Part shown: positions 1 through 64,000 of the stretch, piece by piece
How the letters are laid out: each line of letters opens with the position of its first letter
How positions within the stretch are numbered: the stretch's first letter is position 1
Assembly (NCBI GenBank): GCA_903885795.1
Contig: CAISJV010000065.1
Coordinates: 1 to 64,000 of the forward strand
Direction: 5' to 3'
DNA: 64,000 nt
From: an uncultured delta proteobacterium
GTDB taxonomy: Bacteria > Desulfobacterota > Syntrophia > Syntrophales > UBA8958
Made by a program: the position numbers and the translations under genes
Notes under the pieces: generated by a model
What the model saw: the letters and a program-made list of their open reading frames with translations, nothing else
Databases searched by the model: none
Told to the model about the DNA's origin: nothing

Positions 1-1
1 A

Positions 2-202
2 GCTCTTAAGAGTTGGCGTTGGCGGGTACTGACGGTTATTAGCGTAATGGTGATGATACTGTTGGTAGGCTTCAGCCGCATGTACTTGAGTGCTCATTAT
101 CTGAGTGATGTGCTGGGGGCCACTGCGGCCGGCCTTGCTTGGCTGGTGCTCTGCATTACCGCCGTTGACACGCTACGCCGTTACCGCGATCACTCAGGAT
201 AG
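2..202 (+). CDS. PAP2-family phosphatase, C-terminal part
   Basis: The frame is open from the left edge to a TAG stop, giving 66 residues. It contains the last PAP2 motif, seen as GFSRMYLSAHYLSDVLGA (the SR...H...D signature of the phosphatidic-acid phosphatase/haloperoxidase superfamily), then a hydrophobic segment and a basic tail. The family dephosphorylates lipid phosphates or pyrophosphates at the membrane. The N-terminus lies outside the window. A second PAP2 gene at 19251 is also followed directly by a copy of the sigma-54 cassette. Family assignment is sure, substrate unknown. Confidence 0.8.
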   Translation, partial: ALKSWRWRVLTVISVMVMILLVGFSRMYLSAHYLSDVLGATAAGLAWLVLCITAVDTLRRYRDHSG

Positions 203-227
203 AGGTGAAAGGCGGGATCAACTTATC

Positions 228-376
228 CCTCAATATATCGAGATCCCACCATATACTGAGGCCAAACGAAGCATTTCTTACTTTTCTGCTGTTTCCTTTC
301 ATTGACATAATATGGTGTTATTAAAGGATAAATCCATACTTCTGACTTTACTTCGGCTATTGGCAAGCCACTTGCA
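228..376 (+). promoter_or_regulatory. Sigma-54 cassette A (palindromic operator + -24/-12 promoter)
   Basis: The operator is CCTCAATATATCGAGA at 228-243, with a third half-site ATACTGAGG ending at 260. A conserved block, TTATTAAAGGATAAATCC, lies near 319 and may be an IHF-type bending site. The promoter TGGCAAGCCACTTGCA is at 361-376, with GG and GC ten bases apart as sigma-54 requires. The distance from palindrome start to the -24 element is 133 bp. The predicted transcription start is about 387. It should drive the BON lipoprotein at 533 and probably the genes behind it. Confidence 0.85.
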
Positions 377-388
377 GTTACCGACCTG

Positions 389-484
389 ATGATCTTGGTC
401 ATCAAACGAAAGAGGATCCTTTCTGAGAAGCGAATGAAGTTATCACAGACGATTGCGTCACTGTTCGGTTCCAGAAGGGTGTAG
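389..484 (+). pseudogene. Decayed 5' end of ABM monooxygenase gene (31-codon ORF)
   Basis: ATG lies 2 nt after the predicted transcription start. The 31 codons (starting MILVIKRKRILSEKR) match the first residues of the intact ABM-domain gene at 28982 (MIIVITRMKVLSEKH), including the shared LSQTIASL stretch. A TAG stop ends the frame at 484. Similar sequence continues a little beyond the stop. It may still be translated as a leader peptide upstream of the lipoprotein gene; that is inference. Confidence 0.7.
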
Positions 485-532
485 AAGGGATACCACCCAG
501 CAGTCAAATCGAAATCCTAAAGGAGAAGAAAC

Positions 533-1081
533 ATGAAAAAGTTCATAATGTCAGCAGTAATTCTCGCATTGCTCACCGTCGGGGGCCTGTCAGGATGTTC
601 CGGGACGTCCACGAAATCACCAGATGTTACCGACAATATCCGCAAATCGCTCGATCTGGCAGGCTTCAAAGATGTTACCGTCAGTCAGGATCGCGATAAG
701 GGCATTGTAACCCTCAATGGAAAAGTTGTTAGCGACAACGATAAGTTACAAGCCGAATCCCTTGCAAAATCTTTCGCCGGCGCTCAGGTTGTCGCGAATC
801 AGATTGCCGTGCTTCCCGCGGGCCTGGAAAAAGATGCCAAGACGGTGAACTCCGACCTGGACCAAGGTATCGAGAAGAATCTGGACGCCGCTTTGATCCA
901 GAACAAGATGCACGACGACGTGCAATACAAAGTGAAGAACAATGTGGTCACGTTAACCGGAGAGCTTAACTCGCAGGAAAAGCGCGACCAAGCCGAGCAG
1001 GTAGCAACGAGAGTTCCCAACGTGAAGCAGGTCGTAAATGATCTGCAGGTTAAGAATCAGAAAGCCAGTTCCTCAAAATAA
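533..1081 (+). CDS. BON-domain lipoprotein (two BON domains)
   Basis: A 182-residue protein with a lipoprotein signal peptide; the lipobox LSGC places the mature cysteine near residue 22. Two BON domains follow, at roughly residues 32-95 and 110-175, each with the GxVTLxG / A...A..V.gV..V.N.l pattern seen in OsmY-type proteins. BON proteins are envelope proteins tied to osmotic and membrane stress. AAAGGAGAAGAAAC precedes ATG 533. It is the first complete gene behind cassette A. Single-BON relatives sit at 7326 and 29535, also behind cassettes. Confidence 0.88.
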   Translation: MKKFIMSAVILALLTVGGLSGCSGTSTKSPDVTDNIRKSLDLAGFKDVTVSQDRDKGIVTLNGKVVSDNDKLQAESLAKSFAGAQVVANQIAVLPAGLEKDAKTVNSDLDQGIEKNLDAALIQNKMHDDVQYKVKNNVVTLTGELNSQEKRDQAEQVATRVPNVKQVVNDLQVKNQKASSSK

Positions 1082-1268
1082 GTATGGTGCGTTAATCCGC
1101 CTCGGAGAACGAAGAGTGGCCGCTTTCCGGGTTTAGCAATTGGATTCCCTAATGCCGTAGCCAGCCTCTCACTCGGTTTCAGGAACGGCGAGGGGGGCAT
1201 CAGTGCCGGCTATTGCATCACCATAAACAGCCGGTAGTGGATCTGAAAGAAATTGAAAGGAGAATGAT

Positions 1269-1418
1269 ATGTTGTGGACGATTGCTGTAGTATTGATGAT
1301 TCTATGGGCGCTGGGACTAGTGACCGGCTATACGATGGGTTATTTTATTCACATCCTGCTGGTTGTTGCCATTATCATGGTGCTGGTCAACGTCATTCAG
1401 GGGCGAAGGCCCGTTTAG
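1269..1418 (+). CDS. DUF5670 (lmo0937-type) small membrane protein
   Basis: A 49-residue protein beginning MLWTIAVVLMILWALGLVTG, with two hydrophobic segments separated by a short YTMGYFIH turn and ending in a basic QGRRPV tail. This is the compact two-helix layout of the lmo0937/DUF5670 family, which is often found next to BON and CsbD stress genes. GAAAGGAGAATGAT supplies the ribosome binding site. A near-identical paralogue lies at 29325 and a broken copy at 9235. Molecular function unknown. Confidence 0.82.
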   Translation: MLWTIAVVLMILWALGLVTGYTMGYFIHILLVVAIIMVLVNVIQGRRPV

Positions 1419-1564
1419 AAGAGAGAATCTTTTGCCGAAAAATGTTTTTTGGAGCTTCGGAGGTGTAAAATGGGAGGGAGTTTTCAAAAGCAACCCCAGA
1501 TTAAGATCCTCACCGCTCTAAGCATTAAGCTATAGGAACTCCACTCTAAAAAGGAAATAACTTT

Positions 1565-2020
1565 ATGGACATCGATAACAAGGAATTTTTAGCTGGTACC
1601 CATCAGAAATTCTCCACCTTCAAGGCACTAAGCGAGCAGTTAGGGAAGGATCAAGCCTGGGAAAAAATGTTGGAAGAACTTTCTCAGCAGGAGAAGCAGC
1701 GCATGACACCGTTTCTTTCTGAGTCCACCTTGGCCAAAGGTTTTACCATTACCATTCCTTTTTTCAAACGCATTGGAATGGAGATGGAGGTCATGGACAT
1801 TTCTAACAGAGGTATTGACGCGGTTTTAGAAATACAGAAGCATTGCCCCTACTTACTAATCTGCAAAGAGCATGGCTTTGCCACACCCTGCCATGTTATC
1901 TGTGAAATGCACATTGAAGCCACCCGGAGAGCTTTTCCAGAGATGAAAGGTGAGCTTCTCAGCCGTCAGGCTTTTGGGGATTGTATATGCCTATTTAAAT
2001 ATGAGCGTCCGGTAAAGTAG
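1565..2020 (+). CDS. Cysteine-rich protein, possibly L-2-amino-thiazoline-4-carboxylate hydrolase-like
   Basis: A 151-residue soluble protein with no signal peptide. The N-terminal half is charged and helical. The C-terminal half carries cysteines in HCPYLLICKEHG, CHVICEMH and FGDCICLFKY. This pattern, ending in a GDCxCxF-type strand, recalls the ATC hydrolase / 4-vinyl-reductase-like families, but I am not certain. AAAAGGAAATAAC lies before the ATG. It stands between the DUF5670 gene and the P-type ATPase on the same strand and could be cotranscribed from cassette A. Confidence 0.45.
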   Translation: MDIDNKEFLAGTHQKFSTFKALSEQLGKDQAWEKMLEELSQQEKQRMTPFLSESTLAKGFTITIPFFKRIGMEMEVMDISNRGIDAVLEIQKHCPYLLICKEHGFATPCHVICEMHIEATRRAFPEMKGELLSRQAFGDCICLFKYERPVK

Positions 2021-2134
2021 AGGAACCTGGTATCCCCGTCACTCCCAATATTCCGGGGACCTGATTGCAATTCCTGCCTGAATGTCGAGTCGGCAAATGT
2101 CCTCAAGATATAACCCGCGAAAGGAGGAACGTTT

Positions 2135-4687
2135 TTGAAATTTGACATGACCTCCGATAAATATAAAGGATTAACTGCCAGCCAGGCAAAAGAAAAGTTG
2201 CGTAAAGAAGGTTACAACAATCTTCCATCTTCGAAACCTAAAAACTTTTTCTCCATTGCCCTGGGGGTTGTCAAAGAACCCATGTTTATACTTTTAGTTG
2301 CTTGCGGCACCTTGTATATGGTGATGGGAGATATACGTGAAGGGTTAATGCTTCTGGGCTTTGTATTCGTAATCATGGGGATCGAATTCTTTCAAGAAAA
2401 GAAGACAGAAAAGGCCCTCGACGCATTAAAAGACATGGCAAGTCCCAGGGCTTTGGTAATCAGGGATGGCAAGGAAACACGAATTGCCGGTTTTGAAGTT
2501 GTAACCGACGACATTATTGTATTGCAGGAAGGCGACAGGGTTCCTGCCGATGCCACCGTGATCCATTCGGTAAGTTTAATGGCCGATGAATCATTACTTA
2601 CAGGAGAACCAGTTTCGGTCCGGAAAAACGATTGGGATGGCGTTGAAAAAATCATTCAGCCTGGTGGTGACGATTTGCCCTTCGTTTATTCCGGCTCCAT
2701 GATTGTTCAGGGCAACGGAATTGCGCGGGTAACCAGTATCGGGATCAATACCGAAATCGGAAAAATCGGTAAGGCGCTGGAGGCCGTAAAAGAAGAACCC
2801 ACCAGGTTAAAACGGGAAATGGGATCGCTGGTAAAAAAACTAACGATTATTGCTGCTGCACTCTGTATCTTGGTAATCGTTGTTTACACACTTACCCGTG
2901 GAAGTCTGGTTGATGGGTTCCTCGCAGGAATAACACTGGCTATGGCTGTGTTACCGGAAGAATTTCCCGTAATTCTCACTGTATTTATGGCCCTTGGGGC
3001 ATGGCGAATGTCAAAAACTAAAGTATTGACACGAAAACCGTCGGCAATAGAAACGCTGGGCTCGGCGACAGTTTTATGCACCGATAAGACAGGCACGCTA
3101 ACCCAAAATAAAATGACCGTTTCAAGTCTCTATAACGGGAAAGATTTTCTATCTGTAGGAAAAGCTAATGAACTTAATTCGGAATTTCATGAAATAATTG
3201 AGTATGGCATTCTTTCCAGTCAAACTAATCCTTTTGATCCCATGGAAAAGGCAATTACCAGTATGGGTGATTTATACCTGAAAGAAACCGAACATATTCA
3301 TAAGAATTGGGAAATGATGAAAGAATACCCTCTTTCCAAAGAATTACTGGCTATGTCGCGTGTTTTTTCATTTAAAGAGACACAGGAAAAAATAATTGCA
3401 ACAAAAGGAGCGCCGGAAGCTATTTTTGATCTTTGTCATTTGGATGAAGAAAACAAAAAACGTCTGTCATTGGCCGTTGAGGAATTAGCCGCAAGCGGAT
3501 TAAGGGTTATAGGCGTTGCTAAAGCAAAAATTAACGCAAAAGGTTTACCTGAAATTCAGCACGATTTTACTTTTGATTTTATTGGTTTAATAGGGTTGTC
3601 CGATCCTATTCGCGAAAATGTTAAAGAAGCTGTGAGAGAATGCTTTAAAGCCGGTATCAGGGTGATTATGATTACAGGAGATTACCCGGTAACAGCCAAA
3701 CACATAGCCACGGAAATAGGCCTTGAAAATCCTGACATGTGCATTACCGGTCAGGAATTACAGACAATGACGGACGATGAATTATGTGAAAAAATAAAGG
3801 AAATAAACGTTTTTGCCAGGGTGGTCCCGGAACAAAAACTTAAAATCGTAAATGCATTGAAGAAAAATAGTGAAATTGTTGCCATGACGGGAGATGGAAT
3901 CAATGATGCCCCTGCTCTCAAATCGGCCCATATTGGAATCGCCATGGGCGAAAAAGGGACCGACGTTGCCAGGGAAGCTTCTTCTCTGGTAATCATGGAC
4001 GATAACTTTTTGTCCATTGTGGGAGCTATAAAAATGGGAAGGCGAATATTTGATAACCTCCAAAAAGCCTTTGGATACACGCTTGCTATTCATGTGCCCA
4101 TCGCGGGATTATCCCTGATCCCAATATTACTGGGCAATTTCCCGCTGATTTTATGGCCTGTGCATATTGTTTTCCTCGAATTAATCATCGATCCGGCATG
4201 TTCCATCATATTTGAAGCCGAAAAAGAAGAGGCAAACATAATGAACCGACCGCCAAAACGAATAGATGAATCCTTTTTTGGGGTCGAAAAAATATCGTTC
4301 AGTTGTTTGCAAGGAGTAGGCATCCTTATCGTAACCCTTATCGTTTATACTGTAGGCCTGCACCTCGGGTACGAGGCTAAAGAAGTACGGGCAATGGCAT
4401 TTACCACTTTAATTGTTTCAAACATCTCGATTATATTGACGAACCGGTCATGGACCGACAATATATTCAAGATTATAGCCACACCCAATAAAGCTGTATT
4501 ATGGGTTGTAGGCGGGGCAATATTCTTTCTGGCGCTAATTTTAAATATTCCGTTTTTTCTGGATTTATTCCAGTTCAACAAACTTCCCCTGATCAATATC
4601 GTTATCTGTTGTTTGGCGGGCTTAACAACCATCGTTTGGTTCGAAATCTATAAAATGTTTAAGCTGAGAAAGCATGTCGCGCTTTAA
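2135..4687 (+). CDS. P-type cation-transporting ATPase (P2, Ca2+-type)
   Basis: An 850-residue membrane pump. Visible landmarks in order: N-terminal cation-ATPase domain; actuator motif LLTGEP near residue 154; PEEFP in transmembrane helix 4 near residue 272; the phosphorylated aspartate in DKTGTLTQNKMT near residue 317; the P-domain motif MTGDGINDAP near residue 586; and six C-terminal helices. The PEEFP helix fits P2-type pumps for Ca2+ or similar cations; the ion is not certain. The start is TTG 2135, 7 bases after AAGGAGG, with an alternative ATG at 2147. The A/T-rich codon use of the middle part differs from the GC-richer neighbours, which may mean separate acquisition. Confidence 0.88.
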   Translation: MKFDMTSDKYKGLTASQAKEKLRKEGYNNLPSSKPKNFFSIALGVVKEPMFILLVACGTLYMVMGDIREGLMLLGFVFVIMGIEFFQEKKTEKALDALKDMASPRALVIRDGKETRIAGFEVVTDDIIVLQEGDRVPADATVIHSVSLMADESLLTGEPVSVRKNDWDGVEKIIQPGGDDLPFVYSGSMIVQGNGIARVTSIGINTEIGKIGKALEAVKEEPTRLKREMGSLVKKLTIIAAALCILVIVVYTLTRGSLVDGFLAGITLAMAVLPEEFPVILTVFMALGAWRMSKTKVLTRKPSAIETLGSATVLCTDKTGTLTQNKMTVSSLYNGKDFLSVGKANELNSEFHEIIEYGILSSQTNPFDPMEKAITSMGDLYLKETEHIHKNWEMMKEYPLSKELLAMSRVFSFKETQEKIIATKGAPEAIFDLCHLDEENKKRLSLAVEELAASGLRVIGVAKAKINAKGLPEIQHDFTFDFIGLIGLSDPIRENVKEAVRECFKAGIRVIMITGDYPVTAKHIATEIGLENPDMCITGQELQTMTDDELCEKIKEINVFARVVPEQKLKIVNALKKNSEIVAMTGDGINDAPALKSAHIGIAMGEKGTDVAREASSLVIMDDNFLSIVGAIKMGRRIFDNLQKAFGYTLAIHVPIAGLSLIPILLGNFPLILWPVHIVFLELIIDPACSIIFEAEKEEANIMNRPPKRIDESFFGVEKISFSCLQGVGILIVTLIVYTVGLHLGYEAKEVRAMAFTTLIVSNISIILTNRSWTDNIFKIIATPNKAVLWVVGGAIFFLALILNIPFFLDLFQFNKLPLINIVICCLAGLTTIVWFEIYKMFKLRKHVAL

Positions 4688-4805
4688 ATATCTCCCGGCA
4701 ATTTTAAAGGATATACTTTATTTCGAACGGCATTCAATAAGTCCGAGAGAGTCAGTCCGGAGAGAAAAGAACCGGATTAGAAGGTCCACCTCCCTTCAGC
4801 GTATC

Positions 4806-4954
4806 CCTCAACATGTCGAGGTTCCACCAAATATTGAGGCCAAACGAGTTGTTTCATACTTTTCTGCTGTTCCCTCCTGTTGATCTAACCACCTGTCATT
4901 AAAGAAAAAATCCGTGATTCTGATTCCATTTTGCTTGTTGGCAAACCACTTGCA
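4806..4954 (+). promoter_or_regulatory. Sigma-54 cassette B
   Basis: Operator CCTCAACATGTCGAGG at 4806-4821, third half-site ATATTGAGG ending at 4839, a TCATTAAAGAAAAAATCC block near 4897, and promoter TGGCAAACCACTTGCA at 4939-4954. Palindrome start to -24 is 133 bp. Predicted start about 4965. It precedes the short DxAWQ protein and the RNB-family RNase. Together with flanks it fills the gap between 4688 and 5129. Confidence 0.85.
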
Positions 4955-4966
4955 AGCACGATTTCC

Positions 4967-5029
4967 ATGACACTGGTCATTATCGAAATGAGCGATGATC
5001 GAATGAAGCGGCTATTCAGCACCCACTGA
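4967..5029 (+). pseudogene. ABM-derived short ORF (20 codons)
   Basis: ATG 2 nt after the predicted start of cassette B, encoding MTLVIIEMSDDRMKRLFSTH and a TGA. The first residues correspond to the ABM gene start. The later part, EMSDxRMKxLFxTH, matches the C-terminal end of the protein at 13337, which shows that the two loci share a longer duplicated segment. It may be a leader peptide or a relic. Confidence 0.55.
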
Positions 5030-5129
5030 TATGAAAATGCTCCTGCCCGGATCGGCCCTGAGGGGCCGTGAAGGCGGGGAATGAATTTCTTTCTGAGGAG
5101 GCCATAAGGACAACATGGGAGGAATGGAA

Positions 5130-5303
5130 ATGGATTACAGTCCTACAGATCAAGCGTGGCAGAAACTACAGGTACATATCGATGAAATGTTCGGCAGATA
5201 TCTCGGGGATAGTCTGGATATGATCGAGTACAACCCCGGGCACGCAGTCCATCTGCTGTCTATGTCACTGGATGGCAGGAATAACCATCCGGAGGCATTG
5301 TGA
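5130..5303 (+). CDS. Small conserved protein (DxAWQxLQVHID family)
   Basis: A 57-residue soluble protein starting MDYSPTDQAWQKLQVHID. ATG 5130 is preferred because GGAGG lies 7 bases upstream, while ATG 5115 and 5124 have no usable spacing. A paralogue at 13909 shares the N-terminal 26 residues (MD...DxAWQxLQVHID..FGRYL) and then diverges, and it uses the same AGGAGG-AATGGAxATGGA start context. I know no family name. The last codons overlap the GTG start of the RNase (GTGA overlap), which suggests translational coupling. Confidence 0.6.
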   Translation: MDYSPTDQAWQKLQVHIDEMFGRYLGDSLDMIEYNPGHAVHLLSMSLDGRNNHPEAL

Positions 5304-6820
5304 GCAAAATAGAGGTCCATTCTATGAATTCAGAAGCTAAACAGCATCGTTTGATTTTACAGGACATCGCTCAGAGAGCAATGCTTGAGCGAGGATTACT
5401 CCCTGACTTTTCTGTCCAGGCACTTGCCGAACTCGACAAGATGCAAGTACCGGCAACAGTGACCGGCAGGAATGTGCGTGATCTGAGAGACCTTTTGTGG
5501 GTTTCCATTGACAACGACGACTCCCGCGACCTGGATCAACTAACAGTTGCCGAGGCAATGCCCGGCGACAAGGTAAAGGTGCTGGTCGCTGTGGCAGACG
5601 TAGATGCGCTCGTTGAAGATGGATCGGCCATTGATGCACATGCACGTAACAACACGACTTCGATTTACACCGCCGCCAAGAGATTCCCGATGTTGCCTGA
5701 ACATCTTTCCACCAACCTCACCTCCCTTAATGTCAATGAAGATCGTCTCTCCATTGTCGTTGAAATGGTGATTGGTGCGGACGGCTCCCTCCATGATTCT
5801 GATATCTACCGGGCGTGTGTCCGTAATCAAGCACAACTCGCCTATAACAGCGTTGCGGCATGGTTGGAAGGTGGCAATATGCCGGAGGCAATTGCGATCG
5901 TCAATGGATTGGCCGAGAATCTGCAATTACAGGACCGGGTGGCGCAAAGTATGAAGAATTTCCGGCATATCCATGGGGCACTCAGTCTGGAAACCATTGA
6001 GGCCAAACCGTTATTTGACGGCGATCAAATTCGTGCTCTCGAAATAGAGGAAAATAACCGCGCCAAGGAGGTCATTGAAGATTTCATGATCGCGGCTAAC
6101 GGTGTGACCGCACGCTATCTTTCGGCCAAGAAATCCCCCTCGATCCGTCGCGTGGTACGCACGCCAAAACGCTGGGAGCGGATTGTCGAAATTGCCGCGG
6201 ATCACAAGTTCAAACTCCCGGAGCTCCCGGATTCAAGTGCGTTGGAGAAGTTTCTAATCATGCAGAAAGTCGCCGATCCGCTGCGATTCCCCGACCTGTC
6301 TCTCGCAGTGATCAAGCTTTTGGGAGCGGGTGAATACATTGCAGAGCTTCCCGATGGTAATGTGCCGGGCCACTTTGGTCTGGCAGTCAAAGACTATGCT
6401 CACTCGACAGCACCGAATCGCCGCTATCCCGACTTGATTACCCAACGTTTGTTGAAAGCAGCCCTTGATGGCAAGCCTGTGCCCTACAGCAAAGAGGAAC
6501 TGGATGTTCTGGCGGCTCATTGCACCGAAGCAGAAGATGCAGCGAAGAAAGTCGAACGGCAGGTCGGCAAATCTGCTGCGGCGCTTCTCCTGGAACCGAG
6601 AATCGGCGAACAGTTTGACGCCATTATCACAGGTGCTTCCGAGAAAGGGACGTGGGCTCGGCTTCTCAACATTCCTGTTGAAGGAAGGGTGATTCGAGGG
6701 TTTGAGGGAATGGATGTCGGCGACCGGCTGCGCGTGCAGTTGATCGATACCAACGTCGAACGTGGATATATCGATTTCAAAAAAGTCAGTTCGTCCAACC
6801 GTGGACGTGGCCGTATCTGA
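5300..6820 (+). CDS. RNB-domain exoribonuclease (RNase II/R family)
   Basis: A 506-residue protein. The RNB catalytic signature SIDNDDSRDLDQ is near residues 70-81, with the acidic metal-binding cluster of RNase II/R enzymes, and the later motif HSTAPNRRYPDLITQRLL near residue 365 is the conserved RNB C-terminal block. It lacks the N-terminal cold-shock domains of full RNase R, so it matches the short RNB class with a C-terminal S1-like part. The family degrades RNA 3' to 5' in the cytoplasm. Start GTG 5300 overlaps the previous stop; ATG 5324 is an alternative. Placement behind cassette B suggests stress-linked RNA turnover. Confidence 0.85.
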   Translation: MSKIEVHSMNSEAKQHRLILQDIAQRAMLERGLLPDFSVQALAELDKMQVPATVTGRNVRDLRDLLWVSIDNDDSRDLDQLTVAEAMPGDKVKVLVAVADVDALVEDGSAIDAHARNNTTSIYTAAKRFPMLPEHLSTNLTSLNVNEDRLSIVVEMVIGADGSLHDSDIYRACVRNQAQLAYNSVAAWLEGGNMPEAIAIVNGLAENLQLQDRVAQSMKNFRHIHGALSLETIEAKPLFDGDQIRALEIEENNRAKEVIEDFMIAANGVTARYLSAKKSPSIRRVVRTPKRWERIVEIAADHKFKLPELPDSSALEKFLIMQKVADPLRFPDLSLAVIKLLGAGEYIAELPDGNVPGHFGLAVKDYAHSTAPNRRYPDLITQRLLKAALDGKPVPYSKEELDVLAAHCTEAEDAAKKVERQVGKSAAALLLEPRIGEQFDAIITGASEKGTWARLLNIPVEGRVIRGFEGMDVGDRLRVQLIDTNVERGYIDFKKVSSSNRGRGRI

Positions 6821-7080
6821 AGAGATTCGAGACTACTACACACGATTGGACCAGCTCGAAACCGAGGCATGGGTCCAGGCCTGATGAAATTTACAACAAC
6901 CACCCCGAAAACATTCCAACTCCCAGGTGATCCTGCCGGCGGGAGTGGTGCGCATTTTTCCAATGAGCTATTAGAAAAGGCGCATGCAGATAACGATACG
7001 GTTCTGAAGGAGCTTAATTCGCAATTAAGCGGTCTTAACCCAGGTGGTGAAAACCTGGTTCTATCGCCGGTATGGTACAT
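6807..7080 (+). other. Unassigned stretch with two short overlapping frames
   Basis: Two open frames overlap at TGATG: a 25-codon one from GTG 6807 that overlaps the RNase end (VAVSEEIRDYYTRLDQLETE...) and one from ATG 6884 (MKFTTTTPKTFQLPGDPAGG...) that runs into cassette C. The overlap and amino-acid composition look protein-like, but the second frame has no stop before the cassette, so I read this as remains of an older gene cut by cassette insertion. A weak hairpin, CCAGGT/ACCTGG, lies near 7040-7058. Confidence 0.3.
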
Positions 7081-7104
7081 AACTGTTTTTTCTGTCCCGG
7101 TCTC

Positions 7105-7253
7105 CCTCAATATATCGAGGTCCCACCATATATTGAGGCCAAAAGAGTCTTTTCATACCTTTCCGCTTGTCTCTCCAATTGATCTAATCATCCGTCATTA
7201 AAGGATAAATACAGTCTTCTGATTTTCTTTTCCTTCATGGCAAGCCACTTGCA
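7105..7253 (+). promoter_or_regulatory. Sigma-54 cassette C
   Basis: Operator CCTCAATATATCGAGG at 7105-7120, third half-site ATATTGAGG ending at 7138, TCATTAAAGGATAAATAC block near 7195, and promoter TGGCAAGCCACTTGCA at 7238-7253. The spacing is 133 bp. An ATG at 7266, 2 nt past the predicted start, is in frame with the BON lipoprotein that follows. Compared with cassette H, the ABM and DUF5670 genes have been deleted here, so the promoter joins the BON gene directly. Confidence 0.86.
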
Positions 7254-7325
7254 GATACGATCAAAATGAAAAAGGTTTTGCAAGGAATCATTTCACAATC
7301 AAACTTAAGGAGAGGAATAACCGTT

Positions 7326-7640
7326 ATGAAAAAGAGAAATGTCGTTATCTACTTTTTAGCGCTTCTTATGATGATCGCAACCCTGGCAGCCTGTGTATCC
7401 ACGCCGAAAGAGGAAAGTACGGGGGAATTTATCGATGATTCGGTCATTACAACCAAGGTAAAATCTCTGATTGCCTCGGATGATTTTCTCAAGTCATTTC
7501 AGATCAGCGTGGAATCGCATAAGGGCATCGTTCAGTTGAGCGGTTTTGTTGATTCTCAAAAGGCTGTGAGTCAGGCGGGGCAAGTCACACGCGGCGTCGA
7601 AGGAGTCAAATCCGTAAAGAATGATCTAATCGTAAAATAA
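7326..7640 (+). CDS. Single-BON lipoprotein
   Basis: A 104-residue protein with signal peptide and lipobox LAAC (cysteine near residue 23), then one BON domain with IDDSVITTKVKSLIASDDF, GIVQLSGFVDS and a final VKSVKNDLIVK strand. ATG 7326 follows AAGGAGAGGAATAACCGTT. An in-frame ATG at 7266 would add 20 residues before the signal peptide, so 7326 is chosen. About 85% of residues match the gene at 29535 by eye. Expected in the periplasm or outer membrane; a stress function is inferred from the family. Confidence 0.88.
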   Translation: MKKRNVVIYFLALLMMIATLAACVSTPKEESTGEFIDDSVITTKVKSLIASDDFLKSFQISVESHKGIVQLSGFVDSQKAVSQAGQVTRGVEGVKSVKNDLIVK

Positions 7641-7655
7641 AAAAAGGAGAAAATC

Positions 7656-7835
7656 ATGAAATCAAGTACGAAGGACCAAGCGGAAGGCAAGTTTCACCAG
7701 GTAAAGGGCAAGATCAAGGAGGTCGTCGGGGAAATAGTCGATAATCCAAAGTGGGAGGCTGAAGGGGCCGGTGAAAAGATGGCCGGCCAAGTTCAGGAAA
7801 AGGTTGGTCAGATTAAGAAGGTTTGGGAAAAGTAG
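7656..7835 (+). CDS. CsbD-like stress protein
   Basis: A 59-residue hydrophilic protein, MKSSTKDQAEGKFHQVKG..., with the CsbD pattern G(K)xxxxxGKxKExxGxxxxNPxxxxxGxxxxxxGxxQxxxG. The family is small, highly charged and induced by general stress in many bacteria; the molecular role is unknown. AAAAAGGAGAAAATC precedes the ATG, 15 bases after the BON stop, so both are one operon from cassette C. Confidence 0.85.
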   Translation: MKSSTKDQAEGKFHQVKGKIKEVVGEIVDNPKWEAEGAGEKMAGQVQEKVGQIKKVWEK

Positions 7836-7897
7836 TGAAAAGTCGTTAGTTTAATAAATGATTATTATGACATCACAAAATAAAGGAGGTATTGTTT

Positions 7898-8338
7898 ATG
7901 AAGCGTGCACTAAGGTTGGCTGTTTTGGTTCTGGTAATGTGCTTTTTAATCTCCGGTCCGGCCTTCAGCCAGGATAAGCCGGATGCTACCGTGAAGCTCT
8001 CACAGGGACAGGTTGCAGTAGGCATCGGATACAGTTGGGGAAAAGGAGTCCTGAGCTTTAACGGGAAAGCCCTTCCCTTCAAGATCGTCGGGCTGTCTGT
8101 GATTGATGTGGGCATCAGCAAAGCAACGGCAAGCGGGGATGTCTATAATTTGAAGAAGCTTGAAGACTTTAACGGGACATACACCACCGTTTCAGCAGAG
8201 GGCACGATTGGAGGGGGTGCAGGCGCCATCTCGATGAAGAATCAAAACGGCGTTTTAATCAAGCTTGTGGCCACGACCCAGGGTATCAATTTCAAACTCG
8301 CATTGGAAGGTGTAAAGCTGACACTGAGCAAAAAATAG
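7898..8338 (+). CDS. Secreted EipA/DUF1134-like protein
   Basis: A 146-residue protein with a cleavable signal peptide (cut after PAFSQ). The mature part is glycine-rich beta structure with GQVAVGIGYSWGKGVLSFNG, PFKIVGLSVIDVGIS, GDVYNLKKLEDFNGTY and an alternating GGGAGAISMKNQNG stretch. This resembles the DUF1134/EipA envelope-integrity family, though the match is by motif only. ATG 7898 lies 7 bases after AAGGAGGT; TTG 7892 is possible. It is the last gene of the cassette C operon and is followed by a strong terminator. Confidence 0.6.
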   Translation: MKRALRLAVLVLVMCFLISGPAFSQDKPDATVKLSQGQVAVGIGYSWGKGVLSFNGKALPFKIVGLSVIDVGISKATASGDVYNLKKLEDFNGTYTTVSAEGTIGGGAGAISMKNQNGVLIKLVATTQGINFKLALEGVKLTLSKK

Positions 8339-8362
8339 GAACGTTGGTCAACAAACCTTACA

Positions 8363-8400
8363 GGGCCGGTCATTTTTACGAAAGTGACCGGCCCTTCTTC
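8363..8400 (+). terminator. Rho-independent terminator
   Basis: GGGCCGGTCA pairs with TGACCGGCCC around a short A/T-rich loop, followed by TTCTTC. It closes the BON-CsbD-EipA-like operon. Confidence 0.85.
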
Positions 8401-8427
8401 AATGAAAGCCCATTCCAGGAATTGCCA

Positions 8428-8453
8428 CCCTTCGACAAGCTCAGGGCGAACGG
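8428..8453. repeat. Dispersed intergenic repeat motif
   Basis: The 26 bases around TTCGACAAGCTCAGGG match a short intergenic repeat that I recognise from many bacterial genomes (CCCTTCGACAAGC...GAACGG). Only one copy is in this window, so its status here rests on memory and not on repetition. Confidence 0.4.
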
Positions 8454-8509
8454 TTAAGCCTTAAATGAACGGTACTGGGATTAGGACGCCTGGCCTCCCC
8501 CAATGTATC

Positions 8510-8658
8510 CCTCAATATATCGCGGTTCCACCAAATACTGAGGCCAAACGAGTCTTTTTATACCTTTCTGCTTGTCTCTCCAATTGATCCAATCCCCCGT
8601 CATTAAAGGCTAAGTCCAGACTTCTGATTTTCTTTCCCTTCATGGCAAGGCACTTGCA
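8510..8658 (+). promoter_or_regulatory. Sigma-54 cassette D
   Basis: Operator CCTCAATATATCGCGG at 8510-8525 (one arm mismatched), third half-site AATACTGAGG at 8534-8543, TCATTAAAGGCTAAGTCC block near 8600, and promoter TGGCAAGGCACTTGCA at 8643-8658. The spacing is 133 bp. It drives the zinc-ribbon protein at 8759 through a short ABM-derived ORF. Confidence 0.84.
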
Positions 8659-8670
8659 GATACGGTCCGT

Positions 8671-8757
8671 ATGATCTTGATAATTATCCGAATGAAGGTC
8701 CTTTCAAAGTCAGACAGGTATGATTCGATATTCATGGCTGTCCGGAGAGGTGAATAG
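8671..8757 (+). pseudogene. ABM-derived leader ORF (28 codons)
   Basis: ATG 2 nt after the predicted start of cassette D; MILIIIRMKVLSKSDRYD matches the ABM gene start. The TAG ends one base before the ATG of the next gene, and the GGAGAGG that serves that gene lies inside this ORF. The arrangement would let translation of a leaderless message pass into the downstream gene. Confidence 0.6.
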
Positions 8758-8758
8758 A

Positions 8759-9109
8759 ATGTTGGCACATCAGATAATATGCATGGAATGCGGATACCAG
8801 GGTTCCTTCGATACGCAGGAAGTATCCATCGAAAATACGAGGCAGGACTGTTTCAAATACTTTGGACATAACCCGTTTACGAGCGCGATGCACTATCAGT
8901 GTCCCGAGTGCAATTCCTATCTGAAAGTCGATCCTATGGATATCTTCAAAATGCACCCCGTGAAAGGACAAGCGCACCCGGGAGGTCCGGCAATGGATAT
9001 GTCCAGTGTTTCAGTGGACACCGATTTTCTCTGGCAGTTGCCCGGGATGATAAAAGACAGAGTCCTCGGGCTGACAAAATATATATCATCAAGAATCTCG
9101 GCACAGTAA
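8759..9109 (+). CDS. Zinc-ribbon-like small protein
   Basis: A 116-residue protein starting MLAHQIICMECGYQG. Two cysteine pairs, CMEC near residues 8-11 and CPEC near residues 46-49, form a likely four-Cys zinc ribbon. The rest is polar, with a C-terminal amphipathic segment. ATG 8759 is chosen because GGAGAGG lies 9 bases upstream. No signal peptide. I do not recognise the family. Confidence 0.55.
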   Translation: MLAHQIICMECGYQGSFDTQEVSIENTRQDCFKYFGHNPFTSAMHYQCPECNSYLKVDPMDIFKMHPVKGQAHPGGPAMDMSSVSVDTDFLWQLPGMIKDRVLGLTKYISSRISAQ

Positions 9110-9198
9110 AAAGGTCCGGCGATGATGTTGCTATGCCACCGCTAGACCAGTGCCATCAATGCCTCGCTTACCAGGGAGAATGTTGTTGCTGCATTTGG

Positions 9199-9270
9199 TG
9201 GCAGTGGGAATGAACAATCAGAAAGGGGGCACAAATGTTGTGAACGATCGCTGTGACACGCTTGAATTCA
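9199..9270 (+). pseudogene. Remnant of ABM 3' end and DUF5670 start
   Basis: GGTGGCAGTGGGAATGAAC and AATCAGAAAGGGGG match the junction before the DUF5670 gene at 29325. The following ATGTTGTGAACGATCGCTGT matches that gene's first codons, but codon 3 (TGG) has become a TGA stop. The match fades after about 30 bases. The locus therefore once held the ABM-DUF5670 pair. Confidence 0.65.
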
Positions 9271-9376
9271 GGGTTTTGTCAGGAAGTTGCTCGATAATAT
9301 GGGAAACGGCATAGTTGAAATAAACAAGGAAGATCCAATGAGACAAACACATGTCCAAATACAAAAGGAGGACTAG

Positions 9377-9739
9377 ATGAGAAACATATCCAAGATCGGA
9401 ACTATGGTGTTCGCGGCCGTCGTGACCACCGCATTCGTTGCGGGATGCTCAAGCGCCCCACTGAAAACAGAGGCGTCAACGTCGGGGATCCGCGCTGCCG
9501 AGGAGGTCGGGGCGGCCAAGGTACCGCAAGCCTCGCTTCATTTGCAGCTAGCCAAGGAGGAACTGGAACTCGCCAGGGGGATGGCCGCCAAAGGCGATAA
9601 GAAGGAGGCCAGGTCGATGCTGTCGCGGGCCGAAGCCGACGCCGAGCTGGCGGTAGTATTGGCACGCGGGGATGACCAGAAGTTGGAGGCCACGGCAGCA
9701 GTGGAGCGTGTGCGCAAACTTCAGCAAGAGAACCCATAA
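9377..9739 (+). CDS. DUF4398-type lipoprotein
   Basis: A 120-residue protein with lipobox VAGC near residue 24 and then a helical body rich in Ala, Glu and Lys (QASLHLQLAKEELELARGMAAKGDKKEARSMLSRAEADAELAV). This is the DUF4398 pattern, often found before an OmpA-domain protein, as here. GGAGGAC precedes the ATG. Probably an outer-membrane-anchored, peptidoglycan-proximal helical protein. Confidence 0.75.
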   Translation: MRNISKIGTMVFAAVVTTAFVAGCSSAPLKTEASTSGIRAAEEVGAAKVPQASLHLQLAKEELELARGMAAKGDKKEARSMLSRAEADAELAVVLARGDDQKLEATAAVERVRKLQQENP

Positions 9740-9767
9740 CTCAACCATGAATCCAAAGGAGGCTTCA

Positions 9768-10691
9768 ATGAAAGCATTGCATTTTTTGATCATAGTCCCG
9801 TTCGTCGCGTTCTGCGCCGGTTGTGCAACCGTGACGCCAAATGAACTCATCGGCGCTCGTTCGGCCTACCAGCAGGCGAGCCAGGGGCCGGCGGCGCAAC
9901 TCGCGCCGGCGGAATTACACAAGGCAAGTGAGTCACTCGAGCGGGCGGAACAGTCATTCCTGAAGGACCCCGACTCGCAGAAAACCAAGGATCTCGCTTA
10001 TGTAGCCCAGCGCAAGTCTGAACAGGCGGGAGCACTCGGCGCCATCGCTGCCGACAAGGAAACAAAGGATAAAGCGAATGTCGATTTCCAGAAGAAACAA
10101 ACCGAGATCGTGAAGCAGGGGAAGCAGGACCTGCGCGACTCGGAAAAGCAGAATGCCGAGGTAAGGGCTGAGCTCGACAAGAACGCCGCGGTCAAGGAAG
10201 TCAAGGACAAGGCGAACACCGAGATGACGGAGCATGGGAAGCAGGACTTGATCGACTCCGAGCAGCGGACGGCCGCCGCCCGGGCTGAGCTTGCCGCCAT
10301 CGCTGCGGTAAAGGAAGATGAACGGGGATTAATTGTCACGCTATCCGGGAGCATCCTCTTTCGATCCGCCGAAGCTAATTTATTGTCATCTGCACAGGTA
10401 AAGCTTGACCAGGTGGCCAAGGCGCTGCTCGCGATTCCTGCGCGCAACCTCATCGTCGAGGGGCACACCGATTCCCAGGGCTCCGAGTCATACAATCAGG
10501 GTCTTTCGCAACGCCGGGCCAATGCGGTCCGCGATTATCTCGTGCAGAAAGGCTACCCGGCCGACCGCATCCAGGCAATGGGAAAGGGCGAGGGTAGCCC
10601 GATCGCTAATAACGCTTCATCCGAGGGGCGCGCCAACAACCGTCGTGTCGAGATCGTCATCGCACGCGAATTGCGGGCAACCAACCCTTAG
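9768..10691 (+). CDS. DUF4398-OmpA lipoprotein
   Basis: A 307-residue lipoprotein (lipobox CAGC). It has a DUF4398-like helical N-terminal part. Two similar repeats follow at about residues 90-180 (DKANVDFQKKQTEIVKQGKQDLRDSE and a second copy with TEMTEHGKQDLIDSE), predicted as coiled coil. The C-terminal OmpA domain has the peptidoglycan-binding motif VEGHTDSQGS...YNQGLSQRRANAVRDYL. The start is ATG 9768 behind AAAGGAGG; ATG 9747 is an alternative. It is coupled to 9377 and links outer membrane to cell wall. Confidence 0.85.
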   Translation: MKALHFLIIVPFVAFCAGCATVTPNELIGARSAYQQASQGPAAQLAPAELHKASESLERAEQSFLKDPDSQKTKDLAYVAQRKSEQAGALGAIAADKETKDKANVDFQKKQTEIVKQGKQDLRDSEKQNAEVRAELDKNAAVKEVKDKANTEMTEHGKQDLIDSEQRTAAARAELAAIAAVKEDERGLIVTLSGSILFRSAEANLLSSAQVKLDQVAKALLAIPARNLIVEGHTDSQGSESYNQGLSQRRANAVRDYLVQKGYPADRIQAMGKGEGSPIANNASSEGRANNRRVEIVIARELRATNP

Positions 10692-10774
10692 GCCGGCAAG
10701 GATAATCGGGTGAATAAACCAGGATCAAGCTGAAGAAAAGGGTAGATCAGAAATAATTCCAGACAAAAACGACG

Positions 10775-10813
10775 GCCCGGGAGCTTGACGCACGAAGCGA
10801 AGCGCTCCCGGGC
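10775..10813. terminator. GC-rich hairpin, likely transcription stop
   Basis: GCCCGGGAGC pairs perfectly with GCTCCCGGGC around a 19-base loop. It is followed by TCTTC and an A-run and not by a T-run, so termination on the plus strand is likely but not typical. It separates the OmpA gene from the Spy-like gene. Confidence 0.5.
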
Positions 10814-10842
10814 TCTTCAAAAAAAAAAGGGAGAACGTACAA

Positions 10843-11349
10843 ATGAAGAAAATGTGCAGATTAGTAGTAATGATGGGAGCGGTTGTCGCTCTGCTGATGA
10901 CCGGTGTGCCCGCTTTTTCACAGACAATGGATGTGTCCAGGGATCATAGAGGTGGGCATGGCCAGATGATGGAAAGGGGGAATATGGGCAATATGGGCGA
11001 TATGGTGGGCTTGTGCGCCGAACATGCAGACCGGATGGGGCTTACCGATGACCAGATAATGAAAATTAAGCCTTTACATCACGAAATGGAAAAAAAGCAG
11101 GCCCGATACAGAGCCGACCTGCAGATTGCCAAGATAGAACTTATGGAAATCATGGAAGTGAAAAATTTTGACCTGGATAAGGCCGGCTATGCAGTTAAAA
11201 AGATTGCAGCGATAAAGACAGCCAATCAGATGGAAATGTTAAAAGCCATGAAAGAAATGCGTACCATTTTGACGGATGAACAGTTCAAGAAAATGAAAAA
11301 GATAATGTTCATGAAGATGGGTGACAAAAACCAGCACAGAGGTTTCTGA
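10843..11349 (+). CDS. Spy/CpxP-family periplasmic protein
   Basis: A 168-residue protein with a signal peptide (cut after PAFSQ) and a His/Met/Gly-rich linker. The helical body carries LTDDQIMKI near residue 65 and LTDEQFKKMKKI near residue 144, the LTxxQ motifs of the Spy/CpxP/ZraP family. These are periplasmic chaperones or metal-binding stress proteins; the Met/His-rich N-terminus hints at metal binding. AAAAAAGGGAGAACGTACAA precedes the ATG. A relic of this gene's 5' end lies near 14085. Confidence 0.82.
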   Translation: MKKMCRLVVMMGAVVALLMTGVPAFSQTMDVSRDHRGGHGQMMERGNMGNMGDMVGLCAEHADRMGLTDDQIMKIKPLHHEMEKKQARYRADLQIAKIELMEIMEVKNFDLDKAGYAVKKIAAIKTANQMEMLKAMKEMRTILTDEQFKKMKKIMFMKMGDKNQHRGF

Positions 11350-11441
11350 AGAAACAGTACTGACCAATAAAAGGAAAAACGAGGCATAACTTAACAAAGG
11401 ACGATGAAAGTTTGTTAAGGTGGTTGAAGAAGGAGAGGGCA

Positions 11442-11651
11442 ATGAAGAGAATAATTATTCTGGCAGCGGTTTTAGTGATGTTGCTCGCATCTGTAGGAGG
11501 ATGTTGGGTAGGGCTGGATGTAGATGGCAGAGGCGGCGGCAGAGGCGGCGGAGGGCATGACGGCGGAGGAGGACATGATAGCGGCGGAGGGCGAGATGGT
11601 GGTGGTGGACACGACAATGGTGGTGGACACGACAACGATCAAAGGCATTGA
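11442..11651 (+). CDS. Gly/His/Asp-rich small lipoprotein
   Basis: A 69-residue protein with signal peptide and lipobox VGGC (cysteine near 21), followed by about eight repeats of GGG(H/R)D. The low-complexity mature part could bind metal through histidine and aspartate. ATG 11442 follows AGGAGAGGGC. No known family beyond a general Gly-rich lipoprotein. Confidence 0.6.
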   Translation: MKRIIILAAVLVMLLASVGGCWVGLDVDGRGGGRGGGGHDGGGGHDSGGGRDGGGGHDNGGGHDNDQRH

Positions 11652-11709
11652 GCGCGACGTTAGAAACGGCTCGTAAAAAATATAATTACTGAAACGGTGA
11701 GGTGAGATT

Positions 11710-12048
11710 ATGTCAAATCAGATCGAAGGTTTTATAAAAGGGATTATTCTTGGAGGTGTCGTCGGCGCTGCGGTAGGTATCCTCTATGCGCCGCAAAGCG
11801 GCCGGCGGACACGGAGGGATATTAACACAAAAGCCGCGAAATTGCTTACGGAGGCCAAAGAGGAATACGAGGCGACGCTGAAAAAAAGCGGTAAGGCCTA
11901 TGAAACGGTGGTCAAACAGTTGAAGCGCCTGGAGTCCTCCGCAGAGGAAAAGGTGGATGATTTGAAGGAATTGGGGAAGGAAGCCTTTCACGACACCAGG
12001 GGCCACCTGACGAAAGCTGTGAATGCGGCCGTTCATGCCTTCAAGTAG
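11710..12048 (+). CDS. YtxH-domain stress protein
   Basis: A 112-residue protein with an N-terminal glycine-zipper membrane segment (GIILGGVVGAAVGILYAPQSGRRTR), the YtxH signature, then a long charged helix. GGTGAGGTGAGATT supplies the ribosome binding site. The second YtxH gene at 13615 shares the LYAPxSGxxTR junction. YtxH proteins are general-stress membrane proteins of unknown mechanism. Confidence 0.85.
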   Translation: MSNQIEGFIKGIILGGVVGAAVGILYAPQSGRRTRRDINTKAAKLLTEAKEEYEATLKKSGKAYETVVKQLKRLESSAEEKVDDLKELGKEAFHDTRGHLTKAVNAAVHAFK

Positions 12049-12181
12049 GAAACAGGAATAGGGACAACAAAAAACCCTCAAAGATAATAGTCTTGGCAAA
12101 GGCAAAGGGCGCCGTGATTGCGACGTACGGAAAGATCGATGCCCGGAGTTGTTTTCATGGGCTGATGGAGGACGGAAAGAT

Positions 12182-12367
12182 ATGACTTGGCTGGGATGGC
12201 TTGGTCTCGCAGTAATCATTACCGGCATTTTGGCCGTCACCGGTATCAAGCCGAAGGGTACGCGACACGTCGCCCACACGAACTTGATGTGGATGGCGCG
12301 GCTCGCGCTCCTGGCGGTCCTTATCCTCGTCGGCTACCTGGCGTTTCAAGCCCGCTCCGGCGGCTGA
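12182..12367 (+). CDS. Small two-helix membrane protein
   Basis: A 61-residue protein, MTWLGWLGLAVIITGILAVTG..., with two transmembrane helices separated by a KPKGTRHVAHTN loop. Start ATG 12182 is preferred over 12149 because the protein then begins at the first helix and GGAGGACGGAAAG is upstream. No family recognised. Confidence 0.5.
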   Translation: MTWLGWLGLAVIITGILAVTGIKPKGTRHVAHTNLMWMARLALLAVLILVGYLAFQARSGG

Positions 12368-12514
12368 TGTTGTCGCCCGCGGCCTGATATAAGGGAATAA
12401 TTCCTCATGTTGTGGGATTGAATTCCCCAACGATGGGCTGATTAATTCTGGTCATCAAACAAGCCACATTTGTAACGCTTTGATTTATAAGTAAATATTA
12501 AATAGAGACTGTTT

Positions 12515-12530
12515 TGGCATGACAAGTGCA
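12515..12530 (+). promoter_or_regulatory. Candidate sigma-54 promoter without the operator
   Basis: TGGCATGACAAGTGCA has GG and GC ten bases apart. The -12 box is weaker (GTGCA in place of TTGCA). No CCTCAA palindrome is found 133 bp upstream. The predicted start near 12541 would give a 30-base leader for the gene at 12571. Confidence 0.5.
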
Positions 12531-12570
12531 AAGACTCAAAACAACTAAAATCTGAAAGGAGCAACAAAAT

Positions 12571-12939
12571 ATGAAGAAGTTAATGTCCATTATCGTTTCC
12601 ATCCTTTTCGCAGTTTCCATGTCCGGTTTGGCTTTTGCCCAGGCTCCGGCCGCAAAGCCCGCTACCGAACCCGTAAAGGTTGAGAAGAAGGATCCTGCAA
12701 AGCAGGCTGCTGCTGACAAAAAGGACGCCGCGGACAAGAAGGCTGCTGACAAGAAAGCCGCCGCCGAGAAGAAGGCCGCTGACAAGAAGGCCGCCGCGGA
12801 CAAGAAGGCTGCTGACAAGAAGGCCAAAGCTGACAAAAAGGCCGCGGACAAGAAGGCTGCTGCTGACAAAAAGGCCGATGCTAAAAAGGCTGCCGCGGAC
12901 AAAATGGCCGCCCCCGCCCCCGCTCCCGAAAAGAAGTAA
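12571..12939 (+). CDS. Secreted Lys/Ala-rich repeat protein
   Basis: A 122-residue protein with a clear signal peptide (MKKLMSIIVSILFAVSMSG..., cut after AFAQ). The rest is built of tandem ADKKAA units (about 15) with a Pro/Ala end. The mature protein would be strongly basic and helical, like histone H1-type tails or periplasmic TolA-like helices. GAAAGGAGCAACAAAAT precedes the ATG, and a terminator follows. Function unknown; binding to nucleic acid or to anionic envelope polymers is a guess. Confidence 0.65.
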   Translation: MKKLMSIIVSILFAVSMSGLAFAQAPAAKPATEPVKVEKKDPAKQAAADKKDAADKKAADKKAAAEKKAADKKAAADKKAADKKAKADKKAADKKAAADKKADAKKAAADKMAAPAPAPEKK

Positions 12940-12964
12940 CCACCTTCCCCATACAGCTCTAATA

Positions 12965-12998
12965 AAAAAGGCTCCTTGCCATGAGGGGCCTTTTTTAT
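12965..12998 (+). terminator. Rho-independent terminator
   Basis: AAAAAGGCTCCT and AGGGGCCTTTTTT form a stem around TGCCATG with a T-run. It closes the Lys/Ala-rich gene. Confidence 0.85.
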
Positions 12999-13119
12999 TG
13001 CCTTGACTCCCTGGGCCGCCTCGGATGCAGGGAGTCACAAATTCCCTATCCAGACCTATCCTCGTTCCGGTCGGAAACAAAGGAACCGGATCGGATCGTG
13101 CAACTCCCCTCAATTGATC

Positions 13120-13268
13120 CCTCAACATATTGAGGTTCTACCAAATACTGAGGCTAAACGAATCCTTTCATGCCTTTCCACCGCCATCTTCTGTTTATCT
13201 AAAGTGCTGTTATTAAAAGATTAATTGATGATTATGGTTCCCTTTCCCTTCTTGGCAAGCCACTTGCA
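13120..13268 (+). promoter_or_regulatory. Sigma-54 cassette E
   Basis: Operator CCTCAACATATTGAGG at 13120-13135 (perfect palindrome apart from the central pair), third half-site AATACTGAGG at 13144-13153, TTATTAAAAGATTAATTG block near 13210, and promoter TGGCAAGCCACTTGCA at 13253-13268. The spacing is 133 bp. ATG 13281, 2 nt past the predicted start, begins an ABM-like MILVIVEM frame that drifts into other sequence. It serves the genes at 13337-15296. Confidence 0.86.
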
Positions 13269-13336
13269 ATCACGATCTTCATGATCTTGGTCATCGTTGA
13301 AATGTCGGTCAAGATCCTTTATCGAAAGGAAGAGAA

Positions 13337-13549
13337 TTGTCTCGTGACCACGACTGGAATCAGCACAACGGCAGGTCCGCAGGGAAACGCAAGTGGCTGG
13401 AAATCACCTTGTTTATCCTCATCGGTTTGATGATCTGCCTTCTCGCATGCGAAGCTGTCACCCACCGGGGAAGGAGCCATGGAGCGGCAACATTCGGTCA
13501 CGTCGAAATGAGTGATGAGCGGATGAAGCTGCTGTTCAACACCCATTGA
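13337..13549 (+). CDS. Small single-helix membrane protein
   Basis: A 70-residue frame from TTG 13337 (AAAGGAAGAG upstream), with a basic N-terminus, one transmembrane helix (WLEITLFILIGLMICLLAC) and a hydrophilic tail. The tail EMSDERMKLLFNTH matches the short ORF at 4967 and is thus part of the duplicated segment. Nothing else identifies it; the unusual start lowers confidence. Confidence 0.45.
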   Translation: MSRDHDWNQHNGRSAGKRKWLEITLFILIGLMICLLACEAVTHRGRSHGAATFGHVEMSDERMKLLFNTH

Positions 13550-13614
13550 CATGAAAAATATTCATGAATTGATCGGTTCTGATTACAATAAAAAATATAG
13601 GAGGTATGGAGAGT

Positions 13615-13896
13615 ATGTCACTGAAAAGTTTGGTTAAAGGACTGGTTGCAGGGGGATTGGCCGGTATGGCCGTGGGTGTTCTGTTCGCTCCCAAAAGTGG
13701 CTGTGAGACCCGGGACGATCTGGCGAAATCCACAAAGAAGCTTTATGGGCAGGCCAAAGATCGATATGAGCGGGCGCTGCTGGATGCGGAGGGCCTCGTG
13801 GAGCGGGGGAAAGCGGAATATACCGGGAGCAAGGAGCGGCTGAATAAAGCCCTCCATGCAGGCGTGGAAGCCTATAAGGAACCGGCAAAGACGTAG
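13615..13896 (+). CDS. YtxH-domain stress protein
   Basis: A 93-residue protein with an N-terminal glycine-zipper helix (GLVAGGLAGMAVGVLFAPKSG) followed by a charged helical tail, as in YtxH. ATG 13615 is 10 bases from AGGAGG; ATG 13606 is too close to it. It is related to the gene at 11710 and cotranscribed with the DxAWQ protein that begins 12 bases later. Confidence 0.82.
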   Translation: MSLKSLVKGLVAGGLAGMAVGVLFAPKSGCETRDDLAKSTKKLYGQAKDRYERALLDAEGLVERGKAEYTGSKERLNKALHAGVEAYKEPAKT

Positions 13897-13908
13897 GAGG
13901 AAATGGAG

Positions 13909-14100
13909 ATGGATCACAATTCTGCAGATCGAGCGTGGCAGAATCTTCAAGTCCATATCGATCAAAGGTTCGGCAGGTATCTAAGGGATAATCCGTACCA
14001 GGATAACTCCGAAAGGCATGGGGTCTTCGGAGTAAAAAGTGTTCCAAAAACAGCAGCAACAATTATGCATGGAGAAGGTACAAACGAAAATAATGTGTAG
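13909..14100 (+). CDS. Small conserved protein (DxAWQxLQVHID family)
   Basis: A 63-residue protein, MDHNSADRAWQNLQVHID..., paralogous to 5130 over its first 26 residues. ATG 13909 is 8 bases from AGGAGG. The C-terminal half differs from the paralogue and runs into the relic of a Spy-like gene start, so the reading frame end is probably secondary. No family name known. Confidence 0.55.
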   Translation: MDHNSADRAWQNLQVHIDQRFGRYLRDNPYQDNSERHGVFGVKSVPKTAATIMHGEGTNENNV

Positions 14101-14148
14101 AGCAGTAGTAATGATGGTGACGGTAATGTCCGGCCGTGGGGATGCATA
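14085..14148 (+). pseudogene. Relic of a Spy-like gene 5' end
   Basis: The bases from GTACAAACGAAAATAATGTG onward align with the start of the Spy-like gene at 10843 (GTACAAATGAAGAAAATGTG, then the shared AGTAGTAATGATGG). The frame encodes MCRAVVMMVTVMSG and stops at TAA within 20 codons. It indicates a third truncated duplication in this region. Confidence 0.6.
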
Positions 14149-14201
14149 ATCAGACAAGATAAGATAAATTCAAGCCTAAAAGAGCCAAAAAGAGGATGTA
14201 C

Positions 14202-14600
14202 ATGAATGAAGATATTCTGAAAGGGAAATGGCAGGAGATCAAGGGGATGGTTAAGGAGAAGTGGGGTAAACTCACCGATAACGATCTTCGCGAGATCGGA
14301 GGAAAAGGGGAGCGGCTTTTGGGGCTTTTACGGAAGAAATATGGATACATCAGGTACAAAGCCAAACTGGAATATAAAGACAGTGTCGAACTGGCAGAAA
14401 TTGTCGGCAGTATTCGAGAAGTAATGAAAAAGAAGGAAGATTTCATTCCATTTGCGTTTATTGCTCGCTACTGGCAGCCTTTGTTAGCAAATAAACAAGA
14501 GAGTAAAATAGCACCAAGGGGGGAAAAACATGGGTACCATACTGATCGTTATTCTAATTCTCGTCCTCGTCGGCGCACTGCCCACCTGGCCTCACAGTAA
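14202..14600 (+). CDS. CsbD-family protein (YjbJ-like) with long C-terminal extension
   Basis: Starts MNEDILKGKWQEIKGMVKEKWGKL with the YjbJ-type CsbD core (residues 1-60, including RLLGLLRKKYGY). Family members are usually 60-70 residues; here the frame continues to 132 and overlaps the next gene by 71 bases, so the tail is probably not ancestral and may result from loss of the original stop. ATG 14202 is 6 bases from AGAGG; ATG 14196 abuts it and is rejected. Confidence 0.7.
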   Translation: MNEDILKGKWQEIKGMVKEKWGKLTDNDLREIGGKGERLLGLLRKKYGYIRYKAKLEYKDSVELAEIVGSIREVMKKKEDFIPFAFIARYWQPLLANKQESKIAPRGEKHGYHTDRYSNSRPRRRTAHLASQ

Positions 14601-14682
14601 GAGTTGGGGATACTACCCCAGCGGTGGACTTGGATTGGTTCTTCTGATTTTGATCATCCTGCTCCTGATGGGGCGGATCTGA
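14530..14682 (+). CDS. DUF3309 small membrane protein
   Basis: A 50-residue protein, MGTILIVILILVLVGALPTW, with a central PHSKSWGYYPSGGLG loop and a second helix ending LLLMGRI. This is the DUF3309 layout. AGGGGGGAAAAAC precedes the ATG. It overlaps the CsbD-like frame and belongs to the cassette E gene string. Confidence 0.85.
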   Translation: MGTILIVILILVLVGALPTWPHSKSWGYYPSGGLGLVLLILIILLLMGRI

Positions 14683-14700
14683 AGTAAGTAAGGAGCTGTA

Positions 14701-14850
14701 ATGCCATTAGCGAAAGTCATCTGTCCTTTCTGTTCGTGCAGCGTCGATATCATGAGATTTGGTGATGGTTGGGTGGGGATATGTTGTGACAAAATTATAT
14801 TCAATTCTGAACTGTTACCCCTTTCTGATTTATTAAAGGAGAATGTATGA
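14701..14850 (+). CDS. Small CxxC zinc-finger-like protein
   Basis: A 49-residue frame, MPLAKVICPFCSCSVDIMRF, with CPFC, a further C and a later CC pair. GTAAGGAGCTGTA precedes the ATG, and the TGA overlaps the next ATG as ATGA, so it is translationally coupled to the universal stress protein. No family recognised. Confidence 0.6.
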   Translation: MPLAKVICPFCSCSVDIMRFGDGWVGICCDKIIFNSELLPLSDLLKENV

Positions 14851-15296
14851 TTTCAACAATTCTTGTGCCTTCAGACGGGTCGAAAACCGCTCAAAAGGCG
14901 GCAGCTTATGCGGTTGATCTCGCAAAGCAGCTAAACGCCTCAATGGTTGTCCTGACCATTATTGATCAGCGCTCATTTATCGCCCAGACAGTTCCCGTAT
15001 CGGAGACGGCAAGGCACACAATAGAGCCTATTGAGGATTATCTGAGAGAGGCTGCCGAAGGATATGCCGGAGAGGTAAAGAAACTGTGCGATAAAAGCGG
15101 TGTTCCATCAGAGATTTCCATAAGGACGGGGCATCCGGTGGAGGAGATTGTGAAAGAGGCCAGGAAGTCAAAGGCGGATCTTATTGTTATGGGCTCCCAT
15201 GGAAGGAGCGCCTTATCAGCCACCGTCCTTGGCAGTGTTTCTTATGGTGTTATCCACAATGATACAACTATTCCCATCCTCATTGTGAGGGGTTGA
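14847..15296 (+). CDS. Universal stress protein, UspA family
   Basis: A 149-residue Usp domain starting MISTILVPSDGSKTAQKAA. The nucleotide-binding motif GSHGRSALSATVLGSVS is near residues 116-132 and the protein ends TTIPILIVRG, all typical of ATP-binding Usp proteins. A cytoplasmic stress-survival function follows from the family. It is the last clear member of the cassette E gene string. Confidence 0.92.
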   Translation: MISTILVPSDGSKTAQKAAAYAVDLAKQLNASMVVLTIIDQRSFIAQTVPVSETARHTIEPIEDYLREAAEGYAGEVKKLCDKSGVPSEISIRTGHPVEEIVKEARKSKADLIVMGSHGRSALSATVLGSVSYGVIHNDTTIPILIVRG

Positions 15297-15323
15297 TTGC
15301 GATCCAGAGGGAGGACGATTTCA

Positions 15324-15935
15324 ATGAGCAAGGTATTGACAAACAAACATGTAACGGAAAAGCGGGCATCGGGACCTGGATCTCGGTTTTTCCTTCTCAT
15401 TATGGTCCTGGCGTTGACCGGATGTTATCCTGCTCCGTATCGCGAGGTTTCACAACCCGTGCCCTTAGATGCCGGCGGAAAGCCAAGGGCTTCCATTACC
15501 CAGATCTATTTTTATCCGAAAACCGGTCAGACTGAGGCGCAACAGTCACGTGACCACTATGAATGCTACAACTGGGCGGTGAAGCAGACCGGCTTCGATC
15601 CGGGTCAGGCTTCGGTCCCGCTGGAGCAGCGCGTTCGGGTGGTGCCGGTGCCGCCGCCCGGTTATGATACCGCTGTTCTGGCTATCACAGGCGCGGTGCT
15701 GGGCGCGTTGATTGGCGGACCGAGACACGCCGGGACTGGCGCTTTGATCGGCGCCGGGACGGGGGCTATCGTCGGTGCGGCGTCGGATTCGTCAAGGCAG
15801 CAGACTGCCATGCAGTTGGAGGAATCCTATTCCAAGCGTGATCGTTCGCTTGATGCTCAATATGAAGGAAGGGCGCTCAACTTCCGGCGCGCCATGTCTG
15901 CCTGCCTCGAAGGCCGCGGGTATACGGTGCAATGA
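15324..15935 (+). CDS. Lipoprotein with glycine-zipper domain
   Basis: A 203-residue protein from ATG 15324 (AGAGGGAGG upstream). It has a hydrophobic signal with lipobox ALTGC, then a domain with YFYPKTGQTEAQQSRDHYECYNWAVKQTGFDP, then a glycine zipper (LGALIGG...GTGALIGAGTGAIVGAA) and a final AMSACLEGRGYTV. The two flanking blocks recur in the next gene, in one continuous domain there. An outer-membrane location is likely; function unknown. Confidence 0.7.
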   Translation: MSKVLTNKHVTEKRASGPGSRFFLLIMVLALTGCYPAPYREVSQPVPLDAGGKPRASITQIYFYPKTGQTEAQQSRDHYECYNWAVKQTGFDPGQASVPLEQRVRVVPVPPPGYDTAVLAITGAVLGALIGGPRHAGTGALIGAGTGAIVGAASDSSRQQTAMQLEESYSKRDRSLDAQYEGRALNFRRAMSACLEGRGYTVQ

Positions 15936-15978
15936 GGAAAACCGGGAATCTTTATTTGACTATAAGGAGGCAATAGCC

Positions 15979-16668
15979 ATGTCATCTCTTCGCGATAATA
16001 GTTGGTACTATACTCTCGCCATCATGTTGGCCGCGTTGTCGGGAATAATGTGGTTCGGGCTCACCCAGGTGGCGCGCGCCGATGAAAGGGGGCCCCGCCA
16101 GCAAGAATTCAGGGATTCCAATTACGGCCACAACCGTTACTACCCGTCTCGCGGTCAGCTCGTTACAGCACTGCCAAGCGGCCACCGGACGGTGTTTTAC
16201 GGCAATGCACAGTACTATCGCCATGGAGGTGTCTGGTATCGCCCGCAGGGACGGAGCTTCGTCATTGTTGCGCCTCCCTTCGGGATGATCGTTCCCTTTT
16301 TGCCGCCCTATTACGCGACGATCTGGGTGGGCGGTCTTCCTTACTATTATGCCAACGAAGTTTATTACGCTCAAGGCGCGAATGGCTACGTCATCGTCGA
16401 GCCACCGAAGGGGGAAGTTATTCAGGCGTCCCCGTCGGCAGGACAAATGTCTACAGACCAGTTGTTCGTCTATCCCCGCCAAGGTCAGACTGAACAGCAA
16501 CAGGCAACTGATCGTCATGAATGCCATCGCTGGGCTGTGAATCAGACAGGCTTCGATCCGACTCAGCCGCCTGCCAGTATGCCCGCAGCTCAAACGATCC
16601 AGAAGCGTGCGGACTATCAAAGGGCGATGTCCGCCTGCCTGGATGGACTCGGATACACTGTGAAATGA
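15979..16668 (+). CDS. DUF6515-type secreted protein
   Basis: A 229-residue protein with a signal peptide (cut after ARADE). The Tyr/Gly/Pro-rich region with GNAQYYRHGGVWYRPQGRSF and PYYYANEVYYAQG is typical of DUF6515. The C-terminal domain QLFVYPRQGQTEQQQATDRHE...RAMSACLDGLGYTVK is shared with the gene before it. AAGGAGGCAATAGCC precedes the ATG. Probably an envelope surface protein. Confidence 0.72.
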   Translation: MSSLRDNSWYYTLAIMLAALSGIMWFGLTQVARADERGPRQQEFRDSNYGHNRYYPSRGQLVTALPSGHRTVFYGNAQYYRHGGVWYRPQGRSFVIVAPPFGMIVPFLPPYYATIWVGGLPYYYANEVYYAQGANGYVIVEPPKGEVIQASPSAGQMSTDQLFVYPRQGQTEQQQATDRHECHRWAVNQTGFDPTQPPASMPAAQTIQKRADYQRAMSACLDGLGYTVK

Positions 16669-16744
16669 AGGCCACAATAATCATGTTTCAGATCTTTTCC
16701 CGTGAAAAGGAGTCAAATCCCGGATGGATCAAGGAGGCTGCAAA

Positions 16745-17590
16745 ATGAAAAGGTTACTTTTTGGAACAGTATTTTTGGCGTTGTTACTTGCATTTCCGCT
16801 TCCAATGACGGCAGGGGCAGATGTAGGCATCAGCATTTCTCTGCCTCCCCTCATCTTATTTTCCGGACCTCCCGTGATGGTAGTGATACCTGAAACGAAT
16901 GTCTATGTCGTCCCCGACGTAGATGGGGAAATCTTTTTCTACAATGGTTGGTGGTGGCGCCCGTGGGATGGGCGATGGTATCGTTCGCGGAACTATAGAT
17001 CAGGTTGGGTCTACTATCAAAGCGTTCCAACTTTTTATAGAGGGATACCACCGGGCTGGAGGAATGACTACCGTAATCATCGTTGGCAAGGGCATCAATG
17101 GAACTATCAGCGAATACCCCACCAACAGGTTCAACAGAACTGGCGCACCTGGGAAAAGGGCAGGCATTGGGAGAAGCAAAACACCTGGGGTGTCCAAGGT
17201 TTGAAGCCCCAGACGCGATCACAGCAGCCGTCTCAAGCGGTCAAACCAAAAGCTCAGGCAAAGCCGCAATCGCGAGAGGAAGCCAAGCCACAACAAGCGC
17301 GGCCGCAAGCCCGAGAGATCCAGCCTCAGCACTCTCAACCACAGCCTCAGAAGGCAAAAACGAAATCTCGAGAAGAGGCCAAGCCACAACAATCACGGCC
17401 GCAATCCGAAGAGGTTCAATCTCAGCACTCTCAGCCAGAACAGCGGGAGGCGCCACAACAATCTCATCCACAATCCGGGGGTGTTCAACAACAGCACTCT
17501 CAGCCGCAACAGCGGGAGGCGACGCAACAATCCAACCCTTCACATGGAAAATCCGGAAAAGGTGGGCAAGAAAAACAGGATAGAAACTAG
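16745..17590 (+). CDS. Secreted Trp/Tyr-rich protein with Gln/Pro repeat tail
   Basis: A 281-residue protein with a signal peptide and a region with WWWRPWDGRWYRSRNYRSGW and QNWRTWEKGRHWEKQN (aromatic-arginine repeats of the YXWGXW type). The C-terminal 110 residues are imperfect Q/P-rich repeats around SREEAKPQQ and QPQHSQPQ. The tail looks intrinsically disordered. AAGGAGGCTGCAAA precedes the ATG. Function unknown; likely periplasmic or surface-exposed. Confidence 0.6.
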   Translation: MKRLLFGTVFLALLLAFPLPMTAGADVGISISLPPLILFSGPPVMVVIPETNVYVVPDVDGEIFFYNGWWWRPWDGRWYRSRNYRSGWVYYQSVPTFYRGIPPGWRNDYRNHRWQGHQWNYQRIPHQQVQQNWRTWEKGRHWEKQNTWGVQGLKPQTRSQQPSQAVKPKAQAKPQSREEAKPQQARPQAREIQPQHSQPQPQKAKTKSREEAKPQQSRPQSEEVQSQHSQPEQREAPQQSHPQSGGVQQQHSQPQQREATQQSNPSHGKSGKGGQEKQDRN

Positions 17591-17591
17591 G

Positions 17592-19217
17592 ATGACAAAA
17601 AATAATCTTGCCATGAAAAAGATACAATTGATTATCCTCGTGGTGCTTGCCATGTTCGGATCGAGCGGTTGCCTTGCCGGGGAGCCCGCCTCCGCCGGCG
17701 CGCCAAATTCGTTACCGCCGACACTGCATGCAGATCAGAGATCCAGCTATCAAGGATTCGCCCGCTCAGGCGGTTTCAATTACCGGGAGTCCTTTTCCCT
17801 CTCTCAGAACACGCCGGGTAAAAGTCTTATCGGGGAGCCCATTGCTACAGATGTTCCCAAAGCGTCCAAGCCGGTTCTGTCCTGGGAAACCGGCGCCGGT
17901 AAGAGCTATCTCATCCCGGCCCTCGAAATCCCGGCCTTCATTCTTCTCCTCAACGGGATCGACCGTCTTGCCTACCCCAACGATGTAGAACAAGGGAAAA
18001 AAGTCTACGACACGGACCTGTCCACCTTCTGGGATCATGTCGTCCACGGCCCCTGGGGATTTGACCAGGACAATTTCGCCATGAACCAGCTCCTGCATCC
18101 ATATCAGGGATCAATCTACTACGGACTCGCGCGATCAACCGGCCTCAGCTTTTGGGAGTCCTCCGCCTATACCTTCGCGGGCAGTTTTCTCTGGGAGACC
18201 GCCGGTGAGACCACGTCGCCTTCCTTCAATGACCAGATTGCCAGCGGTATTGCCGGGAGCTTCCTGGGGGAGCCACTCTTCCGGATGGCCAGCCTGGTTC
18301 TCGAAGGCGATGGCAGCAAGCCCGGGTTTTTACGCGAGCTGGGAGCATTCGTGCTTTCGCCACCCCTGGGCCTCAACCGCCTCGTCTTTGGCGACAGCTT
18401 CAAATCCGTCTTCCCGAGCCATAATCCGGCCACCGCCTGGCGCTTGCGGTTTGGCGTGAGTCTGGGCCGTTCGTATGACCAGGGTGGAAGCCCCGACGAC
18501 AGGACGGATGCGACAATCGACTTCGCCATGGCCTATGGGCTCCCCGGCAAGCCGGGCTATACCTACAAGCGCCCCTTCGATTATTTCAACGTTGAGTTTC
18601 TGGCTGCCAGCATTTCGGATAACCCCCTCCAGGACGTCATGATCCGCGGCCTCCTCTTCGGAAAAGAATACGAAGCGGGCGACTCATATCGTGGGATATG
18701 GGGACTTTACGGCGGCTATGACTACATATCGCCGCAAACCTTCCGCGTTTCGAGCACGGCCGCCTCTCTCGGCACTACCTTCCAGTGGTGGCTCGCCCAA
18801 TCGGTGGCGCTCCAGGGCTCAGTCCTCGGTGGCGTTGGCTACGGTGCGGCCGGATCTACCACCGGAGTGGGTGAGCGCAACTACCACTATGGTGTCGACC
18901 CGCAGGGGCTCCTTGCCCTCAGACTCATCTTCGGCAATCGGGCCATGCTCGACATGACGGGACGCGCGTATTACATTGGCGGCACTGGCAGCACCGAGCC
19001 GGGAACGGAAAATATCGGCCGCCTGAACGCGGGGCTTACCGTTCGCGTATACGGCCGACACGCCCTCGGGATCCAGTACATTGCATCGAGCCGGGATGCA
19101 TACTATCCCAACCGCGCCGACGTACATCAGACAACGGGAACCGTCAGCCTTGTTTATACCCTCCTCGGCGACTCCGGATTCGGCGCTGTCGAGTGGCGCG
19201 AGGCCGACCATCGCTGA
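17592..19217 (+). CDS. DUF3943 outer-membrane protein
   Basis: About 541 residues from ATG 17592 (ATG 17613 also possible); lipobox-like SSGC near residue 26. The body contains HVVHGPWGFDQDNFAMNQLLHPYQGSIYYGLARSTGL and SPSFNDQIASGIAGSFLGE, the pattern of DUF3943. A C-terminal series of amphipathic beta strands follows. The start overlaps nothing and lies after the Q-rich gene stop. A predicted beta-barrel or surface assembly; function unknown. Confidence 0.72.
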   Translation: MTKNNLAMKKIQLIILVVLAMFGSSGCLAGEPASAGAPNSLPPTLHADQRSSYQGFARSGGFNYRESFSLSQNTPGKSLIGEPIATDVPKASKPVLSWETGAGKSYLIPALEIPAFILLLNGIDRLAYPNDVEQGKKVYDTDLSTFWDHVVHGPWGFDQDNFAMNQLLHPYQGSIYYGLARSTGLSFWESSAYTFAGSFLWETAGETTSPSFNDQIASGIAGSFLGEPLFRMASLVLEGDGSKPGFLRELGAFVLSPPLGLNRLVFGDSFKSVFPSHNPATAWRLRFGVSLGRSYDQGGSPDDRTDATIDFAMAYGLPGKPGYTYKRPFDYFNVEFLAASISDNPLQDVMIRGLLFGKEYEAGDSYRGIWGLYGGYDYISPQTFRVSSTAASLGTTFQWWLAQSVALQGSVLGGVGYGAAGSTTGVGERNYHYGVDPQGLLALRLIFGNRAMLDMTGRAYYIGGTGSTEPGTENIGRLNAGLTVRVYGRHALGIQYIASSRDAYYPNRADVHQTTGTVSLVYTLLGDSGFGAVEWREADHR

Positions 19218-19250
19218 TCCGGGCAGACCGATGAGCCGTCTGGAGCAGGA

Positions 19251-19796
19251 ATGAAAAAACGTACTCTCCGGATTAACATTTCGCTGTTCTTACTGCTGTT
19301 CGGTCTCATAGCAAGTATCGATGTTCATGCGTATGATGGCATTGAGCTGGTGGGCGACGTTTTGGTGTGTGCATTACCTGTCACCGCAGCCGGTCTGACC
19401 ATAGGCTTCAGGGATGGCCGGGGCGCGCTGGAGTTGGCTGAGTCAGCGGCTCTTGCAATGGGCGTGACTTATGCCCTTAAACTTGGCATCGATAAGACGC
19501 GTCCCGATGGTGAGAATCAATCATTTCCTTCGGGGCACGCAGCGATTGCCTTCACCTCCGCCGAGTTCATGTTCAAGCGTTACGGATGGGAATACGGCCT
19601 GCCAGCTTACGCTGTTGCAACATTTGTGGCTTACAGCCGGGTTGAATCAGGACAACATTATGCGATTGACGTGATGGCTGGTGCGGCCATCGGCATCGTG
19701 AGCAGCTATCTGTTTACCCGGCCTTACAAAGGTTGGGATATCCATCCGGATGTTGGTTATTCATATTTAGGCATCCGTCTGAACCATAGCTGGTAA
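19251..19796 (+). CDS. PAP2-family phosphatase
   Basis: A 181-residue protein with an N-terminal signal or anchor. Three PAP2 motifs: KTRPDGENQSF, PSGHAAIAF and SRVESGQHYAIDVMAG. The catalytic histidines are in the second and third. It acts on membrane lipid phosphates or pyrophosphates at the periplasmic face. It is shorter than classical six-helix PAP2 enzymes. It sits 33 bases after the DUF3943 gene, probably cotranscribed. Confidence 0.85.
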   Translation: MKKRTLRINISLFLLLFGLIASIDVHAYDGIELVGDVLVCALPVTAAGLTIGFRDGRGALELAESAALAMGVTYALKLGIDKTRPDGENQSFPSGHAAIAFTSAEFMFKRYGWEYGLPAYAVATFVAYSRVESGQHYAIDVMAGAAIGIVSSYLFTRPYKGWDIHPDVGYSYLGIRLNHSW

Positions 19797-19885
19797 AATA
19801 TACAATGTCAAAATAGCTGCGATCCGAGTTCCGGTTTCACGAGAGCGGATATTGCGAGCCGGAGACAATCTCATCTCAACGCATC

Positions 19886-20034
19886 CCTCAACATATTGAG
19901 GTTCCACCAAATACTGAGGCCAAACGAATCGTTTCACGCTTTTTTCCTGTCCTCCCCTGTCCAGTTAAGTAGATGTTATTAAATCATTAATACGAATATC
20001 TGATTTCGCTCCGGTGATTGGCAGGCCACTTGCT
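19886..20034 (+). promoter_or_regulatory. Sigma-54 cassette F (closest to consensus)
   Basis: Operator CCTCAACATATTGAGG at 19886-19901, spacer TTCCACCA, third half-site AATACTGAGG at 19910-19919, TTATTAAATCATTAATAC block near 19977, and promoter TGGCAGGCCACTTGCT at 20019-20034. The spacing is 133 bp. The ABM start is seen as GTGATTCTTGTAACC at 20046. It drives the DUF3185 protein and perhaps the histidine kinase. Confidence 0.87.
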
Positions 20035-20085
20035 ATAACGCTATTGTGATTCTTGTAACCAAACAAAGGAAGGAGATCAGTTCTT

Positions 20086-20310
20086 ATGAAACAGACAATG
20101 ATAATTGGTATAGTTTTAATCGCCATCGGGGTGGGGGCTCTTGCCTACCAGGGCATTACCTACACCACCCGCGAGAAGATCATTGATATCGGACCCATCC
20201 AGGCGACCCACGAGACCAAAAAAACCATCCCGTTCTCACCCATTTTGGGTGGCTGTGCGCTAGCAGGCGGAGTTGTGTTGGTCCTCATGGGAACGAGAGC
20301 CAAAGAATGA
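20086..20310 (+). CDS. DUF3185 small membrane protein
   Basis: A 74-residue protein, MKQTMIIGIVLIAIGVGALA..., with two helices flanking the loop YQGITYTTREKIIDIGPIQA. The YTTREKxxDxGP block is the signature I associate with DUF3185. AAGGAAGGAGATCAG precedes the ATG. First gene behind cassette F. Confidence 0.78.
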   Translation: MKQTMIIGIVLIAIGVGALAYQGITYTTREKIIDIGPIQATHETKKTIPFSPILGGCALAGGVVLVLMGTRAKE

Positions 20311-20415
20311 GGCATCCCATATCCCGCCATTCTCAAACCGTCGCCGGCACGGCGAATTCTCGAAACGGGAAGTCGATGGCAGGGGATACTGCTTTAAGGG
20401 AAGGGTAAATTTTCA

Positions 20416-22278
20416 ATGAAAAATACTCATAAAATTGTTGCATCCCTTGCGGGGGCGTTCCTGCTGGTTGCCCTGGGGGTGGTGGTATTGTTCTGGACTT
20501 TCGGCCAAATGAAGGAAGCAGCCGAGAATCGGAGTCATACGAAAATTGTAATCAGCAGCGCTGAAGATTTACTGTCCGACTTGAGGGATGCCGAGACCGG
20601 TCAGCGCGGCTATTCGCTGACCGGTGACGAAGCCTATCTGGAACCGTATTTGGCGGTGCGTGATGGCTTTAGCAGCCATCTGAAAGCGTTGCGTCAACTT
20701 ACCTTAATCAGCGCTGCCCAAAAACACCTGGACACAATAGCTCCCTTGATGGATGCCAAATTGTTGGAAATGGCGCATGTCATTGAGTTGCGCCGCAACC
20801 AGGACATGACGGGCGTACTATCGGCGGTAGGCAGTGGACAGGGCAAGCGGCTAATGGATTCGATTCGTATCGAGATGAGCAGCTTCGTCAAGATAGAGGA
20901 AGACGCACTGGCGCAGCACGAAGCAGAGTTCCAATCCAACATGCGCCGTCTGTTTACCGTCATCGTTATTGCCAGTCTGCTTATATTGGTGCTGGCACTT
21001 TTGTTCAGCTATTTGATCTACCGGGAAACACAGCATCGACTTAAGAATTTAGCCCTTCTCCAGACACAGCATTTGCTCGAGATTCAGGAGGGCACGAATA
21101 GGCAATTGCAGCAGGCCAATGTCACCCTGCAGATCAGCGAGGAAAAGCTCGCAGTTACGTTAAACTCTATCGGTGATGCGGTGATGGCCACCGATGACGA
21201 AGGGCGTGTGACGCTCCTGAATCCCCTTGCCGAACAGCTCACCGGCTGGACACAGGCGGAAGCCGCCGGTCGCCCGGTGGAAGAGATTTTTCGCATCATC
21301 AACCAGGAAACCCGTCAACCTTCCACTATTCCGGTAAAGGAAACCCTGGCCCATGGCACGATACAGGGGCTGGCCAACCACACCCTGCTGATTGCACGCG
21401 ATGGCCGCGAATATGCAATTGCCGACAGTTGCGCACCGATTCGGAACCGCGACGGTGAGGTGGTCGGCGCTGTGCTGGTGTTCCGCGATGTCACCGAGCA
21501 AATGGAAATGGAAATTGGTCTGGAAAAAGCTCACGAAGAGCTGAAGGAGTTAACCTGCGAGCTAAAACGGGCTGCCCGGGCGAAATCTGAATTCCTGGCC
21601 AACATGTCCCATGAACTCAGGACCCCCCTCAACTCCATTAACGGTTTCTCCGAGGTATTATACGACGAGACTTTCGGACCCCTTAACGAGAAGCAGAGGA
21701 AATACGTCAATAATATTTTAACCAGTGGTAAACACCTTCTCTTACTGATAAATCAGATACTTGACATGGCAAAAGTTGAAGCCGGAAAGATGAATCTGGC
21801 ATTATCCAGCTTACCCATGAAAAGCCTGTTAAGTGATATTTCACTGCTGGTAGCGGACATGGTCGGCAAAAAAGAGCTTCAAATGGTGCTTGATATAGCC
21901 GATGATCTGCCGAATATCGAGGCCGATGAGCTCAAGGTAAAACAAATAATTTACAACCTCCTTTCAAACGCAGTCAAATTTACCCCCGCGGGCGGTAAAA
22001 TCGGCATGGGGGCGAAGAAAGTTGGTTCCGGGATTGAAGTAGTGGTCTGGGATACGGGGGTCGGTATCGCCTCTGAAAACATGGAGAAAATATTTGAAGG
22101 GTTTTTCCGTGTCGATACCCCATATTCCCGGGTAACAGAGGGGACCGGACTCGGATTGCCCCTCTCTAAAAAGCTGGTTGAGCTGCACGGCGGGAAGTTT
22201 TCCGTAGAATCGGAGGGGTTGAATAAAGGCGTCTCGGTCCGGTTTACCCTGTCTGTCGTATCTAGTAAGGAGGTGTGA
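20416..22278 (+). CDS. CHASE3-PAS sensor histidine kinase
   Basis: A 620-residue membrane kinase. Helix 1 is near residues 8-30, the CHASE3 extracytoplasmic domain at 35-170 (LRDAETGQRGYSLTGDEAYL) and helix 2 near 176-200. A coiled region and a PAS domain near 240-360 follow. The HisKA domain has phospho-acceptor His 399 in NMSHELRTPLNS, and the HATPase domain has DTGVGIASENMEKIFEGF and GTGLGLPLSKKL. It is followed at 2 bases by a receiver protein and then a receiver-HD protein, so the three form one phosphorelay unit. Confidence 0.92.
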   Translation: MKNTHKIVASLAGAFLLVALGVVVLFWTFGQMKEAAENRSHTKIVISSAEDLLSDLRDAETGQRGYSLTGDEAYLEPYLAVRDGFSSHLKALRQLTLISAAQKHLDTIAPLMDAKLLEMAHVIELRRNQDMTGVLSAVGSGQGKRLMDSIRIEMSSFVKIEEDALAQHEAEFQSNMRRLFTVIVIASLLILVLALLFSYLIYRETQHRLKNLALLQTQHLLEIQEGTNRQLQQANVTLQISEEKLAVTLNSIGDAVMATDDEGRVTLLNPLAEQLTGWTQAEAAGRPVEEIFRIINQETRQPSTIPVKETLAHGTIQGLANHTLLIARDGREYAIADSCAPIRNRDGEVVGAVLVFRDVTEQMEMEIGLEKAHEELKELTCELKRAARAKSEFLANMSHELRTPLNSINGFSEVLYDETFGPLNEKQRKYVNNILTSGKHLLLLINQILDMAKVEAGKMNLALSSLPMKSLLSDISLLVADMVGKKELQMVLDIADDLPNIEADELKVKQIIYNLLSNAVKFTPAGGKIGMGAKKVGSGIEVVVWDTGVGIASENMEKIFEGFFRVDTPYSRVTEGTGLGLPLSKKLVELHGGKFSVESEGLNKGVSVRFTLSVVSSKEV

Positions 22279-22279
22279 A

Positions 22280-22645
22280 GTGGCCATGAAAGCATTAGTT
22301 GTCGATGATAATGGAAACAACCTGCTCTTGGAAAAAGACCTTTTGGAGGTCGCCGGTTTCGAAGTATTTGAAGCTGAAAATGCTTCCGACGGAATTGCCG
22401 TTGCCAGAAAAGAAAAACCGGATATTATCGTTATGGATGTGCGGCTTCCGGATATGCTCGGTACCGAAGCCGCCATGATATTGCGCCAAGACAAGGAGAC
22501 ACAGGATATTCCCATTGTTTTTGTTACCGCCTCTGTAATGGCGGATGGTAGAGCAGTAATGGACACCATACCTAACAGCGGATTTATAGGTAAGCCGATA
22601 AATACGCGCACCTTTGCGAAAGAAGTCCGTCAATTTATCAAGTGA
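22280..22645 (+). CDS. Stand-alone response-regulator receiver
   Basis: A 121-residue CheY-like domain: KALVVDDN at the start, phospho-acceptor Asp in IIVMDVRLPDM near residue 53, and VFVTAS and KPINTRTF at the end. GTG 22280 is 6 bases from AAGGAGG, ATG 22286 12 bases; GTG is preferred. There is no output domain, so it probably passes phosphate on or acts by protein contact. Confidence 0.9.
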   Translation: MAMKALVVDDNGNNLLLEKDLLEVAGFEVFEAENASDGIAVARKEKPDIIVMDVRLPDMLGTEAAMILRQDKETQDIPIVFVTASVMADGRAVMDTIPNSGFIGKPINTRTFAKEVRQFIK

Positions 22646-22688
22646 GTTTTCTGACATGCTGAAAAGTCAAATTTAAAAGAGACAGCGG

Positions 22689-23804
22689 ATGAAAGACAAA
22701 CCGGTAATCTTAGTGGTTGATGACCAGTCCCAAAACATCGAACTTCTCGAAGCATACCTTGTTCCGCAGGGTTATGAAATCGTCATGGCGGCGGGCGGTG
22801 AAGAAGCGCTGGGGAAGCTTTCCGGTAATCATATCGATCTGATTCTGTTGGACGTCATGATGCCCGGCATGGATGGCTTTGAAGTTACCCGCAGGGTCAG
22901 GCAAGACAATGCACATCGACTGCTTCCGATAATCCTGATTACGGCCTTGCGGGAAACGGAAGACCGGGTAAAAGGAATTGAAGCCGGCTGCGATGATTTC
23001 ATTTCAAAGCCTGTTGATAAGATGGAACTTTTAGCCAGGGTCCGGTCTCTCCTGAAGGTCAAGGCCTACAACGACTTGCTGAGTAATTACCGGGAAGAGC
23101 TGGAGTCCGAGGTTGCCGGAAGGACGGAGGAATTAAAGCATGCCCTGGAGAGGATAAAAGCAGATGGGCTGGAGATGATTTACCGGCTGTCCATGGCCTC
23201 TGAGTTCAAGGACAGGGAAACTGGCTCCCATGTCAAGCGCATGAGCCGTTATGCCGCTGCCGTTGCCGGCCGCATGAAGCTAAACAAAACTGATATTGAA
23301 ACCATTCTTTATGGATCTCCCATGCATGATTTGGGTAAGATTGGGATACCTGACCTGATCCTCTTGAAACCGGCCAAGCTTGATCCGGGGGAGTGGGAAA
23401 TCATGAAGCAGCATACGGTCATCGGCGCCAAAATCCTCGAGGGTTCGGATGCCGAATTCATGAGGATGGGAGAGACTATAGCCCAGCATCATCATGAGAA
23501 ATGGGATGGAAGCGGTTATCCGAATCGTCTTAGGGGAGCAGAGATACCGATTGCCGGCCGCATCGCGGCTATTGCAGATGTATTCGATGCCCTGACATCC
23601 AAACGACCTTACAAGGAAGCATTCTCTGTAGAGGAGTCACTGGCCATTATCAGGGAAGGGAGAGGAACCCACTTCGATCCGGAGGTGGTGGATGCTTTCT
23701 TCGCCATCCAGGATGAAATACTCACTGTCAAGAAACAACTTAGTGACAATAATCAAAGGAATTTAGATATCCCTGAACTGAAAGCCATGCATCAGCATGG
23801 ATGA
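22689..23804 (+). CDS. Receiver-HD-GYP protein (c-di-GMP phosphodiesterase)
   Basis: A 371-residue protein with a receiver at 1-120 (phospho-acceptor in LILLDVMMPGMDGFE), a coiled linker, and an HD domain of the HD-GYP class at 165-350. HDLGKIGIPDLIL, HHHEKWDGSGYPNRLRG, ADVFDALTSKRPYK and GTHFDPEVVDAF are all present, so the metal ligands for c-di-GMP hydrolysis are retained. It should be controlled by the kinase at 20416. Confidence 0.9.
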   Translation: MKDKPVILVVDDQSQNIELLEAYLVPQGYEIVMAAGGEEALGKLSGNHIDLILLDVMMPGMDGFEVTRRVRQDNAHRLLPIILITALRETEDRVKGIEAGCDDFISKPVDKMELLARVRSLLKVKAYNDLLSNYREELESEVAGRTEELKHALERIKADGLEMIYRLSMASEFKDRETGSHVKRMSRYAAAVAGRMKLNKTDIETILYGSPMHDLGKIGIPDLILLKPAKLDPGEWEIMKQHTVIGAKILEGSDAEFMRMGETIAQHHHEKWDGSGYPNRLRGAEIPIAGRIAAIADVFDALTSKRPYKEAFSVEESLAIIREGRGTHFDPEVVDAFFAIQDEILTVKKQLSDNNQRNLDIPELKAMHQHG

Positions 23805-23904
23805 TTTGATGTCCACTATTTACCACCGGCCTCAATTAAGCTGGCGATAGTCCGGCGTAAGAGCAAAGGACCGGATAAGAATCTCCACATCTCTTTAATG
23901 CATC

Positions 23905-24053
23905 CCTCAATATGTTGAGGTTCCGCCAAATGTTGAGGCCAAAAGAACCATTCCACGCCGTGCTGCTGTGCTCTCCTGCTAATCTAATCCATCGTTATTA
24001 AAGGATTAATCCAAGCTTCCGATTTTTCATCGGTCCTTGGCAGGCCATTTGCT
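23905..24053 (+). promoter_or_regulatory. Sigma-54 cassette G
   Basis: Operator CCTCAATATGTTGAGG at 23905-23920, third half-site AATGTTGAGG at 23929-23938, TTATTAAAGGATTAATCC block near 23996, and promoter TGGCAGGCCATTTGCT at 24038-24053. The spacing is 133 bp. An ABM-like TTCTTGTAATC follows but the ATG is lost. With the flanks it fills the gap 23805-24194. It drives the propeller protein at 24195. Confidence 0.86.
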
Positions 24054-24194
24054 ATAACATGTTTTAGAGTTCTTGTAATCTCACCGAAAAGTGAGGTTTT
24101 GTCATTTTTTGGGAAGGGAGGGTAACGGCTTAGCAAGCTTAAGTGGTTTAAGGTTTTCTGGATAAGAATAAGGAGTAAGAAAGGAGAAGTTCAA

Positions 24195-25085
24195 ATGAAA
24201 AAGATGTTGGTACTGTCGATGTTGCTTGTGGCAGTTTTTGTACTTTTTGCAGGTTCAGGCATTGCCCGTGCACAAAAGGCCGATGACGGTACGAGGCCCA
24301 TGTACGCTGTCACATACGGCAAGGGCATCATCCTGACTTCGCTTGACGGTGAAACCTGGACTATTAGAAATTCCGGGACTCACGTGCCTCTTGCCGACCT
24401 GGAATACGGTGAGGGTATATTTGTGGCGGTGGGCGGCCGCGGTATGATCGTGACAGGCTCAAAGGACGGGTCAACATGGACATTCCGGAAGTCCGGCGCC
24501 ACCAGCGATCTCTGGGCCATCAAGTATGCCCGCGGGATCTTCGTGGCGGTCGGTAGTGCGGGTACGGTAATAACTTCGCCAGACGGATACACATGGACTA
24601 AAATAGCGAACCTGACCCCCTATGCCCTGAGGAATCTTGCCTATGGCAAGGATAATTTCGTTACCATCGGCGAGATGGGATACATCTTCAACTCAAAAGA
24701 CGGTATATCTTGGGTACGTCAGGGAAATCAGCAATTTACGGACCACCTCTTTGGCATGACTTATGCCAAGGGAATGTTTACAGCCGTTGGGGCCAATGGA
24801 AGAATTATGACATCGCCCGACGACGGGGTAACCTGGACTGAGCGTTATTCAGGAACGACGGAGTATCTCTCCGGTATCGCCTATGGCAATGAGAGATATG
24901 TGGCCGTGGGTGCATACGGCACAATCGTGACATCATCTGATTCACGAAACTGGACAACCGTAAGTTCCGGTTCCCAAAGCTGGCTTGGGGCAGTCACTTA
25001 CGCGAAAAAGAAATTCATTGTTATTGCTACGGATGGCTCGATATTGACATCGCCCGACGGGATGATCTGGTCGCCCAAACTCTGA
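24195..25085 (+). CDS. Secreted beta-propeller protein (Ycf48/BNR-like)
   Basis: A 296-residue protein with a signal peptide (cut after IARAQ). About six 40-residue repeats carry the pattern YxxGxFVAVGxxGxIxTSxDGxxWT, as in Ycf48/BNR-type propellers. No catalytic residues stand out; such propellers usually serve as binding scaffolds. GAAAGGAGAAGTTCAA precedes the ATG. Confidence 0.78.
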   Translation: MKKMLVLSMLLVAVFVLFAGSGIARAQKADDGTRPMYAVTYGKGIILTSLDGETWTIRNSGTHVPLADLEYGEGIFVAVGGRGMIVTGSKDGSTWTFRKSGATSDLWAIKYARGIFVAVGSAGTVITSPDGYTWTKIANLTPYALRNLAYGKDNFVTIGEMGYIFNSKDGISWVRQGNQQFTDHLFGMTYAKGMFTAVGANGRIMTSPDDGVTWTERYSGTTEYLSGIAYGNERYVAVGAYGTIVTSSDSRNWTTVSSGSQSWLGAVTYAKKKFIVIATDGSILTSPDGMIWSPKL

Positions 25086-25120
25086 AATGCGGAAGTTGAA
25101 TAATTTTGCTTATAACCCTC

Positions 25121-25146
25121 TTGGCGCCTGCAAGCGCAGGCGCCAA
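25121..25146. terminator. Perfect hairpin between genes
   Basis: TTGGCGCCTGC and its complement GCAGGCGCCAA pair with a four-base loop (AAGC). No T-run follows, so it could be a weak terminator or a mRNA-stabilising structure. Confidence 0.45.
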
Positions 25147-25172
25147 AGATTAAACCTACAAGGAGACAGATT

Positions 25173-25658
25173 ATGAAACGAAAGGCTTATCAAGCTGTTT
25201 TTACAGCTACACTCGTTGTTGTGATGGTGGCGTTTCTATCCACTATCTTTTTCGCCAATGCAAATCCTTCTTATGCAGCCGCAAGTAAAAAGAAACCAAC
25301 CGCAGTTGCCAGAACCTCTGCGGTCGAGTACACCGAGACTCAAATCAAACAGCTTCAAGGCGCCCTGAAGATCACCAAGGACCAGGAAGTATTATGGATT
25401 AACCTCACCCAGGTGATGCGGGAAAATGCGAAAGACATGGATGCCCTTTCCAAGGACAGGTCTGAAAACACCAAGACCATGAACAGCGTCGAGCGCATGA
25501 AATTCCATAGAGATATTACCAAAGCCCATTTAGATCAACTGGAGAAGCTCATCCCGCCGTTCGAGGCTTTCTACTCCAGCATGTCTGATCAACAGCGGAA
25601 TATCACCGACATTATATTCCAGACCGGGGCATATGGAGGGAAGTCCAAGAAGAAATAA
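25173..25658 (+). CDS. LTxxQ-type (Spy-like) secreted protein
   Basis: A 161-residue protein with an N-terminal signal and a long helical body. TETQIKQLQGALKITKDQEVLW and MSDQQRNITDIIF resemble the paired motifs of the LTxxQ/Spy superfamily, with a basic C-terminal tail. AAGGAGACAGATT precedes the ATG. Probably a periplasmic chaperone-like helical protein. Confidence 0.65.
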   Translation: MKRKAYQAVFTATLVVVMVAFLSTIFFANANPSYAAASKKKPTAVARTSAVEYTETQIKQLQGALKITKDQEVLWINLTQVMRENAKDMDALSKDRSENTKTMNSVERMKFHRDITKAHLDQLEKLIPPFEAFYSSMSDQQRNITDIIFQTGAYGGKSKKK

Positions 25659-25729
25659 TCGGCGATACTGCGATCTAAAGATGACGCCAAACAGGAGATT
25701 GGAATCGATACAAGAAATGGAGTGACTTT

Positions 25730-26044
25730 ATGAAAACATCAAGAATATGGAATTTCAGTTCCATCGTGGGCAAGGTCATGATGGGGCTTGTCTTGGCCGG
25801 AATGATCGGCAGTATAGACGTGGCGCCCGCCTTCGCCAAAAATGACAAAAACAAGGGGAAACATTACAACAACGGCCGTTACCAGCAAAGAGGGCCTGGG
25901 TATAGCCACAGCCGTGTTTATTACGGGCCGAATGTTTACCGGGATCGGGTTTATTATGCCCCTGCCCCTCCCCCGGTCATCTATGCACCGCCTCCGCCGA
26001 TGGGTATAGGTATCTTCCTGCCCCCCATCTTTATTCATCCCTGA
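25730..26044 (+). CDS. Small secreted Tyr/Pro-rich protein
   Basis: A 104-residue protein with a signal peptide (cut near AFAKN), a basic Asn/Lys/Tyr segment and a proline-rich hydrophobic end (YAPAPPPVIYAPPPPMG). It resembles short envelope proteins of unknown function that sit beside Spy-like genes. Cotranscription with 25173 is likely (70-base gap). Confidence 0.5.
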   Translation: MKTSRIWNFSSIVGKVMMGLVLAGMIGSIDVAPAFAKNDKNKGKHYNNGRYQQRGPGYSHSRVYYGPNVYRDRVYYAPAPPPVIYAPPPPMGIGIFLPPIFIHP

Positions 26045-26062
26045 GGGGGGTTGCTTCGCGTC

Positions 26063-26090
26063 GGCTGCCCAGCATTAAAGCTGGGCAGCC
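26063..26090. terminator. Perfect hairpin between genes
   Basis: GGCTGCCCAGC pairs with GCTGGGCAGCC around ATTAAA. No T-run follows. It probably ends the cassette G operon. Confidence 0.5.
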
Positions 26091-26221
26091 GCAAGTAACA
26101 AAGCCTGTTACGAGGAAACGGAGGGGGTCGCAGCGATCCTGGGCCTCCTCCCGAGCGCCTTAATGATTTTTACCATGGCACCGCCGGGAGGTAACCACAT
26201 CTTGCTGAAAAGACGTATATA

Positions 26222-28771
26222 ATGAATATTTCAATAGAAAATCAGCATCTTAATTATAAACTCTCCATCATATTCAGCCTTTTCTTTCTGACGCCCATTG
26301 CCGGCTTCATGTACTTCGCCATGAAGTACGATATCCTGAACGATGAATACATCCCCATTTTTTCCCTTGCCCTCCTCGTTTTCCCCTTTTTCGGGTTCCA
26401 TATGCTGCGCAAAATGTTCGATAAAATCAGCGGTCTTTACAAGAACATCTCGCAGGTTATAGCGACAGAATTTTCTCCATCTCAAACGCATCTGGCGAAA
26501 GATGAACTGAATGGCATTGTCCACTCTTTCCAGACCCTGGAGCATGAATTGAGGCGCAGCTTCAGAAACCTGGAGAAAAAGACAGCGGTAATCTCATCAC
26601 TGAAAGAACTTTCCGATCTCTGCTATATGACGTTCAACACGGAAGACCTGTTTTATATAACCCTGGAGCGGGCCTTGAAACTGACCGATGCCCATATCGG
26701 ATCCGTCATGATCCTGAAGAAGCCGGAGCGGGATGTTTTTATCATCGAGGCCAACATAGGTCTGGGCGATATCGCTAAAAAAGGGGATAAAACAAGCTTT
26801 GATGACAGTATTGCCAAGTATGCCGTGATCAACAAATCCCCCCTTCTGGTCGAGGATATTGAAACGGACATGCGTATCGGGCGCCAATCCCGACCCCAAT
26901 ATGCCACGAAATCCTTTATATGCATGCCGATAAAAACGATACACGACGTCATCGGTGTGCTGACCATCTCCAGGAGTAAGACAGAAAAACCATTTACCCA
27001 GGAGGATGTAGATGTTCTGATCCCCCTGTTGAGCAATGCGTCCTTTACCTATGATAATCTGCGTCTATTGAGAGAAGGCGAAGATCGATCCATGCAGCTC
27101 AACGCCATGGGAAATATCTCTGCCATTATCAACTCAAGCTTCCGAAGCAGCGAACTTCTTCAAGCCATTCTTCATGAAATGAAAGCGGTCATCCCTTACG
27201 AACTGGCCATTATCATGATCCTGGATGAAGATAGCCAACAGTATCTGCATATCCTCGATATCATGGCCTTTATTCCAACGGGACTAAACAAGGATGATTC
27301 GTACCCCCTTGATGGCACCATTTTCCTCAAGGTGATGAAACAGCGGCAACCGTTGATGCTTCAGGATACGAATAGTCTCGCTCATCCTGTCGAGAGAGAG
27401 GTATTAACTGCACAGGGCGCCCGTAATGCCTTTCTGGCGCCATTGAAAACAGAAGGACAGGCGACGGGCATTCTTATCCTGTGTAATATTCCCCATGAGA
27501 GAGTCAGCAATGCGGATAAATTGATCGAAGCCATGGCCCATGATCTTTCCCGGGCCGTTGAAAAGGAAAAGCTGGTTATCGCCTTCGCCCGGAGGAGTCA
27601 GGAACAGGATACCCTCAGGCAAATCGGCAGCGCTCTGGCTGCTTCTACCTTCGATATGGACAAGGTTCTGCAGCACACCATGGACATTATTCGGGTTATT
27701 ATGGATGTTGAAGCCGGTTCCTTGATGTTTCTGGACGACAGTGAACTGGAATTCAAGGTGGCCTTCAATATCGGCGCCAATATTGACAGCCTGAAGGGTA
27801 GCCGTTTCAAACTAGGGCAAGGGATCGCGGGTTATTCTGCCGCCAGGGGCGAGCCCATGATCGTCATAGATACAAAAGAATCCAAGCAATTCAATCCGTA
27901 CTTCGACCGTATGACCGGCTTTGAAACGCGATCCGTTCTCTGCGTTCCCCTGATTTCCCAGGGGAAAGTGCGGGGCGTCATTGAAGTGCTGAACAAACGC
28001 CGGGGGGAATTCACACAGAGTGATCTTCAGCTCTTGCAGTCCATTGCCACAACGGTCGGCATCGCTATGGAAAATGCGCGTCTCTACGGAGAAACACTGA
28101 GCATGGCTGAGAAGGAAAGGGGCATCCGTCATATCTTTCAAAAGTACGTGCCCAAGGAAGTCATCGACAAGATCACTTTTGGAAAGGAAGAAAGCCCCCT
28201 CATAGACGAATTCAAGATCATTACCCTTTTGAATATCGATATTCGTAGCTATTCCACCCTTTCCCATAAAGTAGGTCCCCAGAAAACAGTCGCCATCCTG
28301 AATTACTTTTTTGCCGCCATGGGAGAAATTGTCTTCAAGCATCACGGGATCGTGGACAAGTACCTGGGGGACGGTTTTCTGGCTCTTTTCGGCGCCCCCG
28401 TATCGAGTCCCTTGGATGCCGACAATGCCGTTGCGGCGGCGCTTGAAATGCAAAAGGCCATGGAGGAAGTCAGCGATTATCTGAAAAAAAGATTCGGAGC
28501 CTCTTTATCAATGGGCGTTAGTATCCATACGGGAGAAATGGTGGTCGGCAACATCGGTTTTGACAAGAAAATGGACTACACCGTCATCGGAGATGCCGTC
28601 AATTTCGTTTTCAGGCTTCAATCCCTGTGCAAGCCTTGGCCCAACGGTATTCTTATCAGTGAAAAAACCTATTATGCCTGTCAATCCATCCCGCAGATAG
28701 AGGAGATTGACGCCTATGAGAGCGACAGCAACACGGAAAAACTGAAAATCTACAGGATAATCGGCCTGTAG
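26222..28771 (+). CDS. Membrane-anchored GAF-domain class III adenylate cyclase
   Basis: An 849-residue protein with two N-terminal helices (residues 12-62), a short linker, three successive GAF-like domains (about 120-280, 290-450, 455-620), and a class III nucleotide cyclase domain (about 650-845). Cyclase landmarks: LLNIDIRSYSTLS (first metal Asp), DKYLGDGFLALFGAP (second metal Asp), VGNIGFDKKMDYTVIGDAVNFVFRL (Lys/Asp substrate selection as in adenylate cyclases). It converts ATP to cAMP in response to ligands bound by the GAF domains. Confidence 0.9.
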   Translation: MNISIENQHLNYKLSIIFSLFFLTPIAGFMYFAMKYDILNDEYIPIFSLALLVFPFFGFHMLRKMFDKISGLYKNISQVIATEFSPSQTHLAKDELNGIVHSFQTLEHELRRSFRNLEKKTAVISSLKELSDLCYMTFNTEDLFYITLERALKLTDAHIGSVMILKKPERDVFIIEANIGLGDIAKKGDKTSFDDSIAKYAVINKSPLLVEDIETDMRIGRQSRPQYATKSFICMPIKTIHDVIGVLTISRSKTEKPFTQEDVDVLIPLLSNASFTYDNLRLLREGEDRSMQLNAMGNISAIINSSFRSSELLQAILHEMKAVIPYELAIIMILDEDSQQYLHILDIMAFIPTGLNKDDSYPLDGTIFLKVMKQRQPLMLQDTNSLAHPVEREVLTAQGARNAFLAPLKTEGQATGILILCNIPHERVSNADKLIEAMAHDLSRAVEKEKLVIAFARRSQEQDTLRQIGSALAASTFDMDKVLQHTMDIIRVIMDVEAGSLMFLDDSELEFKVAFNIGANIDSLKGSRFKLGQGIAGYSAARGEPMIVIDTKESKQFNPYFDRMTGFETRSVLCVPLISQGKVRGVIEVLNKRRGEFTQSDLQLLQSIATTVGIAMENARLYGETLSMAEKERGIRHIFQKYVPKEVIDKITFGKEESPLIDEFKIITLLNIDIRSYSTLSHKVGPQKTVAILNYFFAAMGEIVFKHHGIVDKYLGDGFLALFGAPVSSPLDADNAVAAALEMQKAMEEVSDYLKKRFGASLSMGVSIHTGEMVVGNIGFDKKMDYTVIGDAVNFVFRLQSLCKPWPNGILISEKTYYACQSIPQIEEIDAYESDSNTEKLKIYRIIGL

Positions 28772-28821
28772 CGGACAATTATCTGATGATGTGATTCTCA
28801 CACCATCCCCATCAACGTACC

Positions 28822-28969
28822 CCTCAACATATTGAGGCTCCACCAAATATTGAGGCCCAAAGAGGCATTTCATGCTTTTCTGCTGACCACTCCTGTTATG
28901 TAATTATATGTTATTAAAGAATAAATCAAAACATTTGATGCTCTTCCGGTCATTGGCAGGCCATTTGCT
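28822..28969 (+). promoter_or_regulatory. Sigma-54 cassette H (intact ABM operon)
   Basis: Operator CCTCAACATATTGAGG at 28822-28837, third half-site AATATTGAGG at 28846-28855, TTATTAAAGAATAAATCA block near 28911, and promoter TGGCAGGCCATTTGCT at 28954-28969. The spacing is 132 bp, one less than elsewhere. It precedes the only intact ABM gene and appears to represent the ancestral layout of the repeated unit. Confidence 0.88.
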
Positions 28970-28981
28970 ATTAGTACTTTC

Positions 28982-29323
28982 ATGATCATTGTAATCACAC
29001 GAATGAAGGTCCTTTCTGAGAAGCACCGGGAGTTGTCACAGACGATTGCTTCACTGTCCGGTTCCATAAGGCTGGAGAAGGGATGTCGGCGTTGCGACTT
29101 CTGCCAGAGTATCGAGGACGAAAACCGACTCTTTCTTCTTGAAGAGTGGGATACCCGGAGGAATCTTGCGACCCACCTGAAGTCTGAGCATTTCAAGGTG
29201 ATCCGGGGGACGATGAATCTTCTCAAAGAGACCTATGAAATGATGTTTCACACCGTTTCCCAACCGGCGGGGATGGTGATGCAATTGCCGGCAGTGGGAA
29301 AGAGCAATCAGAAAGGAGGATGA
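28982..29323 (+). CDS. ABM-domain monooxygenase-like protein
   Basis: A 113-residue protein with an antibiotic-biosynthesis-monooxygenase (ABM, YgiN-like) fold: MIIVITRMKVLSEKHRELSQ at the first strand and helix, then EKGCRRCDFCQSIEDENRLFLLEEW and a helix with THLKSEHFKVI. Such proteins are dimeric ferredoxin-like oxygenases or quinone-binding stress proteins. ATG 28982 lies about 2 bases from the predicted transcription start and has no Shine-Dalgarno, so the message may be leaderless. The first strand is needed for the fold, which supports this start. The unusual CRRCDFC cluster may bind metal. Confidence 0.8.
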   Translation: MIIVITRMKVLSEKHRELSQTIASLSGSIRLEKGCRRCDFCQSIEDENRLFLLEEWDTRRNLATHLKSEHFKVIRGTMNLLKETYEMMFHTVSQPAGMVMQLPAVGKSNQKGG

Positions 29324-29324
29324 C

Positions 29325-29474
29325 ATGTTGTGGACGATTTCCGTAGTACTGGTAATTATGTGGCTGCTGGGGTTGGTGACCGGCCATACGATGGGTAATT
29401 TCATTCATGTTCTGCTGGTCATTGCCATCATCATGGTGCTGGTCAGAGTCATTCAGGGACGGAGTCCGGCTTAG
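29325..29474 (+). CDS. DUF5670 (lmo0937-type) small membrane protein
   Basis: A 49-residue two-helix protein, MLWTISVVLVIMWLLGLVTG..., ending VIQGRSPA; nearly identical in layout to 1269. GAAAGGAGGATGAC gives a strong ribosome binding site. It follows the ABM stop by one base, so the two are coupled. Confidence 0.84.
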   Translation: MLWTISVVLVIMWLLGLVTGHTMGNFIHVLLVIAIIMVLVRVIQGRSPA

Positions 29475-29534
29475 AAAGGAGATCCGTATAAACAGCAATT
29501 TCGCAATCAAACTTACAGAAGAGGAGTAAACACC

Positions 29535-29849
29535 ATGAAAAAGAGAAAAATCGTTATCAGTTTTATTGTCGCTCTTATGATGATCGCCACCTTTGCAGCC
29601 TGTGCATCGACACAGAAAAAAGAAGGCACGGGGGAATATATCGATGATTCGGTGATCACGACCAAGGTAAAATCTCAGCTTGCATCAGATGATTTTCTCA
29701 AATCATTTCAGATCAGCGTAGAATCCCGCAAAGGCATCGTTCAGTTGAGCGGCTTTGTTGATTCCAAAAAGGCCGTCGACAAGGCTGGCCAAATCACCCG
29801 CGGAGTCGAAGGGGTCAAGTCCGTCAGGAATGATCTCATCGTGAAATAG
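29535..29849 (+). CDS. Single-BON lipoprotein
   Basis: A 104-residue lipoprotein (lipobox FAAC) with one BON domain (EYIDDSVITTKVKSQLASDD, GIVQLSGFVDSKKAV, VKSVRNDLIVK). It is closely similar to 7326, including the upstream AATCAAACTTA sequence. AGAGGAGTAAACACC precedes the ATG. Third gene of the cassette H operon. Confidence 0.88.
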   Translation: MKKRKIVISFIVALMMIATFAACASTQKKEGTGEYIDDSVITTKVKSQLASDDFLKSFQISVESRKGIVQLSGFVDSKKAVDKAGQITRGVEGVKSVRNDLIVK

Positions 29850-29928
29850 ACAGTCCTTGTACTTTCACTGATGAAGAGCGGAAGTGATAAATGAATCTTA
29901 ACGACAAAAAATGTAAAGGAGACTTTTT

Positions 29929-31104
29929 ATGAGAAGAATCGGCTATGGATCAATTTTTTTGTTGATGTTTAGCGTACTGTTTGCCGGTTGCGCGTCATTT
30001 AAACCGGTTGACCTTAACCCGCAGATCAGATCAGGGAATCTGGTTCAGAAAGCAGACAATATGGTCGTCATCTTTGACAAATCTGCTTCCATGGGAGAGA
30101 TGCAGGGCAAGCCGGCGGCAAATGAAACCAGTCGCCTGATGCATGGGAAAAATACTGCAAAAAACATGATAGCGACGATTCCGGAAATCAAGCTGAACTC
30201 GGGACTCAGGAAATTCTGGGCCGAAGAAACGGTTCTGATTTATGGAATGAAGCCCCTCGCTAAAGACGAATATACTGCGGCAATAGACTCTATCGAAAAT
30301 GTCTACGGCAGAACTCCCATGGGGAAAGCTATTACGGCAGCAGGCAATGATCTCAAAGGGGCGGCTGGTAATTCGGCCCTTATTATTATCAGTGATTTTT
30401 CTGAAAAGCCGGGTATTGATGACATCAGACCCGCAGAGGTAATGAGCGCCATAACCCAAATGAACGCAGATTACGGCGACAGGCTCTGCGTTTATGCCGT
30501 TCAGGTAGGATATACTCTCAACGGGAAAGAACTTTCGGAACAGATCGTGCAGAATGTTGCCGGCGGATATACGGTAAATGCCGATAAACTGGCAAACCCG
30601 GCAGCCATGGGCGCTTTTGTAGAAAAAGTACTCGCCGGAAAATGCGAACGCTATAAAGAACTGGTTGTAGAGAAGGTGGTTATCCAGGCTGAGGATACGG
30701 CAGTTCAGGAGCAGGTCGTTGCCGCCGTGGCGGAGAAAAAGGTCGTTATCCTCGCCTTTGAGGACGTACATTTCGATTTTGATAAGTCCACTCTTACACC
30801 CGAAGCGAAGGCGATCCTGAAAAAGGATATCCAGGTGCTGAAAGATAACCCCAAAGCCAAAGTCCGCCTTGCGGGGTATACCTCTGCTTCCGGCACCGAA
30901 GCCTACAATCAGGCTTTGAGCGAAAGAAGAGCAAAGGCTGTCCAGGATTACCTTATTAGCGAAGGCGTCATTACACCGGACAGGCTTACCACAATCGGCT
31001 ATGGCGAGACAGACCCTGCCATGTACGAAGCAGCGCCTAAACAGATTTACTCAAAAGCGGCAAAGGCAAACATGCGATGTCTTTTTGAAATCGTCGTGGA
31101 ATAG
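29929..31104 (+). CDS. vWA-OmpA lipoprotein
   Basis: A 391-residue lipoprotein (lipobox FAGC near residue 22). The N-terminal von Willebrand A-type domain has the MIDAS motif DKSASMG near residue 49 and a second region with IIISDFSEKPG near residue 160. The C-terminal OmpA domain has VHFDFDKSTLTPEAKAILK and AGYTSASGTEAYNQALSERRAKAVQDYL. It should tie a metal-dependent adhesion domain in the periplasm to peptidoglycan. AAAGGAGAC precedes the ATG. A terminator follows. Confidence 0.85.
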   Translation: MRRIGYGSIFLLMFSVLFAGCASFKPVDLNPQIRSGNLVQKADNMVVIFDKSASMGEMQGKPAANETSRLMHGKNTAKNMIATIPEIKLNSGLRKFWAEETVLIYGMKPLAKDEYTAAIDSIENVYGRTPMGKAITAAGNDLKGAAGNSALIIISDFSEKPGIDDIRPAEVMSAITQMNADYGDRLCVYAVQVGYTLNGKELSEQIVQNVAGGYTVNADKLANPAAMGAFVEKVLAGKCERYKELVVEKVVIQAEDTAVQEQVVAAVAEKKVVILAFEDVHFDFDKSTLTPEAKAILKKDIQVLKDNPKAKVRLAGYTSASGTEAYNQALSERRAKAVQDYLISEGVITPDRLTTIGYGETDPAMYEAAPKQIYSKAAKANMRCLFEIVVE

Positions 31105-31117
31105 GAAAAACGGGTTC

Positions 31118-31162
31118 AAGGGTCCGGAAAGGTGTTTTACACTGATCCGGACCCTTTCTTTT
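31118..31162 (+). terminator. Rho-independent terminator
   Basis: AAGGGTCCGG pairs with CCGGACCCTT, followed by TCTTTT. It ends the ABM-DUF5670-BON-OmpA operon. Confidence 0.85.
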
Positions 31163-31317
31163 GAAACAAAATAGTCCGGGCACGGAAAAGGTTACGCCAT
31201 GTCAAAACCGTTCGACAGCGATATAACAGCAGCAGGCGGGCAGAAGAACGCCGGCCGAAAGGGGAAATATTTATGCGATGGCATCTGATTTCAGCATCCG
31301 GGAGAAGGAAACACCAG

Positions 31318-32217
31318 ATGCGCAACTTCTTTGTAGGACTGCTAGTGGCGGCGTTTCTTCCCTTTATTGCGGGATTTGCGGATGTGCCGCCGGAAAAGAA
31401 TCCGGATAAGAATATCGAACAGGGCATCGACAAAAAAACCATGCTCTTCCCCAGGGACCAGCTGTTTTACGCCCCCATGGCGAGCCCCAAGGAACCACGC
31501 ACCCATCTTACCTACCTCCGCCTCAAACTCTCCGATGACAGTTTCAACATCGGATCGCTCGGGATCGGCGATACCTTCGGATTGGTGCGCTGGGCCGGCT
31601 GGGGCGAGAAGGACGCCTGGCAGCTCAATATCAGCGGGGCAGTCTTCGCCCAGTTCAATCTGGGCGCCGAATCCGGTTCCATGGACCTGATCAACGCCGA
31701 CTATATCATCGGCATTCCCCTTGCCTACCGGAACGGTCCCTGGTCTGCGCGGGTGCGCCTCTTCCACCAGTCCTCCCACCTGGGGGACGAGTTTCTCCTC
31801 CAGCCGCAGAAACCTGAGCTGAAGGTAACGCGCATGAACTTGAGCTTCGAGACCATTGAAATGCTTGGCGCCTGGGAATGGGAGGGATTCCAGTTCACTG
31901 CCGGTCCTTCGTACATTATCCACACCGACACCGATCTCAAACCTGTCAGTGTCCAGGCAGGCATTGAGTATCAAGACAGGAAGCCGTTCTTCAAACCCTC
32001 GATGCGCCTGTTTGTAAGCGCCCTATGCCATGCCTGGGAGGAAACCGACTGGAACCCCGATTATAATGTCAAAGCCGGCGTCAACATTCGCGGCCCCTAC
32101 GCCGAAAAACGGGGCATTCAGATTTTTGGCGAATATTACTATGGCAATCTTCCCTTCGGCCAGTTCTACAAACTGCGGGCCGAGTACTATGGCGTAGGAA
32201 TTAACGTATCATTTTGA
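31318..32217 (+). CDS. DUF1207 outer-membrane protein
   Basis: About 299 residues from ATG 31318; ATG 31273 would add 15 residues before the signal peptide. After the signal, LFYAPMASPKEPRTHLTYLRL, WQLNISGAVFAQFNLGAESGSMDLINADYIIG and GPWSARVRLFHQSSHLGDEFLL are typical of DUF1207. The protein is rich in beta strands and ends VGINVSF, an outer-membrane barrel-type terminus. Function unknown. It stands alone between two terminators. Confidence 0.78.
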   Translation: MRNFFVGLLVAAFLPFIAGFADVPPEKNPDKNIEQGIDKKTMLFPRDQLFYAPMASPKEPRTHLTYLRLKLSDDSFNIGSLGIGDTFGLVRWAGWGEKDAWQLNISGAVFAQFNLGAESGSMDLINADYIIGIPLAYRNGPWSARVRLFHQSSHLGDEFLLQPQKPELKVTRMNLSFETIEMLGAWEWEGFQFTAGPSYIIHTDTDLKPVSVQAGIEYQDRKPFFKPSMRLFVSALCHAWEETDWNPDYNVKAGVNIRGPYAEKRGIQIFGEYYYGNLPFGQFYKLRAEYYGVGINVSF

Positions 32218-32226
32218 GTGGATAAA

Positions 32227-32265
32227 CTAAATAGGGGCAAATTATGGAATTTGCCCCTTATTTAG
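32227..32265. terminator. Bidirectional terminator
   Basis: CTAAATAGGGGCAAATT and its near-complement AATTTGCCCCTTATTTAG form a long stem with A/T-rich flanks on both sides. It lies between convergent genes (31318 plus, 32291 minus). Confidence 0.8.
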
Positions 32266-32290
32266 TTATATGAGTTTAACGCTCGTTGCT

Positions 32291-33001
32291 TCAGGCTTTA
32301 CTCATTGAATAGTCATACCACGGTCTGGAGTTGAAAGCTTCTTTAACAATCCTGCTTGCTGCCTCTACGTTGTAATGGGCTGTATTGAGGGTCAGATCAT
32401 AATTGACCGGATCGGTCAGATCGGCATTGAAGTAATTTTTCACAAAGGCCCTCCGATCCTTCTCTGTTTCTCTGATTCTCTTTTCCGCTTCTTTAGATGT
32501 CACGTTGTAGGCGCTCATGACATTGCTGACGCGTACATCCATGGGTGCAACAATAAGCAGACGGAGACATATCTCGCTGGACAGAAGATATCCGGCCCCT
32601 CTCCCCACGATTACTGCATGTCCGTGGGCCGCTATGGCGCCGACAACTTTGGTAAGATGAAGAATATATTCATCGGGCCAGAGGTGGCGTTTTTTTTCAA
32701 TTGCGCCGATCCAGTCATCAAGTATATCCCGATCCTGTTCATCGAGGGTGGCGATCACAGACTCACTCACATGGGCGCTCTTAGCTATCTCTTCCACAAT
32801 TTCGTTATCGAAAAGATCAATGTTCAAGTCCTCCGACAGTTGCTTCGCCAGCGTATTAGCACCGCTTCCAGGCAATCTTGAAATGGTAATGACAGGACGG
32901 ATGGGTTTTTTATATTTCTTTTTTTTATCCAACTGCCATTTTTTTACTTGTGTGGCGATAATTTGCTCCACCATAGCTCCCTGTGATTTAAATGTTTCCA
33001 T
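32291..33001 (-). CDS. Cytidylate-kinase-like protein
   Basis: A 236-residue protein with the nucleotide-kinase core: ITISRLPGSGANTLAKQLSEDL near residue 42 (P-loop-like but without the usual GK lysine), VIVGRGAGYLL, and ETEKDRRAFVKNYFN as the lid arginine region. This is the cytidylate-kinase-like family (not core Cmk). It is the last gene of the acyl-CoA operon; AAGGAGG precedes its start at 33001. Substrate unknown. Confidence 0.8.
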   Translation of the reverse strand: METFKSQGAMVEQIIATQVKKWQLDKKKKYKKPIRPVITISRLPGSGANTLAKQLSEDLNIDLFDNEIVEEIAKSAHVSESVIATLDEQDRDILDDWIGAIEKKRHLWPDEYILHLTKVVGAIAAHGHAVIVGRGAGYLLSSEICLRLLIVAPMDVRVSNVMSAYNVTSKEAEKRIRETEKDRRAFVKNYFNADLTDPVNYDLTLNTAHYNVEAASRIVKEAFNSRPWYDYSMSKA

Positions 33002-33036
33002 AACTCCTCCTTGTAAATAAAATTATTTTATCCTGT

Positions 33037-34086
33037 TTATCCCTGAGCATCTTTTACGAACGCCTTCATATCTACATGATCTCTAACCATTTTCTCTATC
33101 AGGTCGATTTTTACCGTATCCTCCTTAGTTGGAAGGGGTTCAATCCCGTCGATCCGCTTTGCCGTTTCGTGTGTATCCGTAGAGACCAGCAGCAGCGGAA
33201 TCCCCAAGTTTTCAGCCTTTGAAATGATGACCGATGATGGCACAATATTGTTGGAGAGGATCACAGCAGCCACCCGGCTTTCAAGGGAGGTCAGGATCAA
33301 ATCACTGCGGTCACCGCTGATGATGACGACTTGATGATGATCCTGAAACAGCGGGCTTTTCATGGCCGCGTCAGCACCCATGGAGCCCACGACAATGTTT
33401 CTGACCTGACAATTCAAGCCGGACTCGCCGGCCAGAACTTTTGCAAACATCCTATCCGCAAGAAACCTTGCGGAAAAATAAGTCAACTCAGGAATAACGG
33501 GAATGACGCCCAGCACCGGAACATCCATCTGTCGGATCCTTGGCAGATATATATCATTAAAATCGTCAATGTTGACGACCTTGTTGATAACAACCCCCAT
33601 GAAAGAGAGATCGTCCATCCGGATATACTTTGCAAGAAAGCTTACATCATCAATAATGGTATCCTCATCGCCGCTGACCATAACCAGGAGTTTTCCCTCC
33701 AAGTTCCTGGCCAGTGAGATGGCATCAAGGTAAACCGATGTTCCGAAATAGATGTCTTTTCCTGCTTCCACAAAGATCGAATCCTTATTCTGACTGACAT
33801 GATCCAGTGTTTCCAGGAGCTTTGTCTTTGTTGCTTCCTCATCCAGGGAATAAAAAAGCTTGGAATGATGAAACCCGATGCTCATATCCTCGGGAGCCTC
33901 ATCGAGATTGAAGATGTGAGCCATGAGGGCGGCATCGTAGTCCCAAAGCCGTTTCTTCTTGTAGATGAATCTTGCCCCGAAGGGCTTCATATAGCCGAGT
34001 TTATTGTTTAATATCTTGGCCAGACCGATAATCAGGCTCGTTTTTCCCGCACTCGGCCGCATGGACGTGATGATAAATTTATCCAT
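33037..34086 (-). CDS. P-loop/DRTGG-domain protein (Pta-N-terminal-like)
   Basis: A 349-residue protein. The N-terminal P-loop domain of the BioD type begins MDKFIITSMRPSAGKTSLIIG. The C-terminal DRTGG-like region (residues 215-320) includes VVIISGDRSDLILTSLES and ILSNNIVPSSVIISKAENLGIPLLLV. This matches the regulatory N-terminal part of long phosphate acetyltransferases as a free-standing protein. It follows the synthetase at 5 bases. A role in sensing acyl-CoA or energy state is inference. Confidence 0.8.
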   Translation of the reverse strand: MDKFIITSMRPSAGKTSLIIGLAKILNNKLGYMKPFGARFIYKKKRLWDYDAALMAHIFNLDEAPEDMSIGFHHSKLFYSLDEEATKTKLLETLDHVSQNKDSIFVEAGKDIYFGTSVYLDAISLARNLEGKLLVMVSGDEDTIIDDVSFLAKYIRMDDLSFMGVVINKVVNIDDFNDIYLPRIRQMDVPVLGVIPVIPELTYFSARFLADRMFAKVLAGESGLNCQVRNIVVGSMGADAAMKSPLFQDHHQVVIISGDRSDLILTSLESRVAAVILSNNIVPSSVIISKAENLGIPLLLVSTDTHETAKRIDGIEPLPTKEDTVKIDLIEKMVRDHVDMKAFVKDAQG

Positions 34087-34091
34087 CTAAT

Positions 34092-36230
34092 TCACCTCTT
34101 TTCATTTTTCTCCAGAATGATCCGTATATCCACCGCCCGCACACCCTCTCCCTGTTCGTAAACGACCAGGGGATTAATTTCAATATCCGAAATCCCCTCG
34201 CAATGGCGAAGAATAGCCCCCAAGATGATGATAACATTCACAATGGCGGCTACATCCTTCATTTTTTCTCCCCGCACTCCGAGGAGCAGCGGATAGGAAT
34301 GAAGTTCCTTGATCATACCGATAATATCCTTTGCATTGACGGGAAGGGACCGGAAAGAAACATCTTTCATGACTTCCACATAGATCCCGCCCAGGCCGAT
34401 CATAATTGTCGGCCCGAAGGTCTGATCGATCCTGGCGCCTACAATAAGCTCCGTCCCGGGTTTAACCATTTCCGAAATATCGACCCCGTCAATCAGCGCT
34501 TGAGGAGCATAAGTCTTGCAACTGCGCAGAATGGCGCCGTAGGCATTGACGACCTCGCCGTCATTTTCCAGGTTCAGGGCAATCCCACCGGCATCACTCT
34601 TGTGGATGATGTCCTTGGAAACAACTTTCATAACCACAGGATAACCGATGGTATTGGCCGCCTCAACTGTACTCTTGATGGTCTGGGCCTGGATACTTCT
34701 CGGAATGGGAATGCCAGCCAGGTTCATGATTTTCTGGGCCTCATGAGCCAGCAGGAAGAACCGCCCCTTATTTCTTGCAGTGGACACAACAGCCGCAATG
34801 GCCGTGATAGAAGGCACATCCGGTGCGGCATCAATAACTTCGTCTACAGGACTATCCAGATATTCTTTATATCGATACATCGCTCCCAGGGAGGAAGCCG
34901 TTTCATAAACATCATCGGAAACGGGAATACCTCTTTTCTTCGCGGAAACCACGTAATCTGCCGTCTGTTGACCACCGAAAAGAGAAAATACAATGAGTTT
35001 TCCTCGGCTCTTGTATTTAAGGAAATTCTTTTCAATGATGTTTCCAAGGTCCACGGAAGGTGAGAGCGCCGATTCGCAGTAGATGCCGAAAACCGTATGA
35101 ATGTTGTCCTCGGCCAGGGCCGCATCAAATGCTTTGGTGTAATCGACAGCTGTCGCCTGACCGGTAATATCAATCGGATTCTTGGTAGATCCGAATGCAG
35201 GAATGACAGAGGAAAAAATACTTTTCAGGTTTTGAGGATCGTCATAAAGACTGACGCCATATTTCTCACAGGCGTCCGCTGCCATCACGCCGGCCCCTCC
35301 GCCATTGGTAATGATAACCGTGTTTCCTCCTTTGGGGAGCGGGTTGCCCGCCAGGATCATCGCCCAGTTAAAAGCCTCTTTTGTGCTTTCCGCACGGAGC
35401 GCACCGCACTGGCGGATCACATCGTCAAAAACCTTGTCCGAACCGGCCAGCGAACCGGTATGGGACGCGGCTGCCCTGGCGCCTTTCTCGGAACGGCCTG
35501 ACTTGATCACCACCACCGGCTTTTTCCGGGCGGCATTTCTGACGGCCTGGATGAATTTCTCGCCATCCCGCACGCCTTCTATGTACATGAGGATGACATG
35601 TGTTGTCTCATGATCGCAAAGATAGGTCAGAAGATCGGACTCATCAATGTCCGACTTGTTTCCGACGGAAACAATGGCAGATAAGCCAATATTTTCAACG
35701 GAAGCCTGACCGACCAAGGTCAGCCCGAGGGCGCCGCTCTGGGTGATCATGGCCAGATTACCCGACGGGATATTGCCGGATACGAACGTGGCGTTCAAAC
35801 TGACCTGTGAGGAATAAACGCCGAACACATTGGGGCCAAGAATCCGCATCCCCCGGGAGCGGGCGTAATCGACGATTCTTTTTTCTTCTTCAAAATTTCC
35901 GACCTCCGAAAAGCCGGAGGTAATGATGATGCAGTGCTTGACACCCCGGTCTGCGCATTGGCTGATGGCGCCAAAGACATGCTTTGCGGGAATCGTGATA
36001 CAGGCTACGTCAATCTCCTCCCCGATATCCAGAATACTGCGGAAGACGGGAATTCCTGCCATGTCACCGCCAGATGGATTGACCGGATAAATTTTTCCTT
36101 TATAACCGCCCGATTGGATATTTTTCAAGACCGCATAACCGATCTTGCTCTTGTCGCTGGATGCTCCCACAATGGCAATGGAACGCGGTTCAAATAGATA
36201 GCGGATGTGACCGTTGTCACTTTTCGTCAT
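34092..36230 (-). CDS. NDP-forming acyl-CoA synthetase (fused subunits)
   Basis: A 712-residue protein. The CoA-binding domain has FEPRSIAIVGASSDKSKIGYAVLKN near residue 12. The ligase-CoA domain has the likely phospho-histidine in ASHTGSLAGS near residue 257 and ITNGGGAGVMAADACEKYG. The C-terminal ATP-grasp domain has GYPVVMKVVSKDIIHKSDAGGIALNL and EINPLVV. It makes acyl-CoA and ADP from acid, CoA and ATP, or the reverse to harvest ATP, a typical trait of fermenters and syntrophs. Acetate is likely, but other short acids are possible. Confidence 0.88.
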   Translation of the reverse strand: MTKSDNGHIRYLFEPRSIAIVGASSDKSKIGYAVLKNIQSGGYKGKIYPVNPSGGDMAGIPVFRSILDIGEEIDVACITIPAKHVFGAISQCADRGVKHCIIITSGFSEVGNFEEEKRIVDYARSRGMRILGPNVFGVYSSQVSLNATFVSGNIPSGNLAMITQSGALGLTLVGQASVENIGLSAIVSVGNKSDIDESDLLTYLCDHETTHVILMYIEGVRDGEKFIQAVRNAARKKPVVVIKSGRSEKGARAAASHTGSLAGSDKVFDDVIRQCGALRAESTKEAFNWAMILAGNPLPKGGNTVIITNGGGAGVMAADACEKYGVSLYDDPQNLKSIFSSVIPAFGSTKNPIDITGQATAVDYTKAFDAALAEDNIHTVFGIYCESALSPSVDLGNIIEKNFLKYKSRGKLIVFSLFGGQQTADYVVSAKKRGIPVSDDVYETASSLGAMYRYKEYLDSPVDEVIDAAPDVPSITAIAAVVSTARNKGRFFLLAHEAQKIMNLAGIPIPRSIQAQTIKSTVEAANTIGYPVVMKVVSKDIIHKSDAGGIALNLENDGEVVNAYGAILRSCKTYAPQALIDGVDISEMVKPGTELIVGARIDQTFGPTIMIGLGGIYVEVMKDVSFRSLPVNAKDIIGMIKELHSYPLLLGVRGEKMKDVAAIVNVIIILGAILRHCEGISDIEINPLVVYEQGEGVRAVDIRIILEKNEKR

Positions 36231-36291
36231 TTTAGCTCATCCTTATGAGAACGGTTATCAATAGAAAGTTCCTTAATGGTGAAAATACTGC

Positions 36292-37749
36292 TCATAATAT
36301 TCGTCTTAGTGATGATACTTTGACAGTATCTTTCCCTGCTGATGGCTGGTTTCGGTCGGCTTTCTCGACTTTTCCCACAGCGTCAAACAGGCAGTCATGG
36401 TCATCCAGGTAGGACGTATCGAAGATTCCACGCTTGAAGTCAGGCTCGTCACAGATTGCTAGGTAGAAGGGAATTGTCGTTTTGGGGCCGACAATGACAA
36501 AGTCGCCTAATGCTCTTTTCAGGTTTGCGACGGCTTCATCCCAGCAAGTCCCCCAGACGGTCATATTGACCAGGAGCGAATCATAAACAGTCGGAATGGC
36601 ATATCCGGCTTTGATGGTACCATCCAGACGAATGCCGGGCCCGGCGGGTGGCCGGTAGATTTCCACTGTCCTGCCCCCGTCGGGCCAAAAATGATTCAGG
36701 GGATCTTCTGCATTAATCCTCACATGGATGGCGCAACCCTTCATGACAACATCTTCCTGCTGCAGATCAAGATGATTTCCCTCAGCAATCTCAATTTGCT
36801 TTTTAATAATGTCAACGCCTACGACCATCTCTGTGACGGAGTGTTCGACCTGAAGCCGCTTATTGAGTTCCATAAACCAAAATTCCTTTGTTTTCAGATC
36901 GTAGAGAAACTCGACGGTACCGGCATTGACGTACCCCACCTGACGAGCCGCCTTGATCGCCGTCCGACACATAGCGCTCATAATATCTACCGGAATGGAT
37001 GATGCCGGGGCAACTTCGAGAAGTTTTTGATGACGCCGTTGAATGGAGCAGTCCCGTGATCCCAGATGAACCACCTTTCCATATGAATCAGCCAGGATCT
37101 GGATCTCGATATGGCGGGGTGCGGCGATGAATTTTTCCGCGTAGATACCATCATGATTAAACGCGAAAAGGACTTCGTGCCTGGCATGATTAAGTTGTGT
37201 CCTCGCCGAGTCGGCTCCTTCCACTTCCCTGATTCCGATGCCGCCACCGCCATCAACGGCTTTCAGAAGGATGGGGTAGCCCACTTTTTCAGCAAAAGCG
37301 AGAATCTCGCGGACGCCATCCTCTCCCGAAGACAGGATACCGGTCCCGGGAACTGTCGCAATTTCCGCTTTTTTCATAATCGTTTTAGTGGCTGCCTTGT
37401 CTCCCAAACGACGCATCACCTGAACGGAAGGGCCAATAAAGATCAGCCCGTTCTTCTCACAGGCTGCTGCAAAATCGGCACACTCGGCCAGGAATCCATA
37501 ACCGGGATGAATAGCGTCAGCTCCCGTTTTGTGGGCCGCCCAGATGATTTTGTCGATATCGAGGTAATCCTTTACGGGACCATCCCCGATCATGACCGCG
37601 GTACCGGCAAGACGGATATAATTCGCCTCGCTGTCCGGCATTTCGTACACAGCAACTGTCTTCATGCCCATGGACTGAGCAGTTTTGATAATGGAGAATG
37701 CAACTTCCCCACGGTTGGCGATCAGCAGTTTTTTAATTTTTTTGTTCAT
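36292..37749 (-). CDS. accC: Biotin carboxylase subunit
   Basis: A 485-residue biotin carboxylase: IKKLLIANRGEVAFSIIKTA at the start, ATP-grasp glycine loop KAVDGGGGIGIREVE, IEIQILADSYGKVVHLGSRDCSIQRRHQKLLE, and MELNKRLQVEHSVTEMVVGVDIIKKQI. The usual length is about 450, so there is a 30-residue C-terminal extension. No biotin carrier or carboxyltransferase gene is nearby, so the partner is encoded elsewhere. It may belong to an acyl-CoA or pyruvate carboxylase. Confidence 0.88.
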   Translation of the reverse strand: MNKKIKKLLIANRGEVAFSIIKTAQSMGMKTVAVYEMPDSEANYIRLAGTAVMIGDGPVKDYLDIDKIIWAAHKTGADAIHPGYGFLAECADFAAACEKNGLIFIGPSVQVMRRLGDKAATKTIMKKAEIATVPGTGILSSGEDGVREILAFAEKVGYPILLKAVDGGGGIGIREVEGADSARTQLNHARHEVLFAFNHDGIYAEKFIAAPRHIEIQILADSYGKVVHLGSRDCSIQRRHQKLLEVAPASSIPVDIMSAMCRTAIKAARQVGYVNAGTVEFLYDLKTKEFWFMELNKRLQVEHSVTEMVVGVDIIKKQIEIAEGNHLDLQQEDVVMKGCAIHVRINAEDPLNHFWPDGGRTVEIYRPPAGPGIRLDGTIKAGYAIPTVYDSLLVNMTVWGTCWDEAVANLKRALGDFVIVGPKTTIPFYLAICDEPDFKRGIFDTSYLDDHDCLFDAVGKVEKADRNQPSAGKDTVKVSSLRRIL

Positions 37750-37791
37750 CTTCAGTTCACCAGCTCATCCCGGTTTATTTCCCGGAAGTAA

Positions 37792-37815
37792 AGGCGCTGC
37801 CGCTGGGCGGCGCCT
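37792..37815 (-). terminator. Short intra-operon hairpin
   Basis: AGGCGC and GCGCCT pair around a GC-rich loop between the permease and biotin carboxylase genes. It may slow transcription or protect mRNA ends; there is only a short T stretch. Confidence 0.35.
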
Positions 37816-37826
37816 CATTTCCCCTC

Positions 37827-39266
37827 TTAGTGAATCGGGGGCACATAGGGGATATACTGGGCAAATAACCAGCACAGGAAAAAGATCAGAGGAACATGGA
37901 CAACCAGTTGGAGGAAGGAATATCCGACGAGATCTCTTGCCTTTACCTGGAGCATCCCCAGCAAAGGAAGCATCCAGAAGGGGTTGATAAGGTTCGGCAG
38001 GGCTTCCGCCGCGTTGTAGATCTGAACCACCCACCCCATATTGACCTGGTGTGCCTGGGCCGCCTGCAGAATGTAAGGGGCTTCAATGATCCACTTGCTT
38101 CCGCCGGAAGGCACGAATACCCCCAGAAGAGCTGAATAAAAGGCCACAAGGAGGGGATAGGTGCCCTGGGTTGTGATGGCGACGAAGAGTTTGGCCAACC
38201 AGTCTGAAATGCCCGTTCCGACGATCATGCCGAAGATGACGGCATAAAAGGGAAACTGGATCAGGACGCCGCCCGTGGCCGGGATGGACTGTGTGACGGC
38301 CCGGAGGAAACGCTTCGGGCGCCAGTGCAGCAGGAGACCCACGACGATGAAGATCAGATTGTAGATGTTCAGATCCAGCGCTGCCATGGCCCCCTGGGGT
38401 GATGTCATGAAGACGTTAATGATGTATCCGCCGAGAATGAGGCACACGACAATCGTCAGGAAAGGACTGTATTCCAGCCATTCTCCCGGTTTTGACCGTT
38501 CTTCAAGGGTCATATCGATGGGTTCGAACTTCAGACCGAAGTCTTCGGCCGTTTTCGCATTTTCCGGCGATGGGCAGGAGAAGTAGGCGATGGCCATCGA
38601 CACGATGATAAGAATAATGGCGGTTACGATGGTTGGCCAGATGAAAAGGGTCTGGGTCAACGGGATCACGCCGCTGATTTCGTACAGTTTGGGCGGGATG
38701 GCCCCTTTGGTCGCCATGAGCAGGGCTGCGGATGAGGATAATCCTAGGGCCCATACGGCTCCCAATCCCAAATATCCGGCCGCACCGGCGGCCCGGTAAT
38801 CCATGCCCTTAATGCGATTAGTCAATTCGCGGACGAGCATCCCGCTGAAGATCAGGCTGAATCCCCAGGAAATCAGCGAGGTCAGCATGGAGAAGCAGGC
38901 CACAAAGGCAACCGCCCCTCTCGGTGTTTTTGGAATGGTGGCCATCTTCTGAATGATGCGGTAGACGGGTGGTGCGGAGGCGACTACAAAACCGCCGATG
39001 ATCACCATGACCATCTGCATCGTGAATGGAACGAGTGTCCAGAAGGCTTTTCCGCCCTGGATGGCTAATTTAACCGGACTTTCTCCGAGGAGAAGGCCGA
39101 AGCAAAAAACGATCAAGATGCCCAGAAGGGCAAAAACCAGCGCATCGGGGAACCACTTTTCACTCCACTCCGCAAGAGTGAGACCCGCGCGCTGCATGAA
39201 TCCACCTTCTACGAGAGCTGATTTGGTAATAGTCCTTTTTGGTTCTTTTATGTCCTGTTCCTTCAT
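37827..39266 (-). CDS. atoE: Short-chain fatty acid transporter (AtoE family)
   Basis: A 479-residue membrane protein with about 12 helices. RAGLTLAEWSEKWFPDALVFALLG, the SLISWGFSLIFSGMLVRE region, the serine-rich LGLSSSAALLMATKG and the C-terminal VPSGGSKWIIEAPYILQAA match the AtoE/TIGR00366 family. It moves short-chain fatty acids such as butyrate across the inner membrane. Its place between CoA transferase and CoA ligase genes fits acid uptake or release. Confidence 0.88.
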   Translation of the reverse strand: MKEQDIKEPKRTITKSALVEGGFMQRAGLTLAEWSEKWFPDALVFALLGILIVFCFGLLLGESPVKLAIQGGKAFWTLVPFTMQMVMVIIGGFVVASAPPVYRIIQKMATIPKTPRGAVAFVACFSMLTSLISWGFSLIFSGMLVRELTNRIKGMDYRAAGAAGYLGLGAVWALGLSSSAALLMATKGAIPPKLYEISGVIPLTQTLFIWPTIVTAIILIIVSMAIAYFSCPSPENAKTAEDFGLKFEPIDMTLEERSKPGEWLEYSPFLTIVVCLILGGYIINVFMTSPQGAMAALDLNIYNLIFIVVGLLLHWRPKRFLRAVTQSIPATGGVLIQFPFYAVIFGMIVGTGISDWLAKLFVAITTQGTYPLLVAFYSALLGVFVPSGGSKWIIEAPYILQAAQAHQVNMGWVVQIYNAAEALPNLINPFWMLPLLGMLQVKARDLVGYSFLQLVVHVPLIFFLCWLFAQYIPYVPPIH

Positions 39267-39320
39267 TTACTGACCCCTTTCTTATTATTCCGGTTTAATA
39301 CATCTTAATAATGATCCTGA

Positions 39321-41210
39321 TTATTCCTTGAAGGCCATCGTCATCTCATAGATACCGGCAATATTATGCTTTACCGTATCGAACCCACCATTCTCAAACA
39401 CGTGAAGCATTGGCTTGTTCTCTGCCAAGACCTCTGCCGTAAATCCCAGGAGCCCCTGTCTCTTGGCAAGGTAAGTCAGATATGCAAGCAGCTCTGTCCC
39501 AATACCTCTTTTATGGTACTCATCCCTTACGGCAAACGCCACTTCTGCGGAATGCTTGCTCTCGTCAATAAAATATCTTCCGACGCCGACGATTTCCTGA
39601 TTATCCTCATTGCCAACCGTGGCAACGATCGCCATTTCTTTGGTGTAATCGATAACGACAAACTCCTGGAGCCGTTCATGGGGCATATCTTTACGAACGG
39701 AAATGAACCGTCGGTACAAACTGTTGTCAGAAAGAGAATAAATAAAATTCTTTAAAAGCGGTTCATCACTGATTTTGATAGGGCGGAAGAATATCTTGAA
39801 ACCAGATTTGGTGGTTTTGTAAGACTCCAGTTCCTCGGGATACCTTCCTTTCTCCCCCGGGATGAACGCCTGATCCTGATAGATCAGACCGGCCTTTTTT
39901 GCTTCTTCGACAAGCCAGGGTCTGAATTTGGGGTGAGCAATGGCAATCAGGTCCATTGCCCGCTCACGAATGCTTTTCCCGTGAATATAGGCAATGCCGT
40001 ACTCTGTTACAACATAGTGGATGTCACCGCGAATCAATGTCGTCCCGGCCCCCTCTTTAAGTGCCGGTGTGATTCTTGAAATACTGTCGCCCACTGCCGT
40101 TGACGGAAGGGCAAGAATGGCCCTGCCGTTTCGGGACAAGAAAGCCCCGCGCATAAAATCGGCTTGACCACCGATCCCGCTGTAAAAAACCTTTCCGATA
40201 GATTCCGCCGTAGCCTGTCCCGAAAGGTCGATTTCCAGGGCACTGTTGATGGCCACCATATTTTCATGCTGGGCAATTACGAGAGGGTTGTTGGTATAGT
40301 CTATGGTCCTGAATTCTATATCCGGATTGTCATGGATAAATTCGTACGTTTCTTCATGTCCCATACAAAATGTCGCTACAGATTTCCCACGGTTGATTGT
40401 TTTCTTTGTATTGTCGATAGCACCTTTTTTCATTAGTTCGACAATACCGTCACTGAAGAGTTCAGTATGCACACCGAGATGTTTTTTCCCGGAAAGGTTT
40501 TCAAGGATGGCGTTGGTAACGGCTCCATATCCGATTTGGATCGTATCGCCGTCCTCGACAAGTCGAGCAATGTTTACCCCGATTTTATTGGTAATTTCCA
40601 GGTTTGACTCCGGGCTGTATTCAAGGAGAGGCTCATCATGAGGTAATAAAAAATCGATATCATCCATGTAAATAAAAGAATCTCCATGGACGCGAGGCAT
40701 ATGATTATTCATCTGGGCAATAACATAAGAGGCGTTTTCAACGGCAGCCTTGACAATGTCCAGACTGACGCCAAGGCTCAAATGGCCATGGCTGTCCGGC
40801 AGGGTCGTTTGAATAAGGGCCACATCGACATTGACGAGGCCCCTGTGAAACAAAGATGGCAACTGGGACAGGAGAATAGGCGTGTAGTCCGCCTGCCCCG
40901 TGTTGATGGCATCCCTCGTTGTATCGCCGATAAAGAAAGAATTATGCCGAAAGTTTTGCTTGAATTTTTTTTCAGTATACGGGGCTACGCCGAGGGTCCT
41001 CACATGAATGATTTCAGCATCGAAAAAGGCATGAGGTTTTGACTCGACATAGCGGATCAATCCCTGAACAAGATATTGCGGCTCCGCACAGGCTGATCCG
41101 ATAAATATCGTATTGCCGCGATGAATATGGCTGAAGATGACATCTTCGGATGCGAACTTCTCGGGATATTTCTCTTTCCAGTATTCCAGTGATTTCATCT
41201 CTAACTTCAT
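39321..41210 (-). CDS. Acetyl-CoA hydrolase/CoA-transferase fused to GNAT acetyltransferase
   Basis: A 629-residue fusion. Residues 1-440 are a CoA transferase of the acetyl-CoA hydrolase/4-hydroxybutyrate CoA-transferase type (IFIGSACAEPQYLVQGLIRYV, GIGGQADFMRGAFLSRNGRAILALPS, VTEYGIAYIHGKSIRERAMDLI). Residues 465-629 are a GNAT domain (VEVAFAVRDEYHKRGIGTELLAYLTYLAKRQGLLGFTAEVL, Q/RxxGxG/A motif). The GNAT part could acetylate enzymes of the pathway. ATG 41210 overlaps the TGA of a 15-codon leader ORF (ATGA). First gene of the six-gene operon. Confidence 0.88.
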   Translation of the reverse strand: MKLEMKSLEYWKEKYPEKFASEDVIFSHIHRGNTIFIGSACAEPQYLVQGLIRYVESKPHAFFDAEIIHVRTLGVAPYTEKKFKQNFRHNSFFIGDTTRDAINTGQADYTPILLSQLPSLFHRGLVNVDVALIQTTLPDSHGHLSLGVSLDIVKAAVENASYVIAQMNNHMPRVHGDSFIYMDDIDFLLPHDEPLLEYSPESNLEITNKIGVNIARLVEDGDTIQIGYGAVTNAILENLSGKKHLGVHTELFSDGIVELMKKGAIDNTKKTINRGKSVATFCMGHEETYEFIHDNPDIEFRTIDYTNNPLVIAQHENMVAINSALEIDLSGQATAESIGKVFYSGIGGQADFMRGAFLSRNGRAILALPSTAVGDSISRITPALKEGAGTTLIRGDIHYVVTEYGIAYIHGKSIRERAMDLIAIAHPKFRPWLVEEAKKAGLIYQDQAFIPGEKGRYPEELESYKTTKSGFKIFFRPIKISDEPLLKNFIYSLSDNSLYRRFISVRKDMPHERLQEFVVIDYTKEMAIVATVGNEDNQEIVGVGRYFIDESKHSAEVAFAVRDEYHKRGIGTELLAYLTYLAKRQGLLGFTAEVLAENKPMLHVFENGGFDTVKHNIAGIYEMTMAFKE

Positions 41211-41254
41211 ATCAATCTCATTCGCAATCTCATTCGCATGATTAAGAGGATCAT
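41207..41254 (-). pseudogene. ABM-derived 15-codon leader ORF, coupled to CoA transferase
   Basis: On the minus strand ATG at 41254 lies 2 nt after the predicted transcription start and encodes MILLIMRMRLRMRLI. The first eight residues follow the ABM gene start. The TGA overlaps the CoA-transferase ATG. There is no good Shine-Dalgarno before 41210, so coupling from this ORF is a reasonable mode of initiation. Confidence 0.55.
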
Positions 41255-41266
41255 GAAATCAGTGAT

Positions 41267-41282
41267 AGCAAATGACCTGCCA
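41267..41282 (-). promoter_or_regulatory. Sigma-54 promoter, leftward (acyl-CoA operon)
   Basis: On the minus strand TGGCAGGTCATTTGCT, with GG and GC ten bases apart. It lies 133 bp from the CCTCAA that begins at 41415 on the same strand. Predicted start about 41256. Confidence 0.86.
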
Positions 41283-41375
41283 ATAGCCGAAGGAAGATAA
41301 TAATTATAAATTCACCATATAATAACAGGCTGTTAGGCAAAAAAGAGGAAGCTGCAGAGAAGTATGAAAGGAATC

Positions 41376-41421
41376 GTTTGGCCTCAACATTTGGTGGAAC
41401 CTCAGCATATTGAGGCCAAAC
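41376..41421. promoter_or_regulatory. Shared bidirectional operator (cassette I)
   Basis: GTTTGGCCTCAACAT at the left end and ATATTGAGGCCAAAC at the right end form a long inverted repeat around TTTGGTGGAACCTCAGC. Read leftward it has the full cassette layout (palindrome CCTCAATATGCTGAGG, TTCCACCA spacer, third half-site). Read rightward the outer half-sites are in the same places but the internal order is inverted. Both promoters lie 133 bp from the outer CCTCAA. Confidence 0.85.
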
Positions 41422-41514
41422 AAATCATTGCATGCTTTCCCGCTTTCTCCTCTTGCTTATTTAAAATGCTGTTATTAAACAAAGAATCCAAATATTGGTT
41501 TTTCCTGCGGCTAT

Positions 41515-41530
41515 TGGCAGACCATTTGCT
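41515..41530 (+). promoter_or_regulatory. Sigma-54 promoter, rightward (glucan synthase)
   Basis: TGGCAGACCATTTGCT with correct GG-N10-GC spacing, 133 bp from the CCTCAA at 41382. A TTATTAAACAAAGAATCC block lies near 41472, as in the other cassettes. Predicted start about 41541. Confidence 0.85.
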
Positions 41531-41542
41531 ACTACCGCTTTC

Positions 41543-41680
41543 ATGACCCGTTTAATTATACGAATCAAGGTCCTTTCCGAGAGGTGCATGGAGTCGTCTC
41601 AGGCGCTTCTTTCACTCTTCGGTTTGATAGCGGGAGTCCAAGACGCTACCATATTCGCACAACCGTTTATTTACACTTAG
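41543..41680 (+). pseudogene. ABM-derived 45-codon ORF
   Basis: ATG 2 nt after the predicted start; MTRLIIRIKVLSERCMES and later LLSLFGLIAG match the ABM gene, then the frame diverges and stops at TAG 41680, 24 bases before the glucan synthase start. It is a decayed ABM 5' half that may be translated as a leader. Confidence 0.6.
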
Positions 41681-41704
41681 CCTGTCAACAAGGAGATATT
41701 CAAT

Positions 41705-44700
41705 TTGGCGTCCCTAAACACGACCATTATCGGAAGTCTGCACCAATTGTGGGTGCGTCTCCGTGGAAACAGTTCAGCGCACAGAAACTTCGGCGACGAG
41801 CCACCCCTCAGATCGGAGTTGTTCAGCGCCTCCCAGATGGAGCAACATGGTAAGACCCTTGCCGCATCACACAAATTGAGCGCAGGCCATCCACCTGAAA
41901 AACTGTTGAGGCGGCTCGGTGAGAATGAAGACGTCCTCCGTGAAGTTCGCGACTTGATCACAGAGGCTGTGAAAGGAAACCGGAGGATTACACCGGCAGG
42001 GGAATGGCTACTTGACAACTTCTATCTCGTGGAAGAACAGATTCGCACCGCCAAGAGACACCTGCCAAAAGGCTACAGCAAGGGACTGCCCCGCTTGGAA
42101 GAGGGGCCATCAACTGGTCTTCCCCGTGTGTACGACATTGCCCTGGAGACGATCTCTCACGGTGATAGCCGGGTGGATCCGGAGAGCCTCAGCAGTTTCG
42201 TGGTGGCCTATCAGACAGTAACCGTCTTGAAGCTGGGCGAATTATGGGCCATTCCCATCATGCTCCGCCTGGCGCTGATTGAAAATCTCCGGCGCATTGC
42301 CACACGGATTGCTGCCGACAGGATCGACAAGAACCATGCCGATTACTGGGCGGACCGGATTACTGAGACCGCCGAGGTGAACCCTAAGGATTTAATGCTG
42401 GTCATTGCCGACATGGCGCGCTCAAAACCTCCCATGGTCAGCTCCTTTGTTGCAGAGCTTACACGCCGCCTGAAGGGCCAAAGTCCCGCCCTCGCATTGC
42501 CCCTTACCTGGATCGAACAGCAACTCTCGGAGACAGGTTTGACGATTGAACAGTTGGTGCAATCAGAAAACCAGCAGCAAGCGGCAGATCAGCTTTCCAT
42601 AAGCAACAGCATCGGCAGCCTCCGTTTCCTGGGTGCTATGGATTGGCGCAAATTTGTCGAAACCATGAGCGCGGTCGATCAGACCCTCCGCGAGGATCCT
42701 GCCGGTGTGTACGGTAAGATGGATTTCGTCACTCGAGATCAATACCGTCACGTCGTGGAAAAGATAGCGAAGAACAGCCGATTATCCGAAAACGAGGTGG
42801 CGAGCGTTGCGGTGCGCCTCGCCGGGGAGGGCGGGGGCAGGGTGAACGACGACGATCGGGAGAGTCATATCGGCTTCTATCTCATGGACAAGGGGTTGGC
42901 TCTGCTCGAAGGTACTGCCTGCACGCGCTTGTCTTTCCCTGAGGCGTTTCGGAAGGTAATTCAGCGTTTTCCTGTGTTCTTCTATCTTGGTACGATCTGC
43001 TTGCTCTCCGTGCTCTTTACCGGGTGTTTGCTTGCCGAGGCACATGCCAACGGGTTGCGCGGCACCTGGATATGGCTTATCGGCATGGTCTCGTTTCTGG
43101 CTGTCAGCCAGTTAGCGATTGCCCTGGTGAACTGGCTTGCAACGCGGCTTGTGGCGCCCCATACCCTGCCTCGAATGGACTTCTCCAAAGGAATTCCTCC
43201 GGAATCGTCTGCTCTGGTCGTGGTCCCTACGATGCTCACGGGTGCTCAAAACATCGAGCATCTGATGGAAGCGCTGGAGGTCAGGTTCCTTGCAAATAGA
43301 GGCGAAAACCTGCGTTTTGCACTGCTGACTGATTTTCTGGATGCCAACGAGGAAACACAGCCTGATGACGGTCCGCTACTACTTTTGGCCCGGCAGAGAA
43401 TCGAAGAGCTGAACGAAAAATACAGAACTTCAAAAAGCGACGCCTTTTTCCTTTTCCATCGTCCCCGCCGATTAAATCCCCAGGACAATATCTGGATGGG
43501 TTACGAACGTAAGCGGGGGAAGCTCGCGGAGCTGAATTCTTTTCTCCGCGGCGGTTCAAGAGAGTGCTTTTCCCTCATCATCGGCAATACAGATGGATTG
43601 GAGAAGGTGAGATACATCATCACCCTCGACACAGATACACAGCTCCCCCGTGACGCGGCGTGGCAGCTTGTGGAGACTATGGCGCACCCGCTGAATCGTC
43701 CGCAATACGATGAAGACAGACAACGGATATGTGCCGGATACGGTATCCTTCAGCCACGGGTGGCTGTGAGCCTGTCCGGCGCGAACCGGTCACGGTATGC
43801 CCGCATGTGGGGAAGTGATGCAGGCATCGATCCTTATACCCGCGTTGTCTCCGATGTGTACCAGGACCTGTTTGGAGAAGGCTCTTTCATCGGCAAGGGC
43901 ATTTATGAGGTAGATGCTTTCGAGCAGGCCCTCAAGGGACGTTTTCCTGATAACCGGATTTTGAGCCACGATCTTATCGAAGGGTGTTATGCGCGGGCAG
44001 GTCTTCTGAGCGATGTGCAGTTGTATGAAGAATACCCCTCTCGCTACAGCGCCGATGTGAACCGCAGGCACCGCTGGATTCGCGGGGACTGGCAGCTTTT
44101 AAGGTGGCTGCTGCCTGGAGACACTGGTCCGGATGCGCGTTTTAAGAAAAACCCCCTCTCTCTGCTTTCCCGATGGAAGATTTTCGACAACCTTCGGCGC
44201 AGCCTCTCGCCCTTGGCATTGACGCTCCTGCTGCTGATGGGCTGGACAATTTTGCCAGTGCCCTGGTTCTGGACCTTGTCGGTCCTGGGGATCATCGTGA
44301 TTCCTGCCTTGGTTAGCTCTTTGATGGATCTGTTTCAGAAGCCGAGTGATGTCCTTCTCCATCGGCACATTCTGGCCGCTTTCCGCGAGACCGGGAGGAG
44401 CCTTGGACAGATTGCCTTTACCTTCCTATGTCTGCCCTACGAGGCATTTTTCAGTATGGACGCTGTGCTGCGCACCATCTGGCGAATGCTGGTTGCGAAG
44501 AAGCGGCTTCTCGAATGGAACCCTTCGGGCGACTCTGATCGCACGATCCGGAAGGGCCTTGCCGGCGCCATCCGGACCATGTGGATCTCCCCGGTCATTT
44601 CCGTTGCCACGGTGATCCATCTTACCTCTTCGCGGCCGGAGGCCCTGGTTGTTGCCCTGCCTGTCCTGATCCTCTGGTTCTTTTCTCCCTGGGTAGCGTG

Positions 44701-47700
44701 GTGGATCAGTGAGCCCCTCAGCCGCCCGGAAGCGCGGCTCACCTCCGACCAGATGATCTTTTTGAGAAAGATTTCCCGAAAAACATGGGCCTACTTCGAG
44801 ACCTTCGTCGGCCCGGAGGATCATTGGCTACCGCCCGATAACTATCAGGAACATCCCCTTGCCAAGGTTGCCCATCGTACTTCGCCGACCAATATGGGGC
44901 TTGCCCTTCTTGCCAATTTGTCCGCCTGGGATTTCGGCTATATTTCTACAGGGCAACTTATCGAGCGCACGGATAATGCATTCCGTGCGATGGAAGCCAT
45001 GGAGCGCTACAAAGGGCACTTTTACAACTGGTATGACACAGAGTCTTTGCAGCCACTACTGCCTATGTATGTTTCGACTGTGGACAGCGGAAATCTTGCG
45101 GCCCATTTGTTAACATTGCGAACGGGGTTCATTGCCCTCCCTGAAGAGAGCATAATGGGAGCAAAATTATTTGACGGGCTCCTCGATACACTGAGGGTAC
45201 TCATGGATGTTGCCGGAGAAACCGCCTCAGCCGGGTTTATTCAAGTGCACCATGATTTGGCGTCTTTGTGCGCTTTCCGTCCGGATACGCTTCAGGTTGC
45301 ATGGGAGAGCCTTAGCAGTATCGCCGCGTCTGCCCTGGAAGTGGTCCACGTCTCTGAAGCCGCTCCTGAGAGTCAAACCGCATGGTGGGCGCGGGCCTTT
45401 GCCGGCCAATGCCGGGCCGCCCTTGACGACCTGAGCTTTTTTGCGACATGGATAGTGCTCTCAATCCCTCCCAAGGTGTTCAGCGATCTCGCTGTTCTCG
45501 GCGAGATTCCGACGTTGCGCAAATTGGCCAATCTTGACGGAGATTTACTGCCGGCAATGACAGAGAGACACGACGGGACGTCGGAGGAGCGGAAGCAGCT
45601 TGATGAACTTCGAGGGGCCATCAAGGAGGCAAGCATCCGGGCCAGGGCGAGAATCGCGGTTATCGAGGACCTTGCATCGCAATCCGGTGAATTTGCCCGT
45701 ATCGATTATGACTTTCTCTATGATGAGACACGCCATCTGCTGGCTATCGGTTACAACATCGGTGAAAACCGACGGGATGCGAGTTACTATGATTTACTGG
45801 CTTCGGAAGCGAGACTCCCCAGTTTTGTCGCCATTGCCCAGGGACAATTGCCGCAGGAGAGCTGGTTTGCCCTGGGACGACTCCTTACTACCGCCGCCGG
45901 AGAGCCGGTTCTCCTTTCCTGGAGCGGCTCCATGTTCGAATACCTTATGCCTCTCCTCGTCATGCCCACCTATGAACAGACGCTCCTTGACGAAACCTGT
46001 AAGGCTGCTGTGGCAAGACAGATCGAGTATGGAAAAGAGCGGGGGGTACCGTGGGGGATTTCGGAATCCGGGTATAACATGATCGACGGTCATCTCAATT
46101 ACCAGTACAGCGCCTTTGGCGTGCCCGGACTAGGACTCAAACGCGGTCTCGCCGGGGATCTGGTCGTTGCTCCCTATGCCTCAGTGCTGGCGCTCATGGT
46201 GGCGCCTGAAGAGGCATGCCTCAATCTCGAGGATCTCGCCGCCCAGGGTTTTGAGGGGAAGTATGGTTTTTATGAAGCTATTGACTACACCCCTTCCCGT
46301 CTGCCCCGCGGTCAAATCAATGCGGTGGTTAGATCTTTTATGGCCCATCATCAGGGCATGAGCCTCATCTCTCTGGCATCTTTGCTCCTCAACCGTCCCA
46401 TGCAGAGGCGGTTCGCGTCGGACCCCTCGTTTCAGGCAATTATGCTTTTGCTTCAGGAGCGGGTGCCAAAAGCAACGGCCTTCTATTCGCACACAACCGA
46501 ACTTGCCACAGCCTCAAATGAATCGGAAGAGATGCCAATGCGCGTCTACACTACCCCCGACACACCCATACCGGAAGTGCAGTTGTTGTCAAACGGCAGA
46601 TATCATGTCATGGTCACAAACGCGGGCGGCGGTTACAGCCGCTGGAAAGATCTGGCGGTGACGCGGTGGCGCGAAGACAGCACCTGTGACAACTGGGGTA
46701 CCTTCTGTTATATTCGTGACTTGTCAACAGGCGCTTTCTGGTCATCGTCATACCAACCCGCACTCAAGGCCTCGAAGCAGTATGAGGCAATATTCTCGGA
46801 AGGACGAGTAGAGTTTCGCCGCCGAGATAAGGACTTTGAAACCCATACGGAGATTGCGGTTTCACCTGAGGATGACATCGAGCTGCGCCGGATTACCATC
46901 ACCAACCGGGCACGGACACGTCGAATGATCGAGGTGACGAGTTATGTGGAGGTTGTTCTCGCACCCCCAGCTCAGGACGCTCTGCACCCGGCCTTCAGCA
47001 ATCTCTTTGTCCAGACCGAGATCATTCGCGATCAAAGGGCGATCCTCTGCTCGCGCCGGCCCCGCTCCCTCGAAGAACAGTCGCCATTGATGTTACATCT
47101 CATGGCTGTGCACGGGGCCAAGACCGGTGAAGTTTCCTATGAGACTGATCGTATGCGGTTTATTGGCCGCGGGAATACCATTGCCGATCCGGAAGCGATG
47201 AAAGGTTCATCCGGACTTTCGGGCAGTGAGGGATCGGTGCTCGATCCGATCGCAGCAATCCGCTATCAAATAACCCTGGGTCCGGAAAAATCGGTAACCA
47301 TCATTATTGTCAACGGTATTGCTGAAACCAGAGATACCTGCATGGAACTTGTCGGGAAATATCAGGACCGGTATCTTGCCGATCGTGTCTTTGATCTGGC
47401 GTGGACCCATAGCCAGGTGCTGCTGAGGCAGATCAATGCCACGGAAGCCGATGCGCAGCTTTTTGGTCGTCTTGCCGCTTCAGTCATATACGCGAATTCG
47501 TCGCTGCGTGCCGGTCCCGAGACCATAATCCAAAACCGTCGCGGCCAATCCGGTCTCTGGGGCTACTCTGTTTCCGGCGATCTCCCTATCGTGCTGTTGC
47601 AGATTGAGGATCCGGCCAACATCAACTTGGTGCGACAACTTGTTCAAGCCCACTCATACTGGCGTCTCAAAGGACTGGCAGTCGACCTGATAATCTGGAA

Positions 47701-50416
47701 CGAAGATCACGCCAGTTACCGGCAACTTCTTCACGAGCAGATCATAGGGCTAATCGCTGCAGGGACAGAGGCAAATGTGACCGATCGACCGGGTGGAATT
47801 TTCGTAAGACCTTCCGACCAGATATCGAAGGAGGACCGCGTCCTGTTCCAGGCGGTTGCTCGCATTATCATCACTGACCGCAGGGGAACGCTTACGGATC
47901 AGTTCAAGGAGCGGAGCTTCACAGAAGTAATGTTGCCTGCCCCTATGCCAACACGAACCGTAAGGGACGAAGACCCGGCAATAGCGGCAACGCCTCGCCA
48001 GGACCTGATGTTTGGAAACGGCTTGGGAGGGTTCACCCCTGATGGCCGGGAGTACGTCATCTCAACTTCCCGTGGGCAGGTGACGCCGGCGCCGTGGGTG
48101 AATGTGCTGGCGAACCGGCTTTTCGGAACCGTTGTCTCGGAGAATGGTCTTGCCTATACCTGGAGCGAAAACGCCCACGAGTTTCGTCTTACCCCCTGGT
48201 ATAACGATCCTGTCACCGATTCGAGCGGGGAAGCCTTTTACATTCGCGATGAAGAGCGCGGCCACTTCTGGTCTCCCATGCCGCTGCCCAGGCGCGGAGC
48301 CACGCCTTATGTCACCCGCCACGGATTCGGCTACAGCGTTTTCGAGCATACCGAACATGGTATCAAAACAGAGATATGGGTGTACGTGGCTCTGGAGGAT
48401 GCTGTCAAGTTTACGGTACTGAAGGTGCGAAACCTCTCAGGACGGTCACGGCGACTTTCTGCCACGGGATATGCAGAATGGGTGCTGGGAGATTTGAGGC
48501 CCAAATCAGTCATGCATGTAATTACCGAGCTCAACCCTCTGAGCGGAGCCATTTTTGCTCGCAACCCATACAACACCGAATTTGGCAACCGAACGGCCTT
48601 TTTTAATGTGGACGATGCAACCCGGACCATAAGCGGCGATCGGACGGAATTCATCGGGCGTAACGGAACGCTCGCCAATCCTGCTGCCATGGGGCGGTCA
48701 CGGCTTTCCGGCAGGGTAGGGGCCGCTTTGGATCCATGCGGTGCCATCCAGGTGGCCTTTGAGCTGGCGGACGGGGAAGAGCGTGAGATAGTCTTTACCT
48801 TGGGCGCAGGCCAGGATGCAGGTGAGACTGGCGACGTGGCACATCGCTTCCGTGGGGCTGCCGCGGCCCGTGAGGCGCTTGAAGCTGTATGGCAGTATTG
48901 GAGCCATACCCTCGGCGCCGTTCAGGTGGAGACACGGGACCCGGCCATCAACTTCCTAGTCAACGGCTGGCTCTTATACCAGACGCTCGCATGCCGTCTT
49001 TGGGGGCGGAGCGGTTACTACCAGTCAGGAGGCGCCTTTGGCTTCCGTGACCAGTTGCAGGACATGATGGTCCTCATCCACACCGAGCCGGGCCTCATAC
49101 GCGAGCACATCCTTCTTGCCGCAGGTCGTCAATTCCCCGAAGGGGATGTACAGCACTGGTGGCATCCACCTTCGGGCCGGGGCGTGCGCACCCACTGCTC
49201 GGATGATTTTCTCTGGCTGCCGCTGGCGACGTGCCGCTACGTTATGACCACCGGGGATACCGGGTTGCTGGATGAATCCGTGCGCTTCATTAAGGGACGT
49301 CCGGTCAGTGCCGAGGAAGACTCATATTATGATCTGCCCGGCCGGTCTGAAGAAAAGGCCAGTCTCTACGATCATTGTGTTCGGGCTATCGCAAGAGGCC
49401 TCAGTTTCGGCGAACATGGCCTGCCGCTTATCGGTTCCGGTGACTGGAACGACGGCATGAATATGGTGGGTAAAGACGGCAAAGGCGAAAGTGTCTGGCT
49501 TGCATTCTTCCTGTATGATGTGCTCATGAGGTTCATTTCTGTCGCACGCATTCATGGGGACCTGCCCTTTGCCGAACGTTGTGAGAAAGAAGCAGGCAAG
49601 CTGCGCGGTCACATCGAGGAGCATGGCTGGGATGGTGCGTGGTACCTCCGGGCTTTCTTCGATGACGGCACGCCCCTCGGCTCAGCGGCCAATCCCGAGT
49701 GCCGGATCGATTCCATTGCGCAAAGCTGGTCTGTCCTGTCAGGGGCAGGAAGCGCTGCGCGCTCACACATGGCAATGGACGCAGTAGACAAGCACCTCGT
49801 ACGTCGTGAGCATGCCTTGGTCCAGCTTCTCGACCCGCCTTTCGACAAGTCAAATATGAATCCCGGCTACATAAAGGGGTACGTCCCCGGGGTCAGGGAA
49901 AATGGCGGGCAGTATACACATGGGGCCATCTGGGCCGCCATGGCCTTTGCTGCCATGGGTGACAGCAGGCGGGCGTGGGAAATCCTGACCATGATCAACC
50001 CGGTGAATCATGGGGGATCGGTTAAGGGGATTGAAACTTACAAAGTGGAGCCCTACGTTGTTGCGGCTGACGTCTATGCAGTAGCACCCCACACGGGTCG
50101 TGGCGGATGGACGTGGTACACGGGATCAGCCGGATGGATGTACCGGCTGATCCTGGAATCACTCCTGGGGCTGAGACTCGAAGTTGACAAACTGCACATC
50201 GAGCCCTGTCTCCCTGCCGACTGGGATGGTTTCACGGTGCACTATCGCTACCGGGAGACCATCTACCACATAAAGGTCGTGCAGAGCGACGCAGGCGAAA
50301 ACGAGAAGTGCATAATCGTTGATGGGGTTGTGCAGCGGAAGCAGACGATTCCCCTTAGGGACGATCACAATGAACACTTTGTAGAAGTGGTCGTGGTGCC
50401 AATGCTGCTTCGCTAA
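41705..50416 (+). CDS. ndvB: Cyclic beta-1,2-glucan synthase (GT84-GH94)
   Basis: A 2903-residue membrane enzyme, the usual length for Cgs/NdvB. An N-terminal helical region is followed by helices near 425-490. The glycosyltransferase domain has the DTDTQLP motif near residue 642, LSHDLIEG, and RRHRWIRGDWQ near residue 788; more helices are near 835-1020. A glycoamylase-type domain (about 1080-1540) has ISESGYNMIDGHLNYQYSAFG. C-terminal GH94 phosphorylase-like modules (about 1600-2890) contain SGDWNDGMNMVG with the acid Asp near 2580. The family makes periplasmic cyclic glucans for osmotic protection. Start TTG 41705 follows AAGGAGATATTCAA. The sigma-54 cassette suggests stress-induced synthesis. 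Confidence 0.93.
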   Translation: MASLNTTIIGSLHQLWVRLRGNSSAHRNFGDEPPLRSELFSASQMEQHGKTLAASHKLSAGHPPEKLLRRLGENEDVLREVRDLITEAVKGNRRITPAGEWLLDNFYLVEEQIRTAKRHLPKGYSKGLPRLEEGPSTGLPRVYDIALETISHGDSRVDPESLSSFVVAYQTVTVLKLGELWAIPIMLRLALIENLRRIATRIAADRIDKNHADYWADRITETAEVNPKDLMLVIADMARSKPPMVSSFVAELTRRLKGQSPALALPLTWIEQQLSETGLTIEQLVQSENQQQAADQLSISNSIGSLRFLGAMDWRKFVETMSAVDQTLREDPAGVYGKMDFVTRDQYRHVVEKIAKNSRLSENEVASVAVRLAGEGGGRVNDDDRESHIGFYLMDKGLALLEGTACTRLSFPEAFRKVIQRFPVFFYLGTICLLSVLFTGCLLAEAHANGLRGTWIWLIGMVSFLAVSQLAIALVNWLATRLVAPHTLPRMDFSKGIPPESSALVVVPTMLTGAQNIEHLMEALEVRFLANRGENLRFALLTDFLDANEETQPDDGPLLLLARQRIEELNEKYRTSKSDAFFLFHRPRRLNPQDNIWMGYERKRGKLAELNSFLRGGSRECFSLIIGNTDGLEKVRYIITLDTDTQLPRDAAWQLVETMAHPLNRPQYDEDRQRICAGYGILQPRVAVSLSGANRSRYARMWGSDAGIDPYTRVVSDVYQDLFGEGSFIGKGIYEVDAFEQALKGRFPDNRILSHDLIEGCYARAGLLSDVQLYEEYPSRYSADVNRRHRWIRGDWQLLRWLLPGDTGPDARFKKNPLSLLSRWKIFDNLRRSLSPLALTLLLLMGWTILPVPWFWTLSVLGIIVIPALVSSLMDLFQKPSDVLLHRHILAAFRETGRSLGQIAFTFLCLPYEAFFSMDAVLRTIWRMLVAKKRLLEWNPSGDSDRTIRKGLAGAIRTMWISPVISVATVIHLTSSRPEALVVALPVLILWFFSPWVAWWISEPLSRPEARLTSDQMIFLRKISRKTWAYFETFVGPEDHWLPPDNYQEHPLAKVAHRTSPTNMGLALLANLSAWDFGYISTGQLIERTDNAFRAMEAMERYKGHFYNWYDTESLQPLLPMYVSTVDSGNLAAHLLTLRTGFIALPEESIMGAKLFDGLLDTLRVLMDVAGETASAGFIQVHHDLASLCAFRPDTLQVAWESLSSIAASALEVVHVSEAAPESQTAWWARAFAGQCRAALDDLSFFATWIVLSIPPKVFSDLAVLGEIPTLRKLANLDGDLLPAMTERHDGTSEERKQLDELRGAIKEASIRARARIAVIEDLASQSGEFARIDYDFLYDETRHLLAIGYNIGENRRDASYYDLLASEARLPSFVAIAQGQLPQESWFALGRLLTTAAGEPVLLSWSGSMFEYLMPLLVMPTYEQTLLDETCKAAVARQIEYGKERGVPWGISESGYNMIDGHLNYQYSAFGVPGLGLKRGLAGDLVVAPYASVLALMVAPEEACLNLEDLAAQGFEGKYGFYEAIDYTPSRLPRGQINAVVRSFMAHHQGMSLISLASLLLNRPMQRRFASDPSFQAIMLLLQERVPKATAFYSHTTELATASNESEEMPMRVYTTPDTPIPEVQLLSNGRYHVMVTNAGGGYSRWKDLAVTRWREDSTCDNWGTFCYIRDLSTGAFWSSSYQPALKASKQYEAIFSEGRVEFRRRDKDFETHTEIAVSPEDDIELRRITITNRARTRRMIEVTSYVEVVLAPPAQDALHPAFSNLFVQTEIIRDQRAILCSRRPRSLEEQSPLMLHLMAVHGAKTGEVSYETDRMRFIGRGNTIADPEAMKGSSGLSGSEGSVLDPIAAIRYQITLGPEKSVTIIIVNGIAETRDTCMELVGKYQDRYLADRVFDLAWTHSQVLLRQINATEADAQLFGRLAASVIYANSSLRAGPETIIQNRRGQSGLWGYSVSGDLPIVLLQIEDPANINLVRQLVQAHSYWRLKGLAVDLIIWNEDHASYRQLLHEQIIGLIAAGTEANVTDRPGGIFVRPSDQISKEDRVLFQAVARIIITDRRGTLTDQFKERSFTEVMLPAPMPTRTVRDEDPAIAATPRQDLMFGNGLGGFTPDGREYVISTSRGQVTPAPWVNVLANRLFGTVVSENGLAYTWSENAHEFRLTPWYNDPVTDSSGEAFYIRDEERGHFWSPMPLPRRGATPYVTRHGFGYSVFEHTEHGIKTEIWVYVALEDAVKFTVLKVRNLSGRSRRLSATGYAEWVLGDLRPKSVMHVITELNPLSGAIFARNPYNTEFGNRTAFFNVDDATRTISGDRTEFIGRNGTLANPAAMGRSRLSGRVGAALDPCGAIQVAFELADGEEREIVFTLGAGQDAGETGDVAHRFRGAAAAREALEAVWQYWSHTLGAVQVETRDPAINFLVNGWLLYQTLACRLWGRSGYYQSGGAFGFRDQLQDMMVLIHTEPGLIREHILLAAGRQFPEGDVQHWWHPPSGRGVRTHCSDDFLWLPLATCRYVMTTGDTGLLDESVRFIKGRPVSAEEDSYYDLPGRSEEKASLYDHCVRAIARGLSFGEHGLPLIGSGDWNDGMNMVGKDGKGESVWLAFFLYDVLMRFISVARIHGDLPFAERCEKEAGKLRGHIEEHGWDGAWYLRAFFDDGTPLGSAANPECRIDSIAQSWSVLSGAGSAARSHMAMDAVDKHLVRREHALVQLLDPPFDKSNMNPGYIKGYVPGVRENGGQYTHGAIWAAMAFAAMGDSRRAWEILTMINPVNHGGSVKGIETYKVEPYVVAADVYAVAPHTGRGGWTWYTGSAGWMYRLILESLLGLRLEVDKLHIEPCLPADWDGFTVHYRYRETIYHIKVVQSDAGENEKCIIVDGVVQRKQTIPLRDDHNEHFVEVVVVPMLLR

Positions 50417-50585
50417 TTCGTCTAATTATCAAAGCATTACGCCTGTAATATTCGTACCCGCCGATGGTGGAGGCTGCCAGGGCAAAGTCACAAAACAGAA
50501 TCTTTTTTCTGTTGGATGATAATTAATGGTTGTCTGATCGAAAAGTGTGGTATACGTGAAAGTAAGATTCGGGAAGGAAAAATTT

Positions 50586-51050
50586 ATGTCATCCGTTGGA
50601 AAAAATGTCGACGCCCTTTGCACCAAGTGCGGGATGGTTCTCGCCCACATCGTTCTCTATGAAGTAAGAGGTGTGATTGCAAATGTCAAATGCAAGACCT
50701 GCGGGGCTGAGCACAAGTATCGGGGATCAAAACCCCGGACGAAAAGTAGTGAAGTCGTAAAAGAGCGAACCCGGCGAGTCGGAACAAAGGCAGACGAAGA
50801 AAGCAGGCAGGCGGAAGCAGCGGAGACGCAACGCTGGCTCCAAAGGCAGCAGGATTTAAGGGAGAATGCCGCCATTGTGGATTATCGCATGGCCGGCCGG
50901 TATCAAAGAGGGGATGTGATCAATCATCCGTCCTTTGGGATCGGTTTCGTGGAAAAGATCCTGGAGGAGAAGCGGATGGATGTCCTCTTCAAGGGCAACT
51001 TGAGGCGCATGGTCATGAATTATCAAGTCCCGGAAATGGCAAAAGCTTAG
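50586..51050 (+). CDS. Zinc-ribbon protein with C-terminal Tudor/CarD-like segment
   Basis: A 154-residue protein. Two cysteine pairs (CTKC near 11-14, CKTC near 36-39) form a likely zinc ribbon. A basic, charged helix follows (KPRTKSSEVVKERTRR). The C-terminal RGDVINHPSFGIGFVEKILEEKRMDVLFKGNLRRMVMNY resembles the small beta domain of UvrD-C/DUF3553 or CarD. Binding to nucleic acid or RNA polymerase is possible. ATG 50586 follows GGGAAGGAAAAATTT. Confidence 0.55.
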   Translation: MSSVGKNVDALCTKCGMVLAHIVLYEVRGVIANVKCKTCGAEHKYRGSKPRTKSSEVVKERTRRVGTKADEESRQAEAAETQRWLQRQQDLRENAAIVDYRMAGRYQRGDVINHPSFGIGFVEKILEEKRMDVLFKGNLRRMVMNYQVPEMAKA

Positions 51051-51573
51051 ATATTCGCCTAAGAAATCCGTCGGCTGCCGGGACCTACGATGTGGCTGCG
51101 CCCCCCGTCTCTGGGATGCTGGGATGACCTTTATATGCGCGCTGATCCTATCCTTAAGGGTGCTTGGCGTGGGGGATCATCATCTCGAAAGTCAGCCCCT
51201 GGGCGAGATTACGGAATTTTTTGCCGTCCGCTGAGCCGATCAGTAGATGGAGCCTATCCCGGCGGGGGGCATTGCTTCTTCTGGGCTTCGAGCTGTCGGA
51301 AGCGTTCCTGCTGCTTTTTCCTATGGGATTCGTTATCCCGCAAAGTTTTAATTATCCCGCCGATTTACAGTCTTATCTGCTTGAAATCCCCATCACAGGA
51401 TCTGATGTTTCCCCGCAGCGTTTCGATGGTTGATCCGTCAGGCGTCTTTCCAGCGCCTCCTTACTCAGGCAGAAGAGGTGTGGAGTATTTTCATGACATT
51501 CCTGATTTGTCGATGGAGCACGGATTTTTTTCTGGCATGAAAGGCGGAATTATTCAATCGAGAAGATTAACCT
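51051..51573. other. Gene-free stretch, no supported feature
   Basis: Open frames here have no ribosome binding sites and no family-like sequence. On the minus strand around 51290-51470 the translation has charged helical stretches (IKTLRDNESHRKKQQERFRQLE) interrupted by stops, which may be the remains of a small gene. I see no repeat, RNA gene or cassette. Confidence 0.3.
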
Positions 51574-52746
51574 CTAAGGATGATGCGGGAGGGTGAGACG
51601 GTCCATTCGGAAATACTGAAGTAATTCCAGAAAGTCCGGCCTGTAGAGAGGATTGGCGGCCGTGCCGAACAGATGGCTCGGGCAGGAGCAGTCCGAGGCG
51701 CCGAACTTCGGGATGGTCCAGTCGGCGATCTTGCCCAGGGCGGCGGCCAGAACATGTTCAAGGTCATCCTGGGTCCGGAAGGGCAGGGCGAGGCAGGAAG
51801 AGGCCCTGTCCCGGAGGTAATCGATATGCCAGTGAAAGTTTTTCCTTTTCCGCAGGTGGCGATCCAATCTTTTCGCCAAGTTTCTTTTTGCCGATCCTGC
51901 ATAGAGATAATAACCGGTGGGAAAATGGATTCTCCCCAGGGAGCCCACGGAGATTGTGATGCCAGCGGGGATGGTGAGAAGGAGCAGGTAACTGCCCTGA
52001 TCCCGGCATTCCCGTGCGAGGAGCGGCCAGGGGATACTTGCCTCTTGGATGCCCCTGTCCAGACGGAGGTCATTCTGCCAGGAGATGCGCAGGGCCCGGT
52101 AAAAAAGGAGGTCTTTCTTCTCCTGGAAGGTTTGGGAAAAGGCGTAGTCGGTATGATAATCGGGAAGAAAGAATCCAGGGTGGGAGGAGTGGATTACAAA
52201 GATCACGCCGCACCGGTAGCCATTCCGGGTATGTGCGGCCAATTCCAGCAGATGCCGCCTTCCCCGCGCTGTAACGGCGTCGGGGAACATGGCGAGGGAA
52301 GCGCCAAAGAGGGTGCAGGATTTTACTTCGAGGAGGATCTTTTCGTTTCCCTCCTTCAGCAGAAAGTCAAAGCGGCTGCCCCCGAGGGTGAATTCCCTCT
52401 TGAGGATTTCTGCGGTTTCCAGGCCTGGGATCTGTCGCTCCTCCAGGAGGAAGTGCACGACGTCGTTTGATTTCTGGGTATGGAGGAGCACCGTGACGCC
52501 CTCCCGCACCACAGCGACGGCGGTAAGGGGTGTCGCTCGCTCCGGAAGGACGGGGTTTTTTACCAGCGTGACCACCCGTCCCGGAATGAGAAGTTCCCAT
52601 AGCCGCCCCGGATTGGGCAGGTGCGCCCGCATCACATGCCCACCGAGATCACATTCGATGACAAAGCGGTTGAGACGGCGGACATACCGGCCCGTAATTA
52701 TCTGGGGGAAGAGGGGCTGACGGAAAAGATTCAAGGGAGCGTTCAT
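51574..52746 (-). CDS. sfsA: SfsA nuclease fused to GIY-YIG (DUF123) domain
   Basis: A 390-residue fusion. Residues 1-235 are SfsA: FPQIITGRYVRRLNRFVIECDL, AHLPNPGRLWELLIPG, GSRFDFLLKEGNEKILLEVKSCTL and FPDAVTARGRRHLLELA. The GSRFDFLL and LEVKSC residues form a nuclease-like core. Residues 250-390 are a DUF123 domain of the GIY-YIG type (GSYLLLLTIPAGITISVGSLGRIHFPTGYYLYAGSAKRNLAKRLDRHLR, then WHIDYL and CSCPSHLFG). SfsA acts on DNA/RNA; DUF123 is a nuclease-like domain. Both normally occur as separate proteins. Confidence 0.88.
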   Translation of the reverse strand: MNAPLNLFRQPLFPQIITGRYVRRLNRFVIECDLGGHVMRAHLPNPGRLWELLIPGRVVTLVKNPVLPERATPLTAVAVVREGVTVLLHTQKSNDVVHFLLEERQIPGLETAEILKREFTLGGSRFDFLLKEGNEKILLEVKSCTLFGASLAMFPDAVTARGRRHLLELAAHTRNGYRCGVIFVIHSSHPGFFLPDYHTDYAFSQTFQEKKDLLFYRALRISWQNDLRLDRGIQEASIPWPLLARECRDQGSYLLLLTIPAGITISVGSLGRIHFPTGYYLYAGSAKRNLAKRLDRHLRKRKNFHWHIDYLRDRASSCLALPFRTQDDLEHVLAAALGKIADWTIPKFGASDCSCPSHLFGTAANPLYRPDFLELLQYFRMDRLTLPHHP

Positions 52747-53279
52747 AAAATAACCTGAATATCAAGATGACAAGCGAGGTCGGGATCTTGCCCAGGAATC
52801 GCTGTCAAAAGTACCGCCTGCTTAAAATCAGTCGGCGTCCCGTACCAATGTCTTAGAGTCTATTTATTCCTCGCGTTTCTGTCAACCTGTTATCTCTGCT
52901 GATCAAATCCCGAAACCAGGCGCCAGCCTAAAACGGATTGTTGGATCGAAGTTAAGCCGATAGCAGGGGAAAGGGATAACAGGTTTATGCTGTCTCGCCC
53001 TTCTTCATGAACAGGCAGTCTTATTGCGCCTTTCCTTTAAACCGGATGAACCAAAAACAGAACCGTCCCTGTCATGAATGCGAAAAGCATTTCACACTGT
53101 AAACTTCCATTCCCAAGTTTTCTCCTTTTTCACCGTCAAGATGAGGGCTGGCAAGCCGGATCTTGATTTGGAAACAATCAATAAATTCTGACATTTATGC
53201 TTTACTAACTGCATTTTGTGCGACTTTGGTATGAATCCTGCTGATGGGCGGTTGACAAACCTGAAAAAGAGAGGATCTT
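52747..53279 (+). promoter_or_regulatory. Upstream region of the fatty-acid-type cluster, weak sigma-54-like site
   Basis: A 533-base gap. Near 53228-53243 TGGTATGAATCCTGCT has GG and GC ten bases apart, about 37 bases before the ATG, but it lacks the TTGC -12 box and no cassette operator is present. A sigma-70 promoter cannot be excluded. No gene or RNA was recognised in the rest. Confidence 0.3.
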
Positions 53280-54230
53280 ATGCCAACTTCTGATAAATAT
53301 GTCGCCGTTGTTTTTCCGGGCCAGGGCGCTCAGCGTCCGGGGATGGGGAAGGATTTTTACGAGCATCTGCAAGTCTGTCGGGAGACTTATGAGGAGGCCT
53401 CCGATGCCCTGGGTTGGAATGTCGGAGAGATGTGTTTCGGAGAGGACGAGCGGCTGGATCAAACCGAATTCACCCAGCCCTGCCTTCTGACAACCGAGAT
53501 CGCAATGTTCCGCGGCCTGGGCGCCCTTTATGATTTGGCGCCCTTTCTTTATGGCGGCCACAGTCTCGGCGAATTTACGGCCCTCGTGGCCGCGGGCGTT
53601 ATGCCTCTTGGCGATGCCGTGCAGATTGTCCATACCAGAGGTCGCCTGATGCAGGAAGCGGTTCCCGTGGGCCTGGGCGGGATGGCGGCGGTGATTGCCG
53701 ACGATCTTGATGTGGAGGAATTAGAGGGGGCCCTGTCGGATCTTCCCGTAGATATCGCCAATGTTAATTCTTCCCGGCAGATCGTCATCAGCGGCCACGC
53801 CAGCGCCCTGCCGGAGGCGGCGGTAAGGATCACCGATGTCATCGACGATGATGCGGATTTGCGCTTTGTACCCCTCAATGTCAGCGCCCCTTTTCACAGC
53901 CGCTTCATGCGCCCCATAGAACGGGAATTTTCCGACCTCCTGCAAACCCTGGGTGATGACGTTGATCCTCAAAAGGCCATGGCAGTGACCTCAAATTACA
54001 CCGGCAAATTCCATACCCGCTATCGGGAGGATCTGTTGTGCTATCTCACCTATCAGTTGGGGAGTAAGGTCCGCTGGCGAGAGAATATGGACGCCATCGC
54101 CGCCGAGGCCGATACGATCTATGAAATCGGACCGGGCAGGCCATTGCGGGATTTTTTCAAGACCATCGGCGTAAACTGCCTCTCCGTGACTACCCTGTCA
54201 TCGGCGAAGCGTATCTTTGGGAGCAACTGA
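53280..54230 (+). CDS. fabD: Malonyl-CoA:ACP transacylase
   Basis: A 316-residue acyltransferase: VVFPGQGAQRPGMGKDFYE at the start, nucleophile in GGHSLGEFTALVAAG (Ser near 94), oxyanion-side QEAVPVGLGGMAAVI, and catalytic His in NVSAPFHSRFM near 202. It loads malonyl groups onto ACP and opens the cluster. AAAAGAGAGGATCTT lies before the ATG. The stop is 3 bases before the next ATG. Confidence 0.88.
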   Translation: MPTSDKYVAVVFPGQGAQRPGMGKDFYEHLQVCRETYEEASDALGWNVGEMCFGEDERLDQTEFTQPCLLTTEIAMFRGLGALYDLAPFLYGGHSLGEFTALVAAGVMPLGDAVQIVHTRGRLMQEAVPVGLGGMAAVIADDLDVEELEGALSDLPVDIANVNSSRQIVISGHASALPEAAVRITDVIDDDADLRFVPLNVSAPFHSRFMRPIEREFSDLLQTLGDDVDPQKAMAVTSNYTGKFHTRYREDLLCYLTYQLGSKVRWRENMDAIAAEADTIYEIGPGRPLRDFFKTIGVNCLSVTTLSSAKRIFGSN

Positions 54231-54233
54231 AAG

Positions 54234-55433
54234 ATGGAGTTCAATTTATCCGATCATCAACGCATGTATTTGGAGACGGTCCGGCGCTTCGTAAAAACGG
54301 AGATCCTCCCCCATATCCTGGAGTTGGACGGAAAACATGCCTTTCCCTTGGAGATTATCCGCAAGGCCTGGGAGACGGGAATCCTGAATCTGAGCATCCC
54401 CGGTGACATCAAAGGATATGAAATGGACGCCGTGTCCTCCGCCCTGATTATCGAAGAGCTGTCTTACGGCGATTCGGGGATTGCCACCTCGGCCATGTGC
54501 AACGACCTGGCCAATGCCGTCATCGCCCAGAACGGGTCCGCTCCCCAGCAGGAGGCCTTTCTGAGGCCCTTTGTCGATCATCCCCTCCTCGCTTCCTTCT
54601 GCCTGACCGAGCCGGGGGCCGGTTCAGACAACAGCGCCATGACGACATTCATGAGCCGCCGGGAAGACGGAACCTATCTACTCAATGGGGCCAAGTGCTT
54701 CATTACCAACGCCTCCTATGCTTCCCAGTTTACCGTCTTCTGCAAGGTGGGGAAGCCGACGGGCAATTTCATGGCTTGCGTCATCGTTCCCGTTGCGGCG
54801 CCGTCCCCTGAGGAGCTGTCCGCAGGTTTTGACCAGGGGAGAAAGGTTGACCTGCCCACCGGTGGGAGCATCGCTGTGGGCAAGCCGGAGGACAAATTGG
54901 GACAGCGGTTGTCCAATACGGCCGCCGTGACCTTTGAAGATGTCGTTATCGCCCCCGAGCAGATCATCGGCGACCGGCGTCTGGGATTCCGGTACGTCAT
55001 CGAAGTTCTCGACTATGCCCGGCCGATGGTGGCGGCCATTGGCGTCGGTCTGGCCCGGCGGGCCCTTGATGTAACCCTGAACTATACCCGGGAGCGCAAA
55101 CAGTTCGGTCAGCGGATCTGCGACCTTCCCGTCGCCCGGGATACCCTGACGGCCATGTGGAAAAAGGTTGAATTGGCGAAGCTGGCCCTGATGAAGTCTG
55201 CCTGCGCCCTTGAGGAAAAGACCGAAGACCGGGGGCTCTACGCGTCCCTGGCCAAGAATACCGCCGCCGAGGCGGCCCTCTACTGTGCCAACGAGGGGCT
55301 CCATCTCCACGGCGGCTATGGGTTCATGACGGAGTACGAAATCTCAAAACTCGTTCGGGACGCCCATATCATCGATATCTATGAGGGGGTTCGGGAAGTG
55401 CAGAACATGATCATCGGCCGGGAGATTTGCTGA
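54234..55433 (+). CDS. Acyl-CoA dehydrogenase
   Basis: A 399-residue flavoprotein with LTEPGAGSDNSAMTT (FAD loop), YLLNGAKCFITNAS, the YTRERKQFGQRI helix and LHLHGGYGFMTEYEISKLVRDAHIIDIYEG (C-terminal catalytic Glu in the YEG position). Its presence in a fatty-acid-synthesis-like cluster is unusual. It may introduce a double bond into a CoA- or ACP-bound chain, or supply an unsaturated starter. Partner ETF genes are not in the window. Confidence 0.88.
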   Translation: MEFNLSDHQRMYLETVRRFVKTEILPHILELDGKHAFPLEIIRKAWETGILNLSIPGDIKGYEMDAVSSALIIEELSYGDSGIATSAMCNDLANAVIAQNGSAPQQEAFLRPFVDHPLLASFCLTEPGAGSDNSAMTTFMSRREDGTYLLNGAKCFITNASYASQFTVFCKVGKPTGNFMACVIVPVAAPSPEELSAGFDQGRKVDLPTGGSIAVGKPEDKLGQRLSNTAAVTFEDVVIAPEQIIGDRRLGFRYVIEVLDYARPMVAAIGVGLARRALDVTLNYTRERKQFGQRICDLPVARDTLTAMWKKVELAKLALMKSACALEEKTEDRGLYASLAKNTAAEAALYCANEGLHLHGGYGFMTEYEISKLVRDAHIIDIYEGVREVQNMIIGREIC

Positions 55434-55435
55434 TT

Positions 55436-56443
55436 ATGCTGTATCTGCACGGGTTGGGGCACTTTCATCCGGAAAATGTCATTACAAATAAGTTCCTCGA
55501 AGATCTCGACATCGGGACCAGCAACGACTGGGTCCTGGAACGGGTGGGGATTCGGGAGCGTCGGACGTCTCTTCCCCTCGCCTACATCCGGGAAACGAAG
55601 AACAGGGACACCCGGGCGGCTTATGAAGCCAGTATCTACACAAATGCCCAGACCGGGGCCGCGGCGGCAAGGCAGGCCCTTGCCCAGGCGGGTCTTGCTC
55701 CGGAGGACATCGGCCTGGTGATTTCCGGCAGCTCGGCCCCGGATCATGTCACCCCGTCCGAGGCTGCCACGGTGGCGGCGGAACTCGAAATCGAGGCAAC
55801 CTGTTTCGACATCAACGCCGCCTGCGCCACTTTTGGGGTCCAGCTGTCCTTTTTGAGCAAGATGAGGCCGGAGAGTCTGCCCCCCTATGTCCTGGTCGTC
55901 AACCCGGAAAATCTGACCCGCTGCATCGACTATTCTGATCGCAATACGGCGGTCCTTTTTGGAGACGGCAGTGCGGCCGCTGTTGTTTCGGCAACGATAC
56001 CGTCACGGTTACGCCTCATGGAGAGTGATTGCGCCTCGAAACCGGCGTCGTGGCAGAAGGCAATTATTCCCCGGACCGGTTATTTCCAGCAGGACGGAAA
56101 TGCCGTGCAGGGCTTTGCCATCCGCAAAATGACGGAGGCGGTCCGGACGTTTCAGGAGACTCATGAGGGAAGGAAGAATGGGGAAGAAGATTATAACGGC
56201 CAGCGCCTTCTCTTTGTCGGCCACCAGGCAAACCTGAGCGTTTTAAATACGGTCTGCGAGCGATCGGTCATTCCCGATGACTGCCACTGGCGCAACGTGA
56301 TCATGTTCGGCAATACAGGCTGTTCCGGCGCCCCGGCGGTTGTGAGTCAGCACTGGCAGGATTTTGAGCCGGGTGACTGTTTGATTATGGCCCTGGTCGG
56401 GGCGGGGCTGACTTGGTCGTCTTTGATGTGGGAGATGTCGTGA
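55436..56443 (+). CDS. 3-oxoacyl-ACP synthase III (KAS III)-like
   Basis: A 335-residue ketosynthase: LHGLGHFHPENVITNKFLEDL at the start, active-site Cys in CFDINAACATFGVQLSF near 118, His in LLFVGHQANLSVLN near 261 and Asn in VIMFGNTGCSGAPAVVS near 289. It would start chain synthesis from an acyl-CoA. It lies 2 bases after the dehydrogenase stop, so both are coupled; ATG 55436 is the natural start. Confidence 0.88.
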   Translation: MLYLHGLGHFHPENVITNKFLEDLDIGTSNDWVLERVGIRERRTSLPLAYIRETKNRDTRAAYEASIYTNAQTGAAAARQALAQAGLAPEDIGLVISGSSAPDHVTPSEAATVAAELEIEATCFDINAACATFGVQLSFLSKMRPESLPPYVLVVNPENLTRCIDYSDRNTAVLFGDGSAAAVVSATIPSRLRLMESDCASKPASWQKAIIPRTGYFQQDGNAVQGFAIRKMTEAVRTFQETHEGRKNGEEDYNGQRLLFVGHQANLSVLNTVCERSVIPDDCHWRNVIMFGNTGCSGAPAVVSQHWQDFEPGDCLIMALVGAGLTWSSLMWEMS

Positions 56444-56469
56444 TATCCGGTAATTACCCTTAACCCCAT

Positions 56470-56490
56470 CCCTCCCTTTTAAGGGGAGGG
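56470..56490. repeat. Small near-palindrome between genes
   Basis: CCCTCCCTTTTAAGGGGAGG reads nearly the same on both strands and can form a short hairpin in the 90-base gap before the FabA-like gene. One copy only; role unknown. Confidence 0.35.
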
Positions 56491-56533
56491 AGACTATGCG
56501 CAGTTGATTCATGGACATACGAGGTAATTTTGA

Positions 56534-57130
56534 ATGAAATATGAAGAGTTCCAAAACCGGAAAAGTTTTGATCTTACCGATCTGATCGCCTTTTCCTATG
56601 GCCGGCTGGTGGAAGATCCTCCCGATGGTTTTGACGCCCGCCTGCCTGCCCCTCCCTTCCTCATGGTCGATCGCATCCTCTCCATGGAGGCGAATGGCCG
56701 GAGAGGAAAGATTGTCGCGGAGCAGGATATCCATCTGGATGCCTGGTATTTCCAATGTCACATGCCCGGAGATCCAGTTCAGCCGGGTTGTCTCGGTGTG
56801 GACGCCATCTGGCAGCTTCAGGGATTTTACGGCGTCTGGCGCGGCGGCCTGGGGGCAGGGCGGGCCCTGGGATGTGATGGAGTGACTTTTACAGGACAGG
56901 TCCGGCCCTATCACCATGTCGTGCGCTACGAGATCGAGATACGTCGTTTTTCTTCCCTGACGGAATCAGGGGCCAGCGTCATTATTGGCGACGGGACCAT
57001 CTCCGTGGACGGGGAGTGCATTGCCGAAGTTCACCAGGCCCGGACCGGCCTTTTCCGGGGCATCGTCTACGGCGATTATCCCTGGCGACCAGGGGCAGGC
57101 AATAGGCAGCAGGCAACAGACAAGAAGTGA
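56534..57130 (+). CDS. fabA: FabA-type 3-hydroxyacyl-ACP dehydratase
   Basis: A 198-residue hot-dog enzyme: PPFLMVDRILSMEANGRRGKI, catalytic His in WYFQCHMPGDPVQPGCLGVDAIWQLQGFY with the Asp in VDAIWQL, and GRALGCDGVTFTGQV as in FabA. FabA dehydrates and can isomerise to the cis-3 alkene. The last 16 residues are encoded by a low-complexity GGCAGCAGGCAAC-type tract and are probably a non-homologous tail. It overlaps the alternative GTG start of the next gene. Confidence 0.85.
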   Translation: MKYEEFQNRKSFDLTDLIAFSYGRLVEDPPDGFDARLPAPPFLMVDRILSMEANGRRGKIVAEQDIHLDAWYFQCHMPGDPVQPGCLGVDAIWQLQGFYGVWRGGLGAGRALGCDGVTFTGQVRPYHHVVRYEIEIRRFSSLTESGASVIIGDGTISVDGECIAEVHQARTGLFRGIVYGDYPWRPGAGNRQQATDKK

Positions 57131-57138
57131 CTCTGAAT

Positions 57139-57879
57139 ATGGAAGATAAAATAAAGGATAGAAAAGTAGCCGTCGTCACCGGGGCAGCCACGGGAATCGG
57201 CGCCGCCTGCGCCCGGGCCCTTGGGGCGGAAGGTTTTATCGTCGGGATTCACTATCGTCAGAGCGAGGAAGCCGCCCAGGCACTCTTGGCGGAACTTGGA
57301 CAGGGTTTCCTTCTCAAGGGTGACCTGACCAGGACCGAGGATATTGACGCCATGGTGGAGGAGATCAAGACCATTGCCGGGCGGCTGGATGTCCTCGTTC
57401 ATAATGCCGGTTTTTCCATCAATGGGGATATCAACTCCATGCGTCTGGAACAGTTCGATGAGCAGCGCCTCCTGACGAGAGGTGTCTGGTACCTGACGAA
57501 GCGCGTTTTGCGGCAATTCATGCTCCGCCGGAATCAGGGACGGATCATCAGCATCAGCAGCGTCGTCGGCCATACGGGCAACAGCGGACAGATCCCCTAC
57601 ACCATGGAAAAGGCCGCCCTCGATGCCTTTACAAAATCCCTTAGCAAGGAATTGGAAGGACGAAACATCCTGGTAAACGCCGTAGCCCCCGGGTTCATTG
57701 ATACGGAGATGACAGCGGGTCTGGCGGAAGAAGTTCAGGAGCGGATTCTGGCCAATATTCCCCTGAAACGTATAGGGATGCCGGAAGAGGTGGCGGAGGT
57801 CGTGGCCTTCCTCGCCGCCGGCGCAACGTATATCACCGGATCGGTCATTCATGTAAACGGAGGTCTCTATGGCGGCTGA
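57139..57879 (+). CDS. fabG: 3-oxoacyl-ACP reductase (SDR)
   Basis: About 246 residues from ATG 57139 (GTG 57127 possible). The short-chain dehydrogenase has the NAD(P) loop TGAATGIGAACARALG, the LVHNAGFSING motif, catalytic Ser-Tyr-Lys in ISSVVGHTGNSGQIPYTMEKAAL, and VNAVAPGFIDTEMTAGL. It reduces the 3-oxo intermediate. The end overlaps the next gene by 11 bases. Confidence 0.88.
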   Translation: MEDKIKDRKVAVVTGAATGIGAACARALGAEGFIVGIHYRQSEEAAQALLAELGQGFLLKGDLTRTEDIDAMVEEIKTIAGRLDVLVHNAGFSINGDINSMRLEQFDEQRLLTRGVWYLTKRVLRQFMLRRNQGRIISISSVVGHTGNSGQIPYTMEKAALDAFTKSLSKELEGRNILVNAVAPGFIDTEMTAGLAEEVQERILANIPLKRIGMPEEVAEVVAFLAAGATYITGSVIHVNGGLYGG

Positions 57880-58342
57880 TGACGCCCTGCGCGCCTTGAT
57901 CTTGAACACCGTTCCCCAGCAGCCTCCGTTTCGCTTTATCGAGGAAATCATGGAAATGGACGGGGAGTGCATCACCGGCGCCTATCGCTTCCGCCGGGAC
58001 GAATATTTTTATCGCGGCCACTTTCCCGATCGGCCCGTTACCCCCGGCGTGATCCTCATCGAGGCCATGGCCCAGACGGGGGTGGTATCCCACGGACTGT
58101 ACCTGTCTATGACAAAGATGGGGGTGTCCGTCGAGGAGGTGAAGAAGATAACGACCCTGTTTACCTACGCCGAAGAGGTAGAGTTTTTAGGGATCGTCGC
58201 CCCGGGAGAGCGGATCATTTTCCGGGGACGGAAAGTATATTTCCGCCAGGGAAGCCTGAAGGCGTCCGTCACGGCGGAGCGGGAAGACGGAGAAGTGGTA
58301 TGCCGGGGTATCCTGGCCGGCAAAGGAGTACTTACGGGGTAA
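57869..58342 (+). CDS. fabZ: FabZ-type 3-hydroxyacyl-ACP dehydratase
   Basis: A 157-residue hot-dog dehydratase with PFRFIEEIMEMDGECITGAYRF, the catalytic His in YFYRGHFPDRPVTPGVILIEAMAQTG and the Glu in LIEAMAQ. It supplies a second dehydratase beside the FabA-like one. ATG 57869 overlaps the end of the reductase gene. Confidence 0.87.
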   Translation: MAADDALRALILNTVPQQPPFRFIEEIMEMDGECITGAYRFRRDEYFYRGHFPDRPVTPGVILIEAMAQTGVVSHGLYLSMTKMGVSVEEVKKITTLFTYAEEVEFLGIVAPGERIIFRGRKVYFRQGSLKASVTAEREDGEVVCRGILAGKGVLTG

Positions 58343-58389
58343 TTGGTGGGTAGACCCAGGAATTAAAACATTTAGAGGTAAATTCTAAG

Positions 58390-59670
58390 ATGGGGAAAAG
58401 AATTGTCATTACGGGTATGGGTGTCACCGCCCCGAATGCCCACGGACTGGAGGCTTTTACCGAAGCCTTGAGAGAAGGCCGTTCCGGCATCCGCCACATC
58501 CCCGAGCTGGAGGAAATGAATTTCGGCTGTCAGGTCGGAGGAATTCCGGAAAATTTCGAAGCCGTACGAAAAAGTTATTTCGATCACGAAAAGCTCATGT
58601 CTATAAATGATAACATCGGTTACGCCTCCGTATCGGCCATCGACGCCTGGCGGGATGCAGGATTCGATGTTCCCGAGGGCGATGACGACCGGGTGAACTG
58701 GGATACAGGCGTCATCCTCGGATCGGGAATCGGGGGGATGGACACTATCGCCCGGAGCGTCGTTCCCATGGTAAACGAGGGCAAAGTTCGCCGCATGGGG
58801 AGCCGGATCGTGGAACAGGTCATGAACAGCGGCACAAGCGCCCGCATTGCGGGGCTCCTCGCTTTAGGGAATCAGGTAACGTCGAACTCTTCGGCCTGCT
58901 CAACAGGCAATGAGGCAATCATCGATGCCATGTGGAGAATCCGCATGGGGTTAACGAAACGGATGCTGGCCGGTGGTTCCGAAGGAGCTTCTCCCTATAT
59001 CTGGTCGGGATTTGACGCCATGCGGGTGATCTGCCGGAAATTCAATGACCAGCCCGAGCGGGCCTCCCGCCCCATGAGCGCTACGGCTAGCGGTTTCGTA
59101 CCCGGGGCGGGGGGAGCTGTCCTGGTCCTGGAGGATTTGGAAACGGCAAGGCAGCGGGGGGCCAGGATCTATGCCGAGGTTGCCGGGGGGGCAGTGAACT
59201 GCGGCGGCCAGCGGATGGGAGGATCCATGACTGCCCCCAATCCCGCGGGGGTGCGACGCTGCATCCAGGACGCCATCGCCGACGCCGGAATAGCGCCCCA
59301 TGATATCCAGGCGATCAACGGCCATCTGACGGCCACCTACGCCGATCCTATGGAAGTGAAAAACTGGTCCGCGACCCTGGGGAGGCCGCCTGCCGATTTC
59401 CCCTTCATCAACTCGACGAAATCCATGATCGGTCACTGCCTGGGGGCCGCCGGGGCTATCGAATCGGTTGCTGTTGTCCTTCAGCTTCACCGGGGATTTA
59501 TTCATCCCTCGGTGAACAGCGAAGATGTCCACCCGGATATTATGTCATTTGCAGCGAAGATCCCCCAGCAGGCGATAGACATGCCCGACCTGCGCGTCAT
59601 TGCCAAGGCCGGTTTTGGTTTTGGCGATGTGAATAGTTGTATTATCTTCAAAAAATGGGAAGAAAAATGA
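58390..59670 (+). CDS. 3-oxoacyl-ACP synthase II (KAS II)-like
   Basis: A 426-residue condensing enzyme: RIVITGMGVTAPNAHG at the start, active-site Cys in SNSSACSTGNEAI near 168, first His in AINGHLTATYADP near 316 and second His in KSMIGHCLGAAGAIE near 351. The complete Cys-His-His triad means it can elongate chains. The first His block (GHLTAT) differs from the usual HGTST/HGTGT of primary FabF. ATTTAGAGG gives a weak ribosome site. Confidence 0.88.
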   Translation: MGKRIVITGMGVTAPNAHGLEAFTEALREGRSGIRHIPELEEMNFGCQVGGIPENFEAVRKSYFDHEKLMSINDNIGYASVSAIDAWRDAGFDVPEGDDDRVNWDTGVILGSGIGGMDTIARSVVPMVNEGKVRRMGSRIVEQVMNSGTSARIAGLLALGNQVTSNSSACSTGNEAIIDAMWRIRMGLTKRMLAGGSEGASPYIWSGFDAMRVICRKFNDQPERASRPMSATASGFVPGAGGAVLVLEDLETARQRGARIYAEVAGGAVNCGGQRMGGSMTAPNPAGVRRCIQDAIADAGIAPHDIQAINGHLTATYADPMEVKNWSATLGRPPADFPFINSTKSMIGHCLGAAGAIESVAVVLQLHRGFIHPSVNSEDVHPDIMSFAAKIPQQAIDMPDLRVIAKAGFGFGDVNSCIIFKKWEEK

Positions 59671-59729
59671 TGGCCAATATTTAGGATTTTCAGGGGTTCA
59701 AAAAAATAAATCAATAAGGAGTTTTGAAT

Positions 59730-59975
59730 ATGGAAGAAAAACAAGTATTTGCGGAGATGATCGAGATCCTGCGGCTGTATGCGAAGGATAAAACCCACCT
59801 GGACCAAGCGACGATGGCGACGCACATCCTCGATGATCTCAAGGTGAATTCGGCCCGTCTCGTGGATGTCATCATCAAGTGCGAGGATGTCTTCGGGATT
59901 ACGATTGAGGACGATGAGGCCGACAAGATCCGCACGATCGGCAACGCCGTGGAGTTGATCAAGAAAAAACTATGA
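59730..59975 (+). CDS. Acyl carrier protein (cluster-specific)
   Basis: An 81-residue acidic ACP. The phosphopantetheine Ser is in LDDLKVNSARLVDVIIKCEDVFGI; the usual DSL triad is NSA here. AAGGAGTTTTGAAT precedes ATG 59730. The stop overlaps the next ATG (ATGA). The divergent attachment motif suggests it serves this cluster and not general fatty acid synthesis. Confidence 0.82.
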   Translation: MEEKQVFAEMIEILRLYAKDKTHLDQATMATHILDDLKVNSARLVDVIIKCEDVFGITIEDDEADKIRTIGNAVELIKKKL

Positions 59976-60814
59976 GCTCAGCGACGGCTTTTCAGCTCCG
60001 CCTTCAGACCGCCCTGGGTTCCCTGACCTCCTGGCTGCTGGCGCCCCTGTATTTTCTATTCTTGAGAAGCTGGCGGGGCTACCGGATCAGGGACCTGGAC
60101 AAGATCCGCAGCCAGTGGGCCGGGCTGATGGAGGGTCACCGGGGACCGTGGCTGATCTGCGGTAATCATCTTACCCTGATTGATTCCCTGATCCTGATCT
60201 ATGCCCTTATGTCTCTGAGAAGGCACGTCACGGAATATAACCGGCTCCCCTGGAATCTTCCGGAACGGGCCAATTTCCAACGGAATATTCTCCTGGTCGT
60301 CCTGTGTTATCTGGCAAAATGTATTCCCGTCAGCCGGGGAGGCGACCGGGAGGAGATGCAGGCGACCCTCGCCAAATGCAACTATCTCTTAGCGGGGCAA
60401 CAGATCCTCATGGTTTTTCCTGAAGGAAGGCGCTCCCGATTGGGGCGTGTTGATAAGGAAAATTTCTCTTACGGCGTGGGCCGCTTTCTCCAGGATCATC
60501 CGGATTGCCGGGTTCTTTGCGTTTATCTCCGGGGGGACGCCCAGAAATTGTACAGTGACATGCCCAGTCGTGGCGAAACATTCACGATAACCATGGATGC
60601 CTTCCTGCCCCACATGCTCCATAAGCAGGGATTAAGGGCGCAACGGGACCTGGCGGGGCAGATTGTTCACCGCCTGGCCCAAATGGAGGAGGAATACTTT
60701 GACCAGCATCGGCAACGATATTGTAGATTTGACCAGTCCGGACAGCGTCGGGAAAAGCCGGGACCGGCGCTTCATTGCCCGCGTCTTCACTCCGGAAGAA
60801 GAGGAACGGATTGA
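59972..60814 (+). CDS. PlsC-type acyltransferase
   Basis: A 280-residue protein with an N-terminal hydrophobic segment, the acyltransferase motif NHLTLIDS near 65, the KCIPVSRGGDREEMQ region and VFPEGRRSR near 150. It transfers an acyl chain, probably from the cluster ACP, to a lipid or other acceptor at the membrane. The last 39 codons overlap the next gene in another frame; the basic low-homology tail (CRFDQSGQRREKPG) begins there. Confidence 0.83.
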   Translation: MSSATAFQLRLQTALGSLTSWLLAPLYFLFLRSWRGYRIRDLDKIRSQWAGLMEGHRGPWLICGNHLTLIDSLILIYALMSLRRHVTEYNRLPWNLPERANFQRNILLVVLCYLAKCIPVSRGGDREEMQATLAKCNYLLAGQQILMVFPEGRRSRLGRVDKENFSYGVGRFLQDHPDCRVLCVYLRGDAQKLYSDMPSRGETFTITMDAFLPHMLHKQGLRAQRDLAGQIVHRLAQMEEEYFDQHRQRYCRFDQSGQRREKPGPALHCPRLHSGRRGTD

Positions 60815-61484
60815 TCGGTCCGAGTTTCCCGATACCATCCTCTGGATGCTCTGGGCGGCAAAGGAAGCGGCTTTCAAGGCGGTTAGCAAATTGAAGCCGG
60901 GGCTGAGCTTTATACACAGGGCGTACACCGTCACGTCACCCCGGAACGATGATTCCCAAAAGGCAGCCACAAGCCTCCCTGCAGTAAATTGCCCTGGTCT
61001 TCTTACCGAAGAAAACAGCCTTTGTTCCGGTTCACACCGTGAATCTGCACGTCGTGATGAACCCGGAAAGGCTGCGCACATCCTTCTGAAGCATACAAAC
61101 GGTGATGTGATGTCAATCCAGGAAAGTGCCGTGGTCATGACGCCGGCCGGTCCTGTGGATGCTTTCTTCACGCTGTCATCCCGCCGCGTTCACTGTGTCG
61201 CAGCCGTGAGAAACGGTCATGGTGGCACCTCGTCGGCTACTCTGGTCCAGGTTCTGGAGGAAAGAAGGGATGGTTTGTTTGATCCGTCCGCTGCCGTGCG
61301 CCGTGCGGTGATCCATCATCTTGCGTCCGTTCTGAAAGCCTCCCCTTATTATATCGACATCCGCCGCGATAAAACGACTCATGGCTACGGAGCGCCCCGC
61401 GTCTTCATCGAAGGAAGCCGGACGGATATCGACATCAGCCTCAGTCATGACGGCCAGTATATTGCCTTCGCCCTTCACTATTAA
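60699..61484 (+). CDS. AcpS-like 4'-phosphopantetheinyl transferase with a long insertion
   Basis: A 261-residue protein from TTG 60699 (GGAGGAGGAA upstream). The N-terminal TSIGNDIVDL...RFIARVFTPEEEERI and WAAKEAAFKAVSKLKPGLSF carry the metal-binding Asp and Glu of AcpS. The final GYGAPRVFIEGSRTDIDISLSHDGQYIAFALHY is the AcpS C-terminal block. AcpS is normally about 120-130 residues; here some 130 extra residues lie between the two blocks. It activates the cluster ACP, by inference. Confidence 0.75.
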   Translation: MTSIGNDIVDLTSPDSVGKSRDRRFIARVFTPEEEERIDRSEFPDTILWMLWAAKEAAFKAVSKLKPGLSFIHRAYTVTSPRNDDSQKAATSLPAVNCPGLLTEENSLCSGSHRESARRDEPGKAAHILLKHTNGDVMSIQESAVVMTPAGPVDAFFTLSSRRVHCVAAVRNGHGGTSSATLVQVLEERRDGLFDPSAAVRRAVIHHLASVLKASPYYIDIRRDKTTHGYGAPRVFIEGSRTDIDISLSHDGQYIAFALHY

Positions 61485-61510
61485 AGGCCACCGCCGGTGC
61501 AAAATTCATA

Positions 61511-62743
61511 TTAAAACGGGATTCTGTAGTTGACGATCACCCGGTAATCCTGCATATCCTGACCACCCATGGATTTATCCTGGGTTATAAAAGCCGTTCT
61601 CAGGCGAATCCACAATCCATCCAGAAGTTTTTGAAAACGATAATCCACGGTAAAATCAAGTTCATTCTGACTTGGTGAAGCGTGGGGGCCTGTCTTCGGG
61701 GTGGAAGAATCAGTAAAGTTGCCAAAAGCACTCAATCCGTTTATTCCCAGAGAAGTAAAATCGTAGGAGAGACCGGCAAGCCAAGTGTTCTCCCCCGCCC
61801 GGTCGTTGTCCTTAACTATAATCGAGGTGAATCCGGGATATCCTCCCCAGGGGGTTATAATGTCATGATCGTTGGAGGTAGCGGTATAGGCAAAGGTCAA
61901 ACCGAATCCCTTCCATTTGACAACTTCCTGCACGCCGACCATGCCGGTATTGAACGATCCCGCCAGGGCGCTCCCGACGTCTTGCTGATTTAAAAATTGC
62001 ATGGAGGTCACAAAAGCGAGATCGGCGTTATATTTCCATTCACCGTCTCCCTGGGCATAAAGAATATTCATGAGATTATAACCGTAATATTCCCAGAGTT
62101 GCAGCTTGTAATTCTTTGCCGGCTCAAATACCATGCCCGCCATGGTTACCGGTTCATTAGTGTCTGCAAAGCCCGCCGCCTCGGACATGCTTTCAAAGGA
62201 TGTGTTGGTCTTTGGCTTGATTTTGGTAACATGGGAAGCAAGCATGGTAAACAGCGAGAGGTCCTTGCTCGTGATGGTATAGGCTTCAAATGTATTTGGG
62301 GTCATTCTGTTATCATGGGGATTGATGAAGGGGGTATCCAATTCCTGACGAAAAACGGTTAGTTCCGTTTTGGCGACCCTTCCTTTCAGGAATGCCTCAC
62401 CCAGTGCCGTATAACCATTTTGCTGCGGGCCAAGGATGCCCGCGCCGCCCTTATCGGGATCGGTAAATATCAAACCCTGAGATGTAAACACCGTTAAGCC
62501 GGCCATCAGGTTGTGCCACCAGGGAGTCCGGTAGCCCAGCCAGCCTCCTACGGCCAGGGATTCTTGGGGGGAATCGTTGCTATATGACCTTTTGATATAA
62601 TAGGAACGAATATTTAAATCAAATTTTCCTATATCGAGTTTCTTTGCGGGATAATCAGATGCGTATGTCCCGGGCAGTGCTGTCATCATGAGAAGAATGA
62701 TCGCTGTGAGCATTGATTTGAAAAGAGTCTTCAGGAATTCCAT
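61511..62743 (-). CDS. OprD-family outer-membrane porin
   Basis: About 410 residues from ATG 62743 (M at 62758 or TTG 62779 are alternatives; 62743 gives the cleanest signal peptide MEFLKTLFKSMLTAIILLMM). The mature protein is a series of amphipathic strands with FDLNIRSYYIKRSY, GGWLGYRTPWWHNLMAGLTVFTSQG, LKGRVAKTELTVFRQELDTPFINPHDNRMTPNTFEAY and a C-terminal YRVIVNYRIPF. This is the OprD layout, a substrate-specific outer-membrane channel. It converges on the phosphopantetheinyl transferase gene with a 26-base gap. Confidence 0.85.
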   Translation of the reverse strand: MEFLKTLFKSMLTAIILLMMTALPGTYASDYPAKKLDIGKFDLNIRSYYIKRSYSNDSPQESLAVGGWLGYRTPWWHNLMAGLTVFTSQGLIFTDPDKGGAGILGPQQNGYTALGEAFLKGRVAKTELTVFRQELDTPFINPHDNRMTPNTFEAYTITSKDLSLFTMLASHVTKIKPKTNTSFESMSEAAGFADTNEPVTMAGMVFEPAKNYKLQLWEYYGYNLMNILYAQGDGEWKYNADLAFVTSMQFLNQQDVGSALAGSFNTGMVGVQEVVKWKGFGLTFAYTATSNDHDIITPWGGYPGFTSIIVKDNDRAGENTWLAGLSYDFTSLGINGLSAFGNFTDSSTPKTGPHASPSQNELDFTVDYRFQKLLDGLWIRLRTAFITQDKSMGGQDMQDYRVIVNYRIPF

Positions 62744-63056
62744 AGGCACTGCTCTCATGGATAGCGTTTCGCTTCCCAACCTGTCTGTTCAAGATCTCCG
62801 ATTGTCGCAGTTTATGTGTTTGATTAACTTGGCCGAAAATAAAAATCAATGGATATTTAGTTATATCTGTTGCCTATGGATATTGATGTTGTCAATTACA
62901 GTTCAGTTGAAAACGATTTTTGGGGAATGCGTTTTTGTGGTAGATTTTCTTCCGTAATACGCAGGCGAGAACAAAGAAAAAATGAAATGCGCCTGTTATT
63001 GGCGACACCTACGAGTCCTTACTCTCATAATACAGTGAAGAGTAATGATTACTTGT
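62744..63056. other. A/T-rich region upstream of porin
   Basis: No supported gene. The frames present are short and lack ribosome sites. It should contain the minus-strand porin promoter; no sigma-54 cassette is seen here. Confidence 0.3.
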
Positions 63057-63288
63057 TGAGTGTCACGACATCGTAGGCAGATTTCAGTGCCAAGACATCG
63101 TGGACGAACCAATAAAACCTGGGAGCTCTTCAGAAGACCGTCATAATCTTCTAAAATGAAAACTTTCCTTAAATCTGGTAATTTAAAGACCTTAAGGCAT
63201 TCAGCTTATGACCGAAATTAAACGGATAAAACAAAATAAGTCTTCGATGTGCTGGCACATTTATTCGTCCACGATGTCTTGGCACTCA
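63057..63288. mobile_element. 232-bp element with repeated inverted ends (non-autonomous IS relic)
   Basis: The outer ends TGAGTGTCACGACATCGTAG (63057) and, on the minus strand from 63288, TGAGTGCCAAGACATCGTGG are related. Inside each end there is a second related copy: left AGTGCCAAGACATCGTGG at 63086, right GTGCCAGCACATCGAAG on the minus strand. A 23-bp perfect inverted repeat joins 63086-63108 and 63264-63286. Two related repeats per end recall IS21-type termini. No transposase is inside. The right end supplies the TGA stop of the cyclase gene. Confidence 0.6.
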
Positions 63289-64000
63289 ACAATTACTGTT
63301 CGAAAGGGAGTCCCCTTGCAGGAGAAGGCTCTTCTTGTTTTGCTTCTGCTCATACATCAATTTATCCGCAGAGGCCGTGAGTTCGTCGATAGAACATGGA
63401 TGTTCAGGATCATAGTAAGAGCAACCGACACTGATTGAAAGTCTGTATTTCCGGTTTTCCTGATTGTTTCGAGTCTCAACCAGAGACTGCAACCGGTCAG
63501 TAAAGATCGCGGAACTTGCTGCGGTTATATCAACGGCAAGGGCGGCAAATTCATCTCCTCCCATACGAGCAATTATGTCGGAGGTTCGGAAGGTCTCTTT
63601 GAGCACGGTTGCCGCTTCCGTTAGCGCTCTATCTCCTTCCTCATGACCCAGCGTATCGTTAATCCATTTCAACCCGTCCAGATCAGCAAAAAAGAGAAGC
63701 ATTCCATTCTTATTCCTCTCTGCTAATTTTAACTGCTGCCCCGCAAGAGATAAGAACCCTCTTCTGTTGTGCAGGCCAGTGAGCTGATCGGTTATCGAAA
63801 GGGCAAAAATTTCCGCCTCCATCCTTTTGCGGTCCATGATGTCGCGGGCCATTGCCTGGAAGCCCACAACATGACCATCTCCCGTGATCAGCTGGGTACT
63901 TTGCCCAATCCAGACCTCACGACCCTCTTTTGTGAGGATAGGATATTCTATATAGGTATTTTGAATCCCCTTAACGAACTGACGACTGAAGAATTTTATG
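63286..64000 (-). CDS. PAS-GGDEF diguanylate cyclase, partial (N-terminus beyond edge)
   Basis: The frame is open to the right edge (238 residues visible). A PAS core (YIEYPILTKEGREVWIGQSTQLITGDGHVVGFQAMARDI) leads into a GGDEF domain: LTGLHNRRGFL, FADLDGLKWINDTLGHEEGDRAL, active site MGGDEFAAL (GGDEF intact) and SVGCSYYDPE. It should make c-di-GMP. The TGA stop comes from the end of the 232-bp element, so the C-terminus (SLSNSNC) may be shortened or altered. Confidence 0.87.
   Translation of the reverse strand, partial: IKFFSRQFVKGIQNTYIEYPILTKEGREVWIGQSTQLITGDGHVVGFQAMARDIMDRKRMEAEIFALSITDQLTGLHNRRGFLSLAGQQLKLAERNKNGMLLFFADLDGLKWINDTLGHEEGDRALTEAATVLKETFRTSDIIARMGGDEFAALAVDITAASSAIFTDRLQSLVETRNNQENRKYRLSISVGCSYYDPEHPCSIDELTASADKLMYEQKQNKKSLLLQGDSLSNSNC

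Follow-up and report, generated by a model that had tools for sequence, protein, structure and literature searches.

In this work we describe, in a 64-kb stretch of DNA analysed as a whole (the window), an operator that appears to be positioned for two divergent sigma-54 promoters. This conclusion, already proposed in an earlier note on the same DNA, is well supported by the layout of the sequence, in which half-site, IHF-like block and promoter are equally spaced on both arms. We consider it rather likely that the site is a two-way enhancer that arose when two copies of a single sigma-54 promoter cassette were fused head to head, a fusion that probably took place through half-sites. The operator, the two promoters, the matching arms, the orthologous loci and the cassette copies found elsewhere are established at the level of sequence.

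The divergent site and the genes on either side

The shared operator (41376..41421, no strand assigned) is composed of two outer half-sites, GTTTGGCCTCAACAT (41376-41390) and ATATTGAGGCCAAAC (41407-41421), which lie where the earlier note had placed them, and of an inner core, TGAGGTTCCACCA, on the minus strand. It is flanked symmetrically by a leftward sigma-54-type promoter, TGGCAGGTCATTTGCT (41267..41282, minus strand, TGG at 41282, promoter score 24.9), and a rightward one, TGGCAGACCATTTGCT (41515..41530, plus strand, TGG at 41515, promoter score 26.0), so that the claim of a sigma-54 promoter on each strand holds at the level of sequence. Both carry GG and GC elements 10 bp apart (TGGCA-N6-TTGC), the -24/-12 signature of sigma-54 promoters. 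The distance of 133 bp given previously is not correct: the inverted repeat is exactly central between the two promoters, with 93 bp from repeat edge to TGG on each side, or, by arithmetic, 116.5 bp from its centre. At the conserved spacer-block position, the left arm carries the IHF-like block TGTTATTATATGGTGAAT (41310..41327, minus strand) and the right arm the block TGTTATTAAACAAAGAAT (41470..41487, plus strand), and the TGAGG-to-TGG gap calculated from the coordinates is 99 nt on either side. A half-site search recovered both arms of 41376-41421, with 0 and 1 mismatches; the inverted repeat is absent from the output of a general repeat search of the window. The 15-mer of the right half-site (ATATTGAGGCCAAAC, 41407) has several copies in the window, the first at 4831. 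An operator matrix built from 114 operators of other genomes (among the matches listed) scores 67.5 leftward versus 25.9 rightward at 41376-41421, in agreement with the earlier observation that the core points leftward only.

Gene annotation confirmed the leftward run of acyl-CoA genes. The first leftward gene (39321..41210) encodes an acetyl-CoA hydrolase/transferase fused to a GNAT acetyltransferase, and it is followed on the same minus strand by genes for an SCFA transporter (37827-39266), a biotin carboxylase-like protein (36292-37749), an ADP-forming acyl-CoA ligase-like protein (34092-36230), a DRTGG protein (33037-34086) and a cytidylate kinase-like protein (32291-33001). Judging from their spacing, the genes at 32291-39266 would form an operon with the acyl-CoA gene. 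On the right, the predicted glucan synthase is indeed a 2903-aa GH94-type (cyclic beta-glucan synthase-like) protein (41705..50416, plus strand, TTG start).

An ABM-like ORF had been proposed after each promoter, and this stands only on the right, where a 45-aa ORF (41543..41680, plus strand) is similar to ABM over its first 29 aa (E 0.002) and can be considered a remnant. The 15-aa leftward ORF (41207..41254, minus strand) gives no significant ABM match; it is perhaps a remnant of the start of an ABM gene, to which it is similar by eye only. Neither ORF contains a full ABM domain (PF03992). That ABM genes follow both promoters is therefore ruled out, as only these short ORFs are present, and the intact gene, which encodes a 113-aa ABM-domain protein (PF03992, E 9e-16), is at 28982..29323 on the plus strand. 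Both short ORFs have their ATG 2 nt past the predicted transcription start, and the stop codon of the 15-aa ORF and the start codon of the acyl-CoA gene overlap as ATGA, which suggests translational coupling.

A family of sigma-54 cassettes and its candidate activator

With the operator and promoter matrices, nine operators for ten promoters are found in the window, eight one-way and one two-way. The best reverse score of the other window operators is 10.2, versus 25.9 at the two-way operator. The distance from half-site start to TGG is 108 bp at nine window promoters and 107 bp at one. All one-way cassettes are on the plus strand: 223..376 (operator 223-272, promoter 361-376; BON-domain gene at 533 downstream), 4801..4954 (RNase II-type gene at 5300 downstream), 7100..7253 (BON-domain gene at 7266 downstream), 8505..8658 (with a 16-aa ABM-like start past the promoter, E 0.03), 13115..13268 (CsbD-like gene at 14196 further downstream), 19881..20034 (CHASE3-PAS histidine kinase gene at 20416 downstream), 23900..24053, and 28817..28969, upstream of the intact ABM gene. 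Genes downstream of window cassettes include BON, RNase II-type, CsbD-like, histidine kinase and glucan synthase genes. The region 1-29000, in which the eight copies lie, is a run of stress- or envelope-type genes, with BON, OmpA, CsbD, universal stress protein, PAP2, CHASE3 histidine kinase, HD-GYP regulator and GAF-cyclase domains; many of these genes are kept, in a partly conserved order, in the same-genus genome G074 (L174).

The half-site is present 13 times in the window at up to 3 mismatches, for 1.95 expected. The general sigma-54 consensus shows no excess in the window at up to 3 mismatches (79 observed, 88.7 expected), and all eight 1-mismatch matches to it in the window fall at operators. 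The tighter pattern TGGCANRNCANTTGCW is found 10 times in the window versus 0.02 expected, a figure that flatters since the pattern was drawn from the same sites; a fairer measure is the whole 4.0-Mb genome, where 10 of the 12 matches are inside the 64-kb window and the reversed control has 0. Three further operators with promoters are present in this genome, on contigs C82, C83 and C84. Another sigma-54-like match (G000:C42:258-273, G000 being the window's genome) has no operator within 5 kb adjoining and is probably due to chance.

The operator pattern CTCANNATNNNGNGGNNYYRCCANANNNTGAGGC is present in at least 114 stretches of named genomes, most of which, among the matches listed, are titled Syntrophaceae, Smithella, Desulfuromonad, Desulfobulbaceae or 'Deltaproteobacteria'. 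The cassette order is activator-gene 3' end, operator, IHF-like block, sigma-54 promoter and ABM 5' end, mostly in Desulfobacterota-titled genomes (among the matches listed). With up to 1 mismatch, the operator is found in 35 of 119 genomes of the window's order, the reversed control in none; several of these genomes appear to overlap with the named-genome matches. The 112-120 operators used in the counts are not independent, as there are several per genome, G000 and G085 belong to one genus, and the G074 operator is counted twice among the listed matches (L091, L148). Among the matches listed, a strict promoter match lies 94-99 bp past the core at 87 of the 112 operators with room for it, and 69 of these 87, counted by hand, are at 97-98 bp. 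A looser score applied to the 106 listed operators with room on both sides finds a promoter forward only at 100, reverse only at 0, in both directions at 1 and in neither at 5, which shows that the core is directional. The operators among the matches listed also share a mid-spacer block (TGTTATTAAA..AT), AT-rich, which we take to be IHF-like after comparing it by eye with the IHF consensus. As expected of an upstream activating sequence (UAS), the conserved dyad lies about 100 bp upstream of the promoter and, at many operators of other genomes, near an activator gene.

A full-length-like ABM gene is downstream of 19 of 88 operators elsewhere (among the matches listed) and of one in the window, and an N-terminal ABM piece is downstream of 4 more operators elsewhere (again among the matches listed) and of 3 in the window. 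An ATG is present 28 nt after the TGG at 8 of the 10 window promoters (window ATGs near the predicted start: 389, 4967, 7266, 8671, 13281, 28982, 41543, 41254). At 42 of 81 sites elsewhere (among the matches listed) the TGG is followed by an ATG at a distance of 27 or 28 nt, 1-2 nt past the predicted start, for a mean of 2.3 per offset. The position of the ATG, nearly at the predicted transcription start even where the ABM gene is truncated, raises the possibility of leaderless ORFs.

The regulator acting on the operator is likely to be a PAS-type sigma-54 activator, both its identity and its binding being predictions. Among the matches listed, 40 of 118 operators have a sequence coding for the C-terminus of such an activator (E<0.05) in the 400 bp before them; by hand count, 35 of these 40 sequences end 18-38 bp before the core and 13 at exactly 29 bp. 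In full copies, the GAFTGA-bearing ATPase is accompanied by PAS domains and a Fis-type HTH, and the L110 protein combines PAS, Sigma54_activat with GAFTGA and Fis-type HTH, as expected for a PAS-type sigma-54 activator. In the 119 genomes of the order, the operator is present in 35, the activator (at least 70 bits) in 19 and both in 17 (Fisher 3e-9, from lists compiled by hand). At this threshold no activator is found in 18 of the 35 genomes with the operator, among them the window's genome, and G003 and G023 have the activator without operator. In the window's own assembly the cognate activator expected for a UAS was not found, and a query with the activator C-terminus gave weak matches only; as this assembly is in 95 contigs, absence is not proven. 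In the same-genus genomes G074, G067 and G085, the activator C-terminus lies within partial open frames of 98-294 aa. Contigs of the window's genome break near operators in PAP2-like sequence (PAP2 recognized by eye), at the start of C65 and at the end of C83, and therefore its activator gene may be hidden in an assembly gap.

Upstream of some operators the activator match is limited to the last 15-35 codons (e.g. L006, L058, L020, L088, L113). In the window, weak vestiges of the activator-gene 3' end lie upstream of the operators at 4807, 13121 and 23906 (4724-4777, 13056-13091 and 23838-23876, respectively), and with E values of 0.13, 0.26 and 0.26 they owe their credibility only to the gap of 29 bp that recurs in each. 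The simplest reading would be that a cassette running from the activator 3' end through operator, spacer and promoter to the ABM 5' end has been copied before other genes. Cassette contigs are also present in MAGs titled as unrelated phyla (L037 and L074, Kiritimatiellae; L064, Ca. Taylorbacteria; L105, Brocadiaceae, whose activator end is identical to the query); these contigs are perhaps mis-binned.

Origin of the second arm

The left and right arms of the window site are 64% identical, which is within the range of other cassette pairs. This level of identity rules out a mirror copy and indicates that the right arm is a separate copy of the cassette. Two orthologous loci in the genus are informative. 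In G085, the acyl-CoA gene is on the left and the start of a PAS-domain gene (recognized by eye) replaces the glucan synthase on the right; both promoters are present (scores 27.8 right and 17.5 left, compared with 26.0 and 24.9 in the window) and the TGAGG-to-TGG gap is 99 nt on either side, as in the window. In G074, the acyl-CoA gene and the glucan synthase are head to head as in the window, and the right arm is absent, an ordinary CTATCC flank being found instead. As the gene pair is the same, the right promoter is dispensable there. The core is oriented toward the acyl-CoA gene in all three loci. The earlier note had suggested an inverted core as one possible explanation for the rightward promoter; this is ruled out by the orientation kept in G085 and G074 and by the 0 of 106 operators with a reverse-only promoter (among the matches listed).

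Second arms were sought by scoring far-side DNA against a spacer matrix from which the promoter was excluded. Among the matches listed, 114 operators gave 35.1 for L023, 8.9 for L055 and -35.5 for the next; the window scores 61.7, G085 41.5 and G074 -86.1. L019 has a reverse operator-matrix score of 28.1 yet no second arm, so that this score alone is not diagnostic. Of 155 genomes in the order, two have the exact two-promoter pattern, namely G000 and G020 (L023 presumably being the G020 site), as does 1 of 395 genomes of the phylum, a sample without G020; the pattern misses G085 by one change in the half-site. The G020 site also spans 262 bp, with gaps of 98 and 100 and a second promoter of score 18.0. 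A fourth two-armed operator, in L055 (3261-3920), has a right arm without a canonical promoter; the scaffold repeats an inverted segment beside a run of N and looks misassembled, which may explain why promoters are lacking there. In L029, divergent cassettes have separate operators about 350 bp apart, at 1840-1873 (minus) and 2224-2257 (plus), possibly a precursor state of a fused operator.

The previous suggestion that the site gives natural evidence about which half-sites matter gains a sharper form from this comparison: TTTG(G/C)C precedes CTCA in 4 of 4 two-armed operators and in 1 of 120 others (among the matches listed; Fisher 5e-7, for a test framed after seeing the data, on non-independent sites and a hand-compiled table). 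The exception, L066, has a TTTGCC flank without second arm, and the end of an activator gene 22 bp upstream. The usual far flank in one-armed operators is mostly TATCC or CATCC. The TTTG(G/C)C motif may have been inherited along with the arm, without being needed for function.

These observations are consistent with the following model. The parent cassette would be the region between the PAS-type sigma-54 activator gene and the ABM gene, copies of which, in many cases still carrying pieces of one gene or of both, would have been placed before many genes in the window's genome and in related ones. Two copies would have joined within their shared half-site TTGAGG, the left copy retaining the whole operator and the right copy giving a promoter-proximal half-site, spacer and promoter. 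Sigma-54 enhancers act from a distance and in either orientation. One activator oligomer bound to the operator could loop to either promoter, helped by an IHF-type bend in each arm, and would activate the acyl-CoA genes together with the glucan synthase. In the rightward direction, where the oriented inner half-site is missing, activation would depend on the extended outer half-site and on spacing, in line with one option of the earlier note, that of the outer half-sites alone. We infer here the identity and binding of the activator, the role of IHF, the activity of both promoters and the order of events.

Three other explanations deserve consideration. The leftward promoter alone might work, the right arm being a decaying cassette relic and the glucan synthase using another promoter. 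Several observations fit with a relic: G074 has no right arm though its glucan synthase still adjoins the acyl-CoA gene, the L055 right arm lacks a canonical promoter, the ABM remnant past the right promoter is broken, and each of the three loci of this genus has its core pointing toward the acyl-CoA gene. However, the right promoters outscore the left ones in the window (26.0 against 24.9) and in G085 (27.8 against 17.5), the 99-nt gap has been kept while the spacer is just 64% identical between the two, and G020 also has a second promoter (18.0), so we regard a relic as unlikely. It is quite unlikely, in our opinion, that the symmetry serves DNA binding generally and is unrelated to the second promoter. 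Outer halves of the CTCA/TGAGG type are indeed present in every operator among the matches listed, a weak point since the search pattern required them, whereas the far TTTG(G/C)C goes with the second arm (4 of 4, against 1 of the 120 other listed operators).

The site might also consist of two overlapping operators, the right half being bound by another activator, or by an oligomer assembled in a different way, that serves the right promoter only. The right arm does carry its own extended half-site, TTGAGGCCAAAC, and the rightward score of 25.9 is far above the median reverse score of -5.2 (117 operators, among the matches listed), with two higher, L055 (31.2) and L019 (28.1). Nevertheless, there is one oriented core only and two complexes would overlap within 46 bp, which makes this arrangement very unlikely. 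The fusion of two cassettes into one two-way enhancer is the reading that we retain. A broader proposition is possible rather than probable: the enhancer-IHF-sigma-54 module, copied together with the 3' end of the gene for its activator and the 5' end of the first gene that it targets, would spread as a cassette in Desulfobacterota and would have been fused head to head via half-sites in up to three lineages (G000/G085, G020, L055), the second direction needing the extended outer half-site only and not the oriented core.

Relation to known divergent sigma-54 promoters

The three same-genus loci, two with both promoters (G000 and G085) and one with a single promoter (G074), are natural variants of the far half-site and of the right arm, with which the two-way function of an oriented sigma-54 enhancer can be tested. 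Our observations point to a widespread regulon with a likely activator, for which we found no description in the literature on sigma-54 regulation in Syntrophus, a search of narrow scope in which subscription journals are thinly covered.

Divergent sigma-54 promoters under one activator are already known, for nifJ/nifH, orp1/orp2 and the DVUA0100 operons. The nifJ and nifH promoters share NifA sites. In Klebsiella pneumoniae these genes are bidirectionally transcribed, and their sigma-54 promoters are said to share regulatory features (PMC3723869). They resemble the window site in having divergent sigma-54 promoters and differ from it in their activator, NifA. The Desulfovibrio vulgaris orp1/orp2 operons have divergent sigma-54 promoters, one activator (DVU2106) and IHF sites between activator and sigma-54 sites (PMC3897727). 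The layout resembles the one that we propose for the window site; the activator and the genes differ, and the accessible text of that paper does not mention one symmetric operator common to both promoters. Also in D. vulgaris, DVUA0100 governs operons with divergent sigma-54 promoters under one activator, and the DVU2956 site has three conserved half-sites (PMC4641369). The window operator has three half-sites too, a likeness drawn from the description of the DVU2956 site in the part of the paper available to us and not from motif letters, and cassette copying is not mentioned for the DVUA0100 and DVU2956 regulons in that part of the text (PMC4641369).

The cassette copies make visible how promoter copying can enlarge a bacterial regulon. 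The spread of promoters via copied intergenic DNA is a known idea; compared with such copied promoters, the unit here appears to comprise an enhancer, a spacer, a sigma-54 promoter and pieces of the activator gene and of the first target gene.
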